DNA from: Cafeteria roenbergensis
Taxonomy: Eukaryota > Sar > Bigyra > Bicosoecida > Cafeteriaceae
Assembly (NCBI GenBank): GCA_008330645.1
Contig: VLTN01000003.1
Location: 186,001 to 250,000, forward strand
Reading direction: 5' to 3'
Length of the DNA: 64,000 bases
The position numbers were made by a program, and so were the translations under genes. Each line of letters begins with the position of its first letter. The first letter of the stretch is position 1. The notes under the pieces were generated by a model. It was not told where the DNA came from. It worked only from the letters and a program-made list of their open reading frames with translations, and ran no database searches. Below, piece by piece: positions 1-64,000 of this stretch.

Positions 1-2987
1 TCGCAGCGCGGAGAGGAGCGACTGGCGGCCCATGGTGCCGCCGGCCGCCGCGATGGCAGCGTGGATGCCCGCCACAGGCGTGCGTGCCGCCTCCTGCAGC
101 CGCTGGGCCGACGGCGGGGCCTGCGACTCTCCCCCTGCTGCCAGCGCAAAGTCTGCTCCCAGAAATGTGGGCAGGCGCACCGGCCTGCCGCGCCGTCCGG
201 AGGCGGCCGCAATGCCGCCAGGGTAGGGTGAGCGCGCCCCCTGCGGGGTTGGCGCCCCAGGGGTTGGGCCGAACGCCGCTGCCGCCGCCGCCCCGGTCCG
301 CGAGAAGCCAGCCACTGACTCCGCCCGCATTCGGGGCGTGGCGCCCGCGCGATCCGCCCCCCCCGCGCCCGAGCTCGGGGCGAACCCGCCGGCGGACGGA
401 AGACCGCCCGAGGCCGCCCCCTCGTCTGCAGCCACGTGCAGCAGGCTGAGGAACAGCCGCAGCGGGTCCGGCTCCGCCGCCAGCCCCCTCCACCGCGCGG
501 CTGCGTGGCCCCCGAGAGCCCCGCCGTCGGCGTCGCCCATGACCACGATGCTGGACCCGAGGGACGAGTCTGAGCCCCGCCGGCGGGCTGTGCGGGAGCG
601 AGGGCCCTTGGGGCCCGCCCCGGTGATGGCGCGTCGCGCCGACACGGGGCCGCCGCCCCCTCTCCCCTCCGCCTCTGCTCGCACGGCCGTGGAGCGCCTC
701 ACTGCCGCCTCCCGCACTCGAAGCGCGGCCGTGTACTGCGCCCTCGCCCGCGCTGCCACGCGGCGCCGCACGAAGCCGGGGGGCACCAGCATCCTCGCCG
801 GCATGGGCGGCAAGGATACGCCGGCGAAAGCGGCATCCAACATGACTGGCCACGTGGCCTCGGCGGCCTCCGTGGAGGCGTCGGGCCGAGCCGTCATGGA
901 CCGAGACCACAGCCAGAGACGCATCCCGTGACCCATCGGGTGCACAGGCGCCGACAGCGGGCGGAACCCCGGCGCGGCCGGCCGGGCGCCGTGCGGACCC
1001 ACCCACACATCCAGCACCGGCCCGGCCTCCTCCTCCACCGCCTTGGCGTGCGCCTCGTCCTCCTCGGAGTCATCCTCCGCGGCAAAGAGGTCTGCCGCGG
1101 CCCCGCCCCGCCCGCCACCGCCACCGCCACCGCCACCGCCGCCGCCGCCGCCACCGCCGCCGGCCGCAGCTGCCCCCGCCCGTCGCACCCAGAGGAACCT
1201 CGGCTGTGAGCCCTCCTCGCCGCCGCTGAGGTCCACCGGCAGAGCCTCGAAGCCGCGCGAAGTGAGCCCCTGGTCGACTCGCGTGTCGGCTAGCAGCAGC
1301 GCCACCACGGCGTGGGACCAGGCGGCGGCTCGCCGCACCGGGTCCTCCACACGGCACGCACGCAAGCAGCCTATGGTAATGGGGAATCCGGTGGCGGCGT
1401 GCACCGCCAGCGGCTCCTCCTCGAAGCGGTATCCCATGGCGCGGTACTGGTCAGCTGTCCTGGCGTCGGTGGCCACCTGGATGTCCACGACGGGTCTGCG
1501 CCGGTCGAGGCGAGCGCGAGGGCGGGTGGGGCGCAGCGGGTGGGGCGGAGTTGGGGGGCGGAGCGGGTGGGGCGCAGCGGGTGGGGCGCAGCGGGGGGAC
1601 AGAGCCAGCAAGGGGCAGCAAGGGCGCGCGCGCGCGCGCTGGCACCCCGATGCTCGCGATGGCATGACCGTGCCGAGGCCTGGGGTGGCCTGACGAGCTC
1701 ATCGGGTGAGGCCTGGCGCAGGCCGGCCGCGCGCTCCGAGGAGGGAACGCTGGCATGCACGGTCGCGCGGCCGGGGGCAGGGGCCCAGGGAGGGGCAGAA
1801 GCAGCGAGAAGCCGCCGGCGAGCGCATCTTGTCTCACGACACGTCCACGGGCTCCGCTGTGAAACAGTCCTCCAGGTGGGCCTGCAGGAAATCGCAGAGC
1901 CCCTCAACAAGCGTGGCGGCAGGGGCGCTCTCGGCCGGAGCGTCCCTCGGCCGCGGGTCCGCAGCATCCTCAACGGTAGGAACAGGCGTGCTGTCCGCCG
2001 AAAGGAAGCGCAGCAGCGAGACGGCCTCGCTCTTGGAAATTGCGGCGCCGGTGACGGCCTTGACCACCGACCGGGCGCTGCGGGCACTCAACGGCTTGCC
2101 CCTGTCCTCCGCCCGAGTGCCTACCTCCGCCCGAGCAGCCGCAAGGCGGTCCTTGAACTCGGTGGCGGCCAATGCGCCCGTCGCCAAGTCCCGGGCCACG
2201 TGCATTCGGAGCCGCATTGCCAGCGCGCGCAGGCTGTCGTCGTCAAACGCAACCCAGTTCACGAGCTCGGCCCACGAAACGGACCCGTCGCGCGCATAGT
2301 CCATCTTTGTCACAAGGTCGCGCGCCGCCTGCGGCGATTCACAGCGCCAGGGCCTCGCGAGCGCGGCGGTTGCAACTCGGGCTCGGGAAGCAGAGCTCAA
2401 CGGCGGCGCCGCCGTTGCAGCGTTCCAAGCCCGCCCCTGTTTGCGCGACGAGCGTGCCCAGCGCGACGCGTTCCCCCGGCATGCGGTCCGTTTGTGTCAA
2501 AGCCGTGCCGAGGGCGGACGCTCAGCCTCGGGGCTGGCGCTGACGGGCTCACCTGGTGCGAAATAACTGGCAGCTTGCGCCGCCTCCGGCGCTCGGCAGC
2601 ATTGGCAAAAAAGCCCTTCTGCGGCGTGGGCAACGCCGCTGCGCTGGCAGCGGCATCAGAGCCTGCAGACTCAACGACCACGTCCAGAAGGGTCCCGAGG
2701 ATTGTGGTAAACTCGGCCGCCGACAGGCCGCCGGAAGAGTCGGCGTCAGCATGCTGAAACGCGGCCTTGATGACGCGGATGAGCCCGGCCTGGTCGCTCG
2801 CGTCGATGGAGTGCACCTCGCGTGTGCGCACACGGATCCATTGCGCAGTGATTTCCTCGATCGGCTCGCCTGACGCCACCTGGCGGCGAAGCAGCGACCC
2901 GATACTCAAGGCCCGCATCAGCGGCGGTGCTCCCTCCGGTTGTGGAGTGCGCGGCCCTGTCGCCCGGCCCCGCTGGAAGCCAAACAT
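1..2987 (-). CDS. EF-hand protein with C-terminal MABP-like region, partial at window start
   Basis: Three exons on the minus strand: 2987-2553, 2328-1838 and 1495 to beyond base 1 (807 codons visible). The start is ATG at 2987. Introns 2552-2329 (phase 0, CAG|GTGAGC) and 1837-1496 (phase 2, GTGTC|GTGAGA) both keep the frame. An in-frame TGA at 1836-1834 lies inside the second donor, so stopping there would give a false 309-aa protein. Exon 1 holds a canonical EF-hand loop (DADSSGGLSAAE) and exon 2 a weaker one (DYARDGSVSWAE). Exon 3 has two stretches that resemble MABP beta-prism strands (VVDIQVATDARTADQY; GFEALPVDLSGGEEG then FLWVRRA), followed by a glycine run coded by a CCG/CCA repeat and a low-complexity basic part. 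EF-hands bind calcium. MABP regions in other proteins sit at membranes. The MABP call is inference; the EF-hands are firm. The join could be checked by RNA. Confidence 0.6.
1103..1166. repeat. CCG/CCA trinucleotide repeat coding a polyglycine tract
   Basis: Uninterrupted CCR triplets, read on the minus strand as about 20 consecutive Gly codons inside the EF-hand/MABP gene. The length is probably variable between strains. Confidence 0.85.
1496..1837 (-). other. 342-bp intron rich in G-tract repeats
   Basis: Second intron of the EF-hand/MABP gene. From about 1518 to 1605 it holds imperfect copies of a 14-bp unit (GGGTGGGGCGCAGC and GGCGGAG variants) on the plus strand, next to an alternating (GC)n run at 1624-1640. 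No gene is supported in it. G-quadruplex or Z-DNA potential is inference from composition. Confidence 0.6.
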
Positions 2988-3381
2988 GGGCCCCAGGCGT
3001 GAGCTCGCGGACACGGCACTGAGGCGCGCTTGCCCTGCCGCAGCGCCTGTGCCCCGCAAGAGTGTGGAGTGGCTCTGCGCGGGCTGTCCGAAAAGAAGCA
3101 AATACGAACGCCTGTGTAGTTCAGCAGCGAGAAACACCCTTTCAACTACAAGCGAAGCTCGGCCCTTCGGCTTGCCGGTCTGGAGGCTCCCCACGCACAC
3201 CCACCACTCTCACACTCACACACGGACACAAAAGCAAAGAGGCCACCCGCTCCGCCCCCGCCGACGCTCGACACGCTCGTCGGCCGACTCTGCGGCGGGC
3301 AAAACTTGCCTGGCAGCCCGCCCGGCCACGCGACTGCAAGCCACTGGCCCGACCGCTCTCCCGCTGCGCGTACGGGCGCGC

Positions 3382-6300
3382 TCAAGCTCGATCGCTGTCG
3401 TCTTCGCGGACACTCTGCTTGGCGCTCGGCTCCTCCACCTTGCGCCACCGCAGCTGGCGCCGCAACTGCGCGGTAGAGCTCGAGCTGGTGGCCAGCGCCT
3501 GCTCCTCCTCCGCGAGGCGTGCCTCCGCGCGCCGCAGAGCCCACCGCTGGTGCCAGCTCTGGAACTCCTCGCGCTGCCTGGCCGCCTCGGCAGCGTCACC
3601 GGCCTCGTTCCAGTCGTCCGCCTCGGCCTCCCACGGGTCGGCCTTGGGAGCCGGCCCTCCCGCGCCCCCGCCCCTGCTCCGCCCGCGAGCCGGCGCTGCC
3701 GAGAAGGCGTCCAACTCGTCGCGCGGGGCCGTAAGCCAAGCCGTGAGGTCTTCTGCGCTCACCTCCACGCGCGGCACGCAAGGCAGAGCCACGCCGCCGG
3801 CGCCGTGCTGCACTGGCGGGTGCCGCACTGTGCAGCGCAGGGCGGGGGAGAGCCCTTCGAGCACAGCCTTCACATGCACGAGCGATGAGGCGGCGGCCGG
3901 AACAACCAGCGTGTCGGGGACGGGCTTCCCCTCCCGCGCACGGGCCCGCAGCCTGTCCATGGCTGCAAAGAGAACGCAGCCGGCGCTCTCGTCCCGCAGC
4001 GGTGTGACGTCAACCACGCCGAGCGGCGCCCCGCTGAGCACGCGGCAGAGCACGCCGTACCGGGCGGCCATGTCCACGACAGCGGTCGCCCTGCGGGGCT
4101 GGCCCGTGCTGGCTGCCGCCTCCACCACCAGCGCGACTGTTTCCTCGGCCTCGTGCAGGGCGGCGGTTTCACGCCACGTCGCTCCACGCCGCGACACCAC
4201 AAGCTCGGGCCCGGCGTCGTCATCGTCGTCGCCGACCCCGGCGGCAGCGCCGGCGGAGCTGTCCGGGAGCCCGAGACCGTGGAGCGCAGACGCAGCGCCC
4301 GCCCTGATGGCACCCACGCCGGTTGACCACGCGACGTGCCCTGGGGGTGTGCGCACTCCGCCCGCGGCGGCCGTAGCCTCGTCCCCCGCCGCAGCGGCGC
4401 CTGCCCCAGCCCCTAGCGCGATCTGCTTCATGCGGGAGCCGGCCCCGAGCCGCGCTTGCGCAAAGGCCTCCCGCTCGCGCCGCTCGCCGTCCGCGCGCTC
4501 CGCAAGGGCCTTGGCACGGGCCTCCGCGCGGGCCCCGGCAACCATCCGCGATTCGTCGATCGCCTGCACCACCGCCGCCCCGGACTCGCGGCCCGCCGCC
4601 GCCACGTGCTCCGGCAGAGCCTGAAGCATGGCGGCGCAGCGGCGCTCCGCCTTGGCCAGTGCGCCGGCGCCCGCCCACGCACGAGCGAGCGCCGCGTGCG
4701 TGCGCCAGGTCAGCGCCGCGCCTCCGAGGACACCCTCGGCCCACTGCGCCGTCTGCTCCGCCCTCCGGGGCTGGTCGGCGCGACAGCAGACCTTGACCAG
4801 CCGCTCCGCGTCCTCCGGGCCGACCTCGAACCCCGCGGCCTGCAGTCTGTCAGAGAGCTCAAAGGCCTCGCGCAGGGATCCGCCCTCGCCGGCGCCGTCG
4901 GCGCGCGCCTGCAGCGCCCGGCGGAGGCGAGACCCCTCGTCCGCAGACAGCAGAGGGGCCATGGGGGGCGGAGAGTCCAGCACGGCCAGCCAGCCGCCTG
5001 CCCGGCCCGAGCCGGACCCGGATCCAGCCACGCTGCGGCCGCTGAGGCCCGAGCGGTTGCCTCTGGACGAAGCGGCGTCGCTCGCGACGTGGCCGGCCGA
5101 CCGATCGCCGCCCTCTGCGCCGAGGTCGAACCCGCCCGCCGCGGCTCGGCCGCCCTCCGCCTCCGACTCGTCCTCGAGCAGGGAGGCTGCCCATGCGCCG
5201 TCCAGCGCGTCTGCGCGCCCCGCCGCTGCGCCCGCGTCCTCCCTGCGCTCCTCCGCCATGGCGCGCTCCTCCTCCTCAGCAACAGCAGCGCGCGCGGCCT
5301 CCCACGCGGCCACCAGCCCCGAGTGGGCCCGCCACGCCGTCAGCGGGATGCGCGGCTCTGCCACGATGCGAGACGCCACCCCGGCCAGCAGTGCCCACCG
5401 CGATGCCGACATGACCGTCGGCTGGCCCGCCGCAGCCGCCGTTGCCGCGTCGGCAGAGCCGGGGGGCGCGGCGCTGGACCGCACGACCATGAGCGAGGAG
5501 GGCGGGTCGCGGGGCATGGGCGGGGGCACCACCTCCGCGGGGCCAGACGGCGTGTGGGCCCCGAGTGCAGCGTCCGCAAGCGCGTCCAGCGAGCCGTCCA
5601 GGGCGTCCGGCGGCATGTCGGCTGCGGCCGCCGCGCCCTGGCCGGCCCCCTGTGCGTCGCCTCCCGGCCCTACGAGGCCGCGGGCGCGCTGCAGCTTCGC
5701 CAGCTGCGAGGCGTAGCGTTGGCGAGAGCGGTTGAGAGCGTCGGCCGCCTCGGCAGTGAGAGCGTCCTTCCCGGCCGCGACCCCGCTGCCGTACGCGTCG
5801 TCCGCCACTGTGGATGGCGGGGACAGCCCGAGGCTGGAGGCGAGCTCTCCGGCCACGTGCCTCTTCGCGGCAGGGGCGGCCGCGTCGGCCAGAGCCGTCG
5901 CGTAGATGGCCTGCGCCTGCTCCAGGGAGGTGATGGGGACAGCAGCAACGGACCTGTCGTCCCGCGTGGCAAGGGCCTCGCTGCCCGCGCCTGCGCGGGC
6001 AGGAGTCGAGGTCGCCCTCACCAGCGCGCTCTGCCGCGAGGGGGGCCGGTCGGCGGCCATGTCCACCTCGAGCTCGGACTCGGAGCTGGCTGCGTCCCGA
6101 GGCTGCAGCTGCGGGGGGAGCTGGTGCCCTGCGCGGCCGTGGTGGCGGCTGGCGGAGGGGCGCTCACTGGCCGGATGCGCCTCGCCGGCGGAGGGCATGA
6201 GCGACGCACCTGCGGCGGCGCCGTCTGCCAAAGAGTCTGCGCCGCCTGCCAAGTGGCTGTCGGGGTCGTGCTCGTCCAGGTCCGGGAGGAAGCGGCCGCG

Positions 6301-9195
6301 TACCGCGCGCGTAACGATGCCAGTGGGCAGCGCCGCCAGCATTCGGGCCGCGTCCGCGGGCGCCGCTGCCGGGAGCTGGGCGAGGGCGCGCAGGAAGCCG
6401 GAGCGGAGCTGCGGCACCGTGGGCACGTGCCAGGGCTGGTACCCAGTGAGCAGGAGGGAGGACCGACCGAGGGCCTCGGCGGCGCTGAGCGACTCCGCGA
6501 TGCGCGCGTCTGCGGCGGCCTGGCAGAGCCGCTCCACGACGGTGTGGCTGACGTGGCGGCCCCTGCGAGCGAGGAGGGTGAGGGCGTTCCTCGCTGCCGC
6601 GGGGTCGTGCTCGTCCAGCGCCTGCATCACCAGGGCATCGTGCACGGAGGTGAAGGCTGGGCCGGCCAGAGAGGGCACCGCCAGCGTCGGGAGGAGCGCC
6701 TTGAGAGCCTCGGCAGAGCTCATGCTGCGCACCACGCACAGCGCGGCGCGCGCTGCCGCGTCGCGCACGTCGTCGAGCGCGGGCTGGAGAGGCGGCAGAG
6801 CCGGCCGGGCGCGCCCCTCGGGCGACTGCGAGGACGCGGGCACGGGAGGCGCTGCAAAGGCCCAGGGCTCCGCGGACTCCAGCTCGGCCTCGGCGAAGTC
6901 CTGGCCGCCGAAGACCCGCGCCTGGGGGATGCCTTCAGCGTTGGTGGGCGCGGAGTCGCCAGACTCCTCCTCCGCGCTGCGCACGGCACCAGCGAGCCCG
7001 GCCCCGGGGGCGGGGCCTGCCTCCGTGCGCTGCCGGGCTGCGGCGTCTTGGTTCGAGGGGGGAGCATCGGGCGGCGTGCTGCCTGCCGGAGCTGCTGAGG
7101 TGGCCGGCTGCGCCCTGGCGCCCGCGGCCATGATTGCCCTGGCAGAGAGGCGGGCCGTCTCCAGGATGGACGCGGCAGTGGCCACGTCGTTGGCGTCGTG
7201 GGCCGCCCTGGCCGCCTGGAGCAGCACGCGCGCGGGAACGCGCCCCGGCCCCCACGACTGCCAAGACGCGGCGGCCGCGGAGCGGGCTCTGTCGGCCAGC
7301 TCCTCCCCTACACCGGCCCTGAGCGCCGTGGTGTGCAGCGCGTCCCAGGGCGAGAGCGCCCACGCGCGGGCTCCCGCAGCATCCTCACCGGCGCGCGCCC
7401 GCTTGGCAAGCGAGGCCAGCGAGCCGGCCGACAGGGGCGCCGCCGCCCCCCCGCGCTGCTGCCACTCCCCCAGCAGCTCCGCCAGAGCGGCGTCAGTGAC
7501 GCCGGCTGCGGCTGTGTCCGCCCGGCGCCGGGCGAGCTCCCGCTGGCGCTTTCGCGCGCGCTTCGTCGCCCCGCTGGGAGCTGCAGCCCGGTCTGCCGCC
7601 GCTGCCGCTGCCGCGGGTCTGGCAATGAGTCCAGTCGGCAGAAGGGCGTCGAGCGCGGCCTGGGAGAGAGCCGCGTCGGCAGGAACGCCCGGCTCGGGAG
7701 CTGCGCTGCCCGCGTCAAGCGGCAGGCCGGCCGCTCCGACGTCGGTCCCGAGGCTTGCCATAGCGGCTTCCACCGACTCCCCGGCCTCCTGGGCCTCGGG
7801 CCTCGCGTCCAGCACGCCCACAGGCCGCAGGGGAGCAGGGGTCGCCGCGGCCCAGAGCAGCACCTCCGCGGCCATCGCCGGCGCGTTGGCCGCCGCCTCG
7901 GCCGGGAGCACGGCCCCGAGGGCGGCGGCCAGGGACTCGGCTGCCGCGTGTACCTGCCCCCGCGCCGCCTCTCGCGCTCCTGCGCGGCCCTTGTGCGCCT
8001 CAGAGGCGGCCAGTGCCGCCGCCTCGGCCTCTGCGAGGAGCACGCCCCGGAGCATTGCCAAGGCGGCCTCCGCGCCGTGGAAGTGAACGGATTCGAAGGA
8101 GACGAAGCTGCCAGCCTGCCAGCGGCCGAGAGCCACGGCAGCCCGGGCCAGGAGGCGCCACCCGAGCCCGGCGGCGTCTTCGCACCAGGCGGGGGGCGGG
8201 ACGGCGGCGGTGGCGGCTTGCGCGGCGGCCGCCCGGGCACGGTGGTGAAGCGTGGCCCCAGCACCGGCAAGCAGCGGTGCGCCCCCGCACACGGAGCCGT
8301 GGGCGGCACCGGCCTCCACCAGTGCGGCCTCCAGCCGGCCCAGCTGCTGGGCGGGCAGCCCGGTGGTCGCAGGCAGCAGGGCGGCGCGCCGGGCCACTGC
8401 CTCGGCTACCAGGGCACCGTGAGCGCCTTCCATGCGGTCCTTGGCCCTCGCCGCCACCGCAAGAGCCTTGAGCGCGGCGCCCGGAGACGCGCCTGCGGCG
8501 GCGGCCGCGAGCGAGGCGAGGCGGGCCGCAGCCTCGGCCTTGCCTGACCGGCAAAGCAGCTCGACATCGGAGGCCAGCGCGCGGCCGGCCTCGTCGCGCA
8601 GCCCCTCTGGCGTCGCGTGCTCCCCGGCAGCGGCCAGCAGCTCCGCCAGCGGCACAGCGATGTCCTTCCCCGACGCCCCCGGCTCAGCAATCGCCACGGA
8701 AGCGCCGCGGGAAAGCGCGCTCGCGACGGCAAGCAGCGGGGGCGAAGACCACCCCATGCCGCGCACAGCCTCCCCGTGGGCAGCGCCCAGCTCGGCGGCG
8801 TCCTGCGCTGTCGCTGCCAGCTCTGCACGCCGCTTCTCGTCGCACCCGGGCTCAGCAGCCTCCACGAGAGCCTCAACCGCTGTCGTCACAAGCATGACCT
8901 GCGCCTTGACATTGTGCTCCCGAGCCACAAGCGCCGAGCGCGCCTGGCCGAGCGGGGTCAGGCGGTGTGCGCTCGGGCGGGCAACTGCGTCAGCGTGGTG
9001 CACAGTCTCCGCCTCGCGCCCGCTCCCCGCGCCAGAGGCCGCCTCCTCGCTGATTGCGCCGGCGGGGCGAGACAAGCGGCGCCTCGGCAAGCGCGAAAGG
9101 GCGGCGCACGCTGCCGCCGGAAACACTCGCTTCGTCGTCGCCAACCTTGCGACTCCGGCCGCTGCAGGTGTGCCGCTCCATCGGCCGCGAAGCAT
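3382..9195 (-). CDS. Large mitochondrially targeted helical (PPR/SMR-like) protein, 1937 aa
   Basis: Single exon. The frame is open up to 9618, but the first ATG giving a convincing N-terminus is at 9195: it begins MLRGRWSG and continues with Arg/Ala/Ser and no acidic residues for about 45 residues, a typical mitochondrial presequence. Most of the protein is Ala-rich helix. A stretch coded near 4850-4600 (DAERLVKVCCRADQPRRAEQ, then ALARAWAGAGALAKAERRC) looks like tandem PPR/TPR-type helix pairs. Near the C-terminus (coded about 4050-3870) LGVVDVTPLRDESAG and PDTLVVPAAASSLVH could be a worn SMR domain. PPR-SMR proteins bind organelle RNA, which would suit the targeting, but the motifs are degenerate and this is inference. 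The C-terminus is charged coiled coil. There are long disordered inserts. It could also be an unrelated lineage-specific mitochondrial protein. Confidence 0.6.
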   Translation of the reverse strand: MLRGRWSGTPAAAGVARLATTKRVFPAAACAALSRLPRRRLSRPAGAISEEAASGAGSGREAETVHHADAVARPSAHRLTPLGQARSALVAREHNVKAQVMLVTTAVEALVEAAEPGCDEKRRAELAATAQDAAELGAAHGEAVRGMGWSSPPLLAVASALSRGASVAIAEPGASGKDIAVPLAELLAAAGEHATPEGLRDEAGRALASDVELLCRSGKAEAAARLASLAAAAAGASPGAALKALAVAARAKDRMEGAHGALVAEAVARRAALLPATTGLPAQQLGRLEAALVEAGAAHGSVCGGAPLLAGAGATLHHRARAAAAQAATAAVPPPAWCEDAAGLGWRLLARAAVALGRWQAGSFVSFESVHFHGAEAALAMLRGVLLAEAEAAALAASEAHKGRAGAREAARGQVHAAAESLAAALGAVLPAEAAANAPAMAAEVLLWAAATPAPLRPVGVLDARPEAQEAGESVEAAMASLGTDVGAAGLPLDAGSAAPEPGVPADAALSQAALDALLPTGLIARPAAAAAAADRAAAPSGATKRARKRQRELARRRADTAAAGVTDAALAELLGEWQQRGGAAAPLSAGSLASLAKRARAGEDAAGARAWALSPWDALHTTALRAGVGEELADRARSAAAASWQSWGPGRVPARVLLQAARAAHDANDVATAASILETARLSARAIMAAGARAQPATSAAPAGSTPPDAPPSNQDAAARQRTEAGPAPGAGLAGAVRSAEEESGDSAPTNAEGIPQARVFGGQDFAEAELESAEPWAFAAPPVPASSQSPEGRARPALPPLQPALDDVRDAAARAALCVVRSMSSAEALKALLPTLAVPSLAGPAFTSVHDALVMQALDEHDPAAARNALTLLARRGRHVSHTVVERLCQAAADARIAESLSAAEALGRSSLLLTGYQPWHVPTVPQLRSGFLRALAQLPAAAPADAARMLAALPTGIVTRAVRGRFLPDLDEHDPDSHLAGGADSLADGAAAGASLMPSAGEAHPASERPSASRHHGRAGHQLPPQLQPRDAASSESELEVDMAADRPPSRQSALVRATSTPARAGAGSEALATRDDRSVAAVPITSLEQAQAIYATALADAAAPAAKRHVAGELASSLGLSPPSTVADDAYGSGVAAGKDALTAEAADALNRSRQRYASQLAKLQRARGLVGPGGDAQGAGQGAAAAADMPPDALDGSLDALADAALGAHTPSGPAEVVPPPMPRDPPSSLMVVRSSAAPPGSADAATAAAAGQPTVMSASRWALLAGVASRIVAEPRIPLTAWRAHSGLVAAWEAARAAVAEEEERAMAEERREDAGAAAGRADALDGAWAASLLEDESEAEGGRAAAGGFDLGAEGGDRSAGHVASDAASSRGNRSGLSGRSVAGSGSGSGRAGGWLAVLDSPPPMAPLLSADEGSRLRRALQARADGAGEGGSLREAFELSDRLQAAGFEVGPEDAERLVKVCCRADQPRRAEQTAQWAEGVLGGAALTWRTHAALARAWAGAGALAKAERRCAAMLQALPEHVAAAGRESGAAVVQAIDESRMVAGARAEARAKALAERADGERREREAFAQARLGAGSRMKQIALGAGAGAAAAGDEATAAAGGVRTPPGHVAWSTGVGAIRAGAASALHGLGLPDSSAGAAAGVGDDDDDAGPELVVSRRGATWRETAALHEAEETVALVVEAAASTGQPRRATAVVDMAARYGVLCRVLSGAPLGVVDVTPLRDESAGCVLFAAMDRLRARAREGKPVPDTLVVPAAASSLVHVKAVLEGLSPALRCTVRHPPVQHGAGGVALPCVPRVEVSAEDLTAWLTAPRDELDAFSAAPARGRSRGGGAGGPAPKADPWEAEADDWNEAGDAAEAARQREEFQSWHQRWALRRAEARLAEEEQALATSSSSTAQLRRQLRWRKVEEPSAKQSVREDDSDRA

Positions 9196-9744
9196 GGCGT
9201 GCAAATGCTCGAGACGCGGGCTGGGGGCGCAGCGTGCCCTGCCAACGCTTCCTGTGCGCCGAGGTCGCGCGCGCCTGCGCAGCCCTCGGCCTGCAGAGCC
9301 GCACGGTCCGCAGTCTTGCCATCTTGAGGCGGAACTGTGCTGGCCGCTTCGCCGATCTCTGCCTCCATATATTGGCCGCTGTTCGGCGGCAGCGGCGAGT
9401 GCCGAACTGGCTTGCACGCTGGGCAATCCGTTCTCGGCTGCGGCCCACGGCCCACGCGCTGCCGCTTCGCCAGGGCGCTGGCAGAATCGCTGGGCAAGCA
9501 GCCCAGCCACCGCTTCCGGGCCCCATGAGCGCCGCCTGGCGCCGGTGGGAGCCTCCGGGGCTCTGCAGCAAGGCAGCGCCGCGTTGCCGCCGCGCCGAGC
9601 AGACGTTCGTTCCGGCACTCTGAGCGAGTCGGGGGGCCGCGCGTCCCCCCCCCCTCACTGCCAGCTCGCGCCCGGGGCTTGGCGCTGCCTGGCCGACGGG
9701 CTCTGGGGTCACAGGGCGCTCAGCGCGTCTCCCAGGCCCGGACG
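9196..9744. promoter_or_regulatory. Divergent promoter region
   Basis: 549 bp between two divergent start codons (9195 minus, 9745 plus). The only AT-rich core is CATATATTGG near 9364-9373, a possible TATA-like element. I see no gene in it. The regulatory role is inferred from position only. Confidence 0.3.
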
Positions 9745-12700
9745 ATGGCGGCCCCAGCGACGGACGATTGCGCGCCCTCGGACTCCGAGTTGCGTGCCAG
9801 CATGGTTGCCGGCCGGTTCAGGGCCCTCACGCTCCAACAGCCGTTCGCCTCTGCGCTGATCTTCGGGCCAAAGGTGAGCTGCGGCAGAAGTCCTTCAGCA
9901 CGAAACACAGCCGCCGACTTTCCCGCGGAGTCCACTTGCAGCAAACCTTGAGGTGGCTTCCGTCGGCCCGAGCCGAGGCCGCGATGCGACCCGCGACCCC
10001 AGCCAGCCTTGGCCGAATGTGCGTGCGGCCTCACGGGACCCTGGCGCCGCTGCGGGGCCGCCTTCGGCCTGCCTGGGCCGTTGTCGCCCTGGGCTGCGGC
10101 ACTGCACTTGGGAGTTCACCAGTGTCTTGAAGCCGCTGCTTTCGCCTGCTGGCCGCAACAGCCCCCTCGCCCGCCAGGCTGCGCCCCCCGGGTGCTCGAG
10201 GTCGTGGCGGGTGCGCTGTCTCGCGGGCTGCGGCCGGACCAGCCTGCGATGCGACCCCCGGCGCGCGCCCGGCTCGGCAGCCGCCCGTGCTGAAGTTCGG
10301 CCGCCAGGCTCGGTCTGGCTGTCGTCACCGTCCGAGTCCGTCGCGTGCGCCCGTATTCTGCCTTCGCACCTGCCGCTGGCCCGCCGCTCGCCACCCCCAC
10401 AGTGCCGAGGAATGGGGTGTTGCGCAGCGCCGGGCAGCCGCGGGGCTGCCTCAGCATGGTCCAAATGCCCCAGCGCTCCGCCCAAGCGGGGGCGCGTGCC
10501 TGTGCCACGCGCAGATCGGCGTTGCGAATCACAGTCAGCTCGCCGCAGCGTTTCCCGTCCCCGCGCTTCAGCGTGCCCAAGCCGCCCGCCCGCGCCCGTT
10601 TGCGCACGCGCAGAGGCGAGACACCCGCCGCTTTGTGCCTGACATGGCGGCCGTGGGCTCCTGGATTTGCATCCATGTGGGTCGCAGCTCGCGACAGCTG
10701 AAGCATCGCGCCCCCGTCTCCCGGATCTGGCCCGAAGTGCCCGAGCGCGGGACGCTGATGGAGCATGCGGGTGCCATCGTTGGGCTTGCAAGGATTGCTG
10801 CAATTGAGGATGCCAAAAGCGAGCATGTCAGCTCGGACCCGTGGACCCAGGTCACCCAGAGCGGCGATCACGCTTGGAGGTTTGACCGCGTGCTCGCGCT
10901 CTCCGAGGCCATTCCGCACGCAGGCCAGATGCGCTTGTGGTGGGTTGGCCGCGCTGCCTCGGCGACAGTCCTTGACACGGCGATCAAAACAGTGGCGGCG
11001 CTGCGCGGGCAAGGCAGCGACCGCAGCGGAGGCGGAGGAAGTGCTGCCAACCCTCCCGGCGCGGAGCCTCCCGCGCGAGACGCTTCTGGGGGCTCCGCGG
11101 CGAGTGAGCTCGCGGCTAGCAGCGCAGCTCCGCGGCGCGACGCGGCCTGGCCGGAGCGCCCTGCTGTCCCGGGGGAGGGCCGCCGCCAGCCTGCTTCGCC
11201 AAGGCTGAACGGCGGTGGTGATGCGTGGCCGACCGGCCCCGCCGAGTCTAGGAATGGAACTGCTGAAGCCCGTGCAGGCAGCCCGAAGGCCGCGTGGCTG
11301 CCCGCCGCTCCAGATGGCTGCAGGTCGGCGTCCGCCGTTGCGGAGGAGGCGAGGACGGGCGACTGGCAGCGAGGGCGCAGCGCCCGAGGTCAGAGGCAAT
11401 CGTCGCGATCCTCGGACCGACAGAGAACGATGGCTGCCGCCTCGCAGGCAGTTTCCGCGCACGGGCCTCGAGCTCGGAGCGGTTCCGCCTTCGCCAGGAC
11501 GAGCAGCGCCGTCCCGGGCCCAGCGAAGCACCAGGACGACGTCGACGAGGCGGCGGGCGACTGCGTTGACGACGAGCGAACTCTTGGGTCGAGCACCCAG
11601 CACCAGTCGGAGTTTGGCGCCGGCAGTATGATGAGCAGCCTGCTCGACTCGCGGCCCGCCCCGGGCCTGAGCCAGATTCCGGGCATGTTCGGTGGCAGCT
11701 CCCTGCAGCTGGACGCTCGCGCGGGAGACCAGAGTCGCAGCGCCGTGTTCGGCTGCGAGCCGATCGGGTCCGCTGCCTGCCAGACTGGAGCAGGCGCCGC
11801 CGCTGCCGCGGCCGCGGCCATCGGCACCTCCAGCGCCTCCCAGGCCTCTGGCGATGCGTCCTTGTCGAGAGTGTCTGACCTTCACTCGGACAACTCGAGC
11901 GCTGGGCACAGCGACGTGTCTCGGCGCAGGGTGGTAGCCTCAGGCAAGCGACCCCGGTCCCGCAGCGTCGACTCCTCCGGATCCGTGATTGCCGCCGCGG
12001 CGGAGCCCCCAGCTGCCCCGCACGAGCAGGGGCGCCTTCAGGTGGTTGAGCACCACGCTGACGGGTCAGTCACACTCCAGCTGCAGCTTGACGGCAGGAG
12101 CGACAGCAGCCGAGCGCCGGCAGGCAAAGGCCAGCCGACCACGCTGTCCCTCACGAGCGCCCAGGTCGCGGCGCTGCGCCAGCAGCTGGCCGCGATCGAC
12201 GACACGCCCAAGGGCGGCGCGGCACGCTCGCAAGCAGCTCCCAGGAGTGGCTTGGGCGCTGGGTCGTCTTCCGGGCGCCGGACCGGCCAGCAGGTGGCGA
12301 TGCCTCGGCACACCGCCGCCGATGGCGTGTCTCAGCCGCTGTCGCCCCAAGGCCGCCGCGAGGGGCGCTGGCCCTCTGCGGCCCGCTTGGCCGCTTCGCA
12401 AGCCGATGGTGGCGCCCCCTCGCCCGTCGCCTCTCCGGCGGCTGGCCGCGCAGCGTGGCGCGCCTCCAGCTCTGGGCTGGACACCCTGTCCGTGAGGGAG
12501 CTGGCGTCTTCGCTGCAGAACGCGCCGAGCAGCACGCTGGCGGACCTTATGCAGGCCGTTCGCACGAGCGGGGTTGCTGGGTCGCAGCTCCGCACCCCCC
12601 CGTCCGAGCGAGTCGGGCCACCACTCGCATCGCCCAAGCGGGGAGGCGCCCAGGCCGGGCGAGGCGCGGCCCACTCTTCGGCAAACTCCACGCAGCAGCT

Positions 12701-13418
12701 GGCCGCGGCCGGTCAGTCAGGCACGTCGTCGGGAAACTCTGGGGAGCCCACGGTGGTGCTCGCCGCGGGGCGGGAGGGTTCCCGCAGCACACGAGACGGC
12801 GTGGCGGGCAGCGGTAGCTCCGAGGGGATCGCTGGCACGCTTATCGAGAGTGCCGCCGGCCAGCAGGAGGCGCGAGATCGCCGCCCCGGCCTGCGCAAGC
12901 GGGGGCGCGCTCCGAGCACTGGCGACGCCGTGGCTGGGTCGGTGCCCCGCGGGGGGGACAGGGGCGGCAGCGGCGGCGGCGGCATCGACGGGGGCGCCGC
13001 CGGCGGCGTCGGGAGCCGCAGCGCTGGCGGCGAAGGCAAGGACGGACGCGGCCGGGCCGACGCCGTGGCTGCTGGCAGCGGCGCTGTCATGGAGACTGAT
13101 CCGTTTGCTCCGCGGGGCGCGAAGAGAGTCGCCCTCGGGAACCGCGCACTTGACGCGGGCCGAGGCGACCGGGTCGGACGAGGGCGCGACAGTGACTCAT
13201 CGGCGTCGCAGGCGTCGTCCAGTGACGTGTCAACGTCGGCAGGTACGGGCCACGCTGCGGGGCGCGACGCCGTCGAGTCGTCAGCCTCGCTGGGGCGATC
13301 GGACGAGAGCGGCTCCACCAGCGGCGACGACAGAGGAGCGCGAGCGGCGGCCACTGCTGAAGAAGAGGGTCGAGAGCGGCGGATGCGCTCCCCCCCGCTC
13401 CAGCGGCCGTCGGCCTAG
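9745..13418 (+). CDS. ASCH-domain protein with long disordered C-terminal tail, 977 aa
   Basis: Two exons: 9745-9873 and 10614-13418, phase 0, donor AAG|GTGAGC, acceptor CACGCGCAG|AGG. The N-terminal ~150 residues are an ASCH (PUA-like) fold: ALTLQQPFASALIFGPK across the junction to RRDTRRF (the family's K-x-E-x-R segment), then GSWICIHVG, GAIVGLARI and MRLWWV. ASCH domains bind RNA or coactivator complexes; the eukaryotic prototype is in TRIP4/ASC-1. The remaining ~800 residues are Ser/Gly/Arg/Ala-rich and disordered, with a few helical islands (for example TLSLTSAQVAALRQQLA and LSVRELASSLQNAPSS) and NLS-like clusters (GKRPRSRS, LRKRGRAP), suggesting a nuclear protein. The intron is 740 bp, the longest in the window. 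The ASCH call is firm; the cellular role is not known. Confidence 0.7.
9874..10613 (+). other. 740-bp intron of the ASCH gene
   Basis: Much longer than the 100-360 bp usual here. Both strands are open over parts of it, but the encoded peptides are Arg/Pro/Ala-rich shadows without recognisable domains. An unrecognised middle exon cannot be excluded, although the ASCH fold is continuous without one. Confidence 0.55.
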
Positions 13419-13769
13419 CGACTGCCTGACCTGGCTGGCTGGCCACAGCATCGCGACGCGTGGCCGCAAGCCTGCGACGATTTGATGCGTTTTGTCTTTG
13501 GGAACGAGTGATTCTATCTCAATGCAGCGCCTCCGCAGCAGACTGTGTGAGCGCCGCACTGTTCCGTTTCGTTGTTCCTCTTCCAAGGAATTCATCGGCC
13601 GGCTTGCGCCGAGAGGGAAGGGAACCGCCGACCGCACACAAGAATATTTGCAGCGCATCCAAACGTTCCAGCGACGTTGCCAACGAGCCGCAGCTGGCCC
13701 AGCTGGGGGCCTGCACGCACCGTTCCTGGCACACGAACGCCGCCCAGGTGCTCTCGCGGTTCAGAGCCC
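13419..13769. other. 351-bp intergenic stretch
   Basis: Lies between the stop of the ASCH gene and the start of the hydratase, same strand. It is less GC-rich than its surroundings (for example 13480-13520 and 13560-13600). It probably holds the 3' end of one transcript and the promoter of the next. No gene or RNA is recognised. Confidence 0.4.
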
Positions 13770-14690
13770 ATGTTGGCCTCCCGCAGTCTGCGGCAGGCGC
13801 TCAAGTGGGCTGCCTCGCAGCCGTTCGCACAGCGCGGAATGGCAACCGCAGAGCGCGCGGAAGCCCTCGCAGCGGCTGGAACCGTGCTGGGCCGTGCAAG
13901 CAAGGCGATGTCGTTTGTGCGTGTGGTGGATGGGCCCGAGGCGGCGGCTGGGGAGGTTCTCAAGGCGTCTCTGCCCCTGGACCTCGATGAGGCCTACGCA
14001 ATCCAGGCCGCCGGGGCCGCCGAGGTCAACCGGACCGGCGGCAAGACCGTCGGGTGGAAGGCCGGCGCCACGAACGAGGCTGCTATGAAGCTGATGGGTG
14101 TTTCGGCTCCCTTCTTTGGCCCGATTTTCGCCAGCAACGTCGTTGCCTCGCCAACCAGAGTTGCCACGGGGTCCATGAACCTTCGCGGGGCCGAGCTGGA
14201 GCTCGTTTTCGAGATTGGGGCCGACCTGCAAGCCAAGCCGGACGGCGAATACACCGAGGCCGAGGTCATGGCGGCGACGAGGCGAGTCTACCCCTCCATG
14301 GAGCTGATTGGCAGCCGCTTTGAGCGTGGAACCCCGGTGGACACGCTCTCCCTCGTGGCGGACCAGGCAGGCCACGGGTGCCTCGTTGTGGCGCGGAACC
14401 TGGCCCAAAGCGGCGAGGAGTTTGCCGGCGCCGACCTCCCCGGCGACGCCTGGCTGGAGGTGAACGGCGTAGAGACCGCCCGCGGAGACCCCACGGCGGT
14501 GCTCGGGCACCCGGCGCGCGCAGCGGCGTTTGTTGTGAACCGCGTCATCGAGCGCCTGGGCGTGTTCCGCTCCGGCCAGTTCATCACCACCGGCACCATG
14601 GTCGGCAAGGTGGACGTCAGCCCGGGAGACGGCCTCGTCGCTCACTTCAGCGGTTTCGGCAAGATGCGGGTGAACCTCGACACCCTGTGA
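13770..14690 (+). CDS. Mitochondrial 2-keto-4-pentenoate hydratase family protein (MhpD/FAH superfamily), 306 aa
   Basis: Single exon. The start at 13770 gives an N-terminus MLASRSLRQALKWAASQPF, basic and amphipathic, which fits a mitochondrial presequence; the mature protein then has the ~260 aa of the bacterial family. Family hallmarks are GWKAGATNEAAMKLMGV, the metal-binding Glu cluster in AELELVFEIGADL, a conserved ELIGSRF, and GDAWLEVNG near the C-terminal sheet. Relatives are 2-hydroxypentadienoate hydratase, 2-oxohept-3-enedioate hydratase and 4-oxalocrotonate decarboxylase of aromatic meta-cleavage routes, all magnesium or manganese dependent. Which substrate it uses cannot be told from sequence. 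Such enzymes are uncommon in eukaryotes, so a bacterial origin is possible. Confidence 0.88.
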   Translation: MLASRSLRQALKWAASQPFAQRGMATAERAEALAAAGTVLGRASKAMSFVRVVDGPEAAAGEVLKASLPLDLDEAYAIQAAGAAEVNRTGGKTVGWKAGATNEAAMKLMGVSAPFFGPIFASNVVASPTRVATGSMNLRGAELELVFEIGADLQAKPDGEYTEAEVMAATRRVYPSMELIGSRFERGTPVDTLSLVADQAGHGCLVVARNLAQSGEEFAGADLPGDAWLEVNGVETARGDPTAVLGHPARAAAFVVNRVIERLGVFRSGQFITTGTMVGKVDVSPGDGLVAHFSGFGKMRVNLDTL

Positions 14691-14886
14691 TCCCGACCCG
14701 TTCCCGCTGCATTGCGCCGACGAAGGCCCCGCCCTTGGCGGCTCAGCCCGCTGCGCCACACGCGCGCACACTCTCAAACTCTCACCGTCCCAGGACCACG
14801 TTGCCGGTCACGCGCTTCCCCTCCCCCCCCAAAAAAAAAAGCAACTCCCCCACGCGGCGCGCGGCGCGTCCGCTGCACGCCCCCGC
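14691..14886. terminator. Convergent 3' region
   Basis: 196 bp between the stop codons of the hydratase (+) and the kinesin (-). It contains a C8/A10 homopolymer junction at about 14823-14840. No canonical AATAAA polyadenylation signal is visible on either strand. Confidence 0.3.
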
Positions 14887-17800
14887 CTAGCGCAGCCCCA
14901 GCGAGGCCGCAAGCACGTCCACCTGCCTCTGCAGGGCGCCGCCCGTCTCCTCCGCGTACCGCCGCACTTCCTCCTGCAGCGCCTCCGCGAGCTCCCCCCC
15001 CTCGCCAGCCTCCCTCGCGATTGCCGCCAGCTGCTCGCCCAGCTGCTCTGCGACGGCGTCCAGCAGGCGGGCCTGCTGCTCCTTGTGGGCGGCCACCACA
15101 TCGGCCATCTCAGCTCGACGTACAGCGTCGCCGGGCGTCTCCCAGCCATCGGGCCGCTGCCACTGCGTCTCGCCGGTCCCCTCGTTGTGCCAGTAGGACC
15201 GCTGCGTTCGCTTGTCCACGTGGTGCGTCCACTGGCTCCTAGCGGCCTCCTGTGCCTGCCGGGCCAGCAGCAGCTCCGCGGCCTCTGTTTTCTCCTCGGG
15301 AGACAGGCCGAACAGCGCGCTCGCCTCCTCCTCCGCACCGGCCCGTCCTGCGGGCCCGTCGCGCCCAGAGGCCCCCGCCGCCTCGTCCGCCGCGCGCGAG
15401 GCGTGTGCCTGGGAGAGCTGGTGGGCTGCTGCCTCGGCCTCCTGCTCCGCCGCCGCGGCCGCCGCCTGCAGCCTGCGCACGTCAGAAAGGAAGGAACCCC
15501 TCGCAGCGCGAACCTCCCCAACCAACCGCTGCACCTGCCCCTCGAGCAGGGCGAGCCGCGACGACGGCGTCTGAGCCTGCGACGCGCCTCGCGCCGGGGA
15601 GGCCGATTTGTCGGGCACTCCAACCAGCGGCAAGGCCCGCATGAGCTCGAAGTGGCGCGTGAGGGCGGCAGCGCGCTTCTGGACTTCGTCCTCCAGCTCA
15701 GACAGCCGCTTGGAGCGGCGGTCCGCGGCCTCCTTGGCAGCGTCGGCGGCCGCCAGCCCGGCCCGGAGAGCGCGGGAGGCGCCCCCTTCGTCCGCATCGC
15801 CGGCCTCTCTCGCCGCCGCAGAGGCGGCCACAATGACGCGGCGGCGCGCCGCCCGCGCCAGGGTCGCCTCCTCCTCCGCCCGCGCCGCCGCCTCCCGCCA
15901 CCTGGCGGCCTCCTCGTGCGCCGCGGCAGCCTCGGCACGGAGCTCTGCCACTTCGCTGGCGGTGGCGGACCCCGGCTCCGGCTGCGCGGTCCCCGCCGCC
16001 GCCCGCCCCACCAAGCCCCTCGTGCGGACGAGCTCCCGCCGCAGGCGCGCCGCCTCGGCCTTGAACCGGCGGGCGAGGGAGGCGTCGTCCAGCGTCTCGT
16101 TGCGCTCCGCGTGCACCTCCACCCTCTTGGCTCTGTCCGCAAAGTGAAGCGTGGACATTGTCTCCTCCAGGTGCGCGCTGGCGGGGGAGATTGTGACGAC
16201 GAACAGCGTCTTACAGTTGCCGCCCAGGCTGTCCTGAAGCAGCCGCGTGAGCTTGGAGTCGCGGTACGGGACGTGCGTGCGCGAGCGGCTGGCCAGGGCG
16301 CGGACGCAGTTTCCAAGGCAGGACAGCGACTGGTTAATGGCTGTCAGCTCCGTGAGACGCCGGCCGCTCAGCGTGTCGAGCGCGTGGGGTCGAATCTTTT
16401 CGGAACCAGCCTGCGGATTTCAGCAGAGCGTCGGATCGAGCGCAGGAGGCGAGGAGGGGTGGGGGGGAAGGCACAGACGGGGGAAGGACAGGACAGGACA
16501 GGACAGAGAGACGGAGGGTGGGGGGGGGGGGGAAGGCCGCGCGGCAATGGCGGCTGGGAATGGTCAGCAGAGCGGGGGTAGAACAGCCCTGGCAGAACAG
16601 GCCTCACCAAGTCCACGAGCGACACCTTGGACCGAGAGACGACCGTCTCCGCGTCGCCCAGCGTGGAGCCAGGCACAAGCCCGCTCCCGCCCTCGTCGTC
16701 CTCGTCGTCACTGCCGGCGCCGCCGCCGCTCCCACGACCGGTCTTGGACGACCCTCTCGAGGGCGACCCGTGCCGCATCGGCGAGCCCCCCGGGGAGCGC
16801 CGGTGCGTTCGCTCGATGCCCACCTGCCAGATCGTGTGCGACCTCGAGCTGTGCTCGTTCATGTCCGTTGAGGCCAGCACGCGGTTTCGTGCGCCCTCCC
16901 AGAGCAGCGCCAGGACCTCAGCCTCGTTGGTCACGGGTACCGCGACCGCGTCAGGCACGCAGACCCCGCGCAGCGGGTCAGCCACAATGTCGAGACTGGC
17001 GGGCCCGACCCGCTGGCCCGCCCCAGCGGCTCCCCTTGGGCCTGGCGCCGGCATCAGTGGCGTCTCGTCCGGGCAGAGCAGGTCGTACACCTTTTCGTTG
17101 TAGATTTCCAGGTACGTGACAGTGACCTTCACCCCTTCCGGGAGCCGCCTCGAGAAGGGGGCAGCGCCTCCCTGGCCCTGGCCGGCCGCGCCCCCCGCAA
17201 GCGAGGTCCTCCTGCTCTGCCTGCCGCCCCCGTGGAAGCCCCCCGGCGAGGAGTGCTGGGAGTGCGTGGCCCCGTCGCGCCCGGCCGATCCTCCGGCGGC
17301 GCCGGCCCCCGCCGCCCCGGCTGCGCCTTGCATGAGGCCGCTCGACCGCTCGCCGATGCCCCCCGGCCCGAAGACGCCGCTTCCACCCGCCCCTGAGGCC
17401 TGCAGGCGGCAGAACAGAAAGGCCATCGCCCTCGGGATGAGGCCCCAGTCGGGGTGGTAGTCGCCGCCGTAAGCCATGAGGCGGTCCACCACGCCCTCGT
17501 ACGCCGGGGTCCCCGGCTGCAGCGCGCCCGAAGACACCGCGTCGGCCATCCCGGCGCCAGGCGCGCCGCTCTCCCTGGCTGCAGCGGCTGCCAGCGCGGC
17601 GGACGAATCCGTCTCGGCAAGGCGCCACATGTCGACGCCCAGCATTGTGTGCGTCTTTCCAGTTCCCGTTTGGCCGTACTGCGCGCGCCATGCGCGACGA
17701 CAACAAATACGACACAAGGTGTACGGCGGGGGGATGGGGTGTTGGTGCGCACGAGAAGCAGGGCCGGGGCGCGCACAGTGTGCATGCAGCGACGGAGCCC

Positions 17801-18180
17801 GACGGCGCGCTGCTCGCGCCCGCCCCAGCTGCCCGGCAGGCGCCCCCCACGCTCACAGCGAACACGGTCGTGTTGAAACCAGAGAGGGCTTGCTCCAGCT
17901 GAGGCTGGACCACTCGGAACATGGCCTCCTGCCCGCCCTCGGGCGGAACCACGTGATCAAGTCTGAACGTTGCCGGCGCTCCCGCAAGCGAGGGCGACAC
18001 CAGAACGTCCCCGCTCCCGCGGATCTGCACGGCGCACTCATCCCCGTCCAGTTTCTCGGACTGCAGCAGCGGGCGCACTCGCGCCACCACCTGGATGGTC
18101 TCCGCCCCTGGGGAGCGGACTGCGGTCCCCGGAGTTGCAGGTGCCACCCGCTTGCCGGGAGTCCGAGGAGCTGCGGACAT
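14887..18180 (-). CDS. N-terminal motor kinesin with a C-terminal WW domain, 972 aa
   Basis: Exons 18180-17857, 17678-16608 and 16410-14887; both introns are phase 0 with GTGAG donors. The first ~35 residues precede the motor (ETIQVVARVRPLL). The first intron falls exactly before the P-loop YGQTGTGKTHTM. The second lies inside switch II (SLVDL|AGSEK). Switch I reads NEHSSRSHT, and the motor closes with YRDSKLTRLLQDSLGGN and TLHFADRAKRVEV. A ~170-residue Gly/Ser/Ala-rich insertion splits the motor between the P-loop and TYLEIYNEKVYDLL. A second insert follows switch I. After the motor come long Ala/Glu-rich coiled coils, then a WW domain (SQWTHHVDKR...YWHNEGTGETQWQRP, about residue 880) that should bind proline-rich ligands, and a further coiled coil. 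The motor lies at the N-terminus, so it is expected to move to plus ends. The subfamily is not assigned. Confidence 0.93.
16411..16607 (-). repeat. Intron with GGACA repeats and G13 run
   Basis: The second kinesin intron holds four to five copies of GGACA (16486-16506) and a G-run at about 16519-16531. Simple-sequence DNA; likely unstable in length. Confidence 0.7.
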
Positions 18181-18384
18181 GGCAGCAGCCGCGATGCCTG
18201 CTTGAGCGATCCCGGTGCCCAGCGGCCCCAGCGACTCGCTCGTGCCGGGTCCTGTGCGGCGGGGGCAGCCCGGAACAGCCTCAACGGGCGACGGGCCGCA
18301 CAGCTGGGCAGAGCCCGCTCCGCGCGCACGGCGCCAGCCGCCGCTCGGAACGGCGCGTGCGAGGCCACCGCGTACGGCTACACC
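18181..18384. promoter_or_regulatory. Bidirectional promoter between kinesin and delta-isomerase
   Basis: 204 bp between divergent ATGs. No TATA element is seen. Function inferred from position. Confidence 0.35.
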
Positions 18385-19260
18385 ATGCTCGCGGCGCGAC
18401 AGGTGATCCGGCTTGCCTCGGCCCGGACCGGGGCCCGCGCTCTGGCGACGGCCTCGCTGCCCAGCTCGCTGCACCTGTCGGCTTCCACGACCGACGGCGT
18501 GGCCATCCTGGAGATGAAGGACGCGCCGGTGAACGCCCTCAGCTCGGCGTTCATGGAGTCGTTGTGCATCGCCGCGGACCAGCTGGCTCGCGATGAGGCT
18601 GTCCGCGCTGTGGTGCTCACCTCCAACGTGGGCCGGCCCGTCTTTTCCGCCGGCCTCAACCTGGCCGAGCTCATCGTGGATGAGGGCGGAGACCCCGCCA
18701 AGCCCGACAAGCGATTGGTCTCGTTCATGTCCCACATCGGTGCTGTGACTCGCGCCTGGCTGTCCTTCCCCAAGCCAATGGTTGCCTCCATCAACGGCGC
18801 CGCCCCTGCGGGCGGCTGCATGCTCGCGCTGACGGCGGACTACCGCGTCATGCAGGCGGGGCAGAAGCACAAGATTGGACTGAACGAGACGCAGGTCGGT
18901 GTGAGCGCCCCCTGGTGGCTGTCGACCATGCTGCAGGACACTGTGGGCGTGCGCCGCGGCGAGCGCATGCTGCAGCTGGGAGAGCTGGTGGGCCCCGAGG
19001 AGGCCTTGGACATGGGCCTCGTGGACGAAGTGATGCCCACCGAGGCGGAGACGCTGGCGCGCGCCGTGGAGATGGCGGCGAAGTTCGCCGCGGTGCCCGA
19101 CCACTCGCGGCGCGACACGAAGCAAGCTCTTCGGGGCCCTTTCGTGACCCAGATGGAAGATCGCGCGGCGCAGGACGCTACCGCGTTCGCAACGCACGTT
19201 ATGGACCCCAACGTGCAGAAGCAGCTCCGCAGCATTGTCGAGGGGCTTGGGAAGCGCTGA
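18385..19260 (+). CDS. ECI1: Mitochondrial enoyl-CoA delta-isomerase 1 (dodecenoyl-CoA isomerase), 291 aa
   Basis: Single exon. It moves cis-3 or trans-3 double bonds to trans-2 so that unsaturated fatty acids can enter beta-oxidation. The start at 18385 gives MLAARQVIRLASARTGARAL, a clear mitochondrial presequence. The crotonase fold follows: APVNALSSAFMESL, the oxyanion-hole strand VFSAGLNLAEL, NGAAPAGGCMLALTADYR, and the ECI1 signature GLNETQVGVSAPWW, whose Glu is the catalytic base in the mammalian enzyme. The C-terminal helices (RRDTKQALRG, FVTQMEDR) are complete. The length matches the family. It shares a short bidirectional promoter with the kinesin gene. Confidence is high for the subfamily because the NETQ segment separates ECI1 from hydratases. 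Confidence 0.95.
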   Translation: MLAARQVIRLASARTGARALATASLPSSLHLSASTTDGVAILEMKDAPVNALSSAFMESLCIAADQLARDEAVRAVVLTSNVGRPVFSAGLNLAELIVDEGGDPAKPDKRLVSFMSHIGAVTRAWLSFPKPMVASINGAAPAGGCMLALTADYRVMQAGQKHKIGLNETQVGVSAPWWLSTMLQDTVGVRRGERMLQLGELVGPEEALDMGLVDEVMPTEAETLARAVEMAAKFAAVPDHSRRDTKQALRGPFVTQMEDRAAQDATAFATHVMDPNVQKQLRSIVEGLGKR

Positions 19261-19704
19261 GGTGCTCGCGAGCTGGCCGCTGCCCGAGGCGTTTTGGTCT
19301 GTTGCGTTTGCCGGCTTGTGCGTAAGCAGCAGTTGAGGATTGGGCCCGCAGGCAAACTCGGGCCCAGCTGACGCATGCTGTGGCTGCGGCCGACAGTCGC
19401 TGCTGTCTCGGAGCCGCCAAGAGGCTGCGCGCAATCCCCGAACTTTTGCTGCCCTTCGCGCCCGGGCCTCGACCGCACGCATTCACAGCAACCATGCCCT
19501 TGGCCCCGTCCCGTGGCACCTGCGAGCCTGGGCCGCGAGGCAAACACTTGCACGCGCGAGACATGGTTCGGTCGGGAGGCAGTTGCCCTGCGCCATCGAC
19601 TCGAGGGGGCGGAAACCCTGCGCAGACAGAGCAGGCCCCCTCGTCAGCTGGCGCAACACTGCCAAGCGTGCCGCGCGCCTCCCCAGGTCACGAACGCTGG
19701 CACC
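19261..19704. other. 444-bp intergenic stretch
   Basis: Lies between ECI1 and the RING gene, both on the plus strand. Frames crossing it give only Arg/Pro/Cys-rich shadow peptides. No gene recognised; presumably a 3' UTR plus promoter. Confidence 0.4.
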
Positions 19705-20970
19705 ATGGCAACCGCGCCGCGGTCGCCTGGCAGTCCGGCGGGGCGGATGGGGCTGCTTGAGCGCGCGCGGTCGGGAGGGGCGGGCGCTGAGGTGGCGGCG
19801 CTGCAAAACCGCAGACGGCGCCTGCTCCCTGCAGTGGCCGAGTCCGAGTTTCAGACTGCGACCCACAGGATGCAACGCGGAGCAGTGATTTCCTCCTTCT
19901 TGCTGTGCTTGGGCATCGGGCTCGCAGCGACGTCGATGTTTTCTGAGTCGTGGTTTCACAGGTCGTTTGCAGTGTCGTGCTTTGCCGCGAGTGCGACGGT
20001 AGTGTATGCCATCGTCCTGCCGAGCTATCGAAAGCGCAGCGCATTGAGGGGACAGGTCCGTGACTCGCCGGACAACCGTGAGCCGGCAACGCTGCGCGGC
20101 GGCGAGGCCCGCCCTCATCCGCTGCCAAGCTCACCCGGAACACCTGACCACCGCATCTTTCTGGAGCTTACAACGGCCGACAGGGCCGCGGTGCTGCGCT
20201 CCATCGCCCAGGACCAGGCGGACGCGTTCCCGTCCAGCAGCAGACGTACACAGCGCTCGCGGCCCGTGGCGCAATGGCATGACGACGACGGCGATGACGA
20301 CTCCCTGACTGCCGACCTCATTGCTCACCAACTCATTCAGGACGCCCTTTTGAGCGAGCTCAGGCCACAGCCAGGGGCGGCGCGGACCCAGCCGCATGGG
20401 GCCGGCGCCTTGCCGCAACCGGGCAGCGGGCCAAGCACGTGGGCAAGGGCAACCAGGCGGCCCGAGCGCTCCCGGCGGCTTCGCCCCGTCGTGGTCCCTT
20501 CGCGGGAGCCAGAGGGAGCGTTTGTTGTGCAGGCCCTGGTGATTTCTGGCACCGGAGACGCCGGCCCGCCGAGTCCGGAGCGGTCTGAGCCGTCCCGAGC
20601 GGCGGCCGCCATGGCTCGCGCAGTGTCGGAGCCACGGGTCCGCGGCAGGGAGTTTGTCCGGGGGGCGGCTGGCCGCAGGCGGGCGCCCAAACCGGTAGAA
20701 GCGCCGGCTGCGCAGCGGCAGCTCTCCGACATTCGCAGGGACGACTGTGCAATCTGCATGGAACCGCTGCGGTCCGCGTGCGCAAGGTGCGCGGGCGGCG
20801 CCGGGGCGCAGCAAGCCCCATGCAGCGTGGCTTGCGGGACGTGCGGCCACATGTTCCACATATGCTGCATCGGGGACTGGGCAGTGAGCTGCGCCAGGGA
20901 CGGGCGGGAGCCCAAGTGTCCCGTGGACAACGGGCCGTGGCGCTATCGCTCACGAAATGTGAAGGCTTGA
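19705..20970 (+). CDS. Two-TM protein with C-terminal RBX1-type RING-H2 domain, 421 aa
   Basis: Single exon from ATG 19705. Two hydrophobic segments lie at about residues 60-79 (VISSFLLCLGIGLAATSMF) and 87-106, giving a short hairpin with both ends probably in the cytosol. A ~230-residue disordered, Arg/Pro/Ser-rich linker with an acidic DDDGDDD patch follows. Residues 348-421 form a RING whose ligands match RBX1/ROC1: C-x2-C (348, 351), the extra zinc pair C-x7-C-x2-C spacing as in RBX1 (359, 362), C373, C380-G-H382-x2-H385-x2-C388, and the final CPVDN with Asp in place of Cys, as in RBX1's CPLDN. A six-residue insert precedes the last pair. RBX1 binds cullins through an N-terminal strand; that strand is not evident here. 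Likely a membrane-bound E3 ligase. Confidence 0.78.
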   Translation: MATAPRSPGSPAGRMGLLERARSGGAGAEVAALQNRRRRLLPAVAESEFQTATHRMQRGAVISSFLLCLGIGLAATSMFSESWFHRSFAVSCFAASATVVYAIVLPSYRKRSALRGQVRDSPDNREPATLRGGEARPHPLPSSPGTPDHRIFLELTTADRAAVLRSIAQDQADAFPSSSRRTQRSRPVAQWHDDDGDDDSLTADLIAHQLIQDALLSELRPQPGAARTQPHGAGALPQPGSGPSTWARATRRPERSRRLRPVVVPSREPEGAFVVQALVISGTGDAGPPSPERSEPSRAAAAMARAVSEPRVRGREFVRGAAGRRRAPKPVEAPAAQRQLSDIRRDDCAICMEPLRSACARCAGGAGAQQAPCSVACGTCGHMFHICCIGDWAVSCARDGREPKCPVDNGPWRYRSRNVKA

Positions 20971-21234
20971 CTGATTTGACTCGAACTGTTCCGCTTCGTT
21001 TCTTTTCGCTGTACAAGGCGAGAGAGTGTATGGGGCCTGCGCCGGTCCGTTCCTGTGGTGCCGCCGGTCCTAACGAGCGGAATCGCGCCGAACGATAGGC
21101 AGCAGCCCAGGGGGGAGCCTCCGCCCAATCCCACAGCTGCGACAAGCAAACACGCACGCGGTTGCGCATCCGAACCCCGGGGCGCGAGCGCGGCCGAGGC
21201 TCGGGGGAGGAAGGCAGCGCTCCGCTGCCCCACC
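20971..21234. terminator. Convergent 3' region
   Basis: 264 bp between the stops of the RING gene (+) and U2AF (-). No polyadenylation hexamer seen. A GTGAGG overlaps the U2AF stop codon and a good acceptor (TTGTCGCAG) lies about 115 bp further on, so an alternative U2AF 3' exon is possible. Confidence 0.3.
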
Positions 21235-23232
21235 TCACGCCGTGGCAAGGGGGCGGTCGAACTCGCCCGCCACAAAGGCAGCCGTGTCGTACACCGCCGA
21301 CTTGACCGAGGCCGCGCCAAACGTCCGGCCGTGCAAGGCGCTGGCCGCCGTCGCCGCGGCTCCTGCGTCCACAAACTGGACCAGCGCGCGCCCCTCGCCC
21401 TTCTGCGGCGCCTTGGGCACGACGATGAGGTGCAACTGGCCGAAGCGAGAGAGCTCGTCCGCGAGGGCGCCGACGAGGTCCGCGAGGGCGGGCGCGCTGG
21501 CGGTGTCGGCCGGCGTTGCCACGCCCTCCAGGCACACGACGGAGCGCGCGGTGTGCTGGGCGCCAGGCGTGGGACCCATCACGGGTGTGCCCATCGCGGA
21601 GCCAGGGACGATGCCGCTGGCAAACGCGGTGAGCGGGTTGTGCGTGGCCATGGCAGCACCGTGGGACGGCATGCCGCTGGCCGCCGCGCTGCTCGACCCT
21701 CCCGCGTCCGAGTTCGCCCTGTTCACCGTGATGTGCCTTCCGGCAATCTCGATGTTGTTGAGCTGCGCGCAGACGCTGTCGACCAGGTCAGAGTTGACAA
21801 ACTCAACAAACCCGAACCCCTTGCTGGACCCAGCTGCGTCGCGCACAATGTGGACGCTGCTGAGCTCGCCAAAGGCGCTGAAGATGTCGCCGAGGCTCTT
21901 GTCGTCCACAGCGGGAGGCAGACCGCCGACGAAGATGCGGTCCCGAGTGCGCACGCCGCCGCCCGACCCGCCGATCATCTTGCTCCCCGTGGCCGCCGCG
22001 GGGATGGAGAGGCCCTCGACGATGAGCACCTCGCTGCGGTCCCTCGTGTCGGCGGGGAGGGAGGCGGGGTCGTAGTCGTTGGGGCGCTTGATGCGGAGCG
22101 GGAGGCCCTCGTAGTCGATGCCGTCCAGTGGGAGCATCGCTGCGGTGAGCTCCAGCGTGGCGAACTCCACGAAGGCGAACTTGCGCTCCTCGTTCACGTA
22201 GCAGCTCATCACAGGGCGGGCGGTGGGGGGCAGGGGGGAGTGCACGAACTGGATCCGCTCGCGCACGATGGCCGTGAAGAAGGCCTCCAGCTTCTCCTCG
22301 CGGATGGGGGGCTGCAGCCCGCCCACGTACAGGCGGCGAGCGTGGCGGGTTGCCTGGGACGCGATGGGGGCCGAGCCGCCCATCATTCCGGGCACGGATG
22401 CCACGGCGACCAGCGTTGCAGCGTCGGGCTTGACGTCCCACTGCGACTTGAACCGCCGCCGGCGGGCGCGCCGCCGCTCGTAGAACGAGTCCGCGGACCG
22501 GGACCGGGACCGGGAACGCGAGGGCGAGCGCCTCCGCTCAGGCTCGCGGCCTCGCCGATCACGGTACTGGTAGCCTCCGGGCGAGCCCGACGGCGAGCGG
22601 TGGTCGCGGCGGCGCTCACGGCGGCTGCGGTAGGCATCGTCGTCGTCGCCATGGCGGCTCGCGGCCGCGCGGTCCTCATCCCGCCGGGGAGGCGATGCGT
22701 CTGCGGGGTAACAGCGGAGGAGGAGACAGAGGGGTGCATGCACGCAGTGGGCAGCCGCAGGGGAGCAGCGGGGCAGATCGCGCTGCCCGGCTCTGCTGCT
22801 TGAGCAACAACCGCCAGCTCAGGCGCGCCGCCGCCTGCCAAGGGCGCGGTCGGGCTGGACCGCGCCCCAGGGGCGGGGGGAAGGGGCTGCGCGAGAGCAG
22901 CAGGCTGCCACTCTGGCGAGGATGCCGGGGCAGCTCTCCTCGCCGAGGAAGCGGCCGCTCCCAGACGGCGCAAGAGGGGCTCCCGCTTCGTGCGGCCGAG
23001 GCGTCACCTCTGCACGCAATCCGTGGCCGGTCCTGCGGGCCCCTCGCGGCGCGGGCCACGTCTGTGCCCCGCCCCCCACAGCGGTGGATACGTGCCCCTG
23101 CTGAGCAGCGACTGTGAGTCGCCGCCGGCATCGGCGCCGGCGGCCTCTCGCGATCTCGGGCGCTCGGCCGCACGCGCTGGCGGCGCGGAGGCACGCGGCA
23201 GCAACCGCACGCGGGGCGGGCTCACCTGCCAT
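21235..23232 (-). CDS. U2AF2: U2 snRNP auxiliary factor large subunit (U2AF65), 490 aa
   Basis: Two exons: 23232-23226 (only ATGGCAG) and 22700-21235, joined in phase 1; donor CAG|GTGAGC, acceptor with a pyrimidine tract ending CCCCGCAG. U2AF65 binds the polypyrimidine tract and recruits U2 snRNP. The N-terminus is an RS region (RSPSRSRSRSRSADSF) followed by FKSQWDVKPDA, similar to the segment before RRM1 in the family. RRM1 starts RRLYVGGLQPPI and RRM2 RIFVGGLPPAVDD with RNP1 KGFGFVEF. The third is a UHM-type RRM (VVCLEGVA... ALVQFVDA... HGRTFGAASV), keeping the R-x-F motif used to bind ULM peptides. The U2AF35-binding part of the N-terminus is not clear. The 525-bp first intron is long for this genome. 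Assignment is firm. Confidence 0.95.
22701..23225 (-). other. 525-bp first intron of U2AF2
   Basis: Separates a 7-nt first coding exon from the rest. It contains no recognisable coding exon. Long first introns with tiny first exons may carry splicing control, but that is inference. Confidence 0.7.
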
Positions 23233-23434
23233 GCTACAGCGCCGCTCGCTGTTCCTGGGCTCGGAGCGGCAGCGACTCGGGCTATGCCGAGGCGTGCGGG
23301 AGTCGGTGCCGCTGGCTTGCTCGGAGGGCGAGGAGCTGCTCGAGATTTTGCTGGCAGAGCCGGGGCTTTGCCGCGCCCCAGCCGTGGGCAGCCCAGCGCC
23401 ACACGGCCAGCAGCAGGCCACTCGCTGCGCCAGG
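23233..23434. promoter_or_regulatory. Bidirectional promoter between U2AF2 and SET gene
   Basis: 202 bp between the divergent ATGs at 23232 (-) and 23435 (+). No core element recognised; role by position. Confidence 0.35.
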
Positions 23435-25453
23435 ATGGCATCGGCGACAGAGAGCAGCACATGGGCCGCCTGGGTGGCGAAGCAGGGAATCGAATGCCCG
23501 GCTGTGAGCGTGTCCATGCACGACTTTCCTCCGCACCAGGGCGGGCGGGGCCTGAGGTTCACCAAGGACGTCTGCGAAGGCGATGTCGTGCTGAGGGTTC
23601 CGCGCCGGGCAATGCTGACTGGGGCGCGGGCTCGATCGCTGCTGCCTGAAGGGCTGCTGGACTCGCTTGCCGACGCCGGCCTGCGAGGCGCCCCCTCGGA
23701 CGACGCCTTGGCCTTTTCGTTGGTGATCATGCTGGCGTCCATGGCCATGAAATCGGCGCCATCGCATCTCGGCGAGGCGGGGCATGCGCTGGACCCCGAG
23801 GCGGGCGAGGCGGAAGCTGGGGACTCCGAAGCGGCCGAGCCGGGCGCCGCTGGCGCCGCCAAGCCGGCAGGAGAGACCCCCTGTGCCGCAGCTCACCCCG
23901 GCGCGAGAGCAGCCGCACAGCTCGGGCCCTGGATAAGAGTGCAACCCCGGCCCAACGACTTGGGCGGGCTTCCCGTGGCGTGGGGCGACGACGAGCTGCT
24001 CGCGCTGGGAAAGCACTCTTCGGCGCACAGGCAGGCCACGGGGCTCAAGGTGCAGTGGCACGCCGAGTGGGAGGCGCTTCGCGGGTGGCTGGCCGCGGGC
24101 GGGGCTGCGGTTGACGCAAGCGAGGGCGACTGGTGGTGGGCCCGCGCGTGTGCGCGATCGAGGGTGTTCCTTGACGGGCTCGATGACGGCGGCGACATGG
24201 ACGGCGGCATGTGGGGGAAGGACGCCGGGGGAGGCGAGGGGAGCGGCGCCAGTGAGGGCGGCGCCAGCGAGCGCGGCGGAGAGGGGCTGGGCTGGGGTGC
24301 CGAGGTCGACGAGGCCGCGCCAGGTGTGGCCGTTGGTCTGGTGATGGTGCCTCTGGCAGACATGATGAACCACTCGCCGTGGGATCCCCTCGGGGAGGAG
24401 GAGGAGGAGGAAGAGGAGGAGCAGGGCATCTGGGAGCTGTGGGCGGAGCACGGCTTCGATGCTGAGGCTGTGCCGCCAGCCTGCGCGACTGACTGGGAGG
24501 ACGACGACGAGGCGGAGGCCGATGCGGAGGAAGGGGAGGAGGAGGCCGGTGATGGCGACTGTGCTGGCGCGGGCGGCGGCGGCGGCGGTGGCGGTGGCTG
24601 GTTTGTGGTGCGCGCGTCAACCAGCTGCGCAGCGGGCACCCAGTGCTGCATATCCTACGACTGCGGGGACCTCTCGGCCACGCTCGGCACGTACGGGTTC
24701 ACCCCCGTCCCGGCGGACCGTCAGCCTGACTCGGTAGGAGGCACCCCCGGCACAGCCGCGGCGGCCGTGCTCGGCCCGGTCCTCGCCCGCCTCACGGAGG
24801 ACGTGGCGATGCCGGAACTTGCCGAGCTTAACCACTGGAGCAGCGACGCAGCGCCGGGCCCCGCGGCCGCAGCAGGTGCTCTGGAAGCTACGAAGCGAGA
24901 GGCTCTGCTTTCGCTCGGCGTCGACGTCCCCGAGCCGCCCACGGACGGCAGGCCGCCTGCTCCCCCAGCCACACTGGCTCTGCCGGCTGTTGCGGGGGGG
25001 CTGCCTGCGTGGCCACTGGCTCTGCTGCGAGTGGCCTGCGCTGCCACGGCGGAGGAGGTCGCAGCCCTGCGCAGCGCCGCTGTTGAGGGCTCTGCCGCTG
25101 GCTGCTGCGCCAGTGCAGCCACGGAGCGACGCGCTCTCGAGGCCCTGGCCAGGATGTGCGCTCGATGCTGCGGAAGCTGCCCGCTGGACGGCGAGGCGGT
25201 GAGCAAGCTTGCTCAGGCCGCGGCGCAGCCCGCCCTTCGGGGCCGGCGACTGGATGCTGCGCGGTCCAGTGTGGCGCGTACCGTTGTGGCGTGGAGCTGC
25301 ACCATCGTGGCTCGAGCGGGACTGGCAGCCCTGTCCCGCAACGCGCACGCCGCGGATGTGGCGCTTCGCGACGCGGCCCTCATGGCTGCGCCCGCCAGCG
25401 TGCGCTTGCAACTTGAAGAGTTTGTCCAGGCGCGCGCTGACGTTGCCGAGTGA
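23435..25453 (+). CDS. SET-domain protein methyltransferase of the SETD3/SETD6/LSMT class, 672 aa
   Basis: Single exon. The start at 23435 begins MASATESSTWAAWVAKQGI; the frame is open upstream, but this ATG begins the conserved part. The SET N-terminal strand reads GRGLRFTKDVCEGDVVLRVPR, the typical opening of the Rubisco LSMT/SETD3/SETD6 class. A long Ala/Glu-rich insert follows, then the core VMVPLADMMNHSPW (the NH motif), a ~90-residue acidic insert (Glu and Asp runs plus a Gly run), and CCISYDCGDLSATLGTYGF, where the family normally has ISYG. A C-terminal helical region corresponds to the substrate-binding domain. Such enzymes use S-adenosylmethionine to methylate Lys or His of non-histone proteins (actin His73 for SETD3). 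The substrate here is unknown. Confidence 0.85.
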   Translation: MASATESSTWAAWVAKQGIECPAVSVSMHDFPPHQGGRGLRFTKDVCEGDVVLRVPRRAMLTGARARSLLPEGLLDSLADAGLRGAPSDDALAFSLVIMLASMAMKSAPSHLGEAGHALDPEAGEAEAGDSEAAEPGAAGAAKPAGETPCAAAHPGARAAAQLGPWIRVQPRPNDLGGLPVAWGDDELLALGKHSSAHRQATGLKVQWHAEWEALRGWLAAGGAAVDASEGDWWWARACARSRVFLDGLDDGGDMDGGMWGKDAGGGEGSGASEGGASERGGEGLGWGAEVDEAAPGVAVGLVMVPLADMMNHSPWDPLGEEEEEEEEEQGIWELWAEHGFDAEAVPPACATDWEDDDEAEADAEEGEEEAGDGDCAGAGGGGGGGGGWFVVRASTSCAAGTQCCISYDCGDLSATLGTYGFTPVPADRQPDSVGGTPGTAAAAVLGPVLARLTEDVAMPELAELNHWSSDAAPGPAAAAGALEATKREALLSLGVDVPEPPTDGRPPAPPATLALPAVAGGLPAWPLALLRVACAATAEEVAALRSAAVEGSAAGCCASAATERRALEALARMCARCCGSCPLDGEAVSKLAQAAAQPALRGRRLDAARSSVARTVVAWSCTIVARAGLAALSRNAHAADVALRDAALMAAPASVRLQLEEFVQARADVAE

Positions 25454-25789
25454 CGGGCGAGGTTGCGGCTGCGGTGTGAGAGTGTCAGGCACCGCTCCGA
25501 AGCACAGGATCACGCTGCACGTAGCGAGAGCTGCGTGCGGTCGCACTGCTCCCAGCTACCGCTGCCATCGCGTTCTGGCACCAGCGGGACGACAGGCACG
25601 CTTTCCAACGGCAATCGAGCAGAGCGGGACCACGCACTCACGCATGCAATCGCTCCCAGGCGCGCGGAGGGCAGCGAGGTGGATGGGGCAAGGGGTCACT
25701 GAGCCGGAGCCCCACCCAGCCCTGCCTGCTCCGACCTGCCAAGAACGGCAGTCTTGCCCCGGCCGGTCGCTGCGGCCCGCCAGAGTCAG
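25454..25789. terminator. 336-bp convergent 3' region
   Basis: Between the stops of the SET gene (+) and HD gene (-). No open frame with recognisable content and no polyadenylation hexamer seen. Confidence 0.3.
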
Positions 25790-26591
25790 CTAGCGCTCGC
25801 CCTTGCACTCCGCCAGGAACTGCTCCAGGAACAGCTCCATGTGCCGGTGGCGCGCGTCAGCCATGGCGCGCCCTGACGGGGTCTTCATGCGGTCCTTCAG
25901 GGTAAGCAGCTTCTCGTAGAAGTGGTTGAGAGAAGTGGGGTTCCCCAACTTGTACTCCTCCTTGCTCAGGCCAATGCGCGGCTTGATGGCTGGATCGTAG
26001 ATGGTGCGGTCGTGAGCGCCGCCGAAGGTGAAGCAGCGTGCGATTCCCACCGCACCGATTGCATCCAGGCGATCTGCATCTTGTACCACTTCGAAGATGG
26101 TCCGGTCTGCGCCGGACAGGGCGTCCGCTGGGCTGCTGCCTCCCAGTTCTGTTTTGAACCCCACGCTTGCCACCACAGTCTTGACCAACGCTGCCAAGCT
26201 CGCGTCTGCCCCGTGCTCGACAAGCCACGCCTCGGCAGCCAGGGGGCCTGCGTCTTCGTCGCCGGAGTACTTCCAGTCTTTCAGGTCATGGAGCAGCGCT
26301 GCCAGCTCCACAGTGGCTTGGGCGGAGGCATCCAGCCCCTCAGCTTTCGCAAGCGCGACTGCCGTGTTTCGCACTCGGTCAATGTGGAACCAGTCGTGGC
26401 TGGAGTCGTTTGCTGCAGGCCGCGACGGACAGCGCGCGAAGGGGACGCGGGCGAGTTTGCAACGAGGGCGCATTTGCGGCAGCCAGGAAAAAAAGCAAGC
26501 CCAAGTTGGACTCACCGCTGAGCTCCTCGCGCACAAATGCAGCACACTTCGATGCGATCGTTGCATCAGCTACGGCCGCCGACGCTGCCAT
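25790..26591 (-). CDS. HD-domain phosphohydrolase, YedJ-like, 232 aa
   Basis: Two exons: 26591-26516 and 26412-25790 (phase 1), with a 103-bp intron, the shortest in the window. Joined, the N-terminus reads MAASAAVADATIASKCAAFV and continues across the junction as REELS|ANDSSHDWFHI. Metal ligands of the HD superfamily are all present: His in SSHDWFHIDRV, the HD pair in LLHDLKDW, and Asp in DADRLDAIGA. The C-terminal half (GNPTSLNHFYEKLLTL, TPSGRAMADARHRHM) matches the bacterial YedJ/YpgQ-type proteins, which are about 230 aa, so the spliced length is right. Members hydrolyse phosphate esters of nucleotides in a metal-dependent way; the substrate is not known. No targeting signal is visible. 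Confidence 0.88.
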
Positions 26592-26824
26592 GGCCACGCT
26601 ACGAGCTCGAACTGCCAGCTTCGTGTGGCAGGTGAGGGAGTGCCAGTGTGCCCGTGAGAGGGAGCCAGCTCTGCCGACCCTGCACTCCGATCGCAAGCGG
26701 CGTCGCCAGGCATGCGGCGGGCGGGGCAGGCGGGCTTTGGAGCGAGGCAGCGCTGGGTGTGCCCCTCACAGGCAGACGAACGCACCACCTGCGTTCAAGA
26801 ATTGACCCCGCTGGTGCGGGGCCA

Positions 26825-27622
26825 TCACGCGATTGCGTTGAGCTCGACGGCTCCGTGGTCCAAGTGAAGCGTCGTCCACTCGTCCTGACGCGTGGCGCCC
26901 ATCTTGTCGTAGCACGAGAGGGCCATCTCGTTCCAGTTGAGGGCTACCCAAACCATGCGGGTGCATCTGGCAGCAGCTGCTGCGGCGGCTCCGACACGGA
27001 TGAGCTCAGTCCCGATTCCGGCGCGCCTCGCAGAAGGCACCACGAACAGGTCCTCCAAGTAAATGACGCGCCCCCGCCAGCTTGAGTACGCAGTCGTGTA
27101 CATCGCGAAGGCTACGTCAACTTGCCCCGCTGGGGCGCCATCCGTGAGGGAGGCTCCTCCTTCTGCCAACGCCTCAGCGGCTTCGGCCTCCGGAAGAGAC
27201 GCTATCAAAACGACCACAGCGGGGCTGCTCCCCGCTGAGTCGCGAAGGAAGGCATCAGCATCCATGGCAACATCATCTGGCGCCTTCTCGTAGACGGCAA
27301 GGCTTCGCACGAACCACTCCACCGCGAGAAAGTCAGCACGAGACTCGGCAACCCGAACACTCGAGCCCCCAGACAGGCCGAAAGGCGCTTCAGAGCTCTT
27401 GTTGCCTCGCAGGTTGCTCCGAAAGGCTGCACCCCACTCCAGGGCATCGCGATACCATGCTGCTCGGGTCATGTCGATTCCGAGGGCGCTTGGGTCTGCC
27501 AACGCGCTGCTCCAGTCCGCAGTCCGTTCCGCGCCCAGCGAGGTGGCTGCAAGCGCCGCACTGCTCGCGCGCAACGATGCGCGCTCGTCATCGCCCAATG
27601 TGGTCGGCACCGCGCCAGCCAT
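26825..27622 (-). CDS. GNAT N-acetyltransferase, SSAT-like, 265 aa
   Basis: Single exon. I use ATG 27622 (MAGAVPTTLGDDERASL); the frame is open further upstream but has no ATG. The N-terminal ~110 residues are helical and not recognised. The GNAT fold begins SSVRVAESRADFLAVEWFV. Motif A reads YLEDLFVVPSARRAGIGTEL, with the acetyl-CoA-binding R/Q-x-x-G-x-G/A loop, and motif B ALNWNEMALSCYDKMGA. The YLEDLFV strand and closing DEWTTLHLD are most like spermidine/spermine N1-acetyltransferase and related amino-group acetyltransferases, which transfer acetyl from acetyl-CoA. The substrate is not determined. It lies 202 bp downstream of the repeat-protein stop site region and 233 bp upstream of the HD gene, all on the minus strand but presumably separate transcripts. 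Confidence 0.85.
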   Translation of the reverse strand: MAGAVPTTLGDDERASLRASSAALAATSLGAERTADWSSALADPSALGIDMTRAAWYRDALEWGAAFRSNLRGNKSSEAPFGLSGGSSVRVAESRADFLAVEWFVRSLAVYEKAPDDVAMDADAFLRDSAGSSPAVVVLIASLPEAEAAEALAEGGASLTDGAPAGQVDVAFAMYTTAYSSWRGRVIYLEDLFVVPSARRAGIGTELIRVGAAAAAAARCTRMVWVALNWNEMALSCYDKMGATRQDEWTTLHLDHGAVELNAIA

Positions 27623-27738
27623 GACGCCCGTGTGTGAGCGCACGCTGGCGAGCCGGAGCAAGCGAGGAGACACCTCCCCGCAGGGCACGGCACATTTGGC
27701 CTCAGGCAGAGCAAAATCAAACCCAAGCAGAGCCACAC

Positions 27739-30700
27739 TCAAGCCAACTCCAAGTCGTCCGGGTGGCCGATCCAGCCATCGTGCGAACTGAACGCAACGC
27801 GCGCGTCACCATCCGCGTCAAAAGACGAGAGCACTCCAACATCGCCCCGTGACACGGAACCCCACCCGTAACGCGGCTCGGATACAGAGGCCTTCACTCT
27901 GACGCGCTGGCCGACAGCCAGTCCCGAGCTTGGGGTCCCCTGAGCAGGGGAGCCCGTCGTTGCCGAGGTTGGGGTCGAGGCCGTGCCCGCAGTCACTGCA
28001 AGCTCCATCTCCGACGGGTCCGCCAGCCAGTTGCTGTTCTTCCCAGGGAAGTCCACGCGCATCCGGGAGTCGGACTCCACGGACTTCACAGTGCCCACGT
28101 CGCCCGCCGACACCGACCCCCACCCGTACTTGGGCGACGACACCGACGGCTTCACGCGCACGCGGGCACCGACGCTGAACGCACCAGCGCCACCCGAGAC
28201 CAGCTCCATCTCTGGCGGGAAGCCAGTCCAGCTGGAGGCCTTGCCAGGGAAGTTCACCTGCATATCCCCATCCGAGTCGAAGCCCACAATCGTGCCCACG
28301 TCCCCCGCCGACACGGGACCCCACCCGTACTTGGGCGACGACACCGACGGCTTCACGCGCACGCGGGCACCGACGCTGAACGCACCGGAGCCGGCCGGCG
28401 CGAGCTCCATCTCCGACGGGTCCGCCAGCCAGTTGCTGTTCTTCCCAGGGAAGTCCACGCGCATCCGGGAGTCGGACTCAACGGACTTCACAGTGCCCAC
28501 GTCGCCCGCCGACACCGACCCCCACCCGTACTTGGGCGACGACACCGACGGCTTCACGCGCACGCGGGCACCGACGCTGAACGCACCAGCGCCACCCGAG
28601 ACCAGCTCCATCTCTGGCGGGAAGCCAGTCCAGCTGGAGGCCTTGCCAGGGAAGTTCACCTGCATATCCCCATCCGAGTCGAAGCCCACAATCGTGCCCA
28701 CGTCCCCCGCCGACACGGGACCCCACCCGTACTTGGGCGACGACACCGACGGCTTCACGCGCACGCGGGCACCGACGCTGAACGCACCGGAGCCGGCCGG
28801 CGCGAGCTCCATCTCCGACGGGTCCGCCAGCCAGTTGCTGTTCTTCCCAGGGAAGTCCACGCGCATCCGGGAGTCGGACTCAACGGACTTCACAGTGCCC
28901 ACGTCGCCCGCCGACACCGACCCCCACCCGTACTTGGGCGACGACACCGACGGCTTCACGCGCACGCGGGCACCGACGCTGAACGCACCGGAGCCGGCCG
29001 GCGCGAGCTCCATCTCCGACGGGTCCGCCAGCCAGTTGCTGTTCTTCCCAGGGAAGTCCACGCGCATCCGGGAGTCGGACTCCACGGACTTCACAGTGCC
29101 CACGTCGCCCGCCGACACCGACCCCCACCCGTACTTGGGCGACGACACGGACGGCTTCACGCGCACGCGGGCACCGACGCTGAACGCACCGGAGCCGGCC
29201 GGCGCGAGCTCCATCTCCGACGGGTCCGCCAGCCAGTTGCTGTTCTTCCCAGGGAAGTCCACGCGCATCCGGGAGTCGGACTCCACGGACTTCACAGTGC
29301 CCACGTCGCCCGCCGACACCGACCCCCACCCGTACTTGGGCGACGACACCGACGGCTTCACGCGCACGCGGGCACCGACGCTGAACGCACCGGAGCCGGC
29401 CGGCGCGAGCTCCATCTCCGACGGGTCCGCCAGCCAGTTGCTGTTCTTCCCAGGGAAGTCCACGCGCATCCGGGAGTCGGACTCCACGGACTTCACCGTG
29501 CCCACGTCGCCCGCCGACACCGACCCCCACCCGTACTTTGGGCGACGACACGGACGGCTTCACGCGCACGCGGGCACCGACGCTGAACGCACCGGAGCCG
29601 GCCGGCGCGAGCTCCATCTCCGACGGGTCCGCCAGCCAGTTGCTGTTCTTCCCAGGGAAGTCCACGCGCATCCGGGAGTCGGACTCCACGGACTTCACAG
29701 TGCCCACGTCGCCCGCCGACACCGACCCCCACCCGTACTTGGGCGACGACACGGACGGCTTCACGCGCACGCGGGCACCGACGCTGAACGCACCGGAGCC
29801 GGCCGGCGCGAGCTCCATCTCCGACGGGTCCGCCAGCCAGTTGCTGTTCTTCCCAGGGAAGTCCACGCGCATCCGGGAGTCGGACTCCACGGACTTCACA
29901 GTGCCCACGTCGCCCGCCGACACCGACCCCCACCCGTACTTGGGCGACGACACCGACGGCTTCACGCGCACGCGGGCACCGACGCTGAACGCACCAGCGC
30001 CACCCGAGACCAGCTCCATCTCTGGCGGGAAGCCAGTCCAGCTGGAGGCCTTGCCAGGGAAGTTCACCTGCATATCCCCATCCGAGTCGAAGCCCACAAT
30101 CGTGCCCACGTCCCCCGCCGACACGGGACCCCACCCGTACTTGGGCGACGACACCGACGGCTTCACGCGCACGCGGGCACCGACGCTGAACGCACCGGAG
30201 CCGGCCGGCGCGAGCTCCATCTCCGACGGGTCCGCCAGCCAGTTGCTGTTCTTCCCAGGGAAGTCCACGCGCATCCGGGAGTCGGACTCCACGGACTTCA
30301 CAGTGCCCACGTCGCCCGCCGACACCGACCCCCACCCGTACTTGGGCGACGACACGGACGGCTTCACGCGCACGCGGGCACCGACGCTGAACGCACCAGC
30401 GCCACCCGAGACCAGCTCCATCTCGGACTGGACACCCGTCCAGCTCGAGTGCTTGCCAGGGAAGTTCACCACAATGTCCCCATCCGAGTCCAACCTGACA
30501 ATCGTGCCCACGTCCTCCGCCGACACGGGACCCCACCCGTACTTGGGCGACGACACCGACGGCTTCACGCGCACGCGGGCACCGACGCTGAACGCTCCGG
30601 AGCCGGCCGGCGCGAGCTCCATCTCCGACGGGTCCGCCAGCCAGTTGCTGTTCTTCCCAGGGAAGTCCACGCGCATCCGGGAGTCGGACTCCACGGACTT

Positions 30701-33700
30701 CACAGTGCCCACGTCGCCCGCCGACACCGACCCCCACCCGTACTTGGGCGACGACACCGACGGCTTCACGCGCACGCGGGCACCGACGCTGAACGCACCG
30801 GAGCCGGCCGGCGCGAGCTCCATCTCCGACGGGTCCGCCAGCCAGTTGCTGTTCTTCCCAGGGAAGTCCACGCGCATCCGGGAGTCGGACTCAACGGACT
30901 TCACAGTGCCCACGTCGCCCGCCGACACCGACCCCCACCCGTACTTGGGCGACGACACCGACGGCTTCACGCGCACGCGGGCACCGACGCTGAACGCACC
31001 AGCGCCACCCGAGACCAGCTCCATCTCTGGCGGGAAGCCAGTCCAGCTGGAGGCCTTGCCAGGGAAGTTCACCTGCATATCCCCATCCGAGTCGAAGCCC
31101 ACAATCGTGCCCACGTCCCCCGCCGACACGGGACCCCACCCGTACTTGGGCGACGACACCGACGGCTTCACGCGCACGCGGGCACCGACGCTGAACGCAC
31201 CGGAGCCGGCCGGCGCGAGCTCCATCTCCGACGGGTCCGCCAGCCAGTTGCTGTTCTTCCCAGGGAAGTCCACGCGCATCCGGGAGTCGGACTCAACGGA
31301 CTTCACAGTGCCCACGTCGCCCGCCGACACCGACCCCCACCCGTACTTGGGCGACGACACCGACGGCTTCACGCGCACGCGGGCACCGACGCTGAACGCA
31401 CCGGAGCCGGCCGGCGCGAGCTCCATCTCCGACGGGTCCGCCAGCCAGTTGCTGTTCTTCCCAGGGAAGTCCACGCGCATCCGGGAGTCGGACTCAACGG
31501 ACTTCACAGTGCCCACGTCGCCCGCCGACACCGACCCCCACCCGTACTTGGGCGACGACACCGACGGCTTCACGCGCACGCGGGCACCGACGCTGAACGC
31601 ACCGGAGCCGGCCGGCGCGAGCTCCATCTCCGACGGGTCCGCCAGCCAGTTGCTGTTCTTCCCAGGGAAGTCCACGCGCATCCGGGAGTCGGACTCAACG
31701 GACTTCACAGTGCCCACGTCGCCCGCCGACACCGACCCCCACCCGTACTTGGGCGACGACACCGACGGCTTCACGCGCACGCGGGCACCGACACTGAACG
31801 CACCGGAGCCGGCCGGCGCCAGCTCCATCTCGGACTGGACACCCGTCCAGCTCGAGTGCTTGCCAGGGAAGTTCACCACAATGTCCCCATCCGAGTCCAA
31901 CCTGACAATCGTGCCCACGTCCTCCGCCGACACGGGACCCCACCCGTACTTGGGCGACGACACGGACGGCTTCACGCGCACGCGGGCGCCGACGGCGAAC
32001 GCACAAGCGCCGCCCGAAACCAGCTCCATCTCTGGCGGGAAGCCAGTCCATCGGGACGATTTCCCGGGGAAGTGAACGAGAACATCCCCATCCGAGTCGA
32101 AGCCGGTCACGGTGCCCACGTCGCCCGCCGACACGGGACCCCACCCGTACTTGGGCGACGACACGGACGGCTTCACGCGCACACTGTCGCCAGGACTGAA
32201 CGCACCGGAGCCGGCCGGCGCGAGCTCCATCTCCGACGGGTCCGCCAGCCAGTTGCTGTTCTTCCCAGGGAAGTCCACGCGCATCCGGGAGTCGGACTCC
32301 ACGGACTTCACAGTGCCCACGTCGCCCGCCGACACCGACCCCCACCCGTACTTGGGCGACGACACCGACGGCTTCACGCGCACGCGGGCACCGACGCTGA
32401 ACGCACCGGAGCCGGCCGGCGCGAGCTCCATCTCCGACGGGTCCGCCAGCCAGTTGCTGTTCTTCCCAGGGAAGTCCACGCGCATCCGGGAGTCGGACTC
32501 AACGGACTTCACAGTGCCCACGTCGCCCGCCGACACCGACCCCCACCCGTACTTGGGCGACGACACCGACGGCTTCACGCGCACGCGGGCACCGACGCTG
32601 AACGCACCGGAGCCGGCCGGCGCGAGCTCCATCTCCGACGGGTCCGCCAGCCAGTTGCTGTTCTTCCCAGGGAAGTCCACGCGCATCCGGGAGTCGGACT
32701 CAACGGACTTCACAGTGCCCCACGTCGCCCGCCGACACCGACCCCCACCCGTACTTGGGCGACGACACCGACGGCTTCACGCGCACGCGGCACCGACGCT
32801 GAACGCACCGGAGCCGGCCGGCGCGAGCTCCATCTCCGACGGGTCCGCCAGCCAGTTGCTGTTCTTCCCAGGGAAGTCCACGCGCATCCGGGAGTCGGAC
32901 TCCACGGACTTCACAGTGCCCACGTCGCCCGCCGACACCGACCCCCACCCGTACTTGGGCGACGACACGGACGGCTTCACGCGCACGCGGGCACCGACGC
33001 TGAACGCACCGGAGCCGGCCGGCGCGAGCTCCATCTCCGACGGGTCCGCCAGCCAGTTGCTGTTCTTCCCAGGGAAGTCCACGCGCATCCGGGAGTCGGA
33101 CTCAACGGACTTCACAGTGCCCACGTCGCCCGCCGACACCGACCCCCACCCGTACTTGGGCGACGACACCGACGGCTTCACGCGCACGCGGGCACCGACG
33201 CTGAACGCACCGGAGCCGGCCGGCGCGAGCTCCATCTCCGACGGGTCCGCCAGCCAGTTGCTGTTCTTCCCAGGGAAGTCCACGCGCATCCGGGAGTCGG
33301 ACTCAACGGACTTCACAGTGCCCACGTCCCCCGCCGACACGGGACCCCACCCGTACTTGGGCGACGACACGGACGGCTTCACGCGCACTCGGTCGCCAGC
33401 GCTGAACCTGGCGGCACTGGCGATCTGACAGGGGCTGGAATGCATCCGGATTCGGATGTCGTCGGCCCTGGCACCTGGAGAGCGGCACACGGCTGCAACA
33501 AACGGTCCATCGGACTTCTTGATGTCCTTCGCCACCACAACCATGCTCGCGTCGGCACCCACTGCTGCAGACAGCGTGCCTCGCTCGAGGTCCAGCTGGA
33601 AGCTCAGCGTGTCTCCAGGGTGGACCGCCGACGCAGACCCGCAGTTGGTGGCGAGGCCCTTCCCAAGACAGCTCCCATCCGAGTGCTTGATCCAAGTTGT

Positions 33701-34786
33701 GGGGGCGGCAGTCTTGAATGAAAGCGCCTCCTGCGTGGCCCCCACCGCGGCGATGCCGGAGTAGGAGCCCTCGCCGTCCTTCAAGTCTTCGATGAGCTTG
33801 ACCGTCCACTTCCAGCAACCGTCTGCCATTACGGTGGAGAAGCCGCAGATGGGAGAGCCGGGGCCCTTGAGCGACACCGCCTGGCCGGAGTTGTCCGGGA
33901 AAGCGCCCTCACTGGTGAGGGCCGGAATCGCAGAGGCGAGCCAATGGCCTCCGGCGCTGGAGGCAGCGGCCCCTGCTCCGCCTAGCACGCCGGTGCGCAA
34001 GTTCTCGAGCTTGAGCTTGGCCTGCCAGAAGAACCGGACAGCGGGGAAAAGCTTGCACGCAGGCAGGCCCTTCACGATGACGCCAAAGTCCTTGTCGTTG
34101 ATCTTGGCGCTGAGGGTGCGGGCAGATGCATCGAAGCTGAATCGCACGCGGTCCCCAGGGTGAATGGGCTGGAGCGGGCTTTGGACTACGGTGCCCATGA
34201 GAGAGACCACAACCCCAGTCATGGAGCGGACGGATGCGAAGTGCTCGGCCTCCGCCCCGGCGCTGCAAACGTCCGCACTTGCGATCCCAATGCAGGTGCT
34301 CTCATCGCCGTATTCATCTTCCTCGGACAGCACTTCCCACGCGCCGCTCGTGCCATCGCCAACGCTCTTGGAGAAGAGGACGAGGCGGTCCTCGGTCCCG
34401 GTGCACTCGACAACCCGGCCCTCGCCAGTCACTTCCAGAAGGCCCGAAGGCAGCCCGCTGCCGATCGATGTCGTCCACTCTCCGCCTGCGGCAGGGCCGG
34501 GGCGAAGGCACGGCGCTCACATCTGCTCGAGACCGAACGTGCGCAACGCTCAACAAGCGCCGGGTCCAGCCAAGCGCGAGCCCGGCCACTGCTTGAACAC
34601 AAACGTGTCTCAGCTTCCACGATGGAGCAGGCAGCCGGCACCCAGCGCGAGCCGAGGCGTGTGGCAGTGCCGCGCTTCGGCGAGACCGCGAGAAAGGATC
34701 TAGGGATCCGTCCCACAGGGCTTGCGAGCTGGAGGAGGGGCGCTCCTCGACTTACCTGCCACCTCAGAAAGACCTGCTGCTGCCAT
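27739..34786 (-). CDS. Giant protein: two SPRY-like domains plus 28 KEG/HERC2-type repeats, about 2258 aa
   Basis: Exon 1 34786-34756 (MAAAGLSEVAG, donor CAG|GTAAGT) joins exon 2 34485-27739 in phase 1. The N-terminal ~360 residues hold two SPRY-like units: the first runs from GEWTTSIGSGLPSGLLEV to RVRFSFDASARTLSAKINDK, the second from GCWKWTVKLIEDLKDGEGSY to DTLSFQLDLERGTLSAAV. From about residue 365 come 27 units of 67 aa (core RVRVKPSVSSPKYGWG-V, then DVGTV and MRVDFPGKNSNW) plus a diverged last unit after an Ala/Thr/Ser/Gly linker. The core matches the C-terminal repeats of plant KEG and the related HERC2-type repeats, which bind partner proteins in ubiquitin ligases. No RING, kinase or ankyrin is present here. 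One-base homopolymer differences at about 29537, 32716 and 32790 shift the frame; the net effect of allowing for them is one continuous frame, so they may be assembly errors. Confidence 0.82.
27976..33403 (-). repeat. 27 tandem 201-bp coding repeats
   Basis: Perfect 201-bp spacing of the landmark CTGAACGCA from 28176 to 33403. About 20 units are near-identical (type A). Four are type B (ISGGKPVQ on the antisense reading; near 28183, 28584, 29992, 30997), two type C (near 30395 and 31820) and one type D (near 32000-32110). Type A copies share a silent TCAACGG/TCCACGG marker in blocks, showing recent unequal crossover or conversion. The period is a multiple of three, so copy number can change without breaking the frame. 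Confidence 0.97.
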
Positions 34787-35209
34787 CGTGAGTCCGGGGC
34801 CGCGGCTGCTGCTTTGGCTGGTCTGCTGGGCGGGAAAGGCCGCGAGCAGAACACGCCGGGGGAAGGAAAGAAAAAAAAATGGCGGGCAAAGGAACAGGCT
34901 GCGGATCGGGCAGGCACCTGGCTCCTCTCGACGCAAGCCAGCCAGCAGGCCAGTGCCAAGCTGCCCACGTTCCCCAGAGAGATTGACAGGCTCACGAAAG
35001 GAATGCTGGGGTGCTGTCCCCTAACCCGCTTGGGAGTGCTGACGACGCGGCTTCCTTGAAAGTTCTGGCTCAGACAAAGACTTCGGCAGCTTTGTTGGGA
35101 GCTTGGGCCAGCTCTGCCAAGCCACAGACCTGCGCCGTGCCCACGACTCGAAGGAGCGCATTAACGCTGCCCCCGGGAGAGATCCTGATCGTCGGTCCGC
35201 TCGTTGGCT
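34787..35209. promoter_or_regulatory. 423-bp divergent promoter region
   Basis: Between the ATG of the SPRY/repeat gene (34786, -) and that of the membrane protein (35210, +). It includes an A-run near 34870-34878. No core promoter motif or other gene recognised. Confidence 0.35.
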
Positions 35210-38200
35210 ATGCGCCGCCGGTCGGCTCGTCTCCAAGCGGCGCAGCAACAGCATGAGGACCCGCCATCCAGACCCGTGAGGCGCCGCAGCGCGCGCACCC
35301 CCGGCGGCGCGAGTCTTCGTGTCAGAGCACCAAGTGGCGACGCCGCTGACACCGGTCAGCAGGACTTGAGCCGGCGTAGGCTTGGCGATGCTCGAGAGGA
35401 CTCGACTGACCGGGAATCGCCAGCTGCGCTTCAAACGGGAGGGAACTCGCGCTCCCGCCCAGCTGCCGAGGAAGCGAACAGCGAGGCTAGGGCAGCCACC
35501 AGTAGCTCAGAGGAGCTGCTCCAAGGTGGAGAACTCGTTGATGCGCCAGCAGGCGGCGACTGCGACCTGCAGGCATTGTCAGAGGCATGTCCTCGGCTTG
35601 CCACTGCAACCGAGGCGCCGGCGGCTCCCGAGGACGTCCCGGCTCCCAGCTCTGGCCTCGTGCCCGCGAGCGGTGCAGACCTGGCCACCAATAGTGGTGT
35701 GGCGAGCGGCAAGGGGGACTCTGGGGCGCTGGAGATTCCGGCGGCCGTGTTCAAGGAGTGCCACAAGGCGGTCACGGAATTTCTGGAGGGGATGGGAGCA
35801 TCTGCCGCCCCTGACCAGCTATACAACGCAGTGGTGAATCGCCTGAAGCGGCAGCGTAAGCTTTCGCTTCGGTCTTGTCTCGAGGGGAGCGCGCTGGATT
35901 CGGTCGTGTGCCCTCACGCAGCGGGAGCGAGCCTTGACAAGCTGGAGCGCTCTCGCCACTCCCGCGAATGTTTTTTGTGCTGCGAGCCGACCCTGTGCGC
36001 GTTTCGCCGCGTGCACGCCCCCCCTGCTCTCGCGCAGACTCGGAGACAGGGACGTTCGACCCGATCGACGCCGCCCAGCGGCTCGCCGCCCCTTTCACCG
36101 AGGTGGCGTTCGGCATGCAGCCCGAGGACCCAGAGGGCTTTGAGGCGCTGATCAAGGACCCGGTCGGAGTCGTCGTCGAGGCAGAGCCGGAGGCCGCAAG
36201 CTCGGCGTCGGGCGACCGGCGAGCGCTCGTGTTGTGGTGGTGGAAGCGAGCTCCTGCCGCGACGGCTTGGCTCCCTTGCGCGCGGCCGTCCCGCATGGTG
36301 ATTAGCCAGCATGAGGTCCACTTTGACGCCAGCGACGCTGACCTTCTTGCCAACGTGGACGCCTCCATCAGGTCTGGTGAGCCGCCGCTGCGCAGCCGCC
36401 TCGCGCCACCTCGGTGCGTCCCCGCACCCGACAGCTTGCCCTGGCGCAGTCGGCCTCCTCACCAGTGCTGCTTGCCCCAGGTCTGCCCTGCTCGGTATGG
36501 CTCTCTTCGCAGTGGCTTCAACCTCCATGGCGTCCTCGGCCGGGGACCGCCTCGCGAGGTTCATGCTTCTCTCTTCTGCCGGGGATGTGGTCGTCCTTCA
36601 AGAGTCCTGGCTGAAGCTGTGCCCCAAAGTAGGCGCTGGAAGCACAGGCTGCGAGTTTGCGGACGGGTCCGGTGCCGCGAGGCACGCGTCTCCGCCGAAG
36701 TTTCGCGTTGTCAGCGCTGACGGGCCAGATGACAGGTGGGCGACCTCAAGGTCGGACGCCTCCGTCGGGGCAATTGCCGACGCACGTGCCAACATCGCCT
36801 GGGCAGCAGCTGGCTTCGCTTGGCTCGCCCTGACGAGCGAGGGATCGGTACTTGCCGCTGCGTCCAGTGTTGCTGAATCGATGGCACAGCTGGCAAATAT
36901 TGTGCCTGTGCCCCGGATGACAGTGCGCTCGCTCACGGCCGAGTCGCTAGGAGGCACAGGCGCGCAGTGGCTGGCGGCCGACGCCGTCACAGCTTTTGCG
37001 AGCACGGCTTGGGCGGGCGTCCTGCTCCTGGGATTGCTTGCTCTTCTCTCGGCCTTTTCTCCGGCCTCGGCCCTCCTTTGGCTTCGCGTTCGGTGAGAGG
37101 AACCGGGCAGACGCGAGGCGAATGGCGCAAGTGGCATTGCTATGGCGCCTCCGCTCGCTGACCATCGCACTGCATTTGCGAGGCTCGGTGGCGTCGCTTT
37201 GACGTCCTTCGTGCACCCGCAGGTTCTCGTTTCAGCTGACTGCTGTATCGGCATGGATGCGGGCATCGTTTCGGCCTCGAGCGCTCCGGGTCCTTCGCCG
37301 CCTCACCGACAAAGCTGCCCGCGACTGGTTGCTGGCCTTGGCCTTCGCCGCATGGGCGGTGGCCTCCGTTTTGTCTGCGCTCGTCGTCGACGGCGTTTGC
37401 GCTCGGGCATTGGTGTTCGGGCAACACGCTCGTGAGCGATGCGACTCCTCGTTCGGACTCTGGATGCCTGCCGTTGTGGGGGCAGGCCTCAGCTTCGCCG
37501 TGGTCGCAGCAGCGGCTTGGTGGAGGATGTGCGTCAGGCGGACTGCCCTCCCTGTATTGGACCAGCCCCTTGCAGAGGCGCGGTCCCGAGCGTGGGACGC
37601 GTCCATTGTGTGGCGGCGCGCAAACCTCCTGTGGATGGCAGCGCCAGCCCACGAGGCGGCAGTTGGCTCCTTCGTCCAGGCATGGCGCCAGGCCCGCGGC
37701 AAGGTCTCCGAGGCCCTGCAGCGAGTCCGTGCCGCAGACCGTGAGGTGTTCGCAAGCTTTCTTCGGATGGGAGGGTCCGACGGCCGTGTGGGGTCGGGAG
37801 CTGAAGAGGTCACTAGTGCGCTGGAGGCGGCCTCAAGGTCGCTGCTGGCTGCAGCTGCGGAGTCCCACAGGCTTCCAGGCGAGACAGAGCAGCTGCTCAG
37901 GGCCCCAGCAGCGGTGGGGACGCTTGCAGACCAGGTCCTGCGGCTTCGCCGGCAAGCAGCCTCTGACGGCGGCCAGTTCATGGCGGCAGCCGTCGTAGGG
38001 GCAGTTGACAAGGACCCGGCGTGGATTGCCACCGAGCCCCCGGTTGGCGCTCGCCCCGAGACGGTGCGCTCCATCGTAGCCGACCTCAAGAGGTCGCTCC
38101 AGCGGGCGGAGGAAGCTGCCGCGCAGCAGCTCGAGAAGGCAGAGGCGGTGTTGGCGGCCTGCCAGTCTGTTCAGGTGCGCCCACTTCGCGTTGTGTGGGA

Positions 38201-40520
38201 CGCCGGGGAGCGGGTCGAGCCGGCTGCCAAATCCTCAGAGTCGCCGGACTCAGGTGCCCCTGCAGGCTCGCACGCAGGCTCCGCCAAAGGACCGGCCAGA
38301 GCAAGGGCGGCAGTCCTTGCAGCAGCTGAGGCGGAATTCTCCCGACTCGGTTCTGAGCGCACGCTCCCGAAGGCAGTTGCCGACGCTGTGGCAAAGGGTT
38401 CCGGGTCTGCGCTCCTCAAGTCGTGGCAGAAGGCCGTGCGCGCGGCGACTGGGCACGACCCCGGGCAGTCGCTGGAGCTCGTCTTCACGCAGCCGGGCTT
38501 TGCGCGTTGTGGAGAGCCTGGCACAACCACGTCGCACCGAGTGCAAGTCGCATCGGCGCCGTTCCTAGCGACATGGCCGTGGCAGAGGGTGCTGCGGGCC
38601 GTCTCGGGCCTCGATCCCGCAACTTGCCCAGCCCTTGACCGGAGCAGCGCTCCCGCTTCTGTACATGACACCCCTCGCCGAAACTGGCCAGCAGTTCAAG
38701 CGTGGTTGGCCAAGGCCAATGTGGTATCCCAGGCGCTGTGGCTGGCAGATTATCTTGGCTTGGTCCCCAAGCGAGACGGACCACTTTGGCGATGCATCAG
38801 CGTGCCACAGCGCGGGCTGCTACGGCTCGGAAGCGCCATGTGGGCTCAGTTCGCTGGTCTTCGCGAGGTCCTGGAGTGGCTGCCTCGCTCGTTGGGAATG
38901 CGCGAGTTGTGGCTCGACCTCCAGGCGCAGGACGCTTCAACCCTCGCCCCCCATCCGCCCGGGACCACGGCGCTTGTCTCGCCCGCGCGGCCGGGCACGC
39001 TGTGGTCGGGCCTCTTCGGCGATCGGGTGTTCGAAGCCATCGTCTCGTCCGCAGCAGACCAAGTGGCCGGCACCTATTTCCTGTCCAGCTCCTTTGAGGA
39101 GTTCGTGCTGAGGCGGCTACGGGCGCTTGGGGCTCTCCGGGCAGCACTCGCACTGGTGCTGTGGAGCGCGTTGTGGACGATCCGCGCCACGGCGGGCTCG
39201 CTGTGGCCAAACGAGGAGGCGCTTGAAGGCAGGGCTGGCCTTGGCCACGCCGCCCTCGCCGCAGTTTCGCCAGGTCTGGCCAACATCGGGGCGCAGAGCT
39301 CGCCGTTCCGCACGGCGCTGGCGATGAGCGTCCTTGCAAGCCTGGCGGCCGCAGGGACAGCGGTTCTCTCTCCGCTGCTGGCTGCCAATGAGCGGGCGTC
39401 GGGCGGGAGTGGGGGCGGCCGTGCCGCTCGGTGGCGCCTGTGGCTCGGTCGCTTGCTCGCGTCTGCCCGAGACGCAGCAGGCTGGATTACGTTTGGGGCG
39501 GCATCTGGCGTCACTGTCGTTGCCGTGGCGGGCCCATCTTGGGTTCTGCAGCAGGCTCCGGCAGTTCTGCTGGGGTGTGCATCTCTCTTCGTGGGAGTTG
39601 GCTCTTCGTGGGCCTTGACTGTCGCGCTGCCCCGGGACTGCCGGGGTTTCTGTGGCGCGGTGGCGTTGGTGACTGGGGTCGCTGGCGTGATTGTTGCCTC
39701 GACTGCCCATTGGACCACGGACCTGCTCGCTGCCCAGCCAGCCACGCACGGCGCCGAGGCTGAGCGCATCATGCCGCCCCTTTGGCTTCTGCTGCAAATC
39801 GCAAGCTGGGGCTGCGTTCTGGCTGGAGGCCTGTCGCTCTGGTTTGGCAGCAGGCAACGCGCTGACGGCGAGGCTCGCGATGCTGACGGCAGGCGCAGGG
39901 GCGGGCAGTGGTGCTGCACAGAGGGTGCGGTTCCCGAATTGAGAGCAGGCAACCCAGCAATCGGGATGCCCCAGGGAGACGTGACGCTGCTCGATTCGTT
40001 TGTCCGGCGTGGAGCAAGGCGTGCGGTGGTGGCGCGGGCAGAGGCCCGTGCGCTGGGCCCGGGGCTTCCAGGGTGGGCGTCCCGTGTGCTTCCGTCGTCG
40101 GTGCGGCGAGTGGCCAAGCTGGCCGCGGCGTCTGGATCCAAAGCTGCTTTCGGGGCAGCAGGCATCCTTGTCGGGTCCGTTGCCTTGGCTACCGTGGGGA
40201 GATGGGCCTCTTGTCACGCGGCGTGGCTCCACTCGTGGGCTCTGTGGCTTGCCTTCCCGGATAGCCAGGTGCTTCCGAGGGCCATTTGCCCGTCGCTCGG
40301 AGAGGCTTCCTTTAACACGCTCAGGTTCTGTGTGGACGAGCCAGCAGTGGCCCTGAGTGCACTCCTGCTGCTGCTCGCCTGCGCCTGGCGGCCGCTCTTG
40401 CACCTCAACCTTGCGCCTGCTTGGACTCGGACGGGCCTCGTGCCGGCCGGGCTTCTCTGGGCCTCGGGGGCAAGCGCCTCCTTGCTGGCTCGGCACCTGA
40501 GCGGCTCTGGAGGAAAGTGA
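35210..40520 (+). CDS. Unrecognised multi-pass membrane protein, 1620 aa
   Basis: Four exons, phases all compatible: 35210-35855, 36038-36376, 36513-37092 and 37223-40520 (junction phases 1, 1, 2). The N-terminal ~215 residues are disordered and basic at the start (MRRRSARLQAAQQQ), ending in a predicted helix (FKECHKAVTEFLEGM). Exon 2 codes a folded, Trp-rich part (FDPIDAAQRLAAPFTEVAF, ALVLWWWKRAP). From about residue 440 there are roughly 12-13 hydrophobic segments, in three groups: two at the exon 3 end (VLLLGLLALLSAF), two at the exon 4 start (LLALAFAAWAVASVLSALVV), and at least seven in the C-terminal third (for example APAVLLGCASLFVGVGSSWA). The last two groups are separated by a ~450-residue soluble helical region. 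I do not recognise a family; it is not an obvious transporter or channel. It has no cleavable signal peptide, so insertion uses internal TM segments. Confidence 0.75.
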
Positions 40521-40754
40521 TCGGCTCTGGCCAGCCCGCGGCCGCACTTGCTTGCCTGTGTGTGTGTGTGCTTGGCAAGGAGTGGCGGCATACACGGGGT
40601 CGGCACTTGTGCTCCTGACTCCCAGTCGCCTTGCTGGTCACGGGAGAGCCAGATTGAACAGACATGCATTTGGGGGTTCGCTGCGCCCGCTCCAGCGAAG
40701 CACGACACAAGCACGCTGATGCCGCACCGCTCCTTGGCAGGAAAGCTCGGCTCC
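40521..40754. terminator. Convergent 3' region with TG repeat
   Basis: 234 bp between the stops of the membrane protein and Rpt5. A (TG)n run lies at about 40557-40571. No polyadenylation hexamer seen. Confidence 0.3.
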
Positions 40755-42630
40755 TCATGCGTAGTACTGAAGGCTCTTCTTCTTCTTCATCTGCACGGCA
40801 CCAATCCCGTCCACGAAGTCCTCGTGCTCAATGATGTCGCTTCCGCGGCGAAGTGCGATCATGCCCGCCTCGACGCAAATGGCCTTCATCGTCGCTCCGT
40901 TGAAGTCCTCAGTGGAGCGTGCCAGCTCCTCGAAGTTGACGCTCTCCTTGTCGTAGCGCATCTTCTTGCTGTGGATACGCAGAATCTCCGCGCGCGCCTT
41001 CTCGTTGGGGTGCGGCAGCTCAATCTTGCGATCCAGACGGCCCTGCACAACGATCAAGCCAGTGATAGCGATTACGATAGAGGGAGGGAGGGAGGGAGGG
41101 AGGGAGGGAGGGAGAGCTAAGGTGGGAAGGGGAGAGAAAGAGCGCGCGCGCGGTTGCTTGGCAGGCGACCGCTCAGGCAGCGTGTTCACGCAGACGTGCG
41201 ACGAGGCGGCAGCGAACGGCAGCAACTGTGACCGGGCCGCAGCGGCAGGTCCGACGAGGGCGCGCGCGCAAGCGAGCGGGAAAAAGGCAGACTGGCTCAC
41301 TGAACGCAGCAGTGCCGGGTCCAGAATGTCCGGCCGGTTGGTCGCCGCGATGACCTTGATGGTGGTGCTGGAGTCGAATCCATCGAGCTGGTTCAGGAGC
41401 TCAAGCATGGTGCGCTGCACCTCCCGATCGCCCGTCTGGTCGCTGTCGTGGCGCTTGGTCCCCACGGCATCGATCTCGTCAATGAAGATGATGGCGCCGC
41501 CGCGCTCCTTGGCCTTCTCCTTGGCCAAGTCGAAGGCGTCGCGCACCAGCTTCGCGCCGTCGCCAATGTACTGCTGGACCAGCTGCGGCCCAGCGAGCTT
41601 CAGGAAGACCGCGTCCGTGTTCTTCGCGCATGCGCGAGCGAGCAGAGTCTTTCCGGTTCCCGGAGGGCCGTGCATGAGGACGCCCTTGGGCGGGGTCACT
41701 CCGAGCTTCTTGAACCGGTCGGCCTGCGTCATAGGCAGCACAACTGCCTCAATCAGCTCCTGGATCTGCTTGTCCAGCCCGCCAATGTCGGTGTAGTCCT
41801 CCGTGGGCTTTTCGTCGAGCTCCATTGCCTTGACCCGCGAGTCGTGCTCGGCTGGCAGCTTTTCGAGCACGATGTGGCTGTCCTTGTTGACGCCCACAAG
41901 GTCCCCAGGCCGCAGCTCGTGGGCCCTCACCAGCCCGATCACTGGCAGGAAGATGGTGCTGCGGGTCGAGGTCTTGATCACCGCGCACTTGTCCCTCGAA
42001 ATTGCGCCGTACTCGCCGCCGTCCTCGTCCTCGGCCTCCTCGGCCTCGTCGTCCTTGTCGAGGATCTGCGACGAACGTCACCCATTAAACACCACGAGGG
42101 GTCATGCGCGCGCACTGGCGGTGTTGCCGTTCCGCGGCGCGAGCCGGGCGCGCCAGGCGCTCCCCTCGGCCTGCGTTGCCAATCCGACTCTGCCAAGCCA
42201 AGCGCCCTCGCTGGCTGTGGGCCGCTGGCCCCCCGCTCCTAGCTTGCCAGCTTCCCCCTCCCCTCTCCTCCCCCGCACCACCTGGCAGGCGAATCAAGCA
42301 GCTCACCTCCTGGATGTTGGCAACGAGGAAGGGCAGCTTGACGTTCAGCTTCAGGTGCTCCTTGAGCGCGCGCAGTTCCGCCTGGAGCTTGCGGATCTCC
42401 AGGTCCTCCGTGCGAATGTCCTGCCTGGAGATGCGGATGTTCTGACGCAGGTCCAGGGAACGAGCACGAATTTGTTCGGCGGTCTTGGTCTGCAGGCTCT
42501 CCCAGGTGGCCGCCAGCTCAGGGTCGTCCGCGAAAGCTGCGTCCAGAGCCGCCGTAGCGGCCGCGCTGGAGGCAGCCATCGCGCCTGCCGCATCGCTACT
42601 CGCAGCCTTGCTCGGTGAGCCGTCTGCCAT
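40755..42630 (-). CDS. PSMC3: 26S proteasome regulatory subunit 6A (Rpt5), 458 aa
   Basis: Exons 42630-42307, 42065-41301 and 41042-40755; both introns are phase 0. Rpt5 is one of six AAA+ ATPases of the 19S base that unfold substrates and open the 20S gate. The N-terminal coiled coil ([20 protein letters not shown]) leads to the OB domain ([19 protein letters not shown]). In the AAA+ domain Walker A is GPPGTGKTL, Walker [15 protein letters not shown], and the Rpt5-typical [20 protein letters not shown] and [14 protein letters not shown] follow. The second intron falls inside the arginine-finger region (LLRS|GRLDR). The C-terminus SLQYYA carries the HbYX motif and is close to the human KKKANLQYYA end, which separates Rpt5 from the other Rpts. 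Length is slightly above the usual ~440 because of an Ala/Ser-rich N-terminus. Certain. Confidence 0.98.
41043..41300 (-). repeat. Rpt5 intron with (GAGG)n microsatellite
   Basis: The 258-bp second intron contains about ten GGGA/GAGG units at 41072-41113 on the plus strand (CT-rich on the transcript, so not a G-quadruplex in RNA). Simple-sequence repeat. Confidence 0.85.
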
Positions 42631-42897
42631 GGCTCGGGCGGGACAGCGGGGAGGTGGGGTGTGCCCTCGGGTGGCTGACGAGGGCGGCGCTCTGGCAGTT
42701 CGTTCGCCGCGGAGCAATATTCGCGGCCGGCGCCCGCGCGTCAAATGTTTGGGCATGATTCGATTGAGGCATCTCAGCCCAGGCTACGCATCGAGAGGAA
42801 GAGAGCACAAAGTCTTGGTTTGTGGTCGACGCCTTCCTGGCCTTGGGTCTGGCAACACGGCCTGGCTCGCTGCGGACGATGCTAGCTGCTGGGTAGG

Positions 42898-44421
42898 TCA
42901 TTCGCGCAGGCACATCGCGCCCCCCGCGATATACTCGTAGCGAGTCCAAAGCACACGGTCTTCTTCAAAGTGCGCCCTGGCGGTTGCACCAAGGCCCACA
43001 CCGTCTGCGCGGCGAACGGGGACCTCCAAGCAAGCGCACTGCTCCATCGCCTCCGGCTCAAAGCTGAGCTCGGTGTCGAACGGCGCCCACAGGTCGAGCA
43101 CGGCGAACTCGTCTTCGCGCAGCGTCACCCACGGAACTGGCGTTGAGGGCCGTACTGCATCTCCTGCAGCGTATCGCGAGTCCTGCGGAATCCAGGACAT
43201 CAAGCCCGCGGCCCTGGATGCAGCGCCGCCGCCCCCAGCCATGCAGGAGCACCCGGCTCCGATGCAGGCGTGCGCCGGTGCGCCTGGTCTAGTTAATGGC
43301 ATGGACGGCAGCCCCTCGGCTCCTACGCCCGCCCTGGTGACAGCTGCTGGCGACAAGCCAAGGTCGGCGAGCAAGTCGGGGTCATCAGCTAGGGACGGAT
43401 CTCCAGCGCGGTCGGGGCCCGCTCCAGCAACCAGGGGCCCAGAGAGAGAGTCGTCACGCTGCCCCTCACTGCCAGCCCCGCCTGCTATCGGCGAGGAGTC
43501 GCCCGGTGAGGAGGGCAGCGCCGTGCCATTGAGCGCCACCACCGCCGGGCCAGCCAGAGGCAAGCATGGGACTCGCCTCCCGCTCTTCAGCCGCATACAC
43601 ACTCCTGCCGCCGATACCAGGAGAGGCGCGAGGCATGTCGAGCTGGCCAGCAATCGTCTCGACTGGGACGTGGCCCCGCCCGCAGCCGGTTGGCCCGACA
43701 ATGCCGCTGCGCTAGCAGCGACTTCTGCTCCCGCGGCGATGACATTCTGCGCAATCACGCGCAGCCGAAGCCACCTGCACTCGGGGACTGCTGCCTGGTC
43801 ACGCCGGCCAGCGGCATGCGTCCCGGTCGGAGACGACCCCGCCGGCGCGCTGCGCAGCCTCGTGTCCGGACTGTGGGCCACGGTCACCCATACAGACATG
43901 GCGACTGCGGTCTGGTCACAGTCCGAGGAGCTGCCCGGCGGCAGGAAGCGGACCACGCTGCCTTGCGCAAACACGTGGTGTGACCGCCCCGACATGTCTC
44001 CGCGAGGCGCCCTGCGTTCCAAGTGCCAGTCACGGTAGGTTGTGCGCCAGTTCCTCCGGTCTGACGAGCTTGCGCCCGTGAGCTGCCGGTGTCTCGTGCG
44101 ACGGCTCTTGACGCCAACATTGAAGCGCCGGAGCACGAGCGCAGCCCACAGCCGCCGGTCCTGCGCTGCGACCCGCCATGCGCGGCACACCTGGCTTGCG
44201 ACAGCAGCGTCTCGGGCGGATCCCATTTCTAGGACCCGCCCCACGAGTTCGGGCTGCAGCAAGTTCCAGCCAGTTGAAACTGCGGGGCCATCGGCACCCG
44301 AGCTTGTCGCCCTTCTTCCCGTCCCTCTGCGCATGCTCTCAGCAGTGTGCGCCGTGCCGGGCACAGTGCCAATGCTGCTAACACATTCGCGGCCTGCTTG
44401 CTCGCGACCTGAGCCGTCCAT
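42898..44421 (-). CDS. F-box protein, 507 aa
   Basis: Single exon from ATG 44421. The F-box lies at about residues 50-100: WNLLQPELVGRVLEMG, then VASQVCRAWRVAAQDRRLW and RRFNVG, with the conserved Leu-Pro position as Gln-Pro. A basic helical WRTTYRDWHLERR segment follows, as often seen after F-boxes. The middle is Ala/Ser/Pro-rich and likely disordered, with a Cys-rich HACIGAGCSCMAG patch. The C-terminal ~80 residues (WVTLREDEFAVLDLWAPFDT, HFEEDRVLWTRYEYI) look folded but I do not recognise them; they may be the substrate-binding part. F-box proteins bind SKP1 in SCF ubiquitin ligases. The call rests on one domain. Confidence 0.72.
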   Translation of the reverse strand: MDGSGREQAGRECVSSIGTVPGTAHTAESMRRGTGRRATSSGADGPAVSTGWNLLQPELVGRVLEMGSARDAAVASQVCRAWRVAAQDRRLWAALVLRRFNVGVKSRRTRHRQLTGASSSDRRNWRTTYRDWHLERRAPRGDMSGRSHHVFAQGSVVRFLPPGSSSDCDQTAVAMSVWVTVAHSPDTRLRSAPAGSSPTGTHAAGRRDQAAVPECRWLRLRVIAQNVIAAGAEVAASAAALSGQPAAGGATSQSRRLLASSTCLAPLLVSAAGVCMRLKSGRRVPCLPLAGPAVVALNGTALPSSPGDSSPIAGGAGSEGQRDDSLSGPLVAGAGPDRAGDPSLADDPDLLADLGLSPAAVTRAGVGAEGLPSMPLTRPGAPAHACIGAGCSCMAGGGGAASRAAGLMSWIPQDSRYAAGDAVRPSTPVPWVTLREDEFAVLDLWAPFDTELSFEPEAMEQCACLEVPVRRADGVGLGATARAHFEEDRVLWTRYEYIAGGAMCLRE

Positions 44422-44682
44422 GACGTGGCAACGCAGGGAGCACCTTCGACGGCGCGGTGCTGCTCTCTGCAGCCAAGCCCAGGGCAGCAGCCCGTGCGAC
44501 CAACTCGAGGCACCGGCTCTCCCGCGAGACCCAACCTGCAGCCTGCGGACTACAGCTCCGGGCGGGCTCCTTGGCCGCCCGCGGTGCCTTGCAGGCGCTT
44601 GCAGTCAGCCGCGGGCTCGACAGCTCTGCCGGCGGGTCGCAAGCCGGTCTTTGCCGCGTCCGCTGGAAGGCCTGCGCTCCAG

Positions 44683-46668
44683 CTAGCCGTGCGCGTGCGA
44701 GGAAAAGTGAGAAGCTGGCCCCGTGCCTGAGAACAGCCCGGGGTGGGTGGAGTGCTGCGGACCGTTAGGTGCCCACTGCGGGGCTGCAGGAGCTGCAGCA
44801 GAAGAGAAATACTGCGGCACCGCCGCGGGATGGCCACCAGCTGCTGCCGTCGCTGACATGTGGGCCGCAGGAGGGGAACCTGCGGGGGGCAATGGGGGCG
44901 GGGGCGCCCAAGCCCCTCCTTGATGGGGGTGCCATGCCCGTCCCTCAGAGCTTGCTGCCGGCGGATGTGGGCCAGGGCGCGGCTGGGGCGCAGCGTGACC
45001 GTACTGGCCCCAGTGCTGCGCGCCTGGTGGGTGGGAAGGTGGGGATCCGCGTGCCGGGAGGCCGCGGCTGCGCTCGTCCCAGCGCGACTGCCCGAGCAGC
45101 CACTCGGATTGGCCCGGGCTTTGCTGCACAGTGGGTGGTTGCCCGGTTGCCGAAGCCGACAAGCTGCGGCACTGGGGTGGCGCCACTGAGACGCTGGGGT
45201 GGCTCGGGGCGGCCTCGGAGCCAGCGGGGCGCTGGGCCGCGTGCGATGACCTGTCTAGGCTCGAGGGGCCGCCCCACGGGCAGACGTCTGAGCGGAAGGG
45301 GGGGCGACCAAAACTGCTGGGGGGCGGGTGTGGGGCGGAGGCGGCGTGCTGTCGGCCCTGCTGCTGGCGCTGCTGCTGATCGGGAGTCGAACGGAAGGAC
45401 TGGGCGGCCGGCGGCGTTGCCGCCTGAGAAGTCAGCCGTCGCGCGTCTGCGGGCGTCTGCTTCACTCCGAGCCGCTCCGCGTGGCTGCATGCCAAGGCCA
45501 TGCCCTGGGCTCGCCACGCGGCGTACCGGGGGGCTGCGTCGTCGTCGGCGCGCGTCCGGTTGAGTGCGTCGTACTCCGAAGTGTAGCCCTGAGAGGCGAG
45601 AGCCCCGCCCACGGTGCGCCGGCTCAGCACCATCGTAAGCCTGCTGCCAAAGAGCTCGCAGCCGCTGAGGCAGAGGATGGCCCTGCAGGCTGCCTTGCGC
45701 TCCAGAAAGTCGGCAAACGCGAACGGCCGGGGGTGGCCGCCTGGCCGGGGGGCAACGACGCGAAGGCTTGCGGGCGCGCACGCAGGCAGGAACAGGTCCG
45801 CGAGGCAAGCCTCATCAATGGCGCTGGGCAGTCCGCGCACTTGCACCGTCCACATGTCCTCGTCGGCCACCCGATCAAGGTCCGCCCGCCGAAGCTGGAT
45901 TGGGGAGCCGAACAGTCGCACCCCCGCAAGAAGCCATGGCGCAGAGTCCGCGCTTGCGCGATTGAAGAACTCGATGAACGCTAGGCTTGGCGGCGTCGAG
46001 CGGCTAGCATCGCCCGAGCCGTCCGTCGTTGCGAGCGGAGCAGGTCGGCCGGCCCCAGCCCCAGAGCGCTTCAGATGGACCCGCACAACGGGCCCGGCAT
46101 AGGAGAAGAGCTCCCACAGCATGGCCTCGGTGACGCGGCTGTCTATGCCGCGCACGAACACGGTGGAGCGCTCGTCTGCCCCGTTGCTGTCGTACAGCAG
46201 CTCGCCAGGTCCCTCCAGCGACGCTGTGGCATCTTCACCTGTGCCCGGGCCGATGCTGCCGCCGGATGCAGCGCCGCGGTCATCCTCGTCGCAGCTGGCG
46301 TCGTCGGAAGAGCTGTCGCTGTCGCTGTCGCTTGAGCTCTCCGAATCAGAGTCGCCTTCGCCGGTAGACGAAGTGTCCGACGAGCCGCTGCTGCCGCTCG
46401 AGCTGCTGCTGCTCCCCTGGGACGCGTGCTGTGGCACGCTGCCCGCTTCGCTGGCCCCGTCACTCTCAAGCCCGGGCAGCGGGTCGCCTGCAGACGCAGG
46501 TGACCTTGGAGCCGTCTCGCCCGGCTCCCCGACAGGTGCGACCGCCTCTTCCACGGCGGCCGAAGCAACAAACCGGGCGGGCTTTACTTCCCCGCTCTCA
46601 CAGGAAGAGCTCCGCTCGCTGCCGCTTCCGCTGAGCCGGCGCGGCCGCTTGGCTGAAGGACCAAGCAT
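44683..46668 (-). CDS. Two-RRM RNA-binding protein, SF3B4-like, 661 aa
   Basis: Single exon; start at ATG 46668 (MLGPSAKRPRRLSG), the open frame upstream having no ATG. The first ~165 residues are Ser/Asp/Glu-rich and disordered (a run of alternating Ser-Asp near residue 110). RRM1 (about 168-260) begins STVFVRGIDSRVTEAMLWEL with FSYAGPVVRVHL and RNP1 LAFIEFFNR; the VTEAMLWELF-AGPVV string is typical of SF3B4/SAP49 RRM1 and also of RBM7. RRM2 (about 268-345) begins MWTVQVRGLPSAIDE and FAFADFLER. The C-terminal ~300 residues are Pro/Gln/Gly/His/Ser-rich, as in SF3B4. SF3B4 belongs to the U2 snRNP SF3b complex at the branch site. RRM2 is divergent, so orthology is a likely guess, not proven. 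Confidence 0.72.
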   Translation of the reverse strand: MLGPSAKRPRRLSGSGSERSSSCESGEVKPARFVASAAVEEAVAPVGEPGETAPRSPASAGDPLPGLESDGASEAGSVPQHASQGSSSSSSGSSGSSDTSSTGEGDSDSESSSDSDSDSSSDDASCDEDDRGAASGGSIGPGTGEDATASLEGPGELLYDSNGADERSTVFVRGIDSRVTEAMLWELFSYAGPVVRVHLKRSGAGAGRPAPLATTDGSGDASRSTPPSLAFIEFFNRASADSAPWLLAGVRLFGSPIQLRRADLDRVADEDMWTVQVRGLPSAIDEACLADLFLPACAPASLRVVAPRPGGHPRPFAFADFLERKAACRAILCLSGCELFGSRLTMVLSRRTVGGALASQGYTSEYDALNRTRADDDAAPRYAAWRAQGMALACSHAERLGVKQTPADARRLTSQAATPPAAQSFRSTPDQQQRQQQGRQHAASAPHPPPSSFGRPPFRSDVCPWGGPSSLDRSSHAAQRPAGSEAAPSHPSVSVAPPQCRSLSASATGQPPTVQQSPGQSEWLLGQSRWDERSRGLPARGSPPSHPPGAQHWGQYGHAAPQPRPGPHPPAASSEGRAWHPHQGGAWAPPPPLPPAGSPPAAHMSATAAAGGHPAAVPQYFSSAAAPAAPQWAPNGPQHSTHPGLFSGTGPASHFSSHAHG

Positions 46669-46926
46669 TGCAAACCTTGCTGCCAGCAGCAAGTCGGTCG
46701 GCTATGCCACGTCGTAGCCCCAGCAATGCGGGCGTGGAGGGCGCCGCTGGTTGGCTTGCTCGCACCCGCGCGCGCCCGCTCAGCCGGTGTGGGCCGCGTG
46801 CGCACATTCACGGCAGGCCGGCAAAGGCAGCAAGAAATGCTCCGTTCTTGTGCCCGGAGCAAGTATCTGCGGCAGAGCTCGGCGAGCCGCTCCAGCAGCC
46901 TCGCACAGTGGCGTGCATAGCGGCCG
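46669..46926. promoter_or_regulatory. 258-bp divergent promoter region
   Basis: Between the ATGs at 46668 (-) and 46927 (+). No core motif recognised; role inferred from position. Confidence 0.3.
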
Positions 46927-49221
46927 ATGGAGACCACCCAGCCCCCCAGCCCCTCTGTGTGCCTGCGTGAGCATGCGCCCGCCGGTGGGCCGGCGGAAGC
47001 GGCAACTGCGCTGCTCGAAACCGGCCTCGCTGGCCAGCCCATCTGCAACCGGGCAACTGCCCACGCAGCGACACCAGCAGCTCCGAAGCGCAGTCGTTCG
47101 CCCCCTGTCGCCCAATCGGGAAGCAACGCTGCCCAGTGGGACTACGGCAGTCCGAGCAAGCGCCCAAGGGCAGCAATGGCGTCCCAAGCGGCGAGCCCGG
47201 ACCGCTTCGACTCCGGGGGCGGCGCCCGCCTCAAGCCCGCCAAGCCGGCGAACAGCCTTGAGCTGCTTATGCAAATGGTCCCGGATGACCAGAGCTCCGC
47301 TCGCGTGAACAGGACTCCAAGCCGTGCTGCTGCAGCAGTTGCTGGTGCTGGTGCTGCTGCTGATGCTGCTGTCGCGACTGTCGCAGCTTCGCCGGCAAGT
47401 TGTGCGGACTTCCAGCGCACCGCGCACCAAGTCAGTGTGGCTAGGATGTCCGGCATGGAGCTTTCGCCCAAGCCAGAGTCTGACTCGGTGGCCAGACGGA
47501 CAATTGGTGAAGAGAGGCCGGGCGCGCGCCCTCCACCCGGCCAACCGCGAGACACGGCTCCTACCCCGCCTGCTTCAGCAAGGAGCTCAGCGCGGATCGT
47601 CTCCACTCCGCTGAGCGCTCCCCTTCCAGCTGATGATGGGAACGCCCTGGAAGCCGGCGCCAAGGCCGAAGCAGCCACCATCACCGAAGTACAAGTCAAG
47701 CTGTCACCCGACGACGGCGGCGGTCGCGGGTCCTGTCGACCCGGACCTCGCACGGCTGAGCCAGACGTGTCGGCAGCAAGCGGCGTGCCGTCGAGCCCGA
47801 CAAGGGTCGTGGAGGCGCAATCAGAAGCCCCGCCCGCTCCGACGAAGCTCAAGGACCCCACCGCAACAGAGCGTGTGGCCTGTGTGCCTGACCATCTCTC
47901 GCGTTCCCTGGACGACGAACTCTCCGCTGCTAGCTCATGCCTGGGCGAGCACCGGGCAGGCGCCTCTGCCGCACGAGAGTGCTCCGCTGCCCTCCCGCCC
48001 ACTTTGCGCCGAGCTGTGCGGCGGTTCTCGTCTCTGCCAGCAACGGCCCCCACGCCAGGCAGGCACCGCGATGGCGAACGGCCGTTCCTTCGCACCATGC
48101 TCCGACGCGCGGCCAGGCCTGAGCCTGAGCCCGTCCCAGATCCTCCTTCGCCGGTCATCGGAGCGGGCCGCGGAGCGCCGGCCGCGCCCTCACCAGTGCT
48201 GCGACCTGCGCCGCCAGCGGCACCTGAGCCCACAGCCTCCTTGGTTTCGGCCAACGGCTTGTCCTGCGCGCCTCCAGCGGACAGTCTCGCTGCTGAGCGA
48301 CTCGCTCTCGAAACGCCACCGCCGACGCCTGCTCCACCAACTCGACCGGTTGGCACGCAAACGCTCGACGAGGAGCAGCGCTCCAGCAATGCCGCAGGCG
48401 GACAGGGAGTTTTGTCGCGCGGCGGTCGCTGCGCGGCCGTGGAACCGGCGGCGCCGGGGGTCCTCGGCGGCACGATTGTGATTCTCCTGGAGGAGCCTTT
48501 GGCTGGCCTTCCAGCTGCAGTGGTGGCCAGCGAGCAGGCCAACGCCGAGAAGCTCGGGTTGGAGATCCGTGTGAAGGTCGCCAGCGCCGCCAAGCGTCGT
48601 TCGGCGATTCAAGCGGCGCAGCAAGATGCCCTGGCGGCCTTGGAGGCGCTTGTCCCCCCTCCCGAGTGCGGCCTGGACCCCACCCACCAGGCTGCCCCCG
48701 TCCAGCCCCCTGGGTGGCTGCTGGGCGTGGCGTTGACGCAGGCGACGCCCGTCGCCTTCGTTCGCCTCGGTGCGACCTGTGGCATTGTGGCTGGGCTCAG
48801 CGCTGTGCTTCGGTGCGTGGCAGCGGTGTCCGGTGCTCTTCAGGCTCGCAACGGCGCACCGGGGGGAGCAGGCTTGCTGGGCTTGCTGCCATCCGCGGAG
48901 CTCCAGGCGCTGGATTTCGTGACGGAGGCCGACCGCGTGCTTCGGGCGCAGCCGTGGTTTGTGTCGCGGGCGTCGTCGGTGAGCGCCTCCAGTGCCCGAC
49001 TGGCGTGGATGCGCTCAGCCAGTGGGATGCTGATGCACCTCCAGGAAGGCGTGGCCGAGCCTGGGCTTCAGGTGAGGGTTGCCAGTGGCGTGCAAGTCGC
49101 TCCCGCGTGGCTGGCTGCGGCAGGGTATCTGGCGCAATCTCTCGGAGCTGCGCTGCCTGGAGGACTTTCCCGGTGGGGGCTCGGGCAGCTCGCCGTGTGC
49201 TGCCAGCCCGCTGGGGAGTAG
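46927..49221 (+). CDS. Unrecognised protein with disordered N-terminus and folded C-terminus, 764 aa
   Basis: Single exon from ATG 46927 to TAG. About 500 residues are Ala/Pro/Ser-rich and disordered, with NLS-like clusters (PKRSRSPP, SPSKRPR) and a polyalanine/valine tract coded by CTG/GCT repeats near 47322-47395. The last ~240 residues look folded: a strand GTIVILLEEPLAGLP, a helix pair around KRRSAIQAAQQDALAALEAL, hydrophobic stretches VALTQATPVAFVRLGATCG and IVAGLSAVLRCVAAVSGAL, and a C-terminal LAAAGYLAQSLGAALPGGLS. The layout (basic disordered tail, compact helical end) suggests a nuclear scaffold or chromatin protein, but I recognise no domain. Codon use and GC match the neighbours, and the opposite strand gives only Arg-rich shadows. 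Confidence 0.6.
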   Translation: METTQPPSPSVCLREHAPAGGPAEAATALLETGLAGQPICNRATAHAATPAAPKRSRSPPVAQSGSNAAQWDYGSPSKRPRAAMASQAASPDRFDSGGGARLKPAKPANSLELLMQMVPDDQSSARVNRTPSRAAAAVAGAGAAADAAVATVAASPASCADFQRTAHQVSVARMSGMELSPKPESDSVARRTIGEERPGARPPPGQPRDTAPTPPASARSSARIVSTPLSAPLPADDGNALEAGAKAEAATITEVQVKLSPDDGGGRGSCRPGPRTAEPDVSAASGVPSSPTRVVEAQSEAPPAPTKLKDPTATERVACVPDHLSRSLDDELSAASSCLGEHRAGASAARECSAALPPTLRRAVRRFSSLPATAPTPGRHRDGERPFLRTMLRRAARPEPEPVPDPPSPVIGAGRGAPAAPSPVLRPAPPAAPEPTASLVSANGLSCAPPADSLAAERLALETPPPTPAPPTRPVGTQTLDEEQRSSNAAGGQGVLSRGGRCAAVEPAAPGVLGGTIVILLEEPLAGLPAAVVASEQANAEKLGLEIRVKVASAAKRRSAIQAAQQDALAALEALVPPPECGLDPTHQAAPVQPPGWLLGVALTQATPVAFVRLGATCGIVAGLSAVLRCVAAVSGALQARNGAPGGAGLLGLLPSAELQALDFVTEADRVLRAQPWFVSRASSVSASSARLAWMRSASGMLMHLQEGVAEPGLQVRVASGVQVAPAWLAAAGYLAQSLGAALPGGLSRWGLGQLAVCCQPAGE

Positions 49222-49608
49222 CCGGGCGCCTCGGGGCAAGCCGCGGCCTCAAGCCGGTGCGCCTTCGACCGTTCTTCCCAGAGCTTGCGAGACGAGCTGC
49301 GTGGTGACTGATCCGCATGCAATACCGAGTCAGTAGCGCACATCGCTCAGTGCGCTGCTGGAATCCGCGCTCGAGCACCGCCGCGCTGGCCTCGCCCAGT
49401 CGTGGCACCCCCGCCCCGCCCACCCGGCGCGCTGCCGGGGGACTGTTCTCGTGCATAACGCAGCTGAGCCGGCTCCAGTCGGCGCGTGCCGCAGCAGAGC
49501 GGGCAGAGAAGGCAGAGACTGCTCATTCAGCGCAGCGCACAAGGTCACTCCTGAACTCGAGCGAGACTGCCGCGAGCAGCCCGCCTTCCAGCGACCAACA
49601 ACGAAGCA
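49222..49608. other. 387-bp intergenic stretch
   Basis: Between the unknown 764-aa gene and the secreted protein, same strand. No supported gene; presumably 3' UTR plus promoter. Confidence 0.35.
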
Positions 49609-51695
49609 ATGCAGCACCTTCTGGCTGTCCTGGCATGTGCCACGGCAGCAGCAGCGTCGAGCCACCAGGTGAGGAGCGCCGTTTGCAGCGGCGAGTGCGT
49701 GATCACCGGAACCGGAACAGATGTGCTGGCTGTTTTTCTGGGCCTGGCCAGCGGAACTGGTTCGCCCATGCAGCTGACCAATGCCCGCCTGCCCCTTCCA
49801 TCGGCAGCTGGGGCCAATGCAGCACCCGGTCTGCGCTGATTCGCGCGCCGGTGGCAGCCCGGGCGAGCCTGGAAGCTGGCGTGGCGCCCTCGAGCCGGCG
49901 GTTTTCGCTGCTGTGCCAGCGTCAGCGCTGTCTCTCTCCTCAGCGCTGGTTTCTGGAAGGTGCGCGAACTCTCTGCGCGCGCCGGCTTCTCTTCCATTCT
50001 CCACATCGGCGACCCTTGTGGCCCTCGCAGATTATCGCGGGCGGAACTGCCATGACGTCCATCAGCGCCGACACCGGCAAAATGAGCGTCGAGGCCATCG
50101 CAAGCTCGCAGGCAGCGGTGAGCGCCATGCTCATGTCTGTAGTTGAGCTGGACTCCGACGGCCAGGAGCTGTCGTCGGGAACCAGCACGCAGCACAAAGT
50201 TGCCTTCTCCCTGACGGGCTCGGGCGCCTTCTCCCTCGGCTCCATCACCAGCGACGCATCCTTCGGAGTCAACGCCCAGGCCTCTACGTCAACGAGCATT
50301 GGCACCCTGATCTCGGGCGCAAGCGGACTTTCCGTCTCAAACCAGGTGCTCGTCTATCAGGCCGAGGGCACTGTGCAGCCCGAGGGCTCGGGCGGCCTCT
50401 CCGTCAAGGTCAGCAATGGCACTGCCGAAATGCGCACCACCGTCAGCGGCTGGCCCTGGTGCCTCCTGTCGGGCGGAAGCATCCTCAACGATTGCATCCT
50501 CAGCGCCGGGCGCAAGGCAGGCGCATTCCTTGAACTCGAGTACCAGTTCGAGACGCGAAAGGAGGCCATGGTTTCCGCTGACACCGACCTCATGGTCGCC
50601 TACGACATTGGCGGCGGTGCCGAACTCGTGATGAGCAAGCGGGCCAAGGTTTCGGGCTCCTTTGTCGCCGTGGCTGATGGCTACCCCAAGATCTCCGCCT
50701 CCACAGCCACAACCCTTGCCGTCAAGGTCCGCATCCCCAAGGGGACCGCCAGCGGCTCCGTTGACATCATGTACGATCCCATCACGCGCGTTTCGGGGGG
50801 TGGCGCCTCGGACGCACGCATCATCGTTGGCGGTGACACCTCCGTTGAGATCACCAGCAACGGCAAGGCCAAAATGTCGTCGGTTTCCGGAGCTCGCACA
50901 GCCATCGCCGCGCGCATCGCTGGCGTGAGCGAAGTGGACGCCAGCGGTCAGCCTCTGACCGACAGCGACAGCAACAGCCACTCCATGGAAATCAGCGGCT
51001 CTGCCTCTGGAACCTTCGGCCTTGGTGTCATCCGCACAGACGCGTCCTTGAGCGTGCAGTCGAAGGCGGTGCTCGGGTCTGCCAATTTCCTTGGCCGCGC
51101 TTCCATCAACCAGGACGTAATCGTCTTCACCGAGGCAGGGACCGTGAAGCCAGAGGGCGAGGGAGGTCTTTCTCTGTCGGTGCGCGGCGGGACGCTTAAG
51201 ACCACTGCTCGCATCTCCAACTGGCCTTGGTGCGGCTCGGGCCTCGGCGCCATTCTCACCTGCGTCGCTCCCAGCCGCCGCTCCCTCGTCGGCAGCGCCG
51301 GTCGGTCGCTCGCCGGCACTGCAGGAGCGTACCTTGACCTGAGGTACCAGTTCGACACCCGTGCGATGGCCACCATGGCCTCCTCTGATGCGACCTCTGT
51401 CACCTTCAACCTCGGCGACAAGGCCAACGCCGTCTTCTCCAAGCGCGTCAAGATTGGCTCCTCGTGGACCGCCCTCGCCGACGGCTACCCCAGGCTCGAC
51501 GCAGACGCGACCACGGCCTCCTCTGCGATGGTTATCGTGCGCATCTCAAAGCCCAACAACACCGACGCCGAGATCATGTACGACCCTGCTGTTGACGAGA
51601 ACGGCAGCTCCAACTCCGCCGCTGGTTCCGCGGTTGCCACCGTGGCTGCGCTCTTCGTCCTGGCGGCCACCGCCTTGAGCGCGAGGAGCGCCTGA
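49609..51695 (+). CDS. Secreted, probably GPI-anchored two-repeat surface protein, 574 aa
   Basis: Exon 1 (49609-49668) codes exactly the signal peptide MQHLLAVLACATAAAASSHQ. A 362-bp phase-0 intron follows, then exon 2 (50031-51695). The mature chain is two copies of a ~263-residue beta-rich unit. Each starts with a Gly-Gly strand (IIAGG / IIVGG) and shares the strings SGSGAFSLG-like / SGTFGLGVI, KPEGEGGLSLSV / QPEGSGGLSVKV, a WPWC motif, Y-QFETR / YQFDTR, WTALADGYPRL / FVAVADGYPKI, and a closing IMYDP. The end has a short NGSSNSAAGS spacer and a hydrophobic tail (AVATVAALFVLAATALSA) with no cytoplasmic domain, which is a GPI-attachment signal or a single TM anchor. I do not recognise the domain. 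Probably a cell-surface adhesin or coat protein; that role is inference. Confidence 0.8.
49669..50030 (+). other. 362-bp intron separating signal peptide from mature protein
   Basis: Donor CAG|GTGAGG, acceptor GCCCTCGCAG|ATT. The position, exactly at the end of the signal peptide, is typical for secreted proteins built by exon shuffling. No other feature seen inside. Confidence 0.75.
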
Positions 51696-52915
51696 GCAGT
51701 CCTTCGCGCCCTCTTCCAGTCCCACATCCAGTTCCTCTCCTACCACCCGACGCTAGCGGAAGCACCCCCCCCGCCGGCTCTTCTGCTTTCTCCATCCGGA
51801 GCGACCCCCCGACACGCCGGTCGCAGGGCTCGCCTGGAGGGTTGCGGACTCGAAGTGTTTGCCCTCGACTTCGCGCCTGAGTGTGTCCCGTAGACTGCAG
51901 CGATTGCTTTGAAGATCTGACACCCGGTTCCGCTGCCTACCTCACCTCACCCGCGCCTAGGGCCGCCAATGGGCGCACGTCTCGCTCAAGCGATTTCCGG
52001 TGGCAGAGCACAACGCCGCCTGACCGGCAGCGCGCCGCCGCTGCAGCCAGCGGGAGCAGCGGCACAGCCCTTGCCGGGAGCTCAGGGAGGCATGGTCAAG
52101 ACGCCGTCGTCCACGGCGCACAAGCGCGGCAAGCGGTGAGCATGCGCGTGGCTGAGGCGCAGCCTCGCGGCGCAAGTGGTTTGCTGCCAGCGTGAGAATT
52201 GGCGAGCTTGCCCTCCTCCGCCGCCCTTGCGCTGCCGTCCACCCGACTTGCGCCCAACCGCAGGATGCGAGTGGCAACAAGGAACATACGATTTGCTGGG
52301 GGGAGGCCTGCCGCCAGGCAGCTTGTGGCGCTGTGAGGCTCCGTGTTCGCTCGAGCCCGTTGCTGGCTTTGCAGACGAGTCCGCGGAGCGAACGCAAGCA
52401 CCCTGCGCGCCCTCTCGAGCAAGGAAGCAGCGGTCCCGGAATTGCACCACTTCACCCTCCAGAGCGTGCCAATGCCGGGCAAAAGCCCGCCGTAGCAGGT
52501 CCAGCGGCGGCAAAGGACGGTTGCCAGGGGCCGTGCGTGCGAAGCGTCGCGTCAACCACTCCTCCGTGCTTCCCGCGCAATCGCTAGCTCTGACGCCGCC
52601 GCCGTGTCGCGATATTGTTGCAATGGTGCGGTTCCTTGTGCTGTGCGCAGCGAGGCCCGCGAGGTGAGCGCACAATCTGGAGCTTGCGGCAGCTGCCGCT
52701 TCTTCGCGTGCATTCCGATCCCAACAACCGGATCACTCACGGAGGATCGCCGCAAAGTGGTCTCGGTCGCATCTGCCGTGGCAGCAGGAGCTGCGTGGGG
52801 CGCATCCAAGCTTGGGAGTGCGCTGCAAAGCCTCGCACAGTGTCGGCTCGACGCGGGTTCGTGGCGTTCAGCTGCCTCTGAAAAGGCTGCGGACAAGCCG
52901 GAGCTCCTGTCAGCC
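51696..52915. other. 1.2-kb stretch without a firmly supported gene
   Basis: Contains the 3' region of the surface protein and the 5' region of the next gene. The frame of the downstream gene is open from about 52604 and looks coding from about 52755 (VSVASAVAAGAAWGASKLG), so a first exon may lie here. One candidate is ATG 52623 with donor GAG|GTGAGC at 52664, but no acceptor in the right phase is convincing. Peptides from the opposite strand are Arg-rich shadows. Confidence 0.4.
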
Positions 52916-55075
52916 ATGCACAAGCGGATGGTCGAGATCGAGGAGCGCTGCGCCATGCTGGAGCGCCGCCAAGTGGCGGCGCAGTCCTCCATGAAGCAAG
53001 GCACCAGGCTGCTGCAGTCGCGCGTTGAGGGCTTGCAGCGCCGCGTGGACACTTCTAGCAGCGCCGTGGCAGCCGCTGGTGGCGTCCTCCGCGTGCCTGG
53101 CCAGCCTGCGAGGGAGCCGTCCCGCGGCACAGAGCCGGCAGGCGCCCCGTGGACTGGCTCTCAGGACCGCGTGGTGGCTTTCATCCCCACCTCGGCCCTT
53201 CGAGAGGCCGCCAGGGCTGCGCCCAGCATGGAGGACTCGTGGGTTGCCGTGACTGGCGTGCCGCTGCCACAGGAGCTGGCTACACCAGGCGGCGCCGTCC
53301 GGGCGACAACACGAGCGGACCACTGTCGCCGCCTGCTTGAGAGCGACCTGGCCGCCGAGGACGACGGGCAGAGTCCGGCCGCTGCCTCCGCTCTCTTGCA
53401 GTCGGGCATCGCAGGGGCAGCGGCCGTGCCGGGGGCTGCTGGCAGAGCCCCTGTGTCGTTCCTGTTTGCCTCCCCCGCCCCAACGCGGCCGCAGCCGTCG
53501 AGCTCGGCACGGGAAGCCGCCGCAGGACCAGCCGCAGAGTCGGTAGCGACGGCTGCAGCAGCGCCCGCTGCAACGGCTGCAGCGGCGCCGGCCATGCGCC
53601 CGCGACCCTTCGCAGCCGCCGACCTCTCGGCGGCTGCCGCTCGCCTGGGGAAGCGCAACCCCAAGGCCGCTTCCGGACCCCAGGGTGGCCTGTTGGCGAG
53701 CAGAGGGGCACCCCACCGGGAGGCGTCAGGCCAGAGGGCCCAGGCGCTGCCGGCGCCTCAGCGCCCGAGGCCGTTCGGGATGGGCGACCTTGCGGCTGCG
53801 GCTCGCAAGCTGCGCCCTGCAGCGCGCGCTTCGGGCGACGGCAACGGCAATGCAGGTGCTGCAGCTGGGCCCGGCGGCAAGAGAAGGGGCCGCGCTGGGT
53901 CCGGGTCGGGGTCGGGGCTGCCGGCCTCGAACGACGGAACCACCCGCCGTGGGCTGGCGTTTGGGGCGGGCGACCTGCTGGCAGCTGCGAAGCGGCTTCG
54001 CCGTGGCGGCGACGCAAGCAGCGGCGCAGACGCCAACGGAAAGCGGGCGGGCGAGCACAGGGCCGGCGGGCAAACGGGGGGGCCCAGGCGGCCTGCGGCT
54101 CGCCCCGGCACAAACCCGTTTTCGGCCGAGGCGCTGCTCGCTGCGAAGCAGCGGTTGCGCCGGCCAGCCCCCGTGTCGGATCGCCCGCCTCCCCCCGCTG
54201 GCAAGGGACCCCTCGTCAGCGTTGGGGCCTTGCAGGCCGCCAAACAACGCCTCCGGAGAAGGGAGGAGGGGGCGGGCAGCGTGCCTGCCTCGGAGGCGCG
54301 CAGGAACCGCGCGGCCAGCGCGGCTAGAGCCCAGGCAGAGCCGGCGACTGGCCTCACCAGCTCGGCAATCATGAGGGAGGTGATGGCCTCGTCCGTGCTG
54401 CGCCGCGCCAAGACGGTCGCAGCGGCAGCCACAGCCAAGGGATCCGCCGGCGCCAACGCCGGCCGCGGCATGGCGGACTCGGCCTGGTCCCAGACGACGG
54501 CAGGCAGCCCAGAGGCAAGCCATGCCGCCGGTCCGGGCCCCAGGTCAGCCGCCAGGTTCGGGGTGCGCAACCCCAAGCGCGGTCGTGTGCCCGCAGGCGG
54601 GGCGGCGACCAACGGCCTGCCCACACTTGCGAGCGTGGAGGAGTCGCAGGACGACTGCAGCCCGCCCAAGCGAGCGGCTTTCCTCCCATCGGCCGCATCG
54701 CTCTCGCTCGGCAAGGCCGGGCTGGGCGGCCGCCGCGCTGCATTGAGCCCCCGAGCGGCAGCCCTCTCGCCCCGTTCGCCGAACGCCAGACGGCCCGTGG
54801 GCTCGCCCGGACTGAAGCCTTCTCCTGCAGCCATGTCACGCGGCATGCTCTCGCCAGAGTTGCTCCGCGGGGTCCACCTGAAGCCAACGGGCGGCCAGCG
54901 CTCTCCAGGGGGCACCCCCAAGCGCACGGCTCGCGAGGGCAGGATGGCCAGCGGCGCGATGGACCAGGCCGAATTTTTCAAGGCCGCGCTCAAGGCGCGG
55001 TTCGGCCGCATGCACCTGCCATCGCAGCAAGCCTCTCCGGCCTCGCACTCTTCGTTCGGGTCGGATGACTTTTGA
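52916..55075 (+). CDS. Disordered protein with five copies of a short PF-x-DLLAAAKRLRR motif, at least 719 aa
   Basis: I start at ATG 52916 (MHKRMVEIEERCAMLERRQ), the first ATG in frame; coding character begins earlier, so a 5' exon is probably missing. A short coiled coil opens the protein. The rest is Ala/Gly/Arg/Pro-rich and disordered except for five spaced copies of one motif: RPFAAADLSAAAARLGKR (53598), RPFGMGDLAAAARKLR (53765), LAFGAGDLLAAAKRLRR (53951), NPFSAEALLAAKQRLRR (54113) and LVSVGALQAAKQRLRRR (54210). Each is an amphipathic helix ending in basic residues, loosely like a WH2 actin-binding motif, which is a guess. Many Ser-Pro and Thr-Pro sites in the C-terminal third (LSPRAAALSPRSPN) suggest cell-cycle kinase control. 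The last helix is AEFFKAALKARFGR. Confidence 0.62.
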   Translation: MHKRMVEIEERCAMLERRQVAAQSSMKQGTRLLQSRVEGLQRRVDTSSSAVAAAGGVLRVPGQPAREPSRGTEPAGAPWTGSQDRVVAFIPTSALREAARAAPSMEDSWVAVTGVPLPQELATPGGAVRATTRADHCRRLLESDLAAEDDGQSPAAASALLQSGIAGAAAVPGAAGRAPVSFLFASPAPTRPQPSSSAREAAAGPAAESVATAAAAPAATAAAAPAMRPRPFAAADLSAAAARLGKRNPKAASGPQGGLLASRGAPHREASGQRAQALPAPQRPRPFGMGDLAAAARKLRPAARASGDGNGNAGAAAGPGGKRRGRAGSGSGSGLPASNDGTTRRGLAFGAGDLLAAAKRLRRGGDASSGADANGKRAGEHRAGGQTGGPRRPAARPGTNPFSAEALLAAKQRLRRPAPVSDRPPPPAGKGPLVSVGALQAAKQRLRRREEGAGSVPASEARRNRAASAARAQAEPATGLTSSAIMREVMASSVLRRAKTVAAAATAKGSAGANAGRGMADSAWSQTTAGSPEASHAAGPGPRSAARFGVRNPKRGRVPAGGAATNGLPTLASVEESQDDCSPPKRAAFLPSAASLSLGKAGLGGRRAALSPRAAALSPRSPNARRPVGSPGLKPSPAAMSRGMLSPELLRGVHLKPTGGQRSPGGTPKRTAREGRMASGAMDQAEFFKAALKARFGRMHLPSQQASPASHSSFGSDDF

Positions 55076-55392
55076 GGCCGTGAACCGGAGCGGGTGGCCG
55101 CGCCTTTGGCAGGGCCCCGCGGGCTCCGCGTTGGGGATCTCCTTGCCGGTGAGTGTGAGCTTGCGTTGACTCTTTGCGTGTATGTGTGTGTGTATGTGCT
55201 CAAGCGAGTTCATGTGCTGGCCAGTCGAGTGGGCTCCGCGCTCAGCGCAGGCACGGACTCGAAGGCTGCCCGATCGTGTGGCCAGAAGCGTGGCAGGCGG
55301 GCCACTGATAAACAGCCAGGGCAGTTGCCCGATTGACACAGAGCGCTGGCTCCAACAGGTCAACCGGTGGGAGGGGGAGGGGGGCGCTGGCA
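55076..55392. terminator. 317-bp convergent 3' region
   Basis: Between two stops (55075 + and 55393 -). A short TGTGTATGTGTGTGTGTATGTG run lies at about 55176-55198. No polyadenylation hexamer recognised. Confidence 0.3.
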
Positions 55393-58300
55393 TCACTGAG
55401 CGTGGGTCAGGCAGCGGCGGAGCTCGCCAGCCGCCACGCGCGCCACGTGTCTTGGCAGGGGCACGTGGTCTGGCAGGCCCTCGGCACGCGCACGTCTGCC
55501 GAGGGCCGCGAGCACGGCGTCGCCGAGCGCGTCGCTCAAGAGCACGGAGTCCGTGGCCGACGGGGATGCCGAGCTGGGCGGGCCGGTCTTGGAGGCTTCT
55601 CGCAGCGCAGAGTGTACGCTCTTGCACGCAGAAGCGTACACGTCCTTGGACAAGGTCCCCTCCCGAAACAGGGGCCGAAGCACCGCCTTGATCGCCTCCC
55701 AGGCCTGCTTGCCAGCCGGCCGGGTTGACACGCGCGACGCGGAGGGCGGCGGCGGCGGCTCATGGTGGGGCAGGCGCCGATGGGCGGAGGCGGCCGAGGC
55801 AGAGGCGCCGGAGACGGAGGCGGAGAGGTCCTCCAGCACAGGGGGCGGGGTCAGCGGCGGCGCAGCCGGCGGCGACGGTGGGCGGGCAGGTGGTCCTGCG
55901 GGCTCCGCCTCGCGCGCAGGGGCTTCCCGCAAGGTCGCCGGTGTAGCGGTCGTGCGCGCGTCCTGAAGCGCGCGAGGAGTGTGCCTGGCTGCCGCGGCCG
56001 CGGCCCTCGGCGGCTTGAGCAGCGTGGGGTCCACTCCCAGTGCGATGAGCGCTTGGCAGAGCTCGCGGCACAGGCTGACCGTGCTGGGCGGCGGCGGCCT
56101 GGGTCCGGACCACGCCTGGGGCACTCGACCCCGAGCAACGCCCCGAGAAAGGCGGGCGAGCTCCACCGCAGCGGCTGGCGCGCCGAGGCTGGGCAGCGCT
56201 GCTCCCGCAATCGCGGGTCTTGTAGCCGACCAGCGCCCTGGCCCTGGCTGCTGCTGCCGTCGTCGCAGCGTTGCGCACGCGGCCAGGCACGCCTTGAGCA
56301 GCGCATCGCCCGCCGTCGGCGGCAGGAGTGCGTGTCCCCTGGCAGCCCTGCCGGACGCTGCGTGCGCCGCCCCCGAGGGCAGCTCAAGGACCGACAGCGT
56401 TGCCTCCCACAAGGCGCCCCCCTGCAGGCGGGCTGCCGACGCAGCCACGAGTGCTCCGCTTCCAGACCCGGCGAGCAGTGCCGCTTCGAGGGCCTGAGCC
56501 CGCTGGCGCAGCGCACTTGCGGCAGGCTGGTCCGTGCCTGGGCACACTGGGGCGTCAGTCACGGCCGCCGAGTCGCCGGCCGCAACTCGGCGCGCGATGC
56601 TGAGGCAGGCTCTGCGAAAGACCGACGCAGCGCTTCCGAGCGCGGAAAGCGCCAGCAGGAGGGCAGAACCCGCCTGCTGTGGCAGAGCGGCGGAAGGCTT
56701 CGCTGTCCTCGCTGCCGTTGCCGCGGAGGCAAGGCCGCCCGGCGGCGCAGCTGCAGGGGCCGAGTCGGGGGCAGGGCGTGGTGATGGCGCGCTGGCAGGC
56801 ACGGGCGCAGCGGCGCGCGCCGGGATGATGCTGCCTGAAGATGCGGTGGACCGCTGCGCTGCCGCCGACGTTGCCTCCGCTGCCTGGGCCGCCAGCCGCT
56901 CTGTCCGAGCGGCCGCGGCCTCGGAAGACCTGGCGAATGCAAGCAGGGAAGCGGCGCTGCTGCGCGATCCTTCCGCCACAGCCTGCCTGAGGTAGGGCGC
57001 GGCGATGTCTGCCGCCCTTCGCGCCTGCTCCCGGCGCCGCCTGCGCTCCTGGCCCACGAGCAGCGTGTCGAGAACGTGCCTGGGAACAGAGCGCGCGGCA
57101 AGGCCGAGGGCTGCACGGCGCTGGTCGAAGGCAGCGTCAGCTGCTGGTGTGGGAAGCCGGAGCATCTCGGCGCGCCGTCGGAATTGGGCCTCCTCGTCGG
57201 GGCGCGACGCGGGCCAAGGGCGGCTCGCCGCGCCCGACTGGCCCAAGGCCGCAAGGCTGCCAAGCGCTCCGGGCCGGGCCGGCGGGGCAGCGCCGCGAGA
57301 GGGCCGGCCGTGGCGGGGAGACTGCAGCGACGCGTCGCCCCGCTCCGTGGCAGCCAGCGCCTGGAGAGAGCTCACGCGGTTTGCCGTTGCTGCGAGGGCG
57401 GCCAGCCGGCGAGTGGCCTGGGTCCGCGCGCGCGTCTTGGGCCGACGCCTCGGCGAGGCGAGCGTCCAGCCGCACCGGCCTCTCTTGCGGGACGTCGTGC
57501 CTCGAAACTCCCCCTCTTCCTCCTCGTCGTCCTCCGCATTGTCGTCGTCCTCCGCATCGTCCTCCGCATCGTCGTCCTCCTCACCATAGTCGCACTCTGC
57601 GCCGAAGCCACCGCCTGCCATGCTGACCTCCGCGGCGCTCCTACCCCACGCACTCCTCCCAGCGGGAGTTGGCCCTGGGTCGGGGAGCCCGGCCATCCGC
57701 GAAGCCATGCGTGAGGCGAAGTCATGCCTCCGGGACTGGGAGGCCGCCGCAGGGGACCGCGCTGGCCGCCTGCGCACACTGCCCGCTGCCGCTCCCTGGG
57801 CTCTGCCAGCGCCTACCCATGTGCCGGCGCGGCCGTCGCTCCCAGATGCAGGCGAGCCGCCAACGCGGCGCCTCCTGGCCGCCCGCCCCTGTTGCGATTC
57901 TGCAGCGCTCTCGTCGCTGTCGTCCTCGCCGGAGCCACTGCCACTGCTCCCGCTGCTGCCGCTGTCGTCGTCGACGACAAAGCCGTCAGCCACGTAGCCA
58001 GATCGGCCCCTTCGCCTGGCCGGCCGCGCACATCGCTGGCAGAACCAGTCTCCCTCAGGAACAGCCTCCAGCCCGATGCAATAGGTGTGCGCCGCACTGC
58101 CACACCCGCCATCGCACAGCAAGAGAACGTGCTCGTCCCCCTCGCCGCCGCACTCGGAGCAGCAGGCGCGCATGATTTCGTTCGCCTCACTGTCGGCTGC
58201 TGGGTCCTTTTCTAGCTTGGCCACGGGAACAGAGGTCCGCGCGCCGCAGTGGAAAAGTCCAGAGAAGCCTGCCTTGCACAGCGGGCAGCTCGCGGCCACC

Positions 58301-59196
58301 TTGGACCACTGCTGAATGCAAGCAAAATGAAACATGTGCCTGCAAGCCGCCGCGGACCCGTCCCCCAGCTCCTCGGGGCCAGTCGGGCTCCGCACTTGAG
58401 GCGTTGCAGCAGCTCGGCTCGCGCACTCGCCCGCCAAGCGCGAGACCAGCCGGGCGCCGTCGGCGACATCAATGGGGAGCGTGCAGATGACGCAGTCCGA
58501 GCTGCTTCCCGCCGCGTCGCTGGCTGCCGAGGCCCCAGGAGCCGCCGTGCTCGCCCGAGCCGCGCTTCGGGGTTGCACGCCTGCCCCGCCAGACATTGCC
58601 GCGTGCTCGAACGGCTGCTTCTCGCAGAGGTGCCCGAGACGGCGCTCAGACGAGAGAACTCGCCCTCGATGCGTCGCGCGTTGCCCCAAGCCCAGCAGCG
58701 AAGGCACACCGCTTTGTCGGCGGCTAGCAAAACGAGCAGCGAGGGTGGCCTGGGCCTGGTGGCGGCGAGCCGCGATGGCGGCCTTGGCCGCAGCAGTGCG
58801 AGTGTTGTGGGGGTGAGAGGGCACGTCAGCGGCGGCAGAGTCGCAGCTGCGACGCCGGCGCGGCGCGCGGCGGGCCCTCCTCGCGAGAGGGCAGTCGCTG
58901 TCCGAGGGGTGGTCCTCAAACAAGACCATCGAGTGCAGCGGGGACAGCGCACCCTCCCGGCTCGGGCTGCGGACTTGCCCGCCGGCGCCCTCCTTGGGGT
59001 CACTGGGCGACTGGCCCACTGATGCTTCGCGACCCATCGTCCCCCGGCCGCGCGTCGCTGTCCCAGTGCGGAGGGTTGCTGCAGAGGGAGGAAGCACGGA
59101 CAGCTGCATCAGCAGCGGGCGAGGGGTCAAGGCGCCTGCTGTGCCGGCTGCCGACCGGCGCTGTCGGATAGCGTCCTGGGCGAGTGCGGGGTCCAT
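55393..59196 (-). CDS. RING and PHD finger protein, PHRF1-like, 1267 aa
   Basis: Single exon from ATG 59196 (MDPALAQDAIRQRRSAAGT); the frame further up has no ATG. After a ~200-residue basic N-terminus comes a C3HC4 RING: CVIC, a ~40-residue Gly/Ala insert, CRHMFHFACI and CPLC. About 60 residues on is a PHD finger: CSECGG, LLLCDGGCG, AHTYCIGL, DWFCQRC. A long acidic/basic disordered middle contains an Asp/Glu run (coded near 57500-57600). Near the C-terminus, AWEAIKAVLRPLFREGTLSK and DVYASACKSVHSALREA resemble the SRI-type RNA polymerase II CTD-binding region of PHRF1/SCAF1 (compare LKPFYKxxKITKDEYKDI). RING next to PHD in this order plus that C-terminus fits PHRF1, a nuclear E3 ligase that binds H3K36me and Pol II. 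The SRI part is inference. Confidence 0.82.
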   Translation of the reverse strand: MDPALAQDAIRQRRSAAGTAGALTPRPLLMQLSVLPPSAATLRTGTATRGRGTMGREASVGQSPSDPKEGAGGQVRSPSREGALSPLHSMVLFEDHPSDSDCPLARRARRAPRRRRSCDSAAADVPSHPHNTRTAAAKAAIAARRHQAQATLAARFASRRQSGVPSLLGLGQRATHRGRVLSSERRLGHLCEKQPFEHAAMSGGAGVQPRSAARASTAAPGASAASDAAGSSSDCVICTLPIDVADGARLVSRLAGECASRAAATPQVRSPTGPEELGDGSAAACRHMFHFACIQQWSKVAASCPLCKAGFSGLFHCGARTSVPVAKLEKDPAADSEANEIMRACCSECGGEGDEHVLLLCDGGCGSAAHTYCIGLEAVPEGDWFCQRCARPARRRGRSGYVADGFVVDDDSGSSGSSGSGSGEDDSDESAAESQQGRAARRRRVGGSPASGSDGRAGTWVGAGRAQGAAAGSVRRRPARSPAAASQSRRHDFASRMASRMAGLPDPGPTPAGRSAWGRSAAEVSMAGGGFGAECDYGEEDDDAEDDAEDDDNAEDDEEEEGEFRGTTSRKRGRCGWTLASPRRRPKTRARTQATRRLAALAATANRVSSLQALAATERGDASLQSPRHGRPSRGAAPPARPGALGSLAALGQSGAASRPWPASRPDEEAQFRRRAEMLRLPTPAADAAFDQRRAALGLAARSVPRHVLDTLLVGQERRRRREQARRAADIAAPYLRQAVAEGSRSSAASLLAFARSSEAAAARTERLAAQAAEATSAAAQRSTASSGSIIPARAAAPVPASAPSPRPAPDSAPAAAPPGGLASAATAARTAKPSAALPQQAGSALLLALSALGSAASVFRRACLSIARRVAAGDSAAVTDAPVCPGTDQPAASALRQRAQALEAALLAGSGSGALVAASAARLQGGALWEATLSVLELPSGAAHAASGRAARGHALLPPTAGDALLKACLAACATLRRRQQQPGPGRWSATRPAIAGAALPSLGAPAAAVELARLSRGVARGRVPQAWSGPRPPPPSTVSLCRELCQALIALGVDPTLLKPPRAAAAAARHTPRALQDARTTATPATLREAPAREAEPAGPPARPPSPPAAPPLTPPPVLEDLSASVSGASASAASAHRRLPHHEPPPPPSASRVSTRPAGKQAWEAIKAVLRPLFREGTLSKDVYASACKSVHSALREASKTGPPSSASPSATDSVLLSDALGDAVLAALGRRARAEGLPDHVPLPRHVARVAAGELRRCLTHAQ

Positions 59197-59731
59197 CCCC
59201 GCCACAGACACTGCCAGAAGCCCACGTCACCGGACGAGAGCGCCTTTGGCGTGCGCTTCGCGGCCAAGGACCCTGGTCGGTGCTCCCTCGAGGCCTCCCC
59301 CTCGCCGCCGGGCACGGCGGTCGCGCCCGCTGCGCCGCAGCAAAAACGGCGGCGCTGCCCGCGACAGCGCCTCCCTCCCCAGGCCCGCGCTGCCACAGGA
59401 GTGCAGCGGACGTGCCTCTTCCGCAGGGGGCTCGGGCCAGCTGGCAGAGTCTCCCGCTGGCACGAGGAGTGGGGGCCGCGCAGCAGCGACACTTGCTCGA
59501 GCTCTGTTGCATGACATTGCGTTTCGATGGTCGCGGGCGCGTTTCGCACTGGGACGGGGGACGCACTCGGCAAGCAGTTCCAGTACTCTGTTTATCTTCG
59601 CAGACTGTGTCACAAGGCGGCCCCGCACGCATCGTCCAGCGCAAATCGAGGGGAGGCCGAGCCATCCCGCGCGCATGCAAAGCACGGACGAGCTGCCGCG
59701 GGAGCGAGCCACGTCACGCACAGAACAACGC
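59197..59731. other. 535-bp intergenic stretch
   Basis: Between the PHRF1-like start (59196, -) and the BPI-like stop (59732, -): promoter of the first and 3' end of the second. A somewhat AT-richer patch lies at 59570-59610 (CTCTGTTTATCTTCGC). No gene recognised. Confidence 0.35.
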
Positions 59732-62002
59732 TCAGTTCATTCCGCGGAGCATCGGAGCGTGGCCAGCCGCGCGCTTCACGCCAAGGAGGGTGACGCCGCT
59801 GGCAAACGAAGCCTCGGCAGACGCGTCGGCCTCGTCGCTCTCCGCCTCCTCGACGGTCATCTCGGCAGGCTCGACCGGCGTCCCGTCAAGGAGCGGGGCA
59901 TAGGGGAGCTGCTCGGCACTGTGGCCACCGTTGACGTTGGAGTCAAGCGCAAGGGACGGGAACACATAGGTGAAGTCGGTGGCAACCATGACGTAGCCGT
60001 TGCCGTTGATGAGACGGAAGTTGCGGAACGTGAGTCCCTTGGTGGTGGGCAGGGGAAGGCCCACGTTGAGCAGCACGTTCACGAACGGGGTGACGAGGCC
60101 GGAGAAAACGAAGTTGAGGAGCACGTCGGCCAGTCCGGGGTCCACAGCGCCCACGTTGGAGGAGACCACGCTGAGCGGGCACTTGAGGTAGCTGAGGTTG
60201 CCCGCGATCATGGGGAAGCCGGTGGTGGAGTTGGTCTCCGCCTTGAGGGCGATGGCGCCGTCAAAGTCGCAGCCCAGGACGAAGGCGTTCTTGTCGCCGC
60301 TGGCGGTCACGGCGTTGAACTCGATGTTCAACGGCACCGAGGCGGCCACGCCCGCGGGGGAGGCAGTGATGGTGGCCTTCTTTCCCTGGGGCATGGTGAT
60401 ATGCAGGTCGACAAAGTCTCCGGGGTAGGCGGTCTTGATGCCCGGGGCGATGAGGGCCAGAGCGTCCGTGTTGAGCTGCACCGGGAAGCCCGCGGGGATG
60501 GCAGTGTGCTTCACAGTGTACTCCATCAGGCCGGCCTGCTGGTAGGTCCACACGGCGGACTCGAGCACGTACGGGCTGAGGAAGATCTGGAGGAAGTGGG
60601 CGGCCGAGGCGTTGCTCCAGGCCGGGATGGTGGGGGCGGGGAACGGGGCGGGGGCCTTGGTCTTCGAGTTGACGATGGAGCCGACGACGTCCATGCCCAT
60701 GTAGCCGGTGGCAAACGCAGGGGCGTTGGCCAGGTGGAAGTCGACGTCGGCGATGTTGTAAGGCGCCTTGACGGGCAGGGGGATGTCCAGCGGGATGGCG
60801 CTGATGATGGCGTTGGCGTCGTTGTTGATAAACTGAGAGAGCACGGAGGAGACCTCCTTCTCGATCATGTGGTTGACCTTGTTCTTGAAGAAGAGGCTCG
60901 CAATGCCGTTGATCAGCTTGGCCACGAACCCGCAAACACCTGTGATTCACCAGCAGGGGGCGGGGGCGGGGGCGGGGGCGGCGAGGGGTAGGTGGCACGA
61001 CAGACGATGTGCTTCTGGCTTGCGAGGCGGGGCTCGGCGGGGCTCGGCGGCGTGCCGCGCGCGGTCGCTGGGTGCACTGGCGGCCGTCTCACCGCCATGG
61101 AAGCTGAGCTTGAAGCTGCCCACGTTCACGCTCACGCTCTTGGAGCTGAGCACGGGCTTGCCGCCAGTCTCGGCGACGCCGATCACAAGGCCAGCAGAGG
61201 CCCCGTTCACGGAGCCCCGGACGTCGAAGCTGCAGCTGGGATGCGGCCAGATGCTGAGCTTGGCCTTGATGTGCGCAGAACAGTCCACAGAGATTCCCTG
61301 GATGGAGCCCGCGATGCCCTGTCCAGGCACCGGGGACAGGGAGCCCGAGCCGAGGCTGTTCAGGTGGCACACGCCGTTGGAGATGGACACCTTCACCTTT
61401 CCGTGCTTGGAGTCCTCCTGCGACCGGCGCGAGGGCAGGCGAGACCACAGTGCGGGGACAAGCCAGCTGGCAATCAGAGCGGCGTTCGAAGGAACTTCCG
61501 ACTGCCTGCCGGGCTGCTCCGCGCGGCCGCCGGCACGCTGGCGAATGCCAAGACTGCACGGGGCATCGCGCACGTCCTGTTGGGCCGCCAACAGCAGTGC
61601 GCGAGCGTCCCCGAGGCCGCCCGGCGGGCGGGCAAGCGGCCGGAGGGCGCAGCCGGCCGCCTTGGGCAGACTTGAGAGTTCAAGTTGCCTGTTCAACAAA
61701 CCGGCGAGCTCACGTTCGGGATGGAGATCGTGGAGAACTTCTTCTGGACGACGGGGAGCGCGGTGTCCTGCGGGCGTGCGAGGGACGGGTGGCCTTGCGG
61801 GGCGGGGGGGAGGGGTAGCAGGGGCTGGCGCGGGCGCGGCGAGCAGCGGAGCCGGCGAACGACCCGACACAGCCACGCAAGTTCAGCGACGACGCACCAC
61901 GATGTACTTGAGGGCGTGCGAGCTGATGGAAGCGCGCACGCCAGGCGCAGTCGCGCTGACAGATGCCGCCGCTGCGGCCAGGAGCGCGAGGCGGAGCATC
62001 AT
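59732..62002 (-). CDS. Secreted BPI/LBP-family lipid-binding protein, copy 1, 563 aa
   Basis: Exons 62002-61898, 61767-61714, 61417-61093 and 60939-59732; junction phases 0, 0 and 1. Exon 1 codes a signal peptide (MMLRLALLAAAAASVSATAP) and the BPI N-terminal helix VRASISSHALKYI. Exon 2, only 18 codons, gives DTALPVVQKKFSTISIPN, the classic LPxLxxKLSxISIPD segment. Exon 3 is the N-barrel (KVKVSISNGVCHL, IKAKLSIWPHPSC). Exon 4 carries the rest (LFFKNKVNHMIEKEV, DIPLPVKAPY, the C-barrel TFRNFRLINGNGYVMVATDF) and an acidic tail. The first donor could be three bases earlier. BPI/LBP proteins bind phospholipid or bacterial lipopolysaccharide; in a phagotrophic protist it could act on bacterial prey, which is inference. 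Two Cys (in PSCSF and GVCHL) may form the family disulphide. Confidence 0.87.
60157..60381. repeat. Near-identical tract shared with copy 2 at about 62737-62967
   Basis: Long exact matches (about 47 and 59 bp) lie in the two BPI-like genes in the region coding AGNLSYLKCPLSVVSS, GCDFDGAI and TASPAGVAASVPL, while flanking exon sequence is clearly more diverged, including at silent sites. This pattern points to gene conversion after duplication, or strong local constraint. Confidence 0.75.
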
Positions 62003-62456
62003 GGCTCCAGGCTGTGGGGGAGAGTGGCCTGGTTGAACTGCAACGAGCCGGCCCGCAGAAAGTTCACTGCCCCACTGCAGAGCCGCGCGGCGCGTGCCAA
62101 GGCCCATCACGCGGGCGTCTGCCCACGAGGCACGCTCCCAGGGCAAGCTTGGGGCTCGCTTCAGGGCTGCGCATGGGAGTGGCGAAGCCTGGCGGGACTG
62201 CAGGCCAGCGCTGCAGTTGTGAACCGGTCAGTTGCTGGTGCTGCTGGCGCTGTCAAGCAAAAGCCAAGCAGTGCCCAACGCCACAGGTGCGTCGGGCTCC
62301 GCGCACTCAGCAATCTCACTCGGGCGCGAATCGCGCTGACACAAGGTGCGACGCGTGCGACCGCCTTGACGCGGAAGCACTCTCGCGAAAGTCCCGCGTG
62401 GTCGCTGCAATGTGTCGGCCGGAGGCCGCGCCGCCCAAACGGGAGCCCAGCTGCGC
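62003..62456. other. 454-bp intergenic stretch between BPI paralogues
   Basis: Holds the 3' end of copy 2 and the promoter of copy 1. No gene or repeat recognised; the paralogues do not share this sequence with anything visible in the window. Confidence 0.35.
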
Positions 62457-64000
62457 TCAAGCCATGCCGCGCAGAGCGGGCTTGGCGTCCGCGAGGGGCG
62501 CGAAGGGCATAGGGGCGCCGAGCAGAGCGGGCTCCTCCTGGGCGGCGGTCGGGGTGTACGTGAAGTCGGTGGCGAGCTGCACGTAGCCGTTGCCGTTGAT
62601 GAGCTCAAGCTGGGTGAAAGTGAGGCCGTCCACGGTGGGGAGGGGGATGCCAACCTTGAGGAGCACGTTGACCAGCGGGGTGATGATGTCACCGAGGATG
62701 AGGTCCACGAGGGCTGCGGCGAGGCCGGGGCTCACGGTGCCCACATTGGAGGAGACCACGCTGAGCGGGCACTTGAGGTAGCTGAGGTTGCCGGCGATCA
62801 TGGGGAAGCCGGTGGTGGAGTTGGTCTCGGCGGTGAGGAGGATGGCTCCGTCGAAGTCGCAGCCCAGGACGAAGGCGTTCTTGTCGCCGCTGGCGGTCAC
62901 GGCGTTGAACTCGAGCTGGAGGGGCACCGAGGCGGCCACGCCCGCGGGGGAGGCAGTGATGGTGGCCTTGTCGGAAAGCGGCATGGTGACCTCGATGTCA
63001 ACCCAGTCGTTGGGGAAGGCGGTCTTGATGCCCGGGGCGATGAGGGCCAGGTCAGTGGTGTTGAGCTGCACCGGGAAGCTCGCCGGGATGAGGGTGTGCT
63101 TCACGTTGAACTTGACGAGGCCGGCCTGCTGGAAGGTCCACACGGCGGACTCGAGCACGTACGGGCTGAGGAAGAGCTGGATGTAGTGGGCGGCCGAGCT
63201 GCTGCTGAAGGCCGGGATGGTGGGGGCGGGGAACGGGGCGGGGGCCTTGGTCTGCGCGTTCACGACCGCGCCAACCACGTCGACGCCGATGTAGCCGGTC
63301 TCGAAGGCAGGGGAGTCGGACAGCGTGAAGTCGATGTCCGCGATGTCGTAGGGCGCCTTGAAGGGCAGGGGGATGTCCAGCGGGATGGAGTTGATGATCT
63401 TGTTGGCGTCGTTGCTGATGAAGGTGCCCAGCACCGAGTCGATCTCCTTCTCGACCAGGTGGTCCACGGTCTTCTTGAAGAAGGTGTCCGCGATGTCCTT
63501 GATGAGGTCAGCCACGATGCTGCAGATGCCTGCGCGAGGGGAAGCCGGCAGAGGCGGAGGCGGCAGGCAGCAGCGGAAGGGGCGCGAAGCAAGGCGTGAA
63601 ATGACCCGGGGCAGCGGGCGGGCGTCGCGCGTAGCTCGCTGCAGCAGCGGCGCGGAGGCGGGCCAACGAGGCCGGGCGTGCCAGGGTCGGGCTCACCGCC
63701 GTGGAAGTGAATGTCGAAGTCGCCGACGTTGACGTCGATGCTCTTGGCCACGAGCTCGGGGTGGCCGCCGTTGTCCGTGATGTCGAGGACGAGGCTGGCG
63801 GAGCCGCCGCCGACGGAGCCGTCCAGGTCGAAGCTGCAGCTGGGGTGCGGCCAGATGTCGAGGCGGGCGTGCACGTGCGCGGAGCAAGACACCGAGATGC
63901 CGGTGATCTGGCCCGCCACGCCCTGTCCGGGGTCGGACGAGAGGCTGCCGGAGCCGAGCGACTCGAGGTGGCACGTCGCGCTGGACAGGTCAACAGTCAC
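62457..64000 (-). CDS. BPI/LBP-family lipid-binding protein, copy 2, partial
   Basis: Last two exons of a paralogue of the neighbouring gene: beyond 64000 to 63696 and 63529-62457, joined in phase 1 at the same position as in copy 1 (FHGG|ICSIVADLIKDIADTFF versus FHGG|VCGFVAKLINGI). The 5' exons (signal peptide, exon 2 and part of exon 3) lie outside the window. Landmarks match copy 1: SIWPHPSCSF-like DIWPHPSCSFDLDGS, DIPLPFKAPYDIADIDF, FPMIAGNLSYLKCPLSVVSS, LINGNGYVQLATDF. The C-terminus is shorter and lacks the acidic tail of copy 1. Same intron phase and position, same strand and head-to-tail order show tandem duplication. Probable secreted lipid binder; ligand unknown. Confidence 0.87.

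What the first reader, a model, noticed from the sequence alone, without database searches (positions are those of the whole stretch)
27739..34786. Two SPRY-like domains fused to a 28-unit KEG/HERC2-type repeat array
The 67-aa unit matches the C-terminal repeats of plant KEG by its core VRVKPSVSSPKYGWG and DVGTV-DFPGK pattern. KEG has RING, kinase and ankyrin parts with about 12 repeats; this protein has none of these but 28 repeats behind twin SPRY-like domains. That makes it a very large, repetitive binding surface, possibly a scaffold for a ubiquitin ligase. I know of no such architecture.
Basis: partly seen in the sequence, partly recalled or inferred. Interest (0 to 1): 0.78.

Follow-up and report, generated by a model that had tools for sequence, protein, structure and literature searches.

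The report
Giant 28-repeat SH3 adaptor protein
A protist gene, probably from the marine flagellate Cafeteria, encodes one long protein that carries 28 copies of a small binding module known from ubiquitin-ligase enzymes but no detected enzyme part, and nearly identical copies of the module sit in another gene that otherwise looks unrelated.

Summary
The observation largely holds. On the minus strand (34786 to 27739) lie one small exon, a GT-AG intron and a large exon encoding a SPRY domain, a SPRY-like domain, 27 tandem 67-aa units and a 28th divergent unit. The units belong to Pfam SH3_15 (PF18346), the SH3-like repeat of MIB1 and KEG; the nearest solved relative is HERC2. SPRY1 passes Pfam's cut-off. 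SPRY2 does not, and rests on profile comparison; its fold could not be tested. No RING, kinase, ankyrin, HECT or RCC1 domain was found. The assembly has three single-base frame breaks inside the array, probably homopolymer errors, unproven.

New here: assembly totals fit Cafeteria roenbergensis (burkhardae) strain BVI. The other SH3_15 hits in this genome lie in one further gene, on two near-identical contigs: C2 domain, Ala-rich stretch, six units. One of those units differs from a window unit at 1 of 201 bases, yet no DNA similarity was found outside the arrays. A MIB_HERC2x2-RING frame elsewhere shows no SH3_15 hit.

Best reading: a catalysis-free, multivalent peptide-binding adaptor. The ubiquitin link is inferred by homology only. 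New variant of a known kind.

The parts
34756..34786 (-). Exon 1 (31 bases, from the ATG); proposed, no RNA evidence
   Evidence: ATG at 34786, GT at 34755; phase fits exon 2
34486..34755 (-). Proposed GT-AG intron, 270 bases
   Evidence: sequence signals and phase only
27739..34485 (-). Exon 2: SPRY, SPRY-like, 28 SH3_15 units, stop; frame interrupted three times in this assembly
33989..34396 (-). SPRY domain 1 region
   Evidence: PF00622 E=2.5e-9, above cut-off; own-genome relatives C35 at 37% and C65 at 29% identity
33434..33883 (-). SPRY-like domain 2 region (below Pfam cut-off)
   Evidence: PF00622 E=0.09; HERC1 SPRY 4qt6 E=0.023; hhalign 94.4% to a SPRY1-containing profile, control 0.1%
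27979..33406 (-). Tandem array of 27 SH3_15 units of 67 aa (201 nt); 25 intact units plus unit 4 and unit 20 with frame breaks
32603..32803 (-). Unit 4, holding two single-base length changes that cancel each other
29386..29587 (-). Unit 20, holding one single-base length change in a homopolymer run
27742..27921 (-). Unit 28, divergent C-terminal SH3_15 unit
   Evidence: PF18346 E=2.4e-6, 28.1 bits, cut-off 24, in a 98-aa piece; 55% identity to a B-type unit

Best explanation
The gene encodes a catalysis-free adaptor of roughly 2,250 residues. The N-terminal SPRY pair holds one partner. The 28 SH3-like barrels, joined by short Gly/Ser/Ala-rich links like beads on a string, bind a short peptide motif of another partner many times over, so that weak single contacts add up to strong, clustered binding. 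In the relatives MIB1, KEG and HERC2 such modules sit in ubiquitin ligases and help to recruit substrates; here the recruiting module stands alone and would gather its ligand for another protein. Shown: domain identities (SPRY2 only as likely), unit number, a repeated strand pattern per unit in a moderate-confidence model, no catalytic domain detected, only synonymous change among the internal A-type units, near-identical units in a second gene. Inferred: peptide binding, multivalency, cytosolic location (no signal or membrane prediction was run), partners, cellular role.
For: SH3_15 on all three pieces far above cut-off and no E3, kinase or ankyrin family listed. Five-unit model: five short strands in each unit, pLDDT under 50 at each link (62-70, 129-138, 196-204, 263-268, 330-335; also at 150-154 inside a unit). 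Foldseek: MIB1 MZM-REP 4xi6 first (2.2e-9), HERC2 9l8y (2.0e-6, 33% identity), HERC2 with NCOA4 9l93 (3.7e-6), MIB1 REP 4tse (3.0e-5). MIB1's SH3-like repeats are described as substrate recognition domains, and KEG carries seven SH3_15 (passage of PMC11701565). A KEG fragment with only the HERC2-like repeats pulled down MAPKKK18 (passage of PMC11020294). Coding constraint: 4 of 4 variable sites among 16 intact internal A units are synonymous, plus one more in broken unit 20, against 25.7% synonymous by chance.
Against: No ligand, expression or interaction data. Model confidence is moderate (pLDDT 61.1, pTM 0.30) and the superpositions are poor as a whole (4xi6 TM-score 0.25 by query, rmsd 19.0; 9l8y 0.21 by query and 0.40 by target, rmsd 7.7); DSIF, AGDP3, UBE2O and, further down, Tudor structures are in the same list, so the fold does not fix the ligand. 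A KEG fragment without the repeats but with the ankyrin part also bound MAPKKK18. As assembled, the frame is broken three times. The synonymous-only pattern rests on few sites that are not independent if units convert one another (31.8% synonymous if only transitions are counted); edge units 1 and 27 and the B/C types differ at the protein level.
Confidence: 0.5

Rival explanations
1. Split ligase: the array is a substrate receptor that works in trans with a separate RING protein of the same genome (contig C2, two MIB_HERC2 domains and a RING, no SH3_15 hit), so that parts fused in MIB1 are on two chains here.
For: C2 513-aa frame: MIB_HERC2 in two stretches (6.4e-14) and a zf-C3HC4_3 RING (8.1e-13), no SH3_15 in its list (E up to 0.1); genome-wide SH3_15 hits at E up to 0.001 lie only on C3, C78 and C113. 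MIB1 carries both kinds of domain.
Against: Nothing links the two proteins but domain names. The C2 gene was read as one open frame only; further exons were not examined. No interaction was predicted.
Confidence: 0.15
2. Structural or membrane tether: the array is a long spacer or coat element, and the sister gene with a C2 domain does the same at membranes.
For: The sister frame on C78 joins a C2 domain (1.5e-6), an Ala-rich stretch and six units; weakly predicted links.
Against: 24 of 67 unit positions are invariant across six diverged units, which may be a binding face (or only the core of the fold); no actin or tubulin-binding family was listed for the window gene.
Confidence: 0.15
3. Decoy: the array binds the degron of a substrate and shields it from a ligase.
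For: Substrate-recruiting kind of module without a detected catalytic domain.
Against: No ligase with SH3_15 repeats was detected in this assembly to compete with, although other modules could compete.
Confidence: 0.1
4. Decaying or partly artefactual locus: the array is a recent, possibly misassembled amplification and the gene is a pseudogene.
For: Three frame breaks; 11 distinct DNA units among 25 intact ones, so array length may be mis-assembled; the six-unit arrays on C78 and C113 have no frame break.
Against: The breaks are single-base homopolymer changes; contigs C78 and C113 differ from each other by five changes of that kind in one 6.1-kb alignment, though none of the five lies in their arrays. 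Intact units downstream of the last break keep their protein sequence. The published assembly that fits is PacBio RS II with Racon polishing (passages of PMC6972860).
Confidence: 0.1

Closest known systems
HERC2 (SH3-like segment in PDB 9l8y / 9l93)
   Same: Best solved relative of the unit: E = 1.6e-21 with a unit profile, aligned over profile positions 3-61; also found by fold search. 9l93 is titled as a complex of NCOA4 with HERC2 (title only).
   Different: In the solved chain one unit matches strongly (70.4 bits) and another weakly (7.4 bits); HERC2's HECT and RCC1 parts (recalled) have no counterpart here.
Arabidopsis KEG
   Same: Tandem SH3_15 repeats, seven by ECOD/Pfam, elsewhere called 12 HERC2-like repeats.
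   Different: KEG has RING, kinase and ankyrin parts; none was listed here, and the KEG layout in those passages has no SPRY.
Mind bomb 1 (MIB1) REP region
   Same: The region from which SH3_15 was defined; top Foldseek hit of the five-unit model.
   Different: Two SH3_15 plus two MIB_HERC2 domains in a RING ligase; here 28 SH3_15 and no MIB_HERC2 or RING listed.
Zebrafish ftr97 (FinTRIM 97)
   Same: Multiple SH3_15 repeats, six.
   Different: Has a pair of RING domains; not compared by sequence here.
HERC1 SPRY domain (PDB 4qt6)
   Same: Weak best match of both SPRY regions: E = 0.023 (on SPRY2) and 0.042 (SPRY1 alone).
   Different: Giant HECT ligase (recalled); the matches are not significant alone.
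Own-genome C2-coil-SH3_15x6 gene (contigs C78/C113)
   Same: Units almost identical in DNA; the nearest pair differs at 1 of 201 bases.
   Different: No DNA similarity found outside the arrays; C2 domain instead of SPRY.

Membership tests
SH3_15 repeat (PF18346) | Score above Pfam's curated cut-off | tested here: met
   117, 517.7 and 292.7 bits for the three pieces, cut-off 24; 40 of 40 listed genome matches over the cut-off, best 43.6 bits; C-terminal 98-aa piece 28.1 bits
SH3_15 repeat (PF18346) | SH3-like fold close to MIB1 REP / HERC2 | tested here: met
   repeated five-strand pattern; MIB1 and HERC2 among the 24 hits at E up to 0.001. Moderate confidence only: pLDDT 61.1, low whole-chain TM-scores (0.15-0.25 by query for the MIB1 and HERC2 rows)
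SH3_15 repeat (PF18346) | Peptide or substrate binding | not testable with these tools
   needs a binding assay
SPRY domain (PF00622), first copy | Score above Pfam's cut-off | tested here: met
   37.7 bits, cut-off 26.3
SPRY domain (PF00622), second copy | Score above Pfam's cut-off | tested here: not met
   13.3 bits, cut-off 26.3; called SPRY-like only
SPRY domain (PF00622), second copy | Profile similarity to SPRY relatives | tested here: met
   hhalign 94.4%, E 9.1e-8 over 112 columns, to four own-genome sequences including SPRY1 (one of the four, from C22, is itself below Pfam's cut-off); one control protein 0.1%
SPRY domain (PF00622), both copies | SPRY fold by structure prediction | tested here: inconclusive
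   single-sequence model, pLDDT 34.9
KEG-type E3 ligase | RING, kinase and ankyrin parts | tested here: not met
   none among the families listed for the three pieces (E up to 1)
MIB-type E3 ligase | MIB_HERC2 domains and RING | tested here: not met
   neither listed; genome hits of MIB_HERC2 lie on C22 and C2
HERC-type E3 ligase | HECT and RCC1 domains (RCC1 recalled) | tested here: not met
   neither listed
Ubiquitin-ligase subunit | Association with a ligase | not testable with these tools
   no interaction data

The most novel reading that the evidence does not exclude
In this flagellate the substrate-recruiting SH3_15 module has been cut loose from ligases. It travels as a DNA cassette between unrelated genes, is kept nearly identical by ongoing exchange, and makes high-copy multivalent receptors (SPRY-based and C2-based) that serve separate MIB_HERC2-RING or HECT ligases in trans: a split, expandable ligase system.
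Probability: 0.15. Interest if true: 0.65.

Novelty: new variant of a known kind. Interest (0 to 1): 0.4.

Why it matters
SH3_15 repeats were published as parts of ubiquitin ligases. Here they appear in high number with no ligase part found, and nearly identical units occur in another gene that otherwise shares nothing detectable. If the readings hold, it is a natural test case for how repeat number tunes avidity, and for exchange of coding repeats between unrelated genes. The ubiquitin connection itself remains a guess.

Tried and rejected
Structure prediction of the two SPRY regions (single sequence) gave pLDDT 34.9; not used, and no fold search was run on it. Searches for relatives elsewhere: the 550-aa SPRY plus units query found none in IMG/VR (12 pattern matches, 0 relatives); the 1057-aa array piece found none in GTDB contigs (9 matches, 0 relatives); the unit profile found none in GTDB contigs (127 matches, 0 relatives) and 1 of 36 in IMG/VR; a five-unit piece found none in the plasmids; the 550-aa query hit 1 of 50,697 phage records, weakly. 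Orthologues in other protists could not be sought: no eukaryote collection is held. NCBIfam gave only hits far below cut-off. Other Pfam names on the array: SH3_13 (77 and 58.3 bits, cut-off 41), DUF6484 (107 and 65, cut-off 27.6), Alg17C_C (41.8 and 28.2, cut-off 27) and DUF4537 (28.9, cut-off 27) do pass their whole-protein cut-offs on a long piece; repeated near-identical units add up in such scores and most of these matches cover only part of a unit, so I did not take them as membership, but they were not examined further. KEG, MIB and HERC membership rejected (no catalytic parts listed). Photosynthetic host: no chlorophyll-binding family hit. 18S search failed and a short pattern found nothing. 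No paper with HERC2, SPRY and protist together in the library (0 papers); a second broad search 0 papers. A paper on the HERC2-NCOA4 structure was not identified among the 10 of 165 listed.
Full report
What is there. The gene lies on the minus strand. An ATG at 34786 opens a 31-base exon, followed by a 270-base GT-AG intron and a large exon from 34485 that ends with a stop at 27739. The intron is proposed from signals and phase; no RNA was available. Exon 2 encodes a SPRY domain (34396-33989), a SPRY-like domain (33883-33434), 27 units of 67 aa in 201-base register apart from the frame breaks (33406-27979), and a 28th, divergent unit (27921-27742). If the breaks are ignored the product is about 2,250 residues (my arithmetic).

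Frame. In this assembly the array is not one open frame. Unit 4 holds two single-base length changes that cancel each other, and unit 20 holds one more, all in short homopolymer runs. The three open pieces were searched separately and no mended protein was built. Reasons to suspect assembly error: (a) contigs C78 and C113, near-identical copies of another locus (99.3% over 6,170 aligned bases, 97.5% over a further 3,273), differ from each other by five single-base homopolymer changes in the first of these stretches, besides a 21-base change and a few gaps in an Ala-rich region; (b) units downstream of the last break keep their protein sequence; (c) the published assembly that matches is a PacBio RS II Canu assembly polished with Racon (passages read, PMC6972860). 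Against: differences between C78 and C113 could be real allelic differences, none of the five lies in their arrays, whether they fall in coding sequence was not checked, and both six-unit arrays are open. So this is not proof.

Source. G000 has 36,303,456 bases in 167 contigs, the window is about 65-77% GC per 2 kb, and no chlorophyll-binding protein was found. The table in PMC6972860 gives 170 contigs, 36,327,047 bp and 70.1% GC for Cafeteria roenbergensis strain BVI. I infer that the window is from that strain; that it is now called C. burkhardae is recalled (the name appears in the abstract of PMC8547959, seen in a listing). This is a match of totals, not of sequence.

Repeat identity. Pfam SH3_15 matches the three pieces with 117, 517.7 and 292.7 bits (cut-off 24) in 3, 16 and 9 stretches. 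Over the whole genome the same model gives 40 matches at E up to 0.001: 28 on C3 (this gene), 6 on C78 and 6 on C113 (the tool calls its counts lower bounds). By sequence the nearest solved structure is HERC2 (9l8y, 6.1e-12 with three units; 1.6e-21 with a six-row unit profile), then MIB1 (0.095 with three units; 8.2e-6 and 2.5e-5 with the profile). The AlphaFold model of five units, made with 14 overlapping five-unit rows of the window itself, has mean pLDDT 61.1 and pTM 0.30; five short strands recur in every unit, and the links fall below 50, as does one stretch inside a unit. Foldseek puts MIB1 MZM-REP first (2.2e-9) and has HERC2 and MIB1 REP among the 24 hits at or below 0.001; the rest of those 24 are mostly DSIF, with AGDP3, UBE2O and one other model; Tudor structures follow at higher E. 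Whole-chain superposition is poor (4xi6: TM 0.25 by query, rmsd 19.0; 9l8y: 0.40 by target, rmsd 7.7), so family and fold agree while the arrangement of neighbouring units is not predicted with confidence.

Unit types. Of the 28 units, 20 are A type (18 intact, two with breaks), four B, two C, one a B-like variant (unit 7) and one the terminal unit (types named by me). Among 25 intact array units there are 11 distinct DNA sequences and 7 distinct protein sequences. Among 16 intact internal A units there are four variable sites, all synonymous, and broken unit 20 adds a fifth; 25.7% of possible single changes would be synonymous, giving 0.004 (four) or 0.001 (five) by chance, somewhat more if only transitions count (31.8%). 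Against this: edge units 1 and 27 carry protein-level differences, types A, B and C differ mainly in the second half of the unit, and the sites are not independent if units convert one another.

SPRY regions. SPRY1 is above Pfam's cut-off (E 2.5e-9) and has relatives in the same genome on C35 (37% identity) and C65 (29%). SPRY2 is below it (E 0.09); a weak HERC1 SPRY match (0.023), hhalign to a four-sequence profile containing SPRY1 (94.4%; one unrelated control 0.1%; one of the four rows, from C22, is itself below Pfam's cut-off) and a 33-residue BLASTP match between the two regions (6e-5 for that single comparison) support it. The structure model was too poor to decide. I call it SPRY-like.

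The sister gene. On C78 and C113 an open frame of 668 or 639 aa has six SH3_15 units behind an Ala-rich stretch; the C78 frame was scanned and has a C2 domain (1.5e-6), and the C113 frame reads the same in that part by eye and differs in the Ala-rich part. Whether these are two alleles or two gene copies is not known. The closest C78 unit differs from a window unit by one base of 201; the other five differ by 2, 3, 5, 6 and (last unit, 183 bases) 16 bases from their nearest. With both arrays masked, blastn (E up to 0.001) finds no similarity between that 10-kb locus and the window. So near-identical coding repeats sit in genes that otherwise share nothing detectable. Recent copying or gene conversion between them is the simplest reading; direction and timing are unknown.

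Other ligase-like genes of the genome. MIB_HERC2 (PF06701) passes its cut-off on C22 and C2. C22 is a 5,283-aa frame with MIB_HERC2 and HECT and a SPRY-like stretch that is below Pfam's cut-off (0.038). C2 holds a 513-aa frame with two MIB_HERC2 and a C-terminal RING. No SH3_15 was listed in the pieces of either that I scanned. This suggests, but does not show, that modules fused in MIB1 lie on different chains here.

How it may work. Best reading (0.5): a multivalent, catalysis-free adaptor, SPRY pair for one partner, SH3 array for a short motif of another. It rests on the described role of MIB1's SH3-like repeats in substrate recognition, on the pull-down of MAPKKK18 by a KEG fragment with only the repeats (a fragment with the ankyrin part and without the repeats bound too), and on the existence of a HERC2-NCOA4 crystal structure (title only). 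Binding, partners, location and any tie to ubiquitin are inferred. Rivals: split ligase (0.15), structural or membrane tether (0.15), decoy (0.1), pseudogene or assembly artefact (0.1).

Novelty. The module is known and its presence in ligases is published. I found no paper on this architecture in the searches (listings, with passages of three of the papers read), which cover open-licence papers only, and no eukaryotic protein collection could be searched, so absence of orthologues is not shown.

On rereading the calls I changed the verdict on the observation from confirmed to partly confirmed (frame breaks, SPRY2 below cut-off) and added results against my reading (superposition scores, other Pfam names above cut-off, the KEG ankyrin fragment, no indels inside the sister arrays).

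Noticed in passing
L009 (own genome C78:121000-130999) 4656-6659 minus; L010 (C113) 5037-6953 minus: Ala-rich stretch and six SH3_15 units almost identical in DNA to the window array, with a C2 domain in the scanned C78 frame.
   Followed up: yes
L024 (C2:780001-790000) 3996-5534 minus: Open frame with two MIB_HERC2 domains and a RING but no SH3_15 hit: a MIB-like ligase without the REP-type repeats.
   Followed up: partly
own genome C22:253343-269191 minus: A 5,283-aa open frame with MIB_HERC2, a weak SPRY-like stretch and HECT.
   Followed up: partly
own genome C65 (frame of 6,739 aa) and C35:290804-294295: Very long open frame with a SPRY domain, and a 1,164-aa frame with a SPRY domain that is the closest own-genome relative of SPRY1 found.
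   Followed up: partly
L026 2614-3483 plus (IMGVR_UViG_3300013315_000010): A 289-aa protein on a viral contig, beside helicase-like and DNA-polymerase-like frames (my reading of the translations), has one SH3_15 match above cut-off (E 1.2e-6) and by eye a second similar unit; four PHROGs of unknown function match both it and a five-unit piece of the window array.
   Followed up: partly
L025 1093-1809 plus (Pseudomonas phage phiK7A1, gene phiK7A1_152): Hypothetical protein with a sub-threshold SH3_15 match (E 0.0068; tblastn 6e-5).
   Followed up: partly
window 26825-27742 minus: GNAT acetyltransferase frame (4.7e-11) directly downstream on the same strand.
   Followed up: no
window 42901-44421 minus and 55396-59211 minus: An F-box-like frame (8.8e-6) and a RING-H2 plus PHD frame (5e-9, 4e-6), among 10 long frames of the window scanned (one search lists 186 of at least 150 aa); no link to the repeat gene was tested.
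   Followed up: no
window 16981-19482 minus: Part of a kinesin motor domain, below cut-off (4.5e-5).
   Followed up: no
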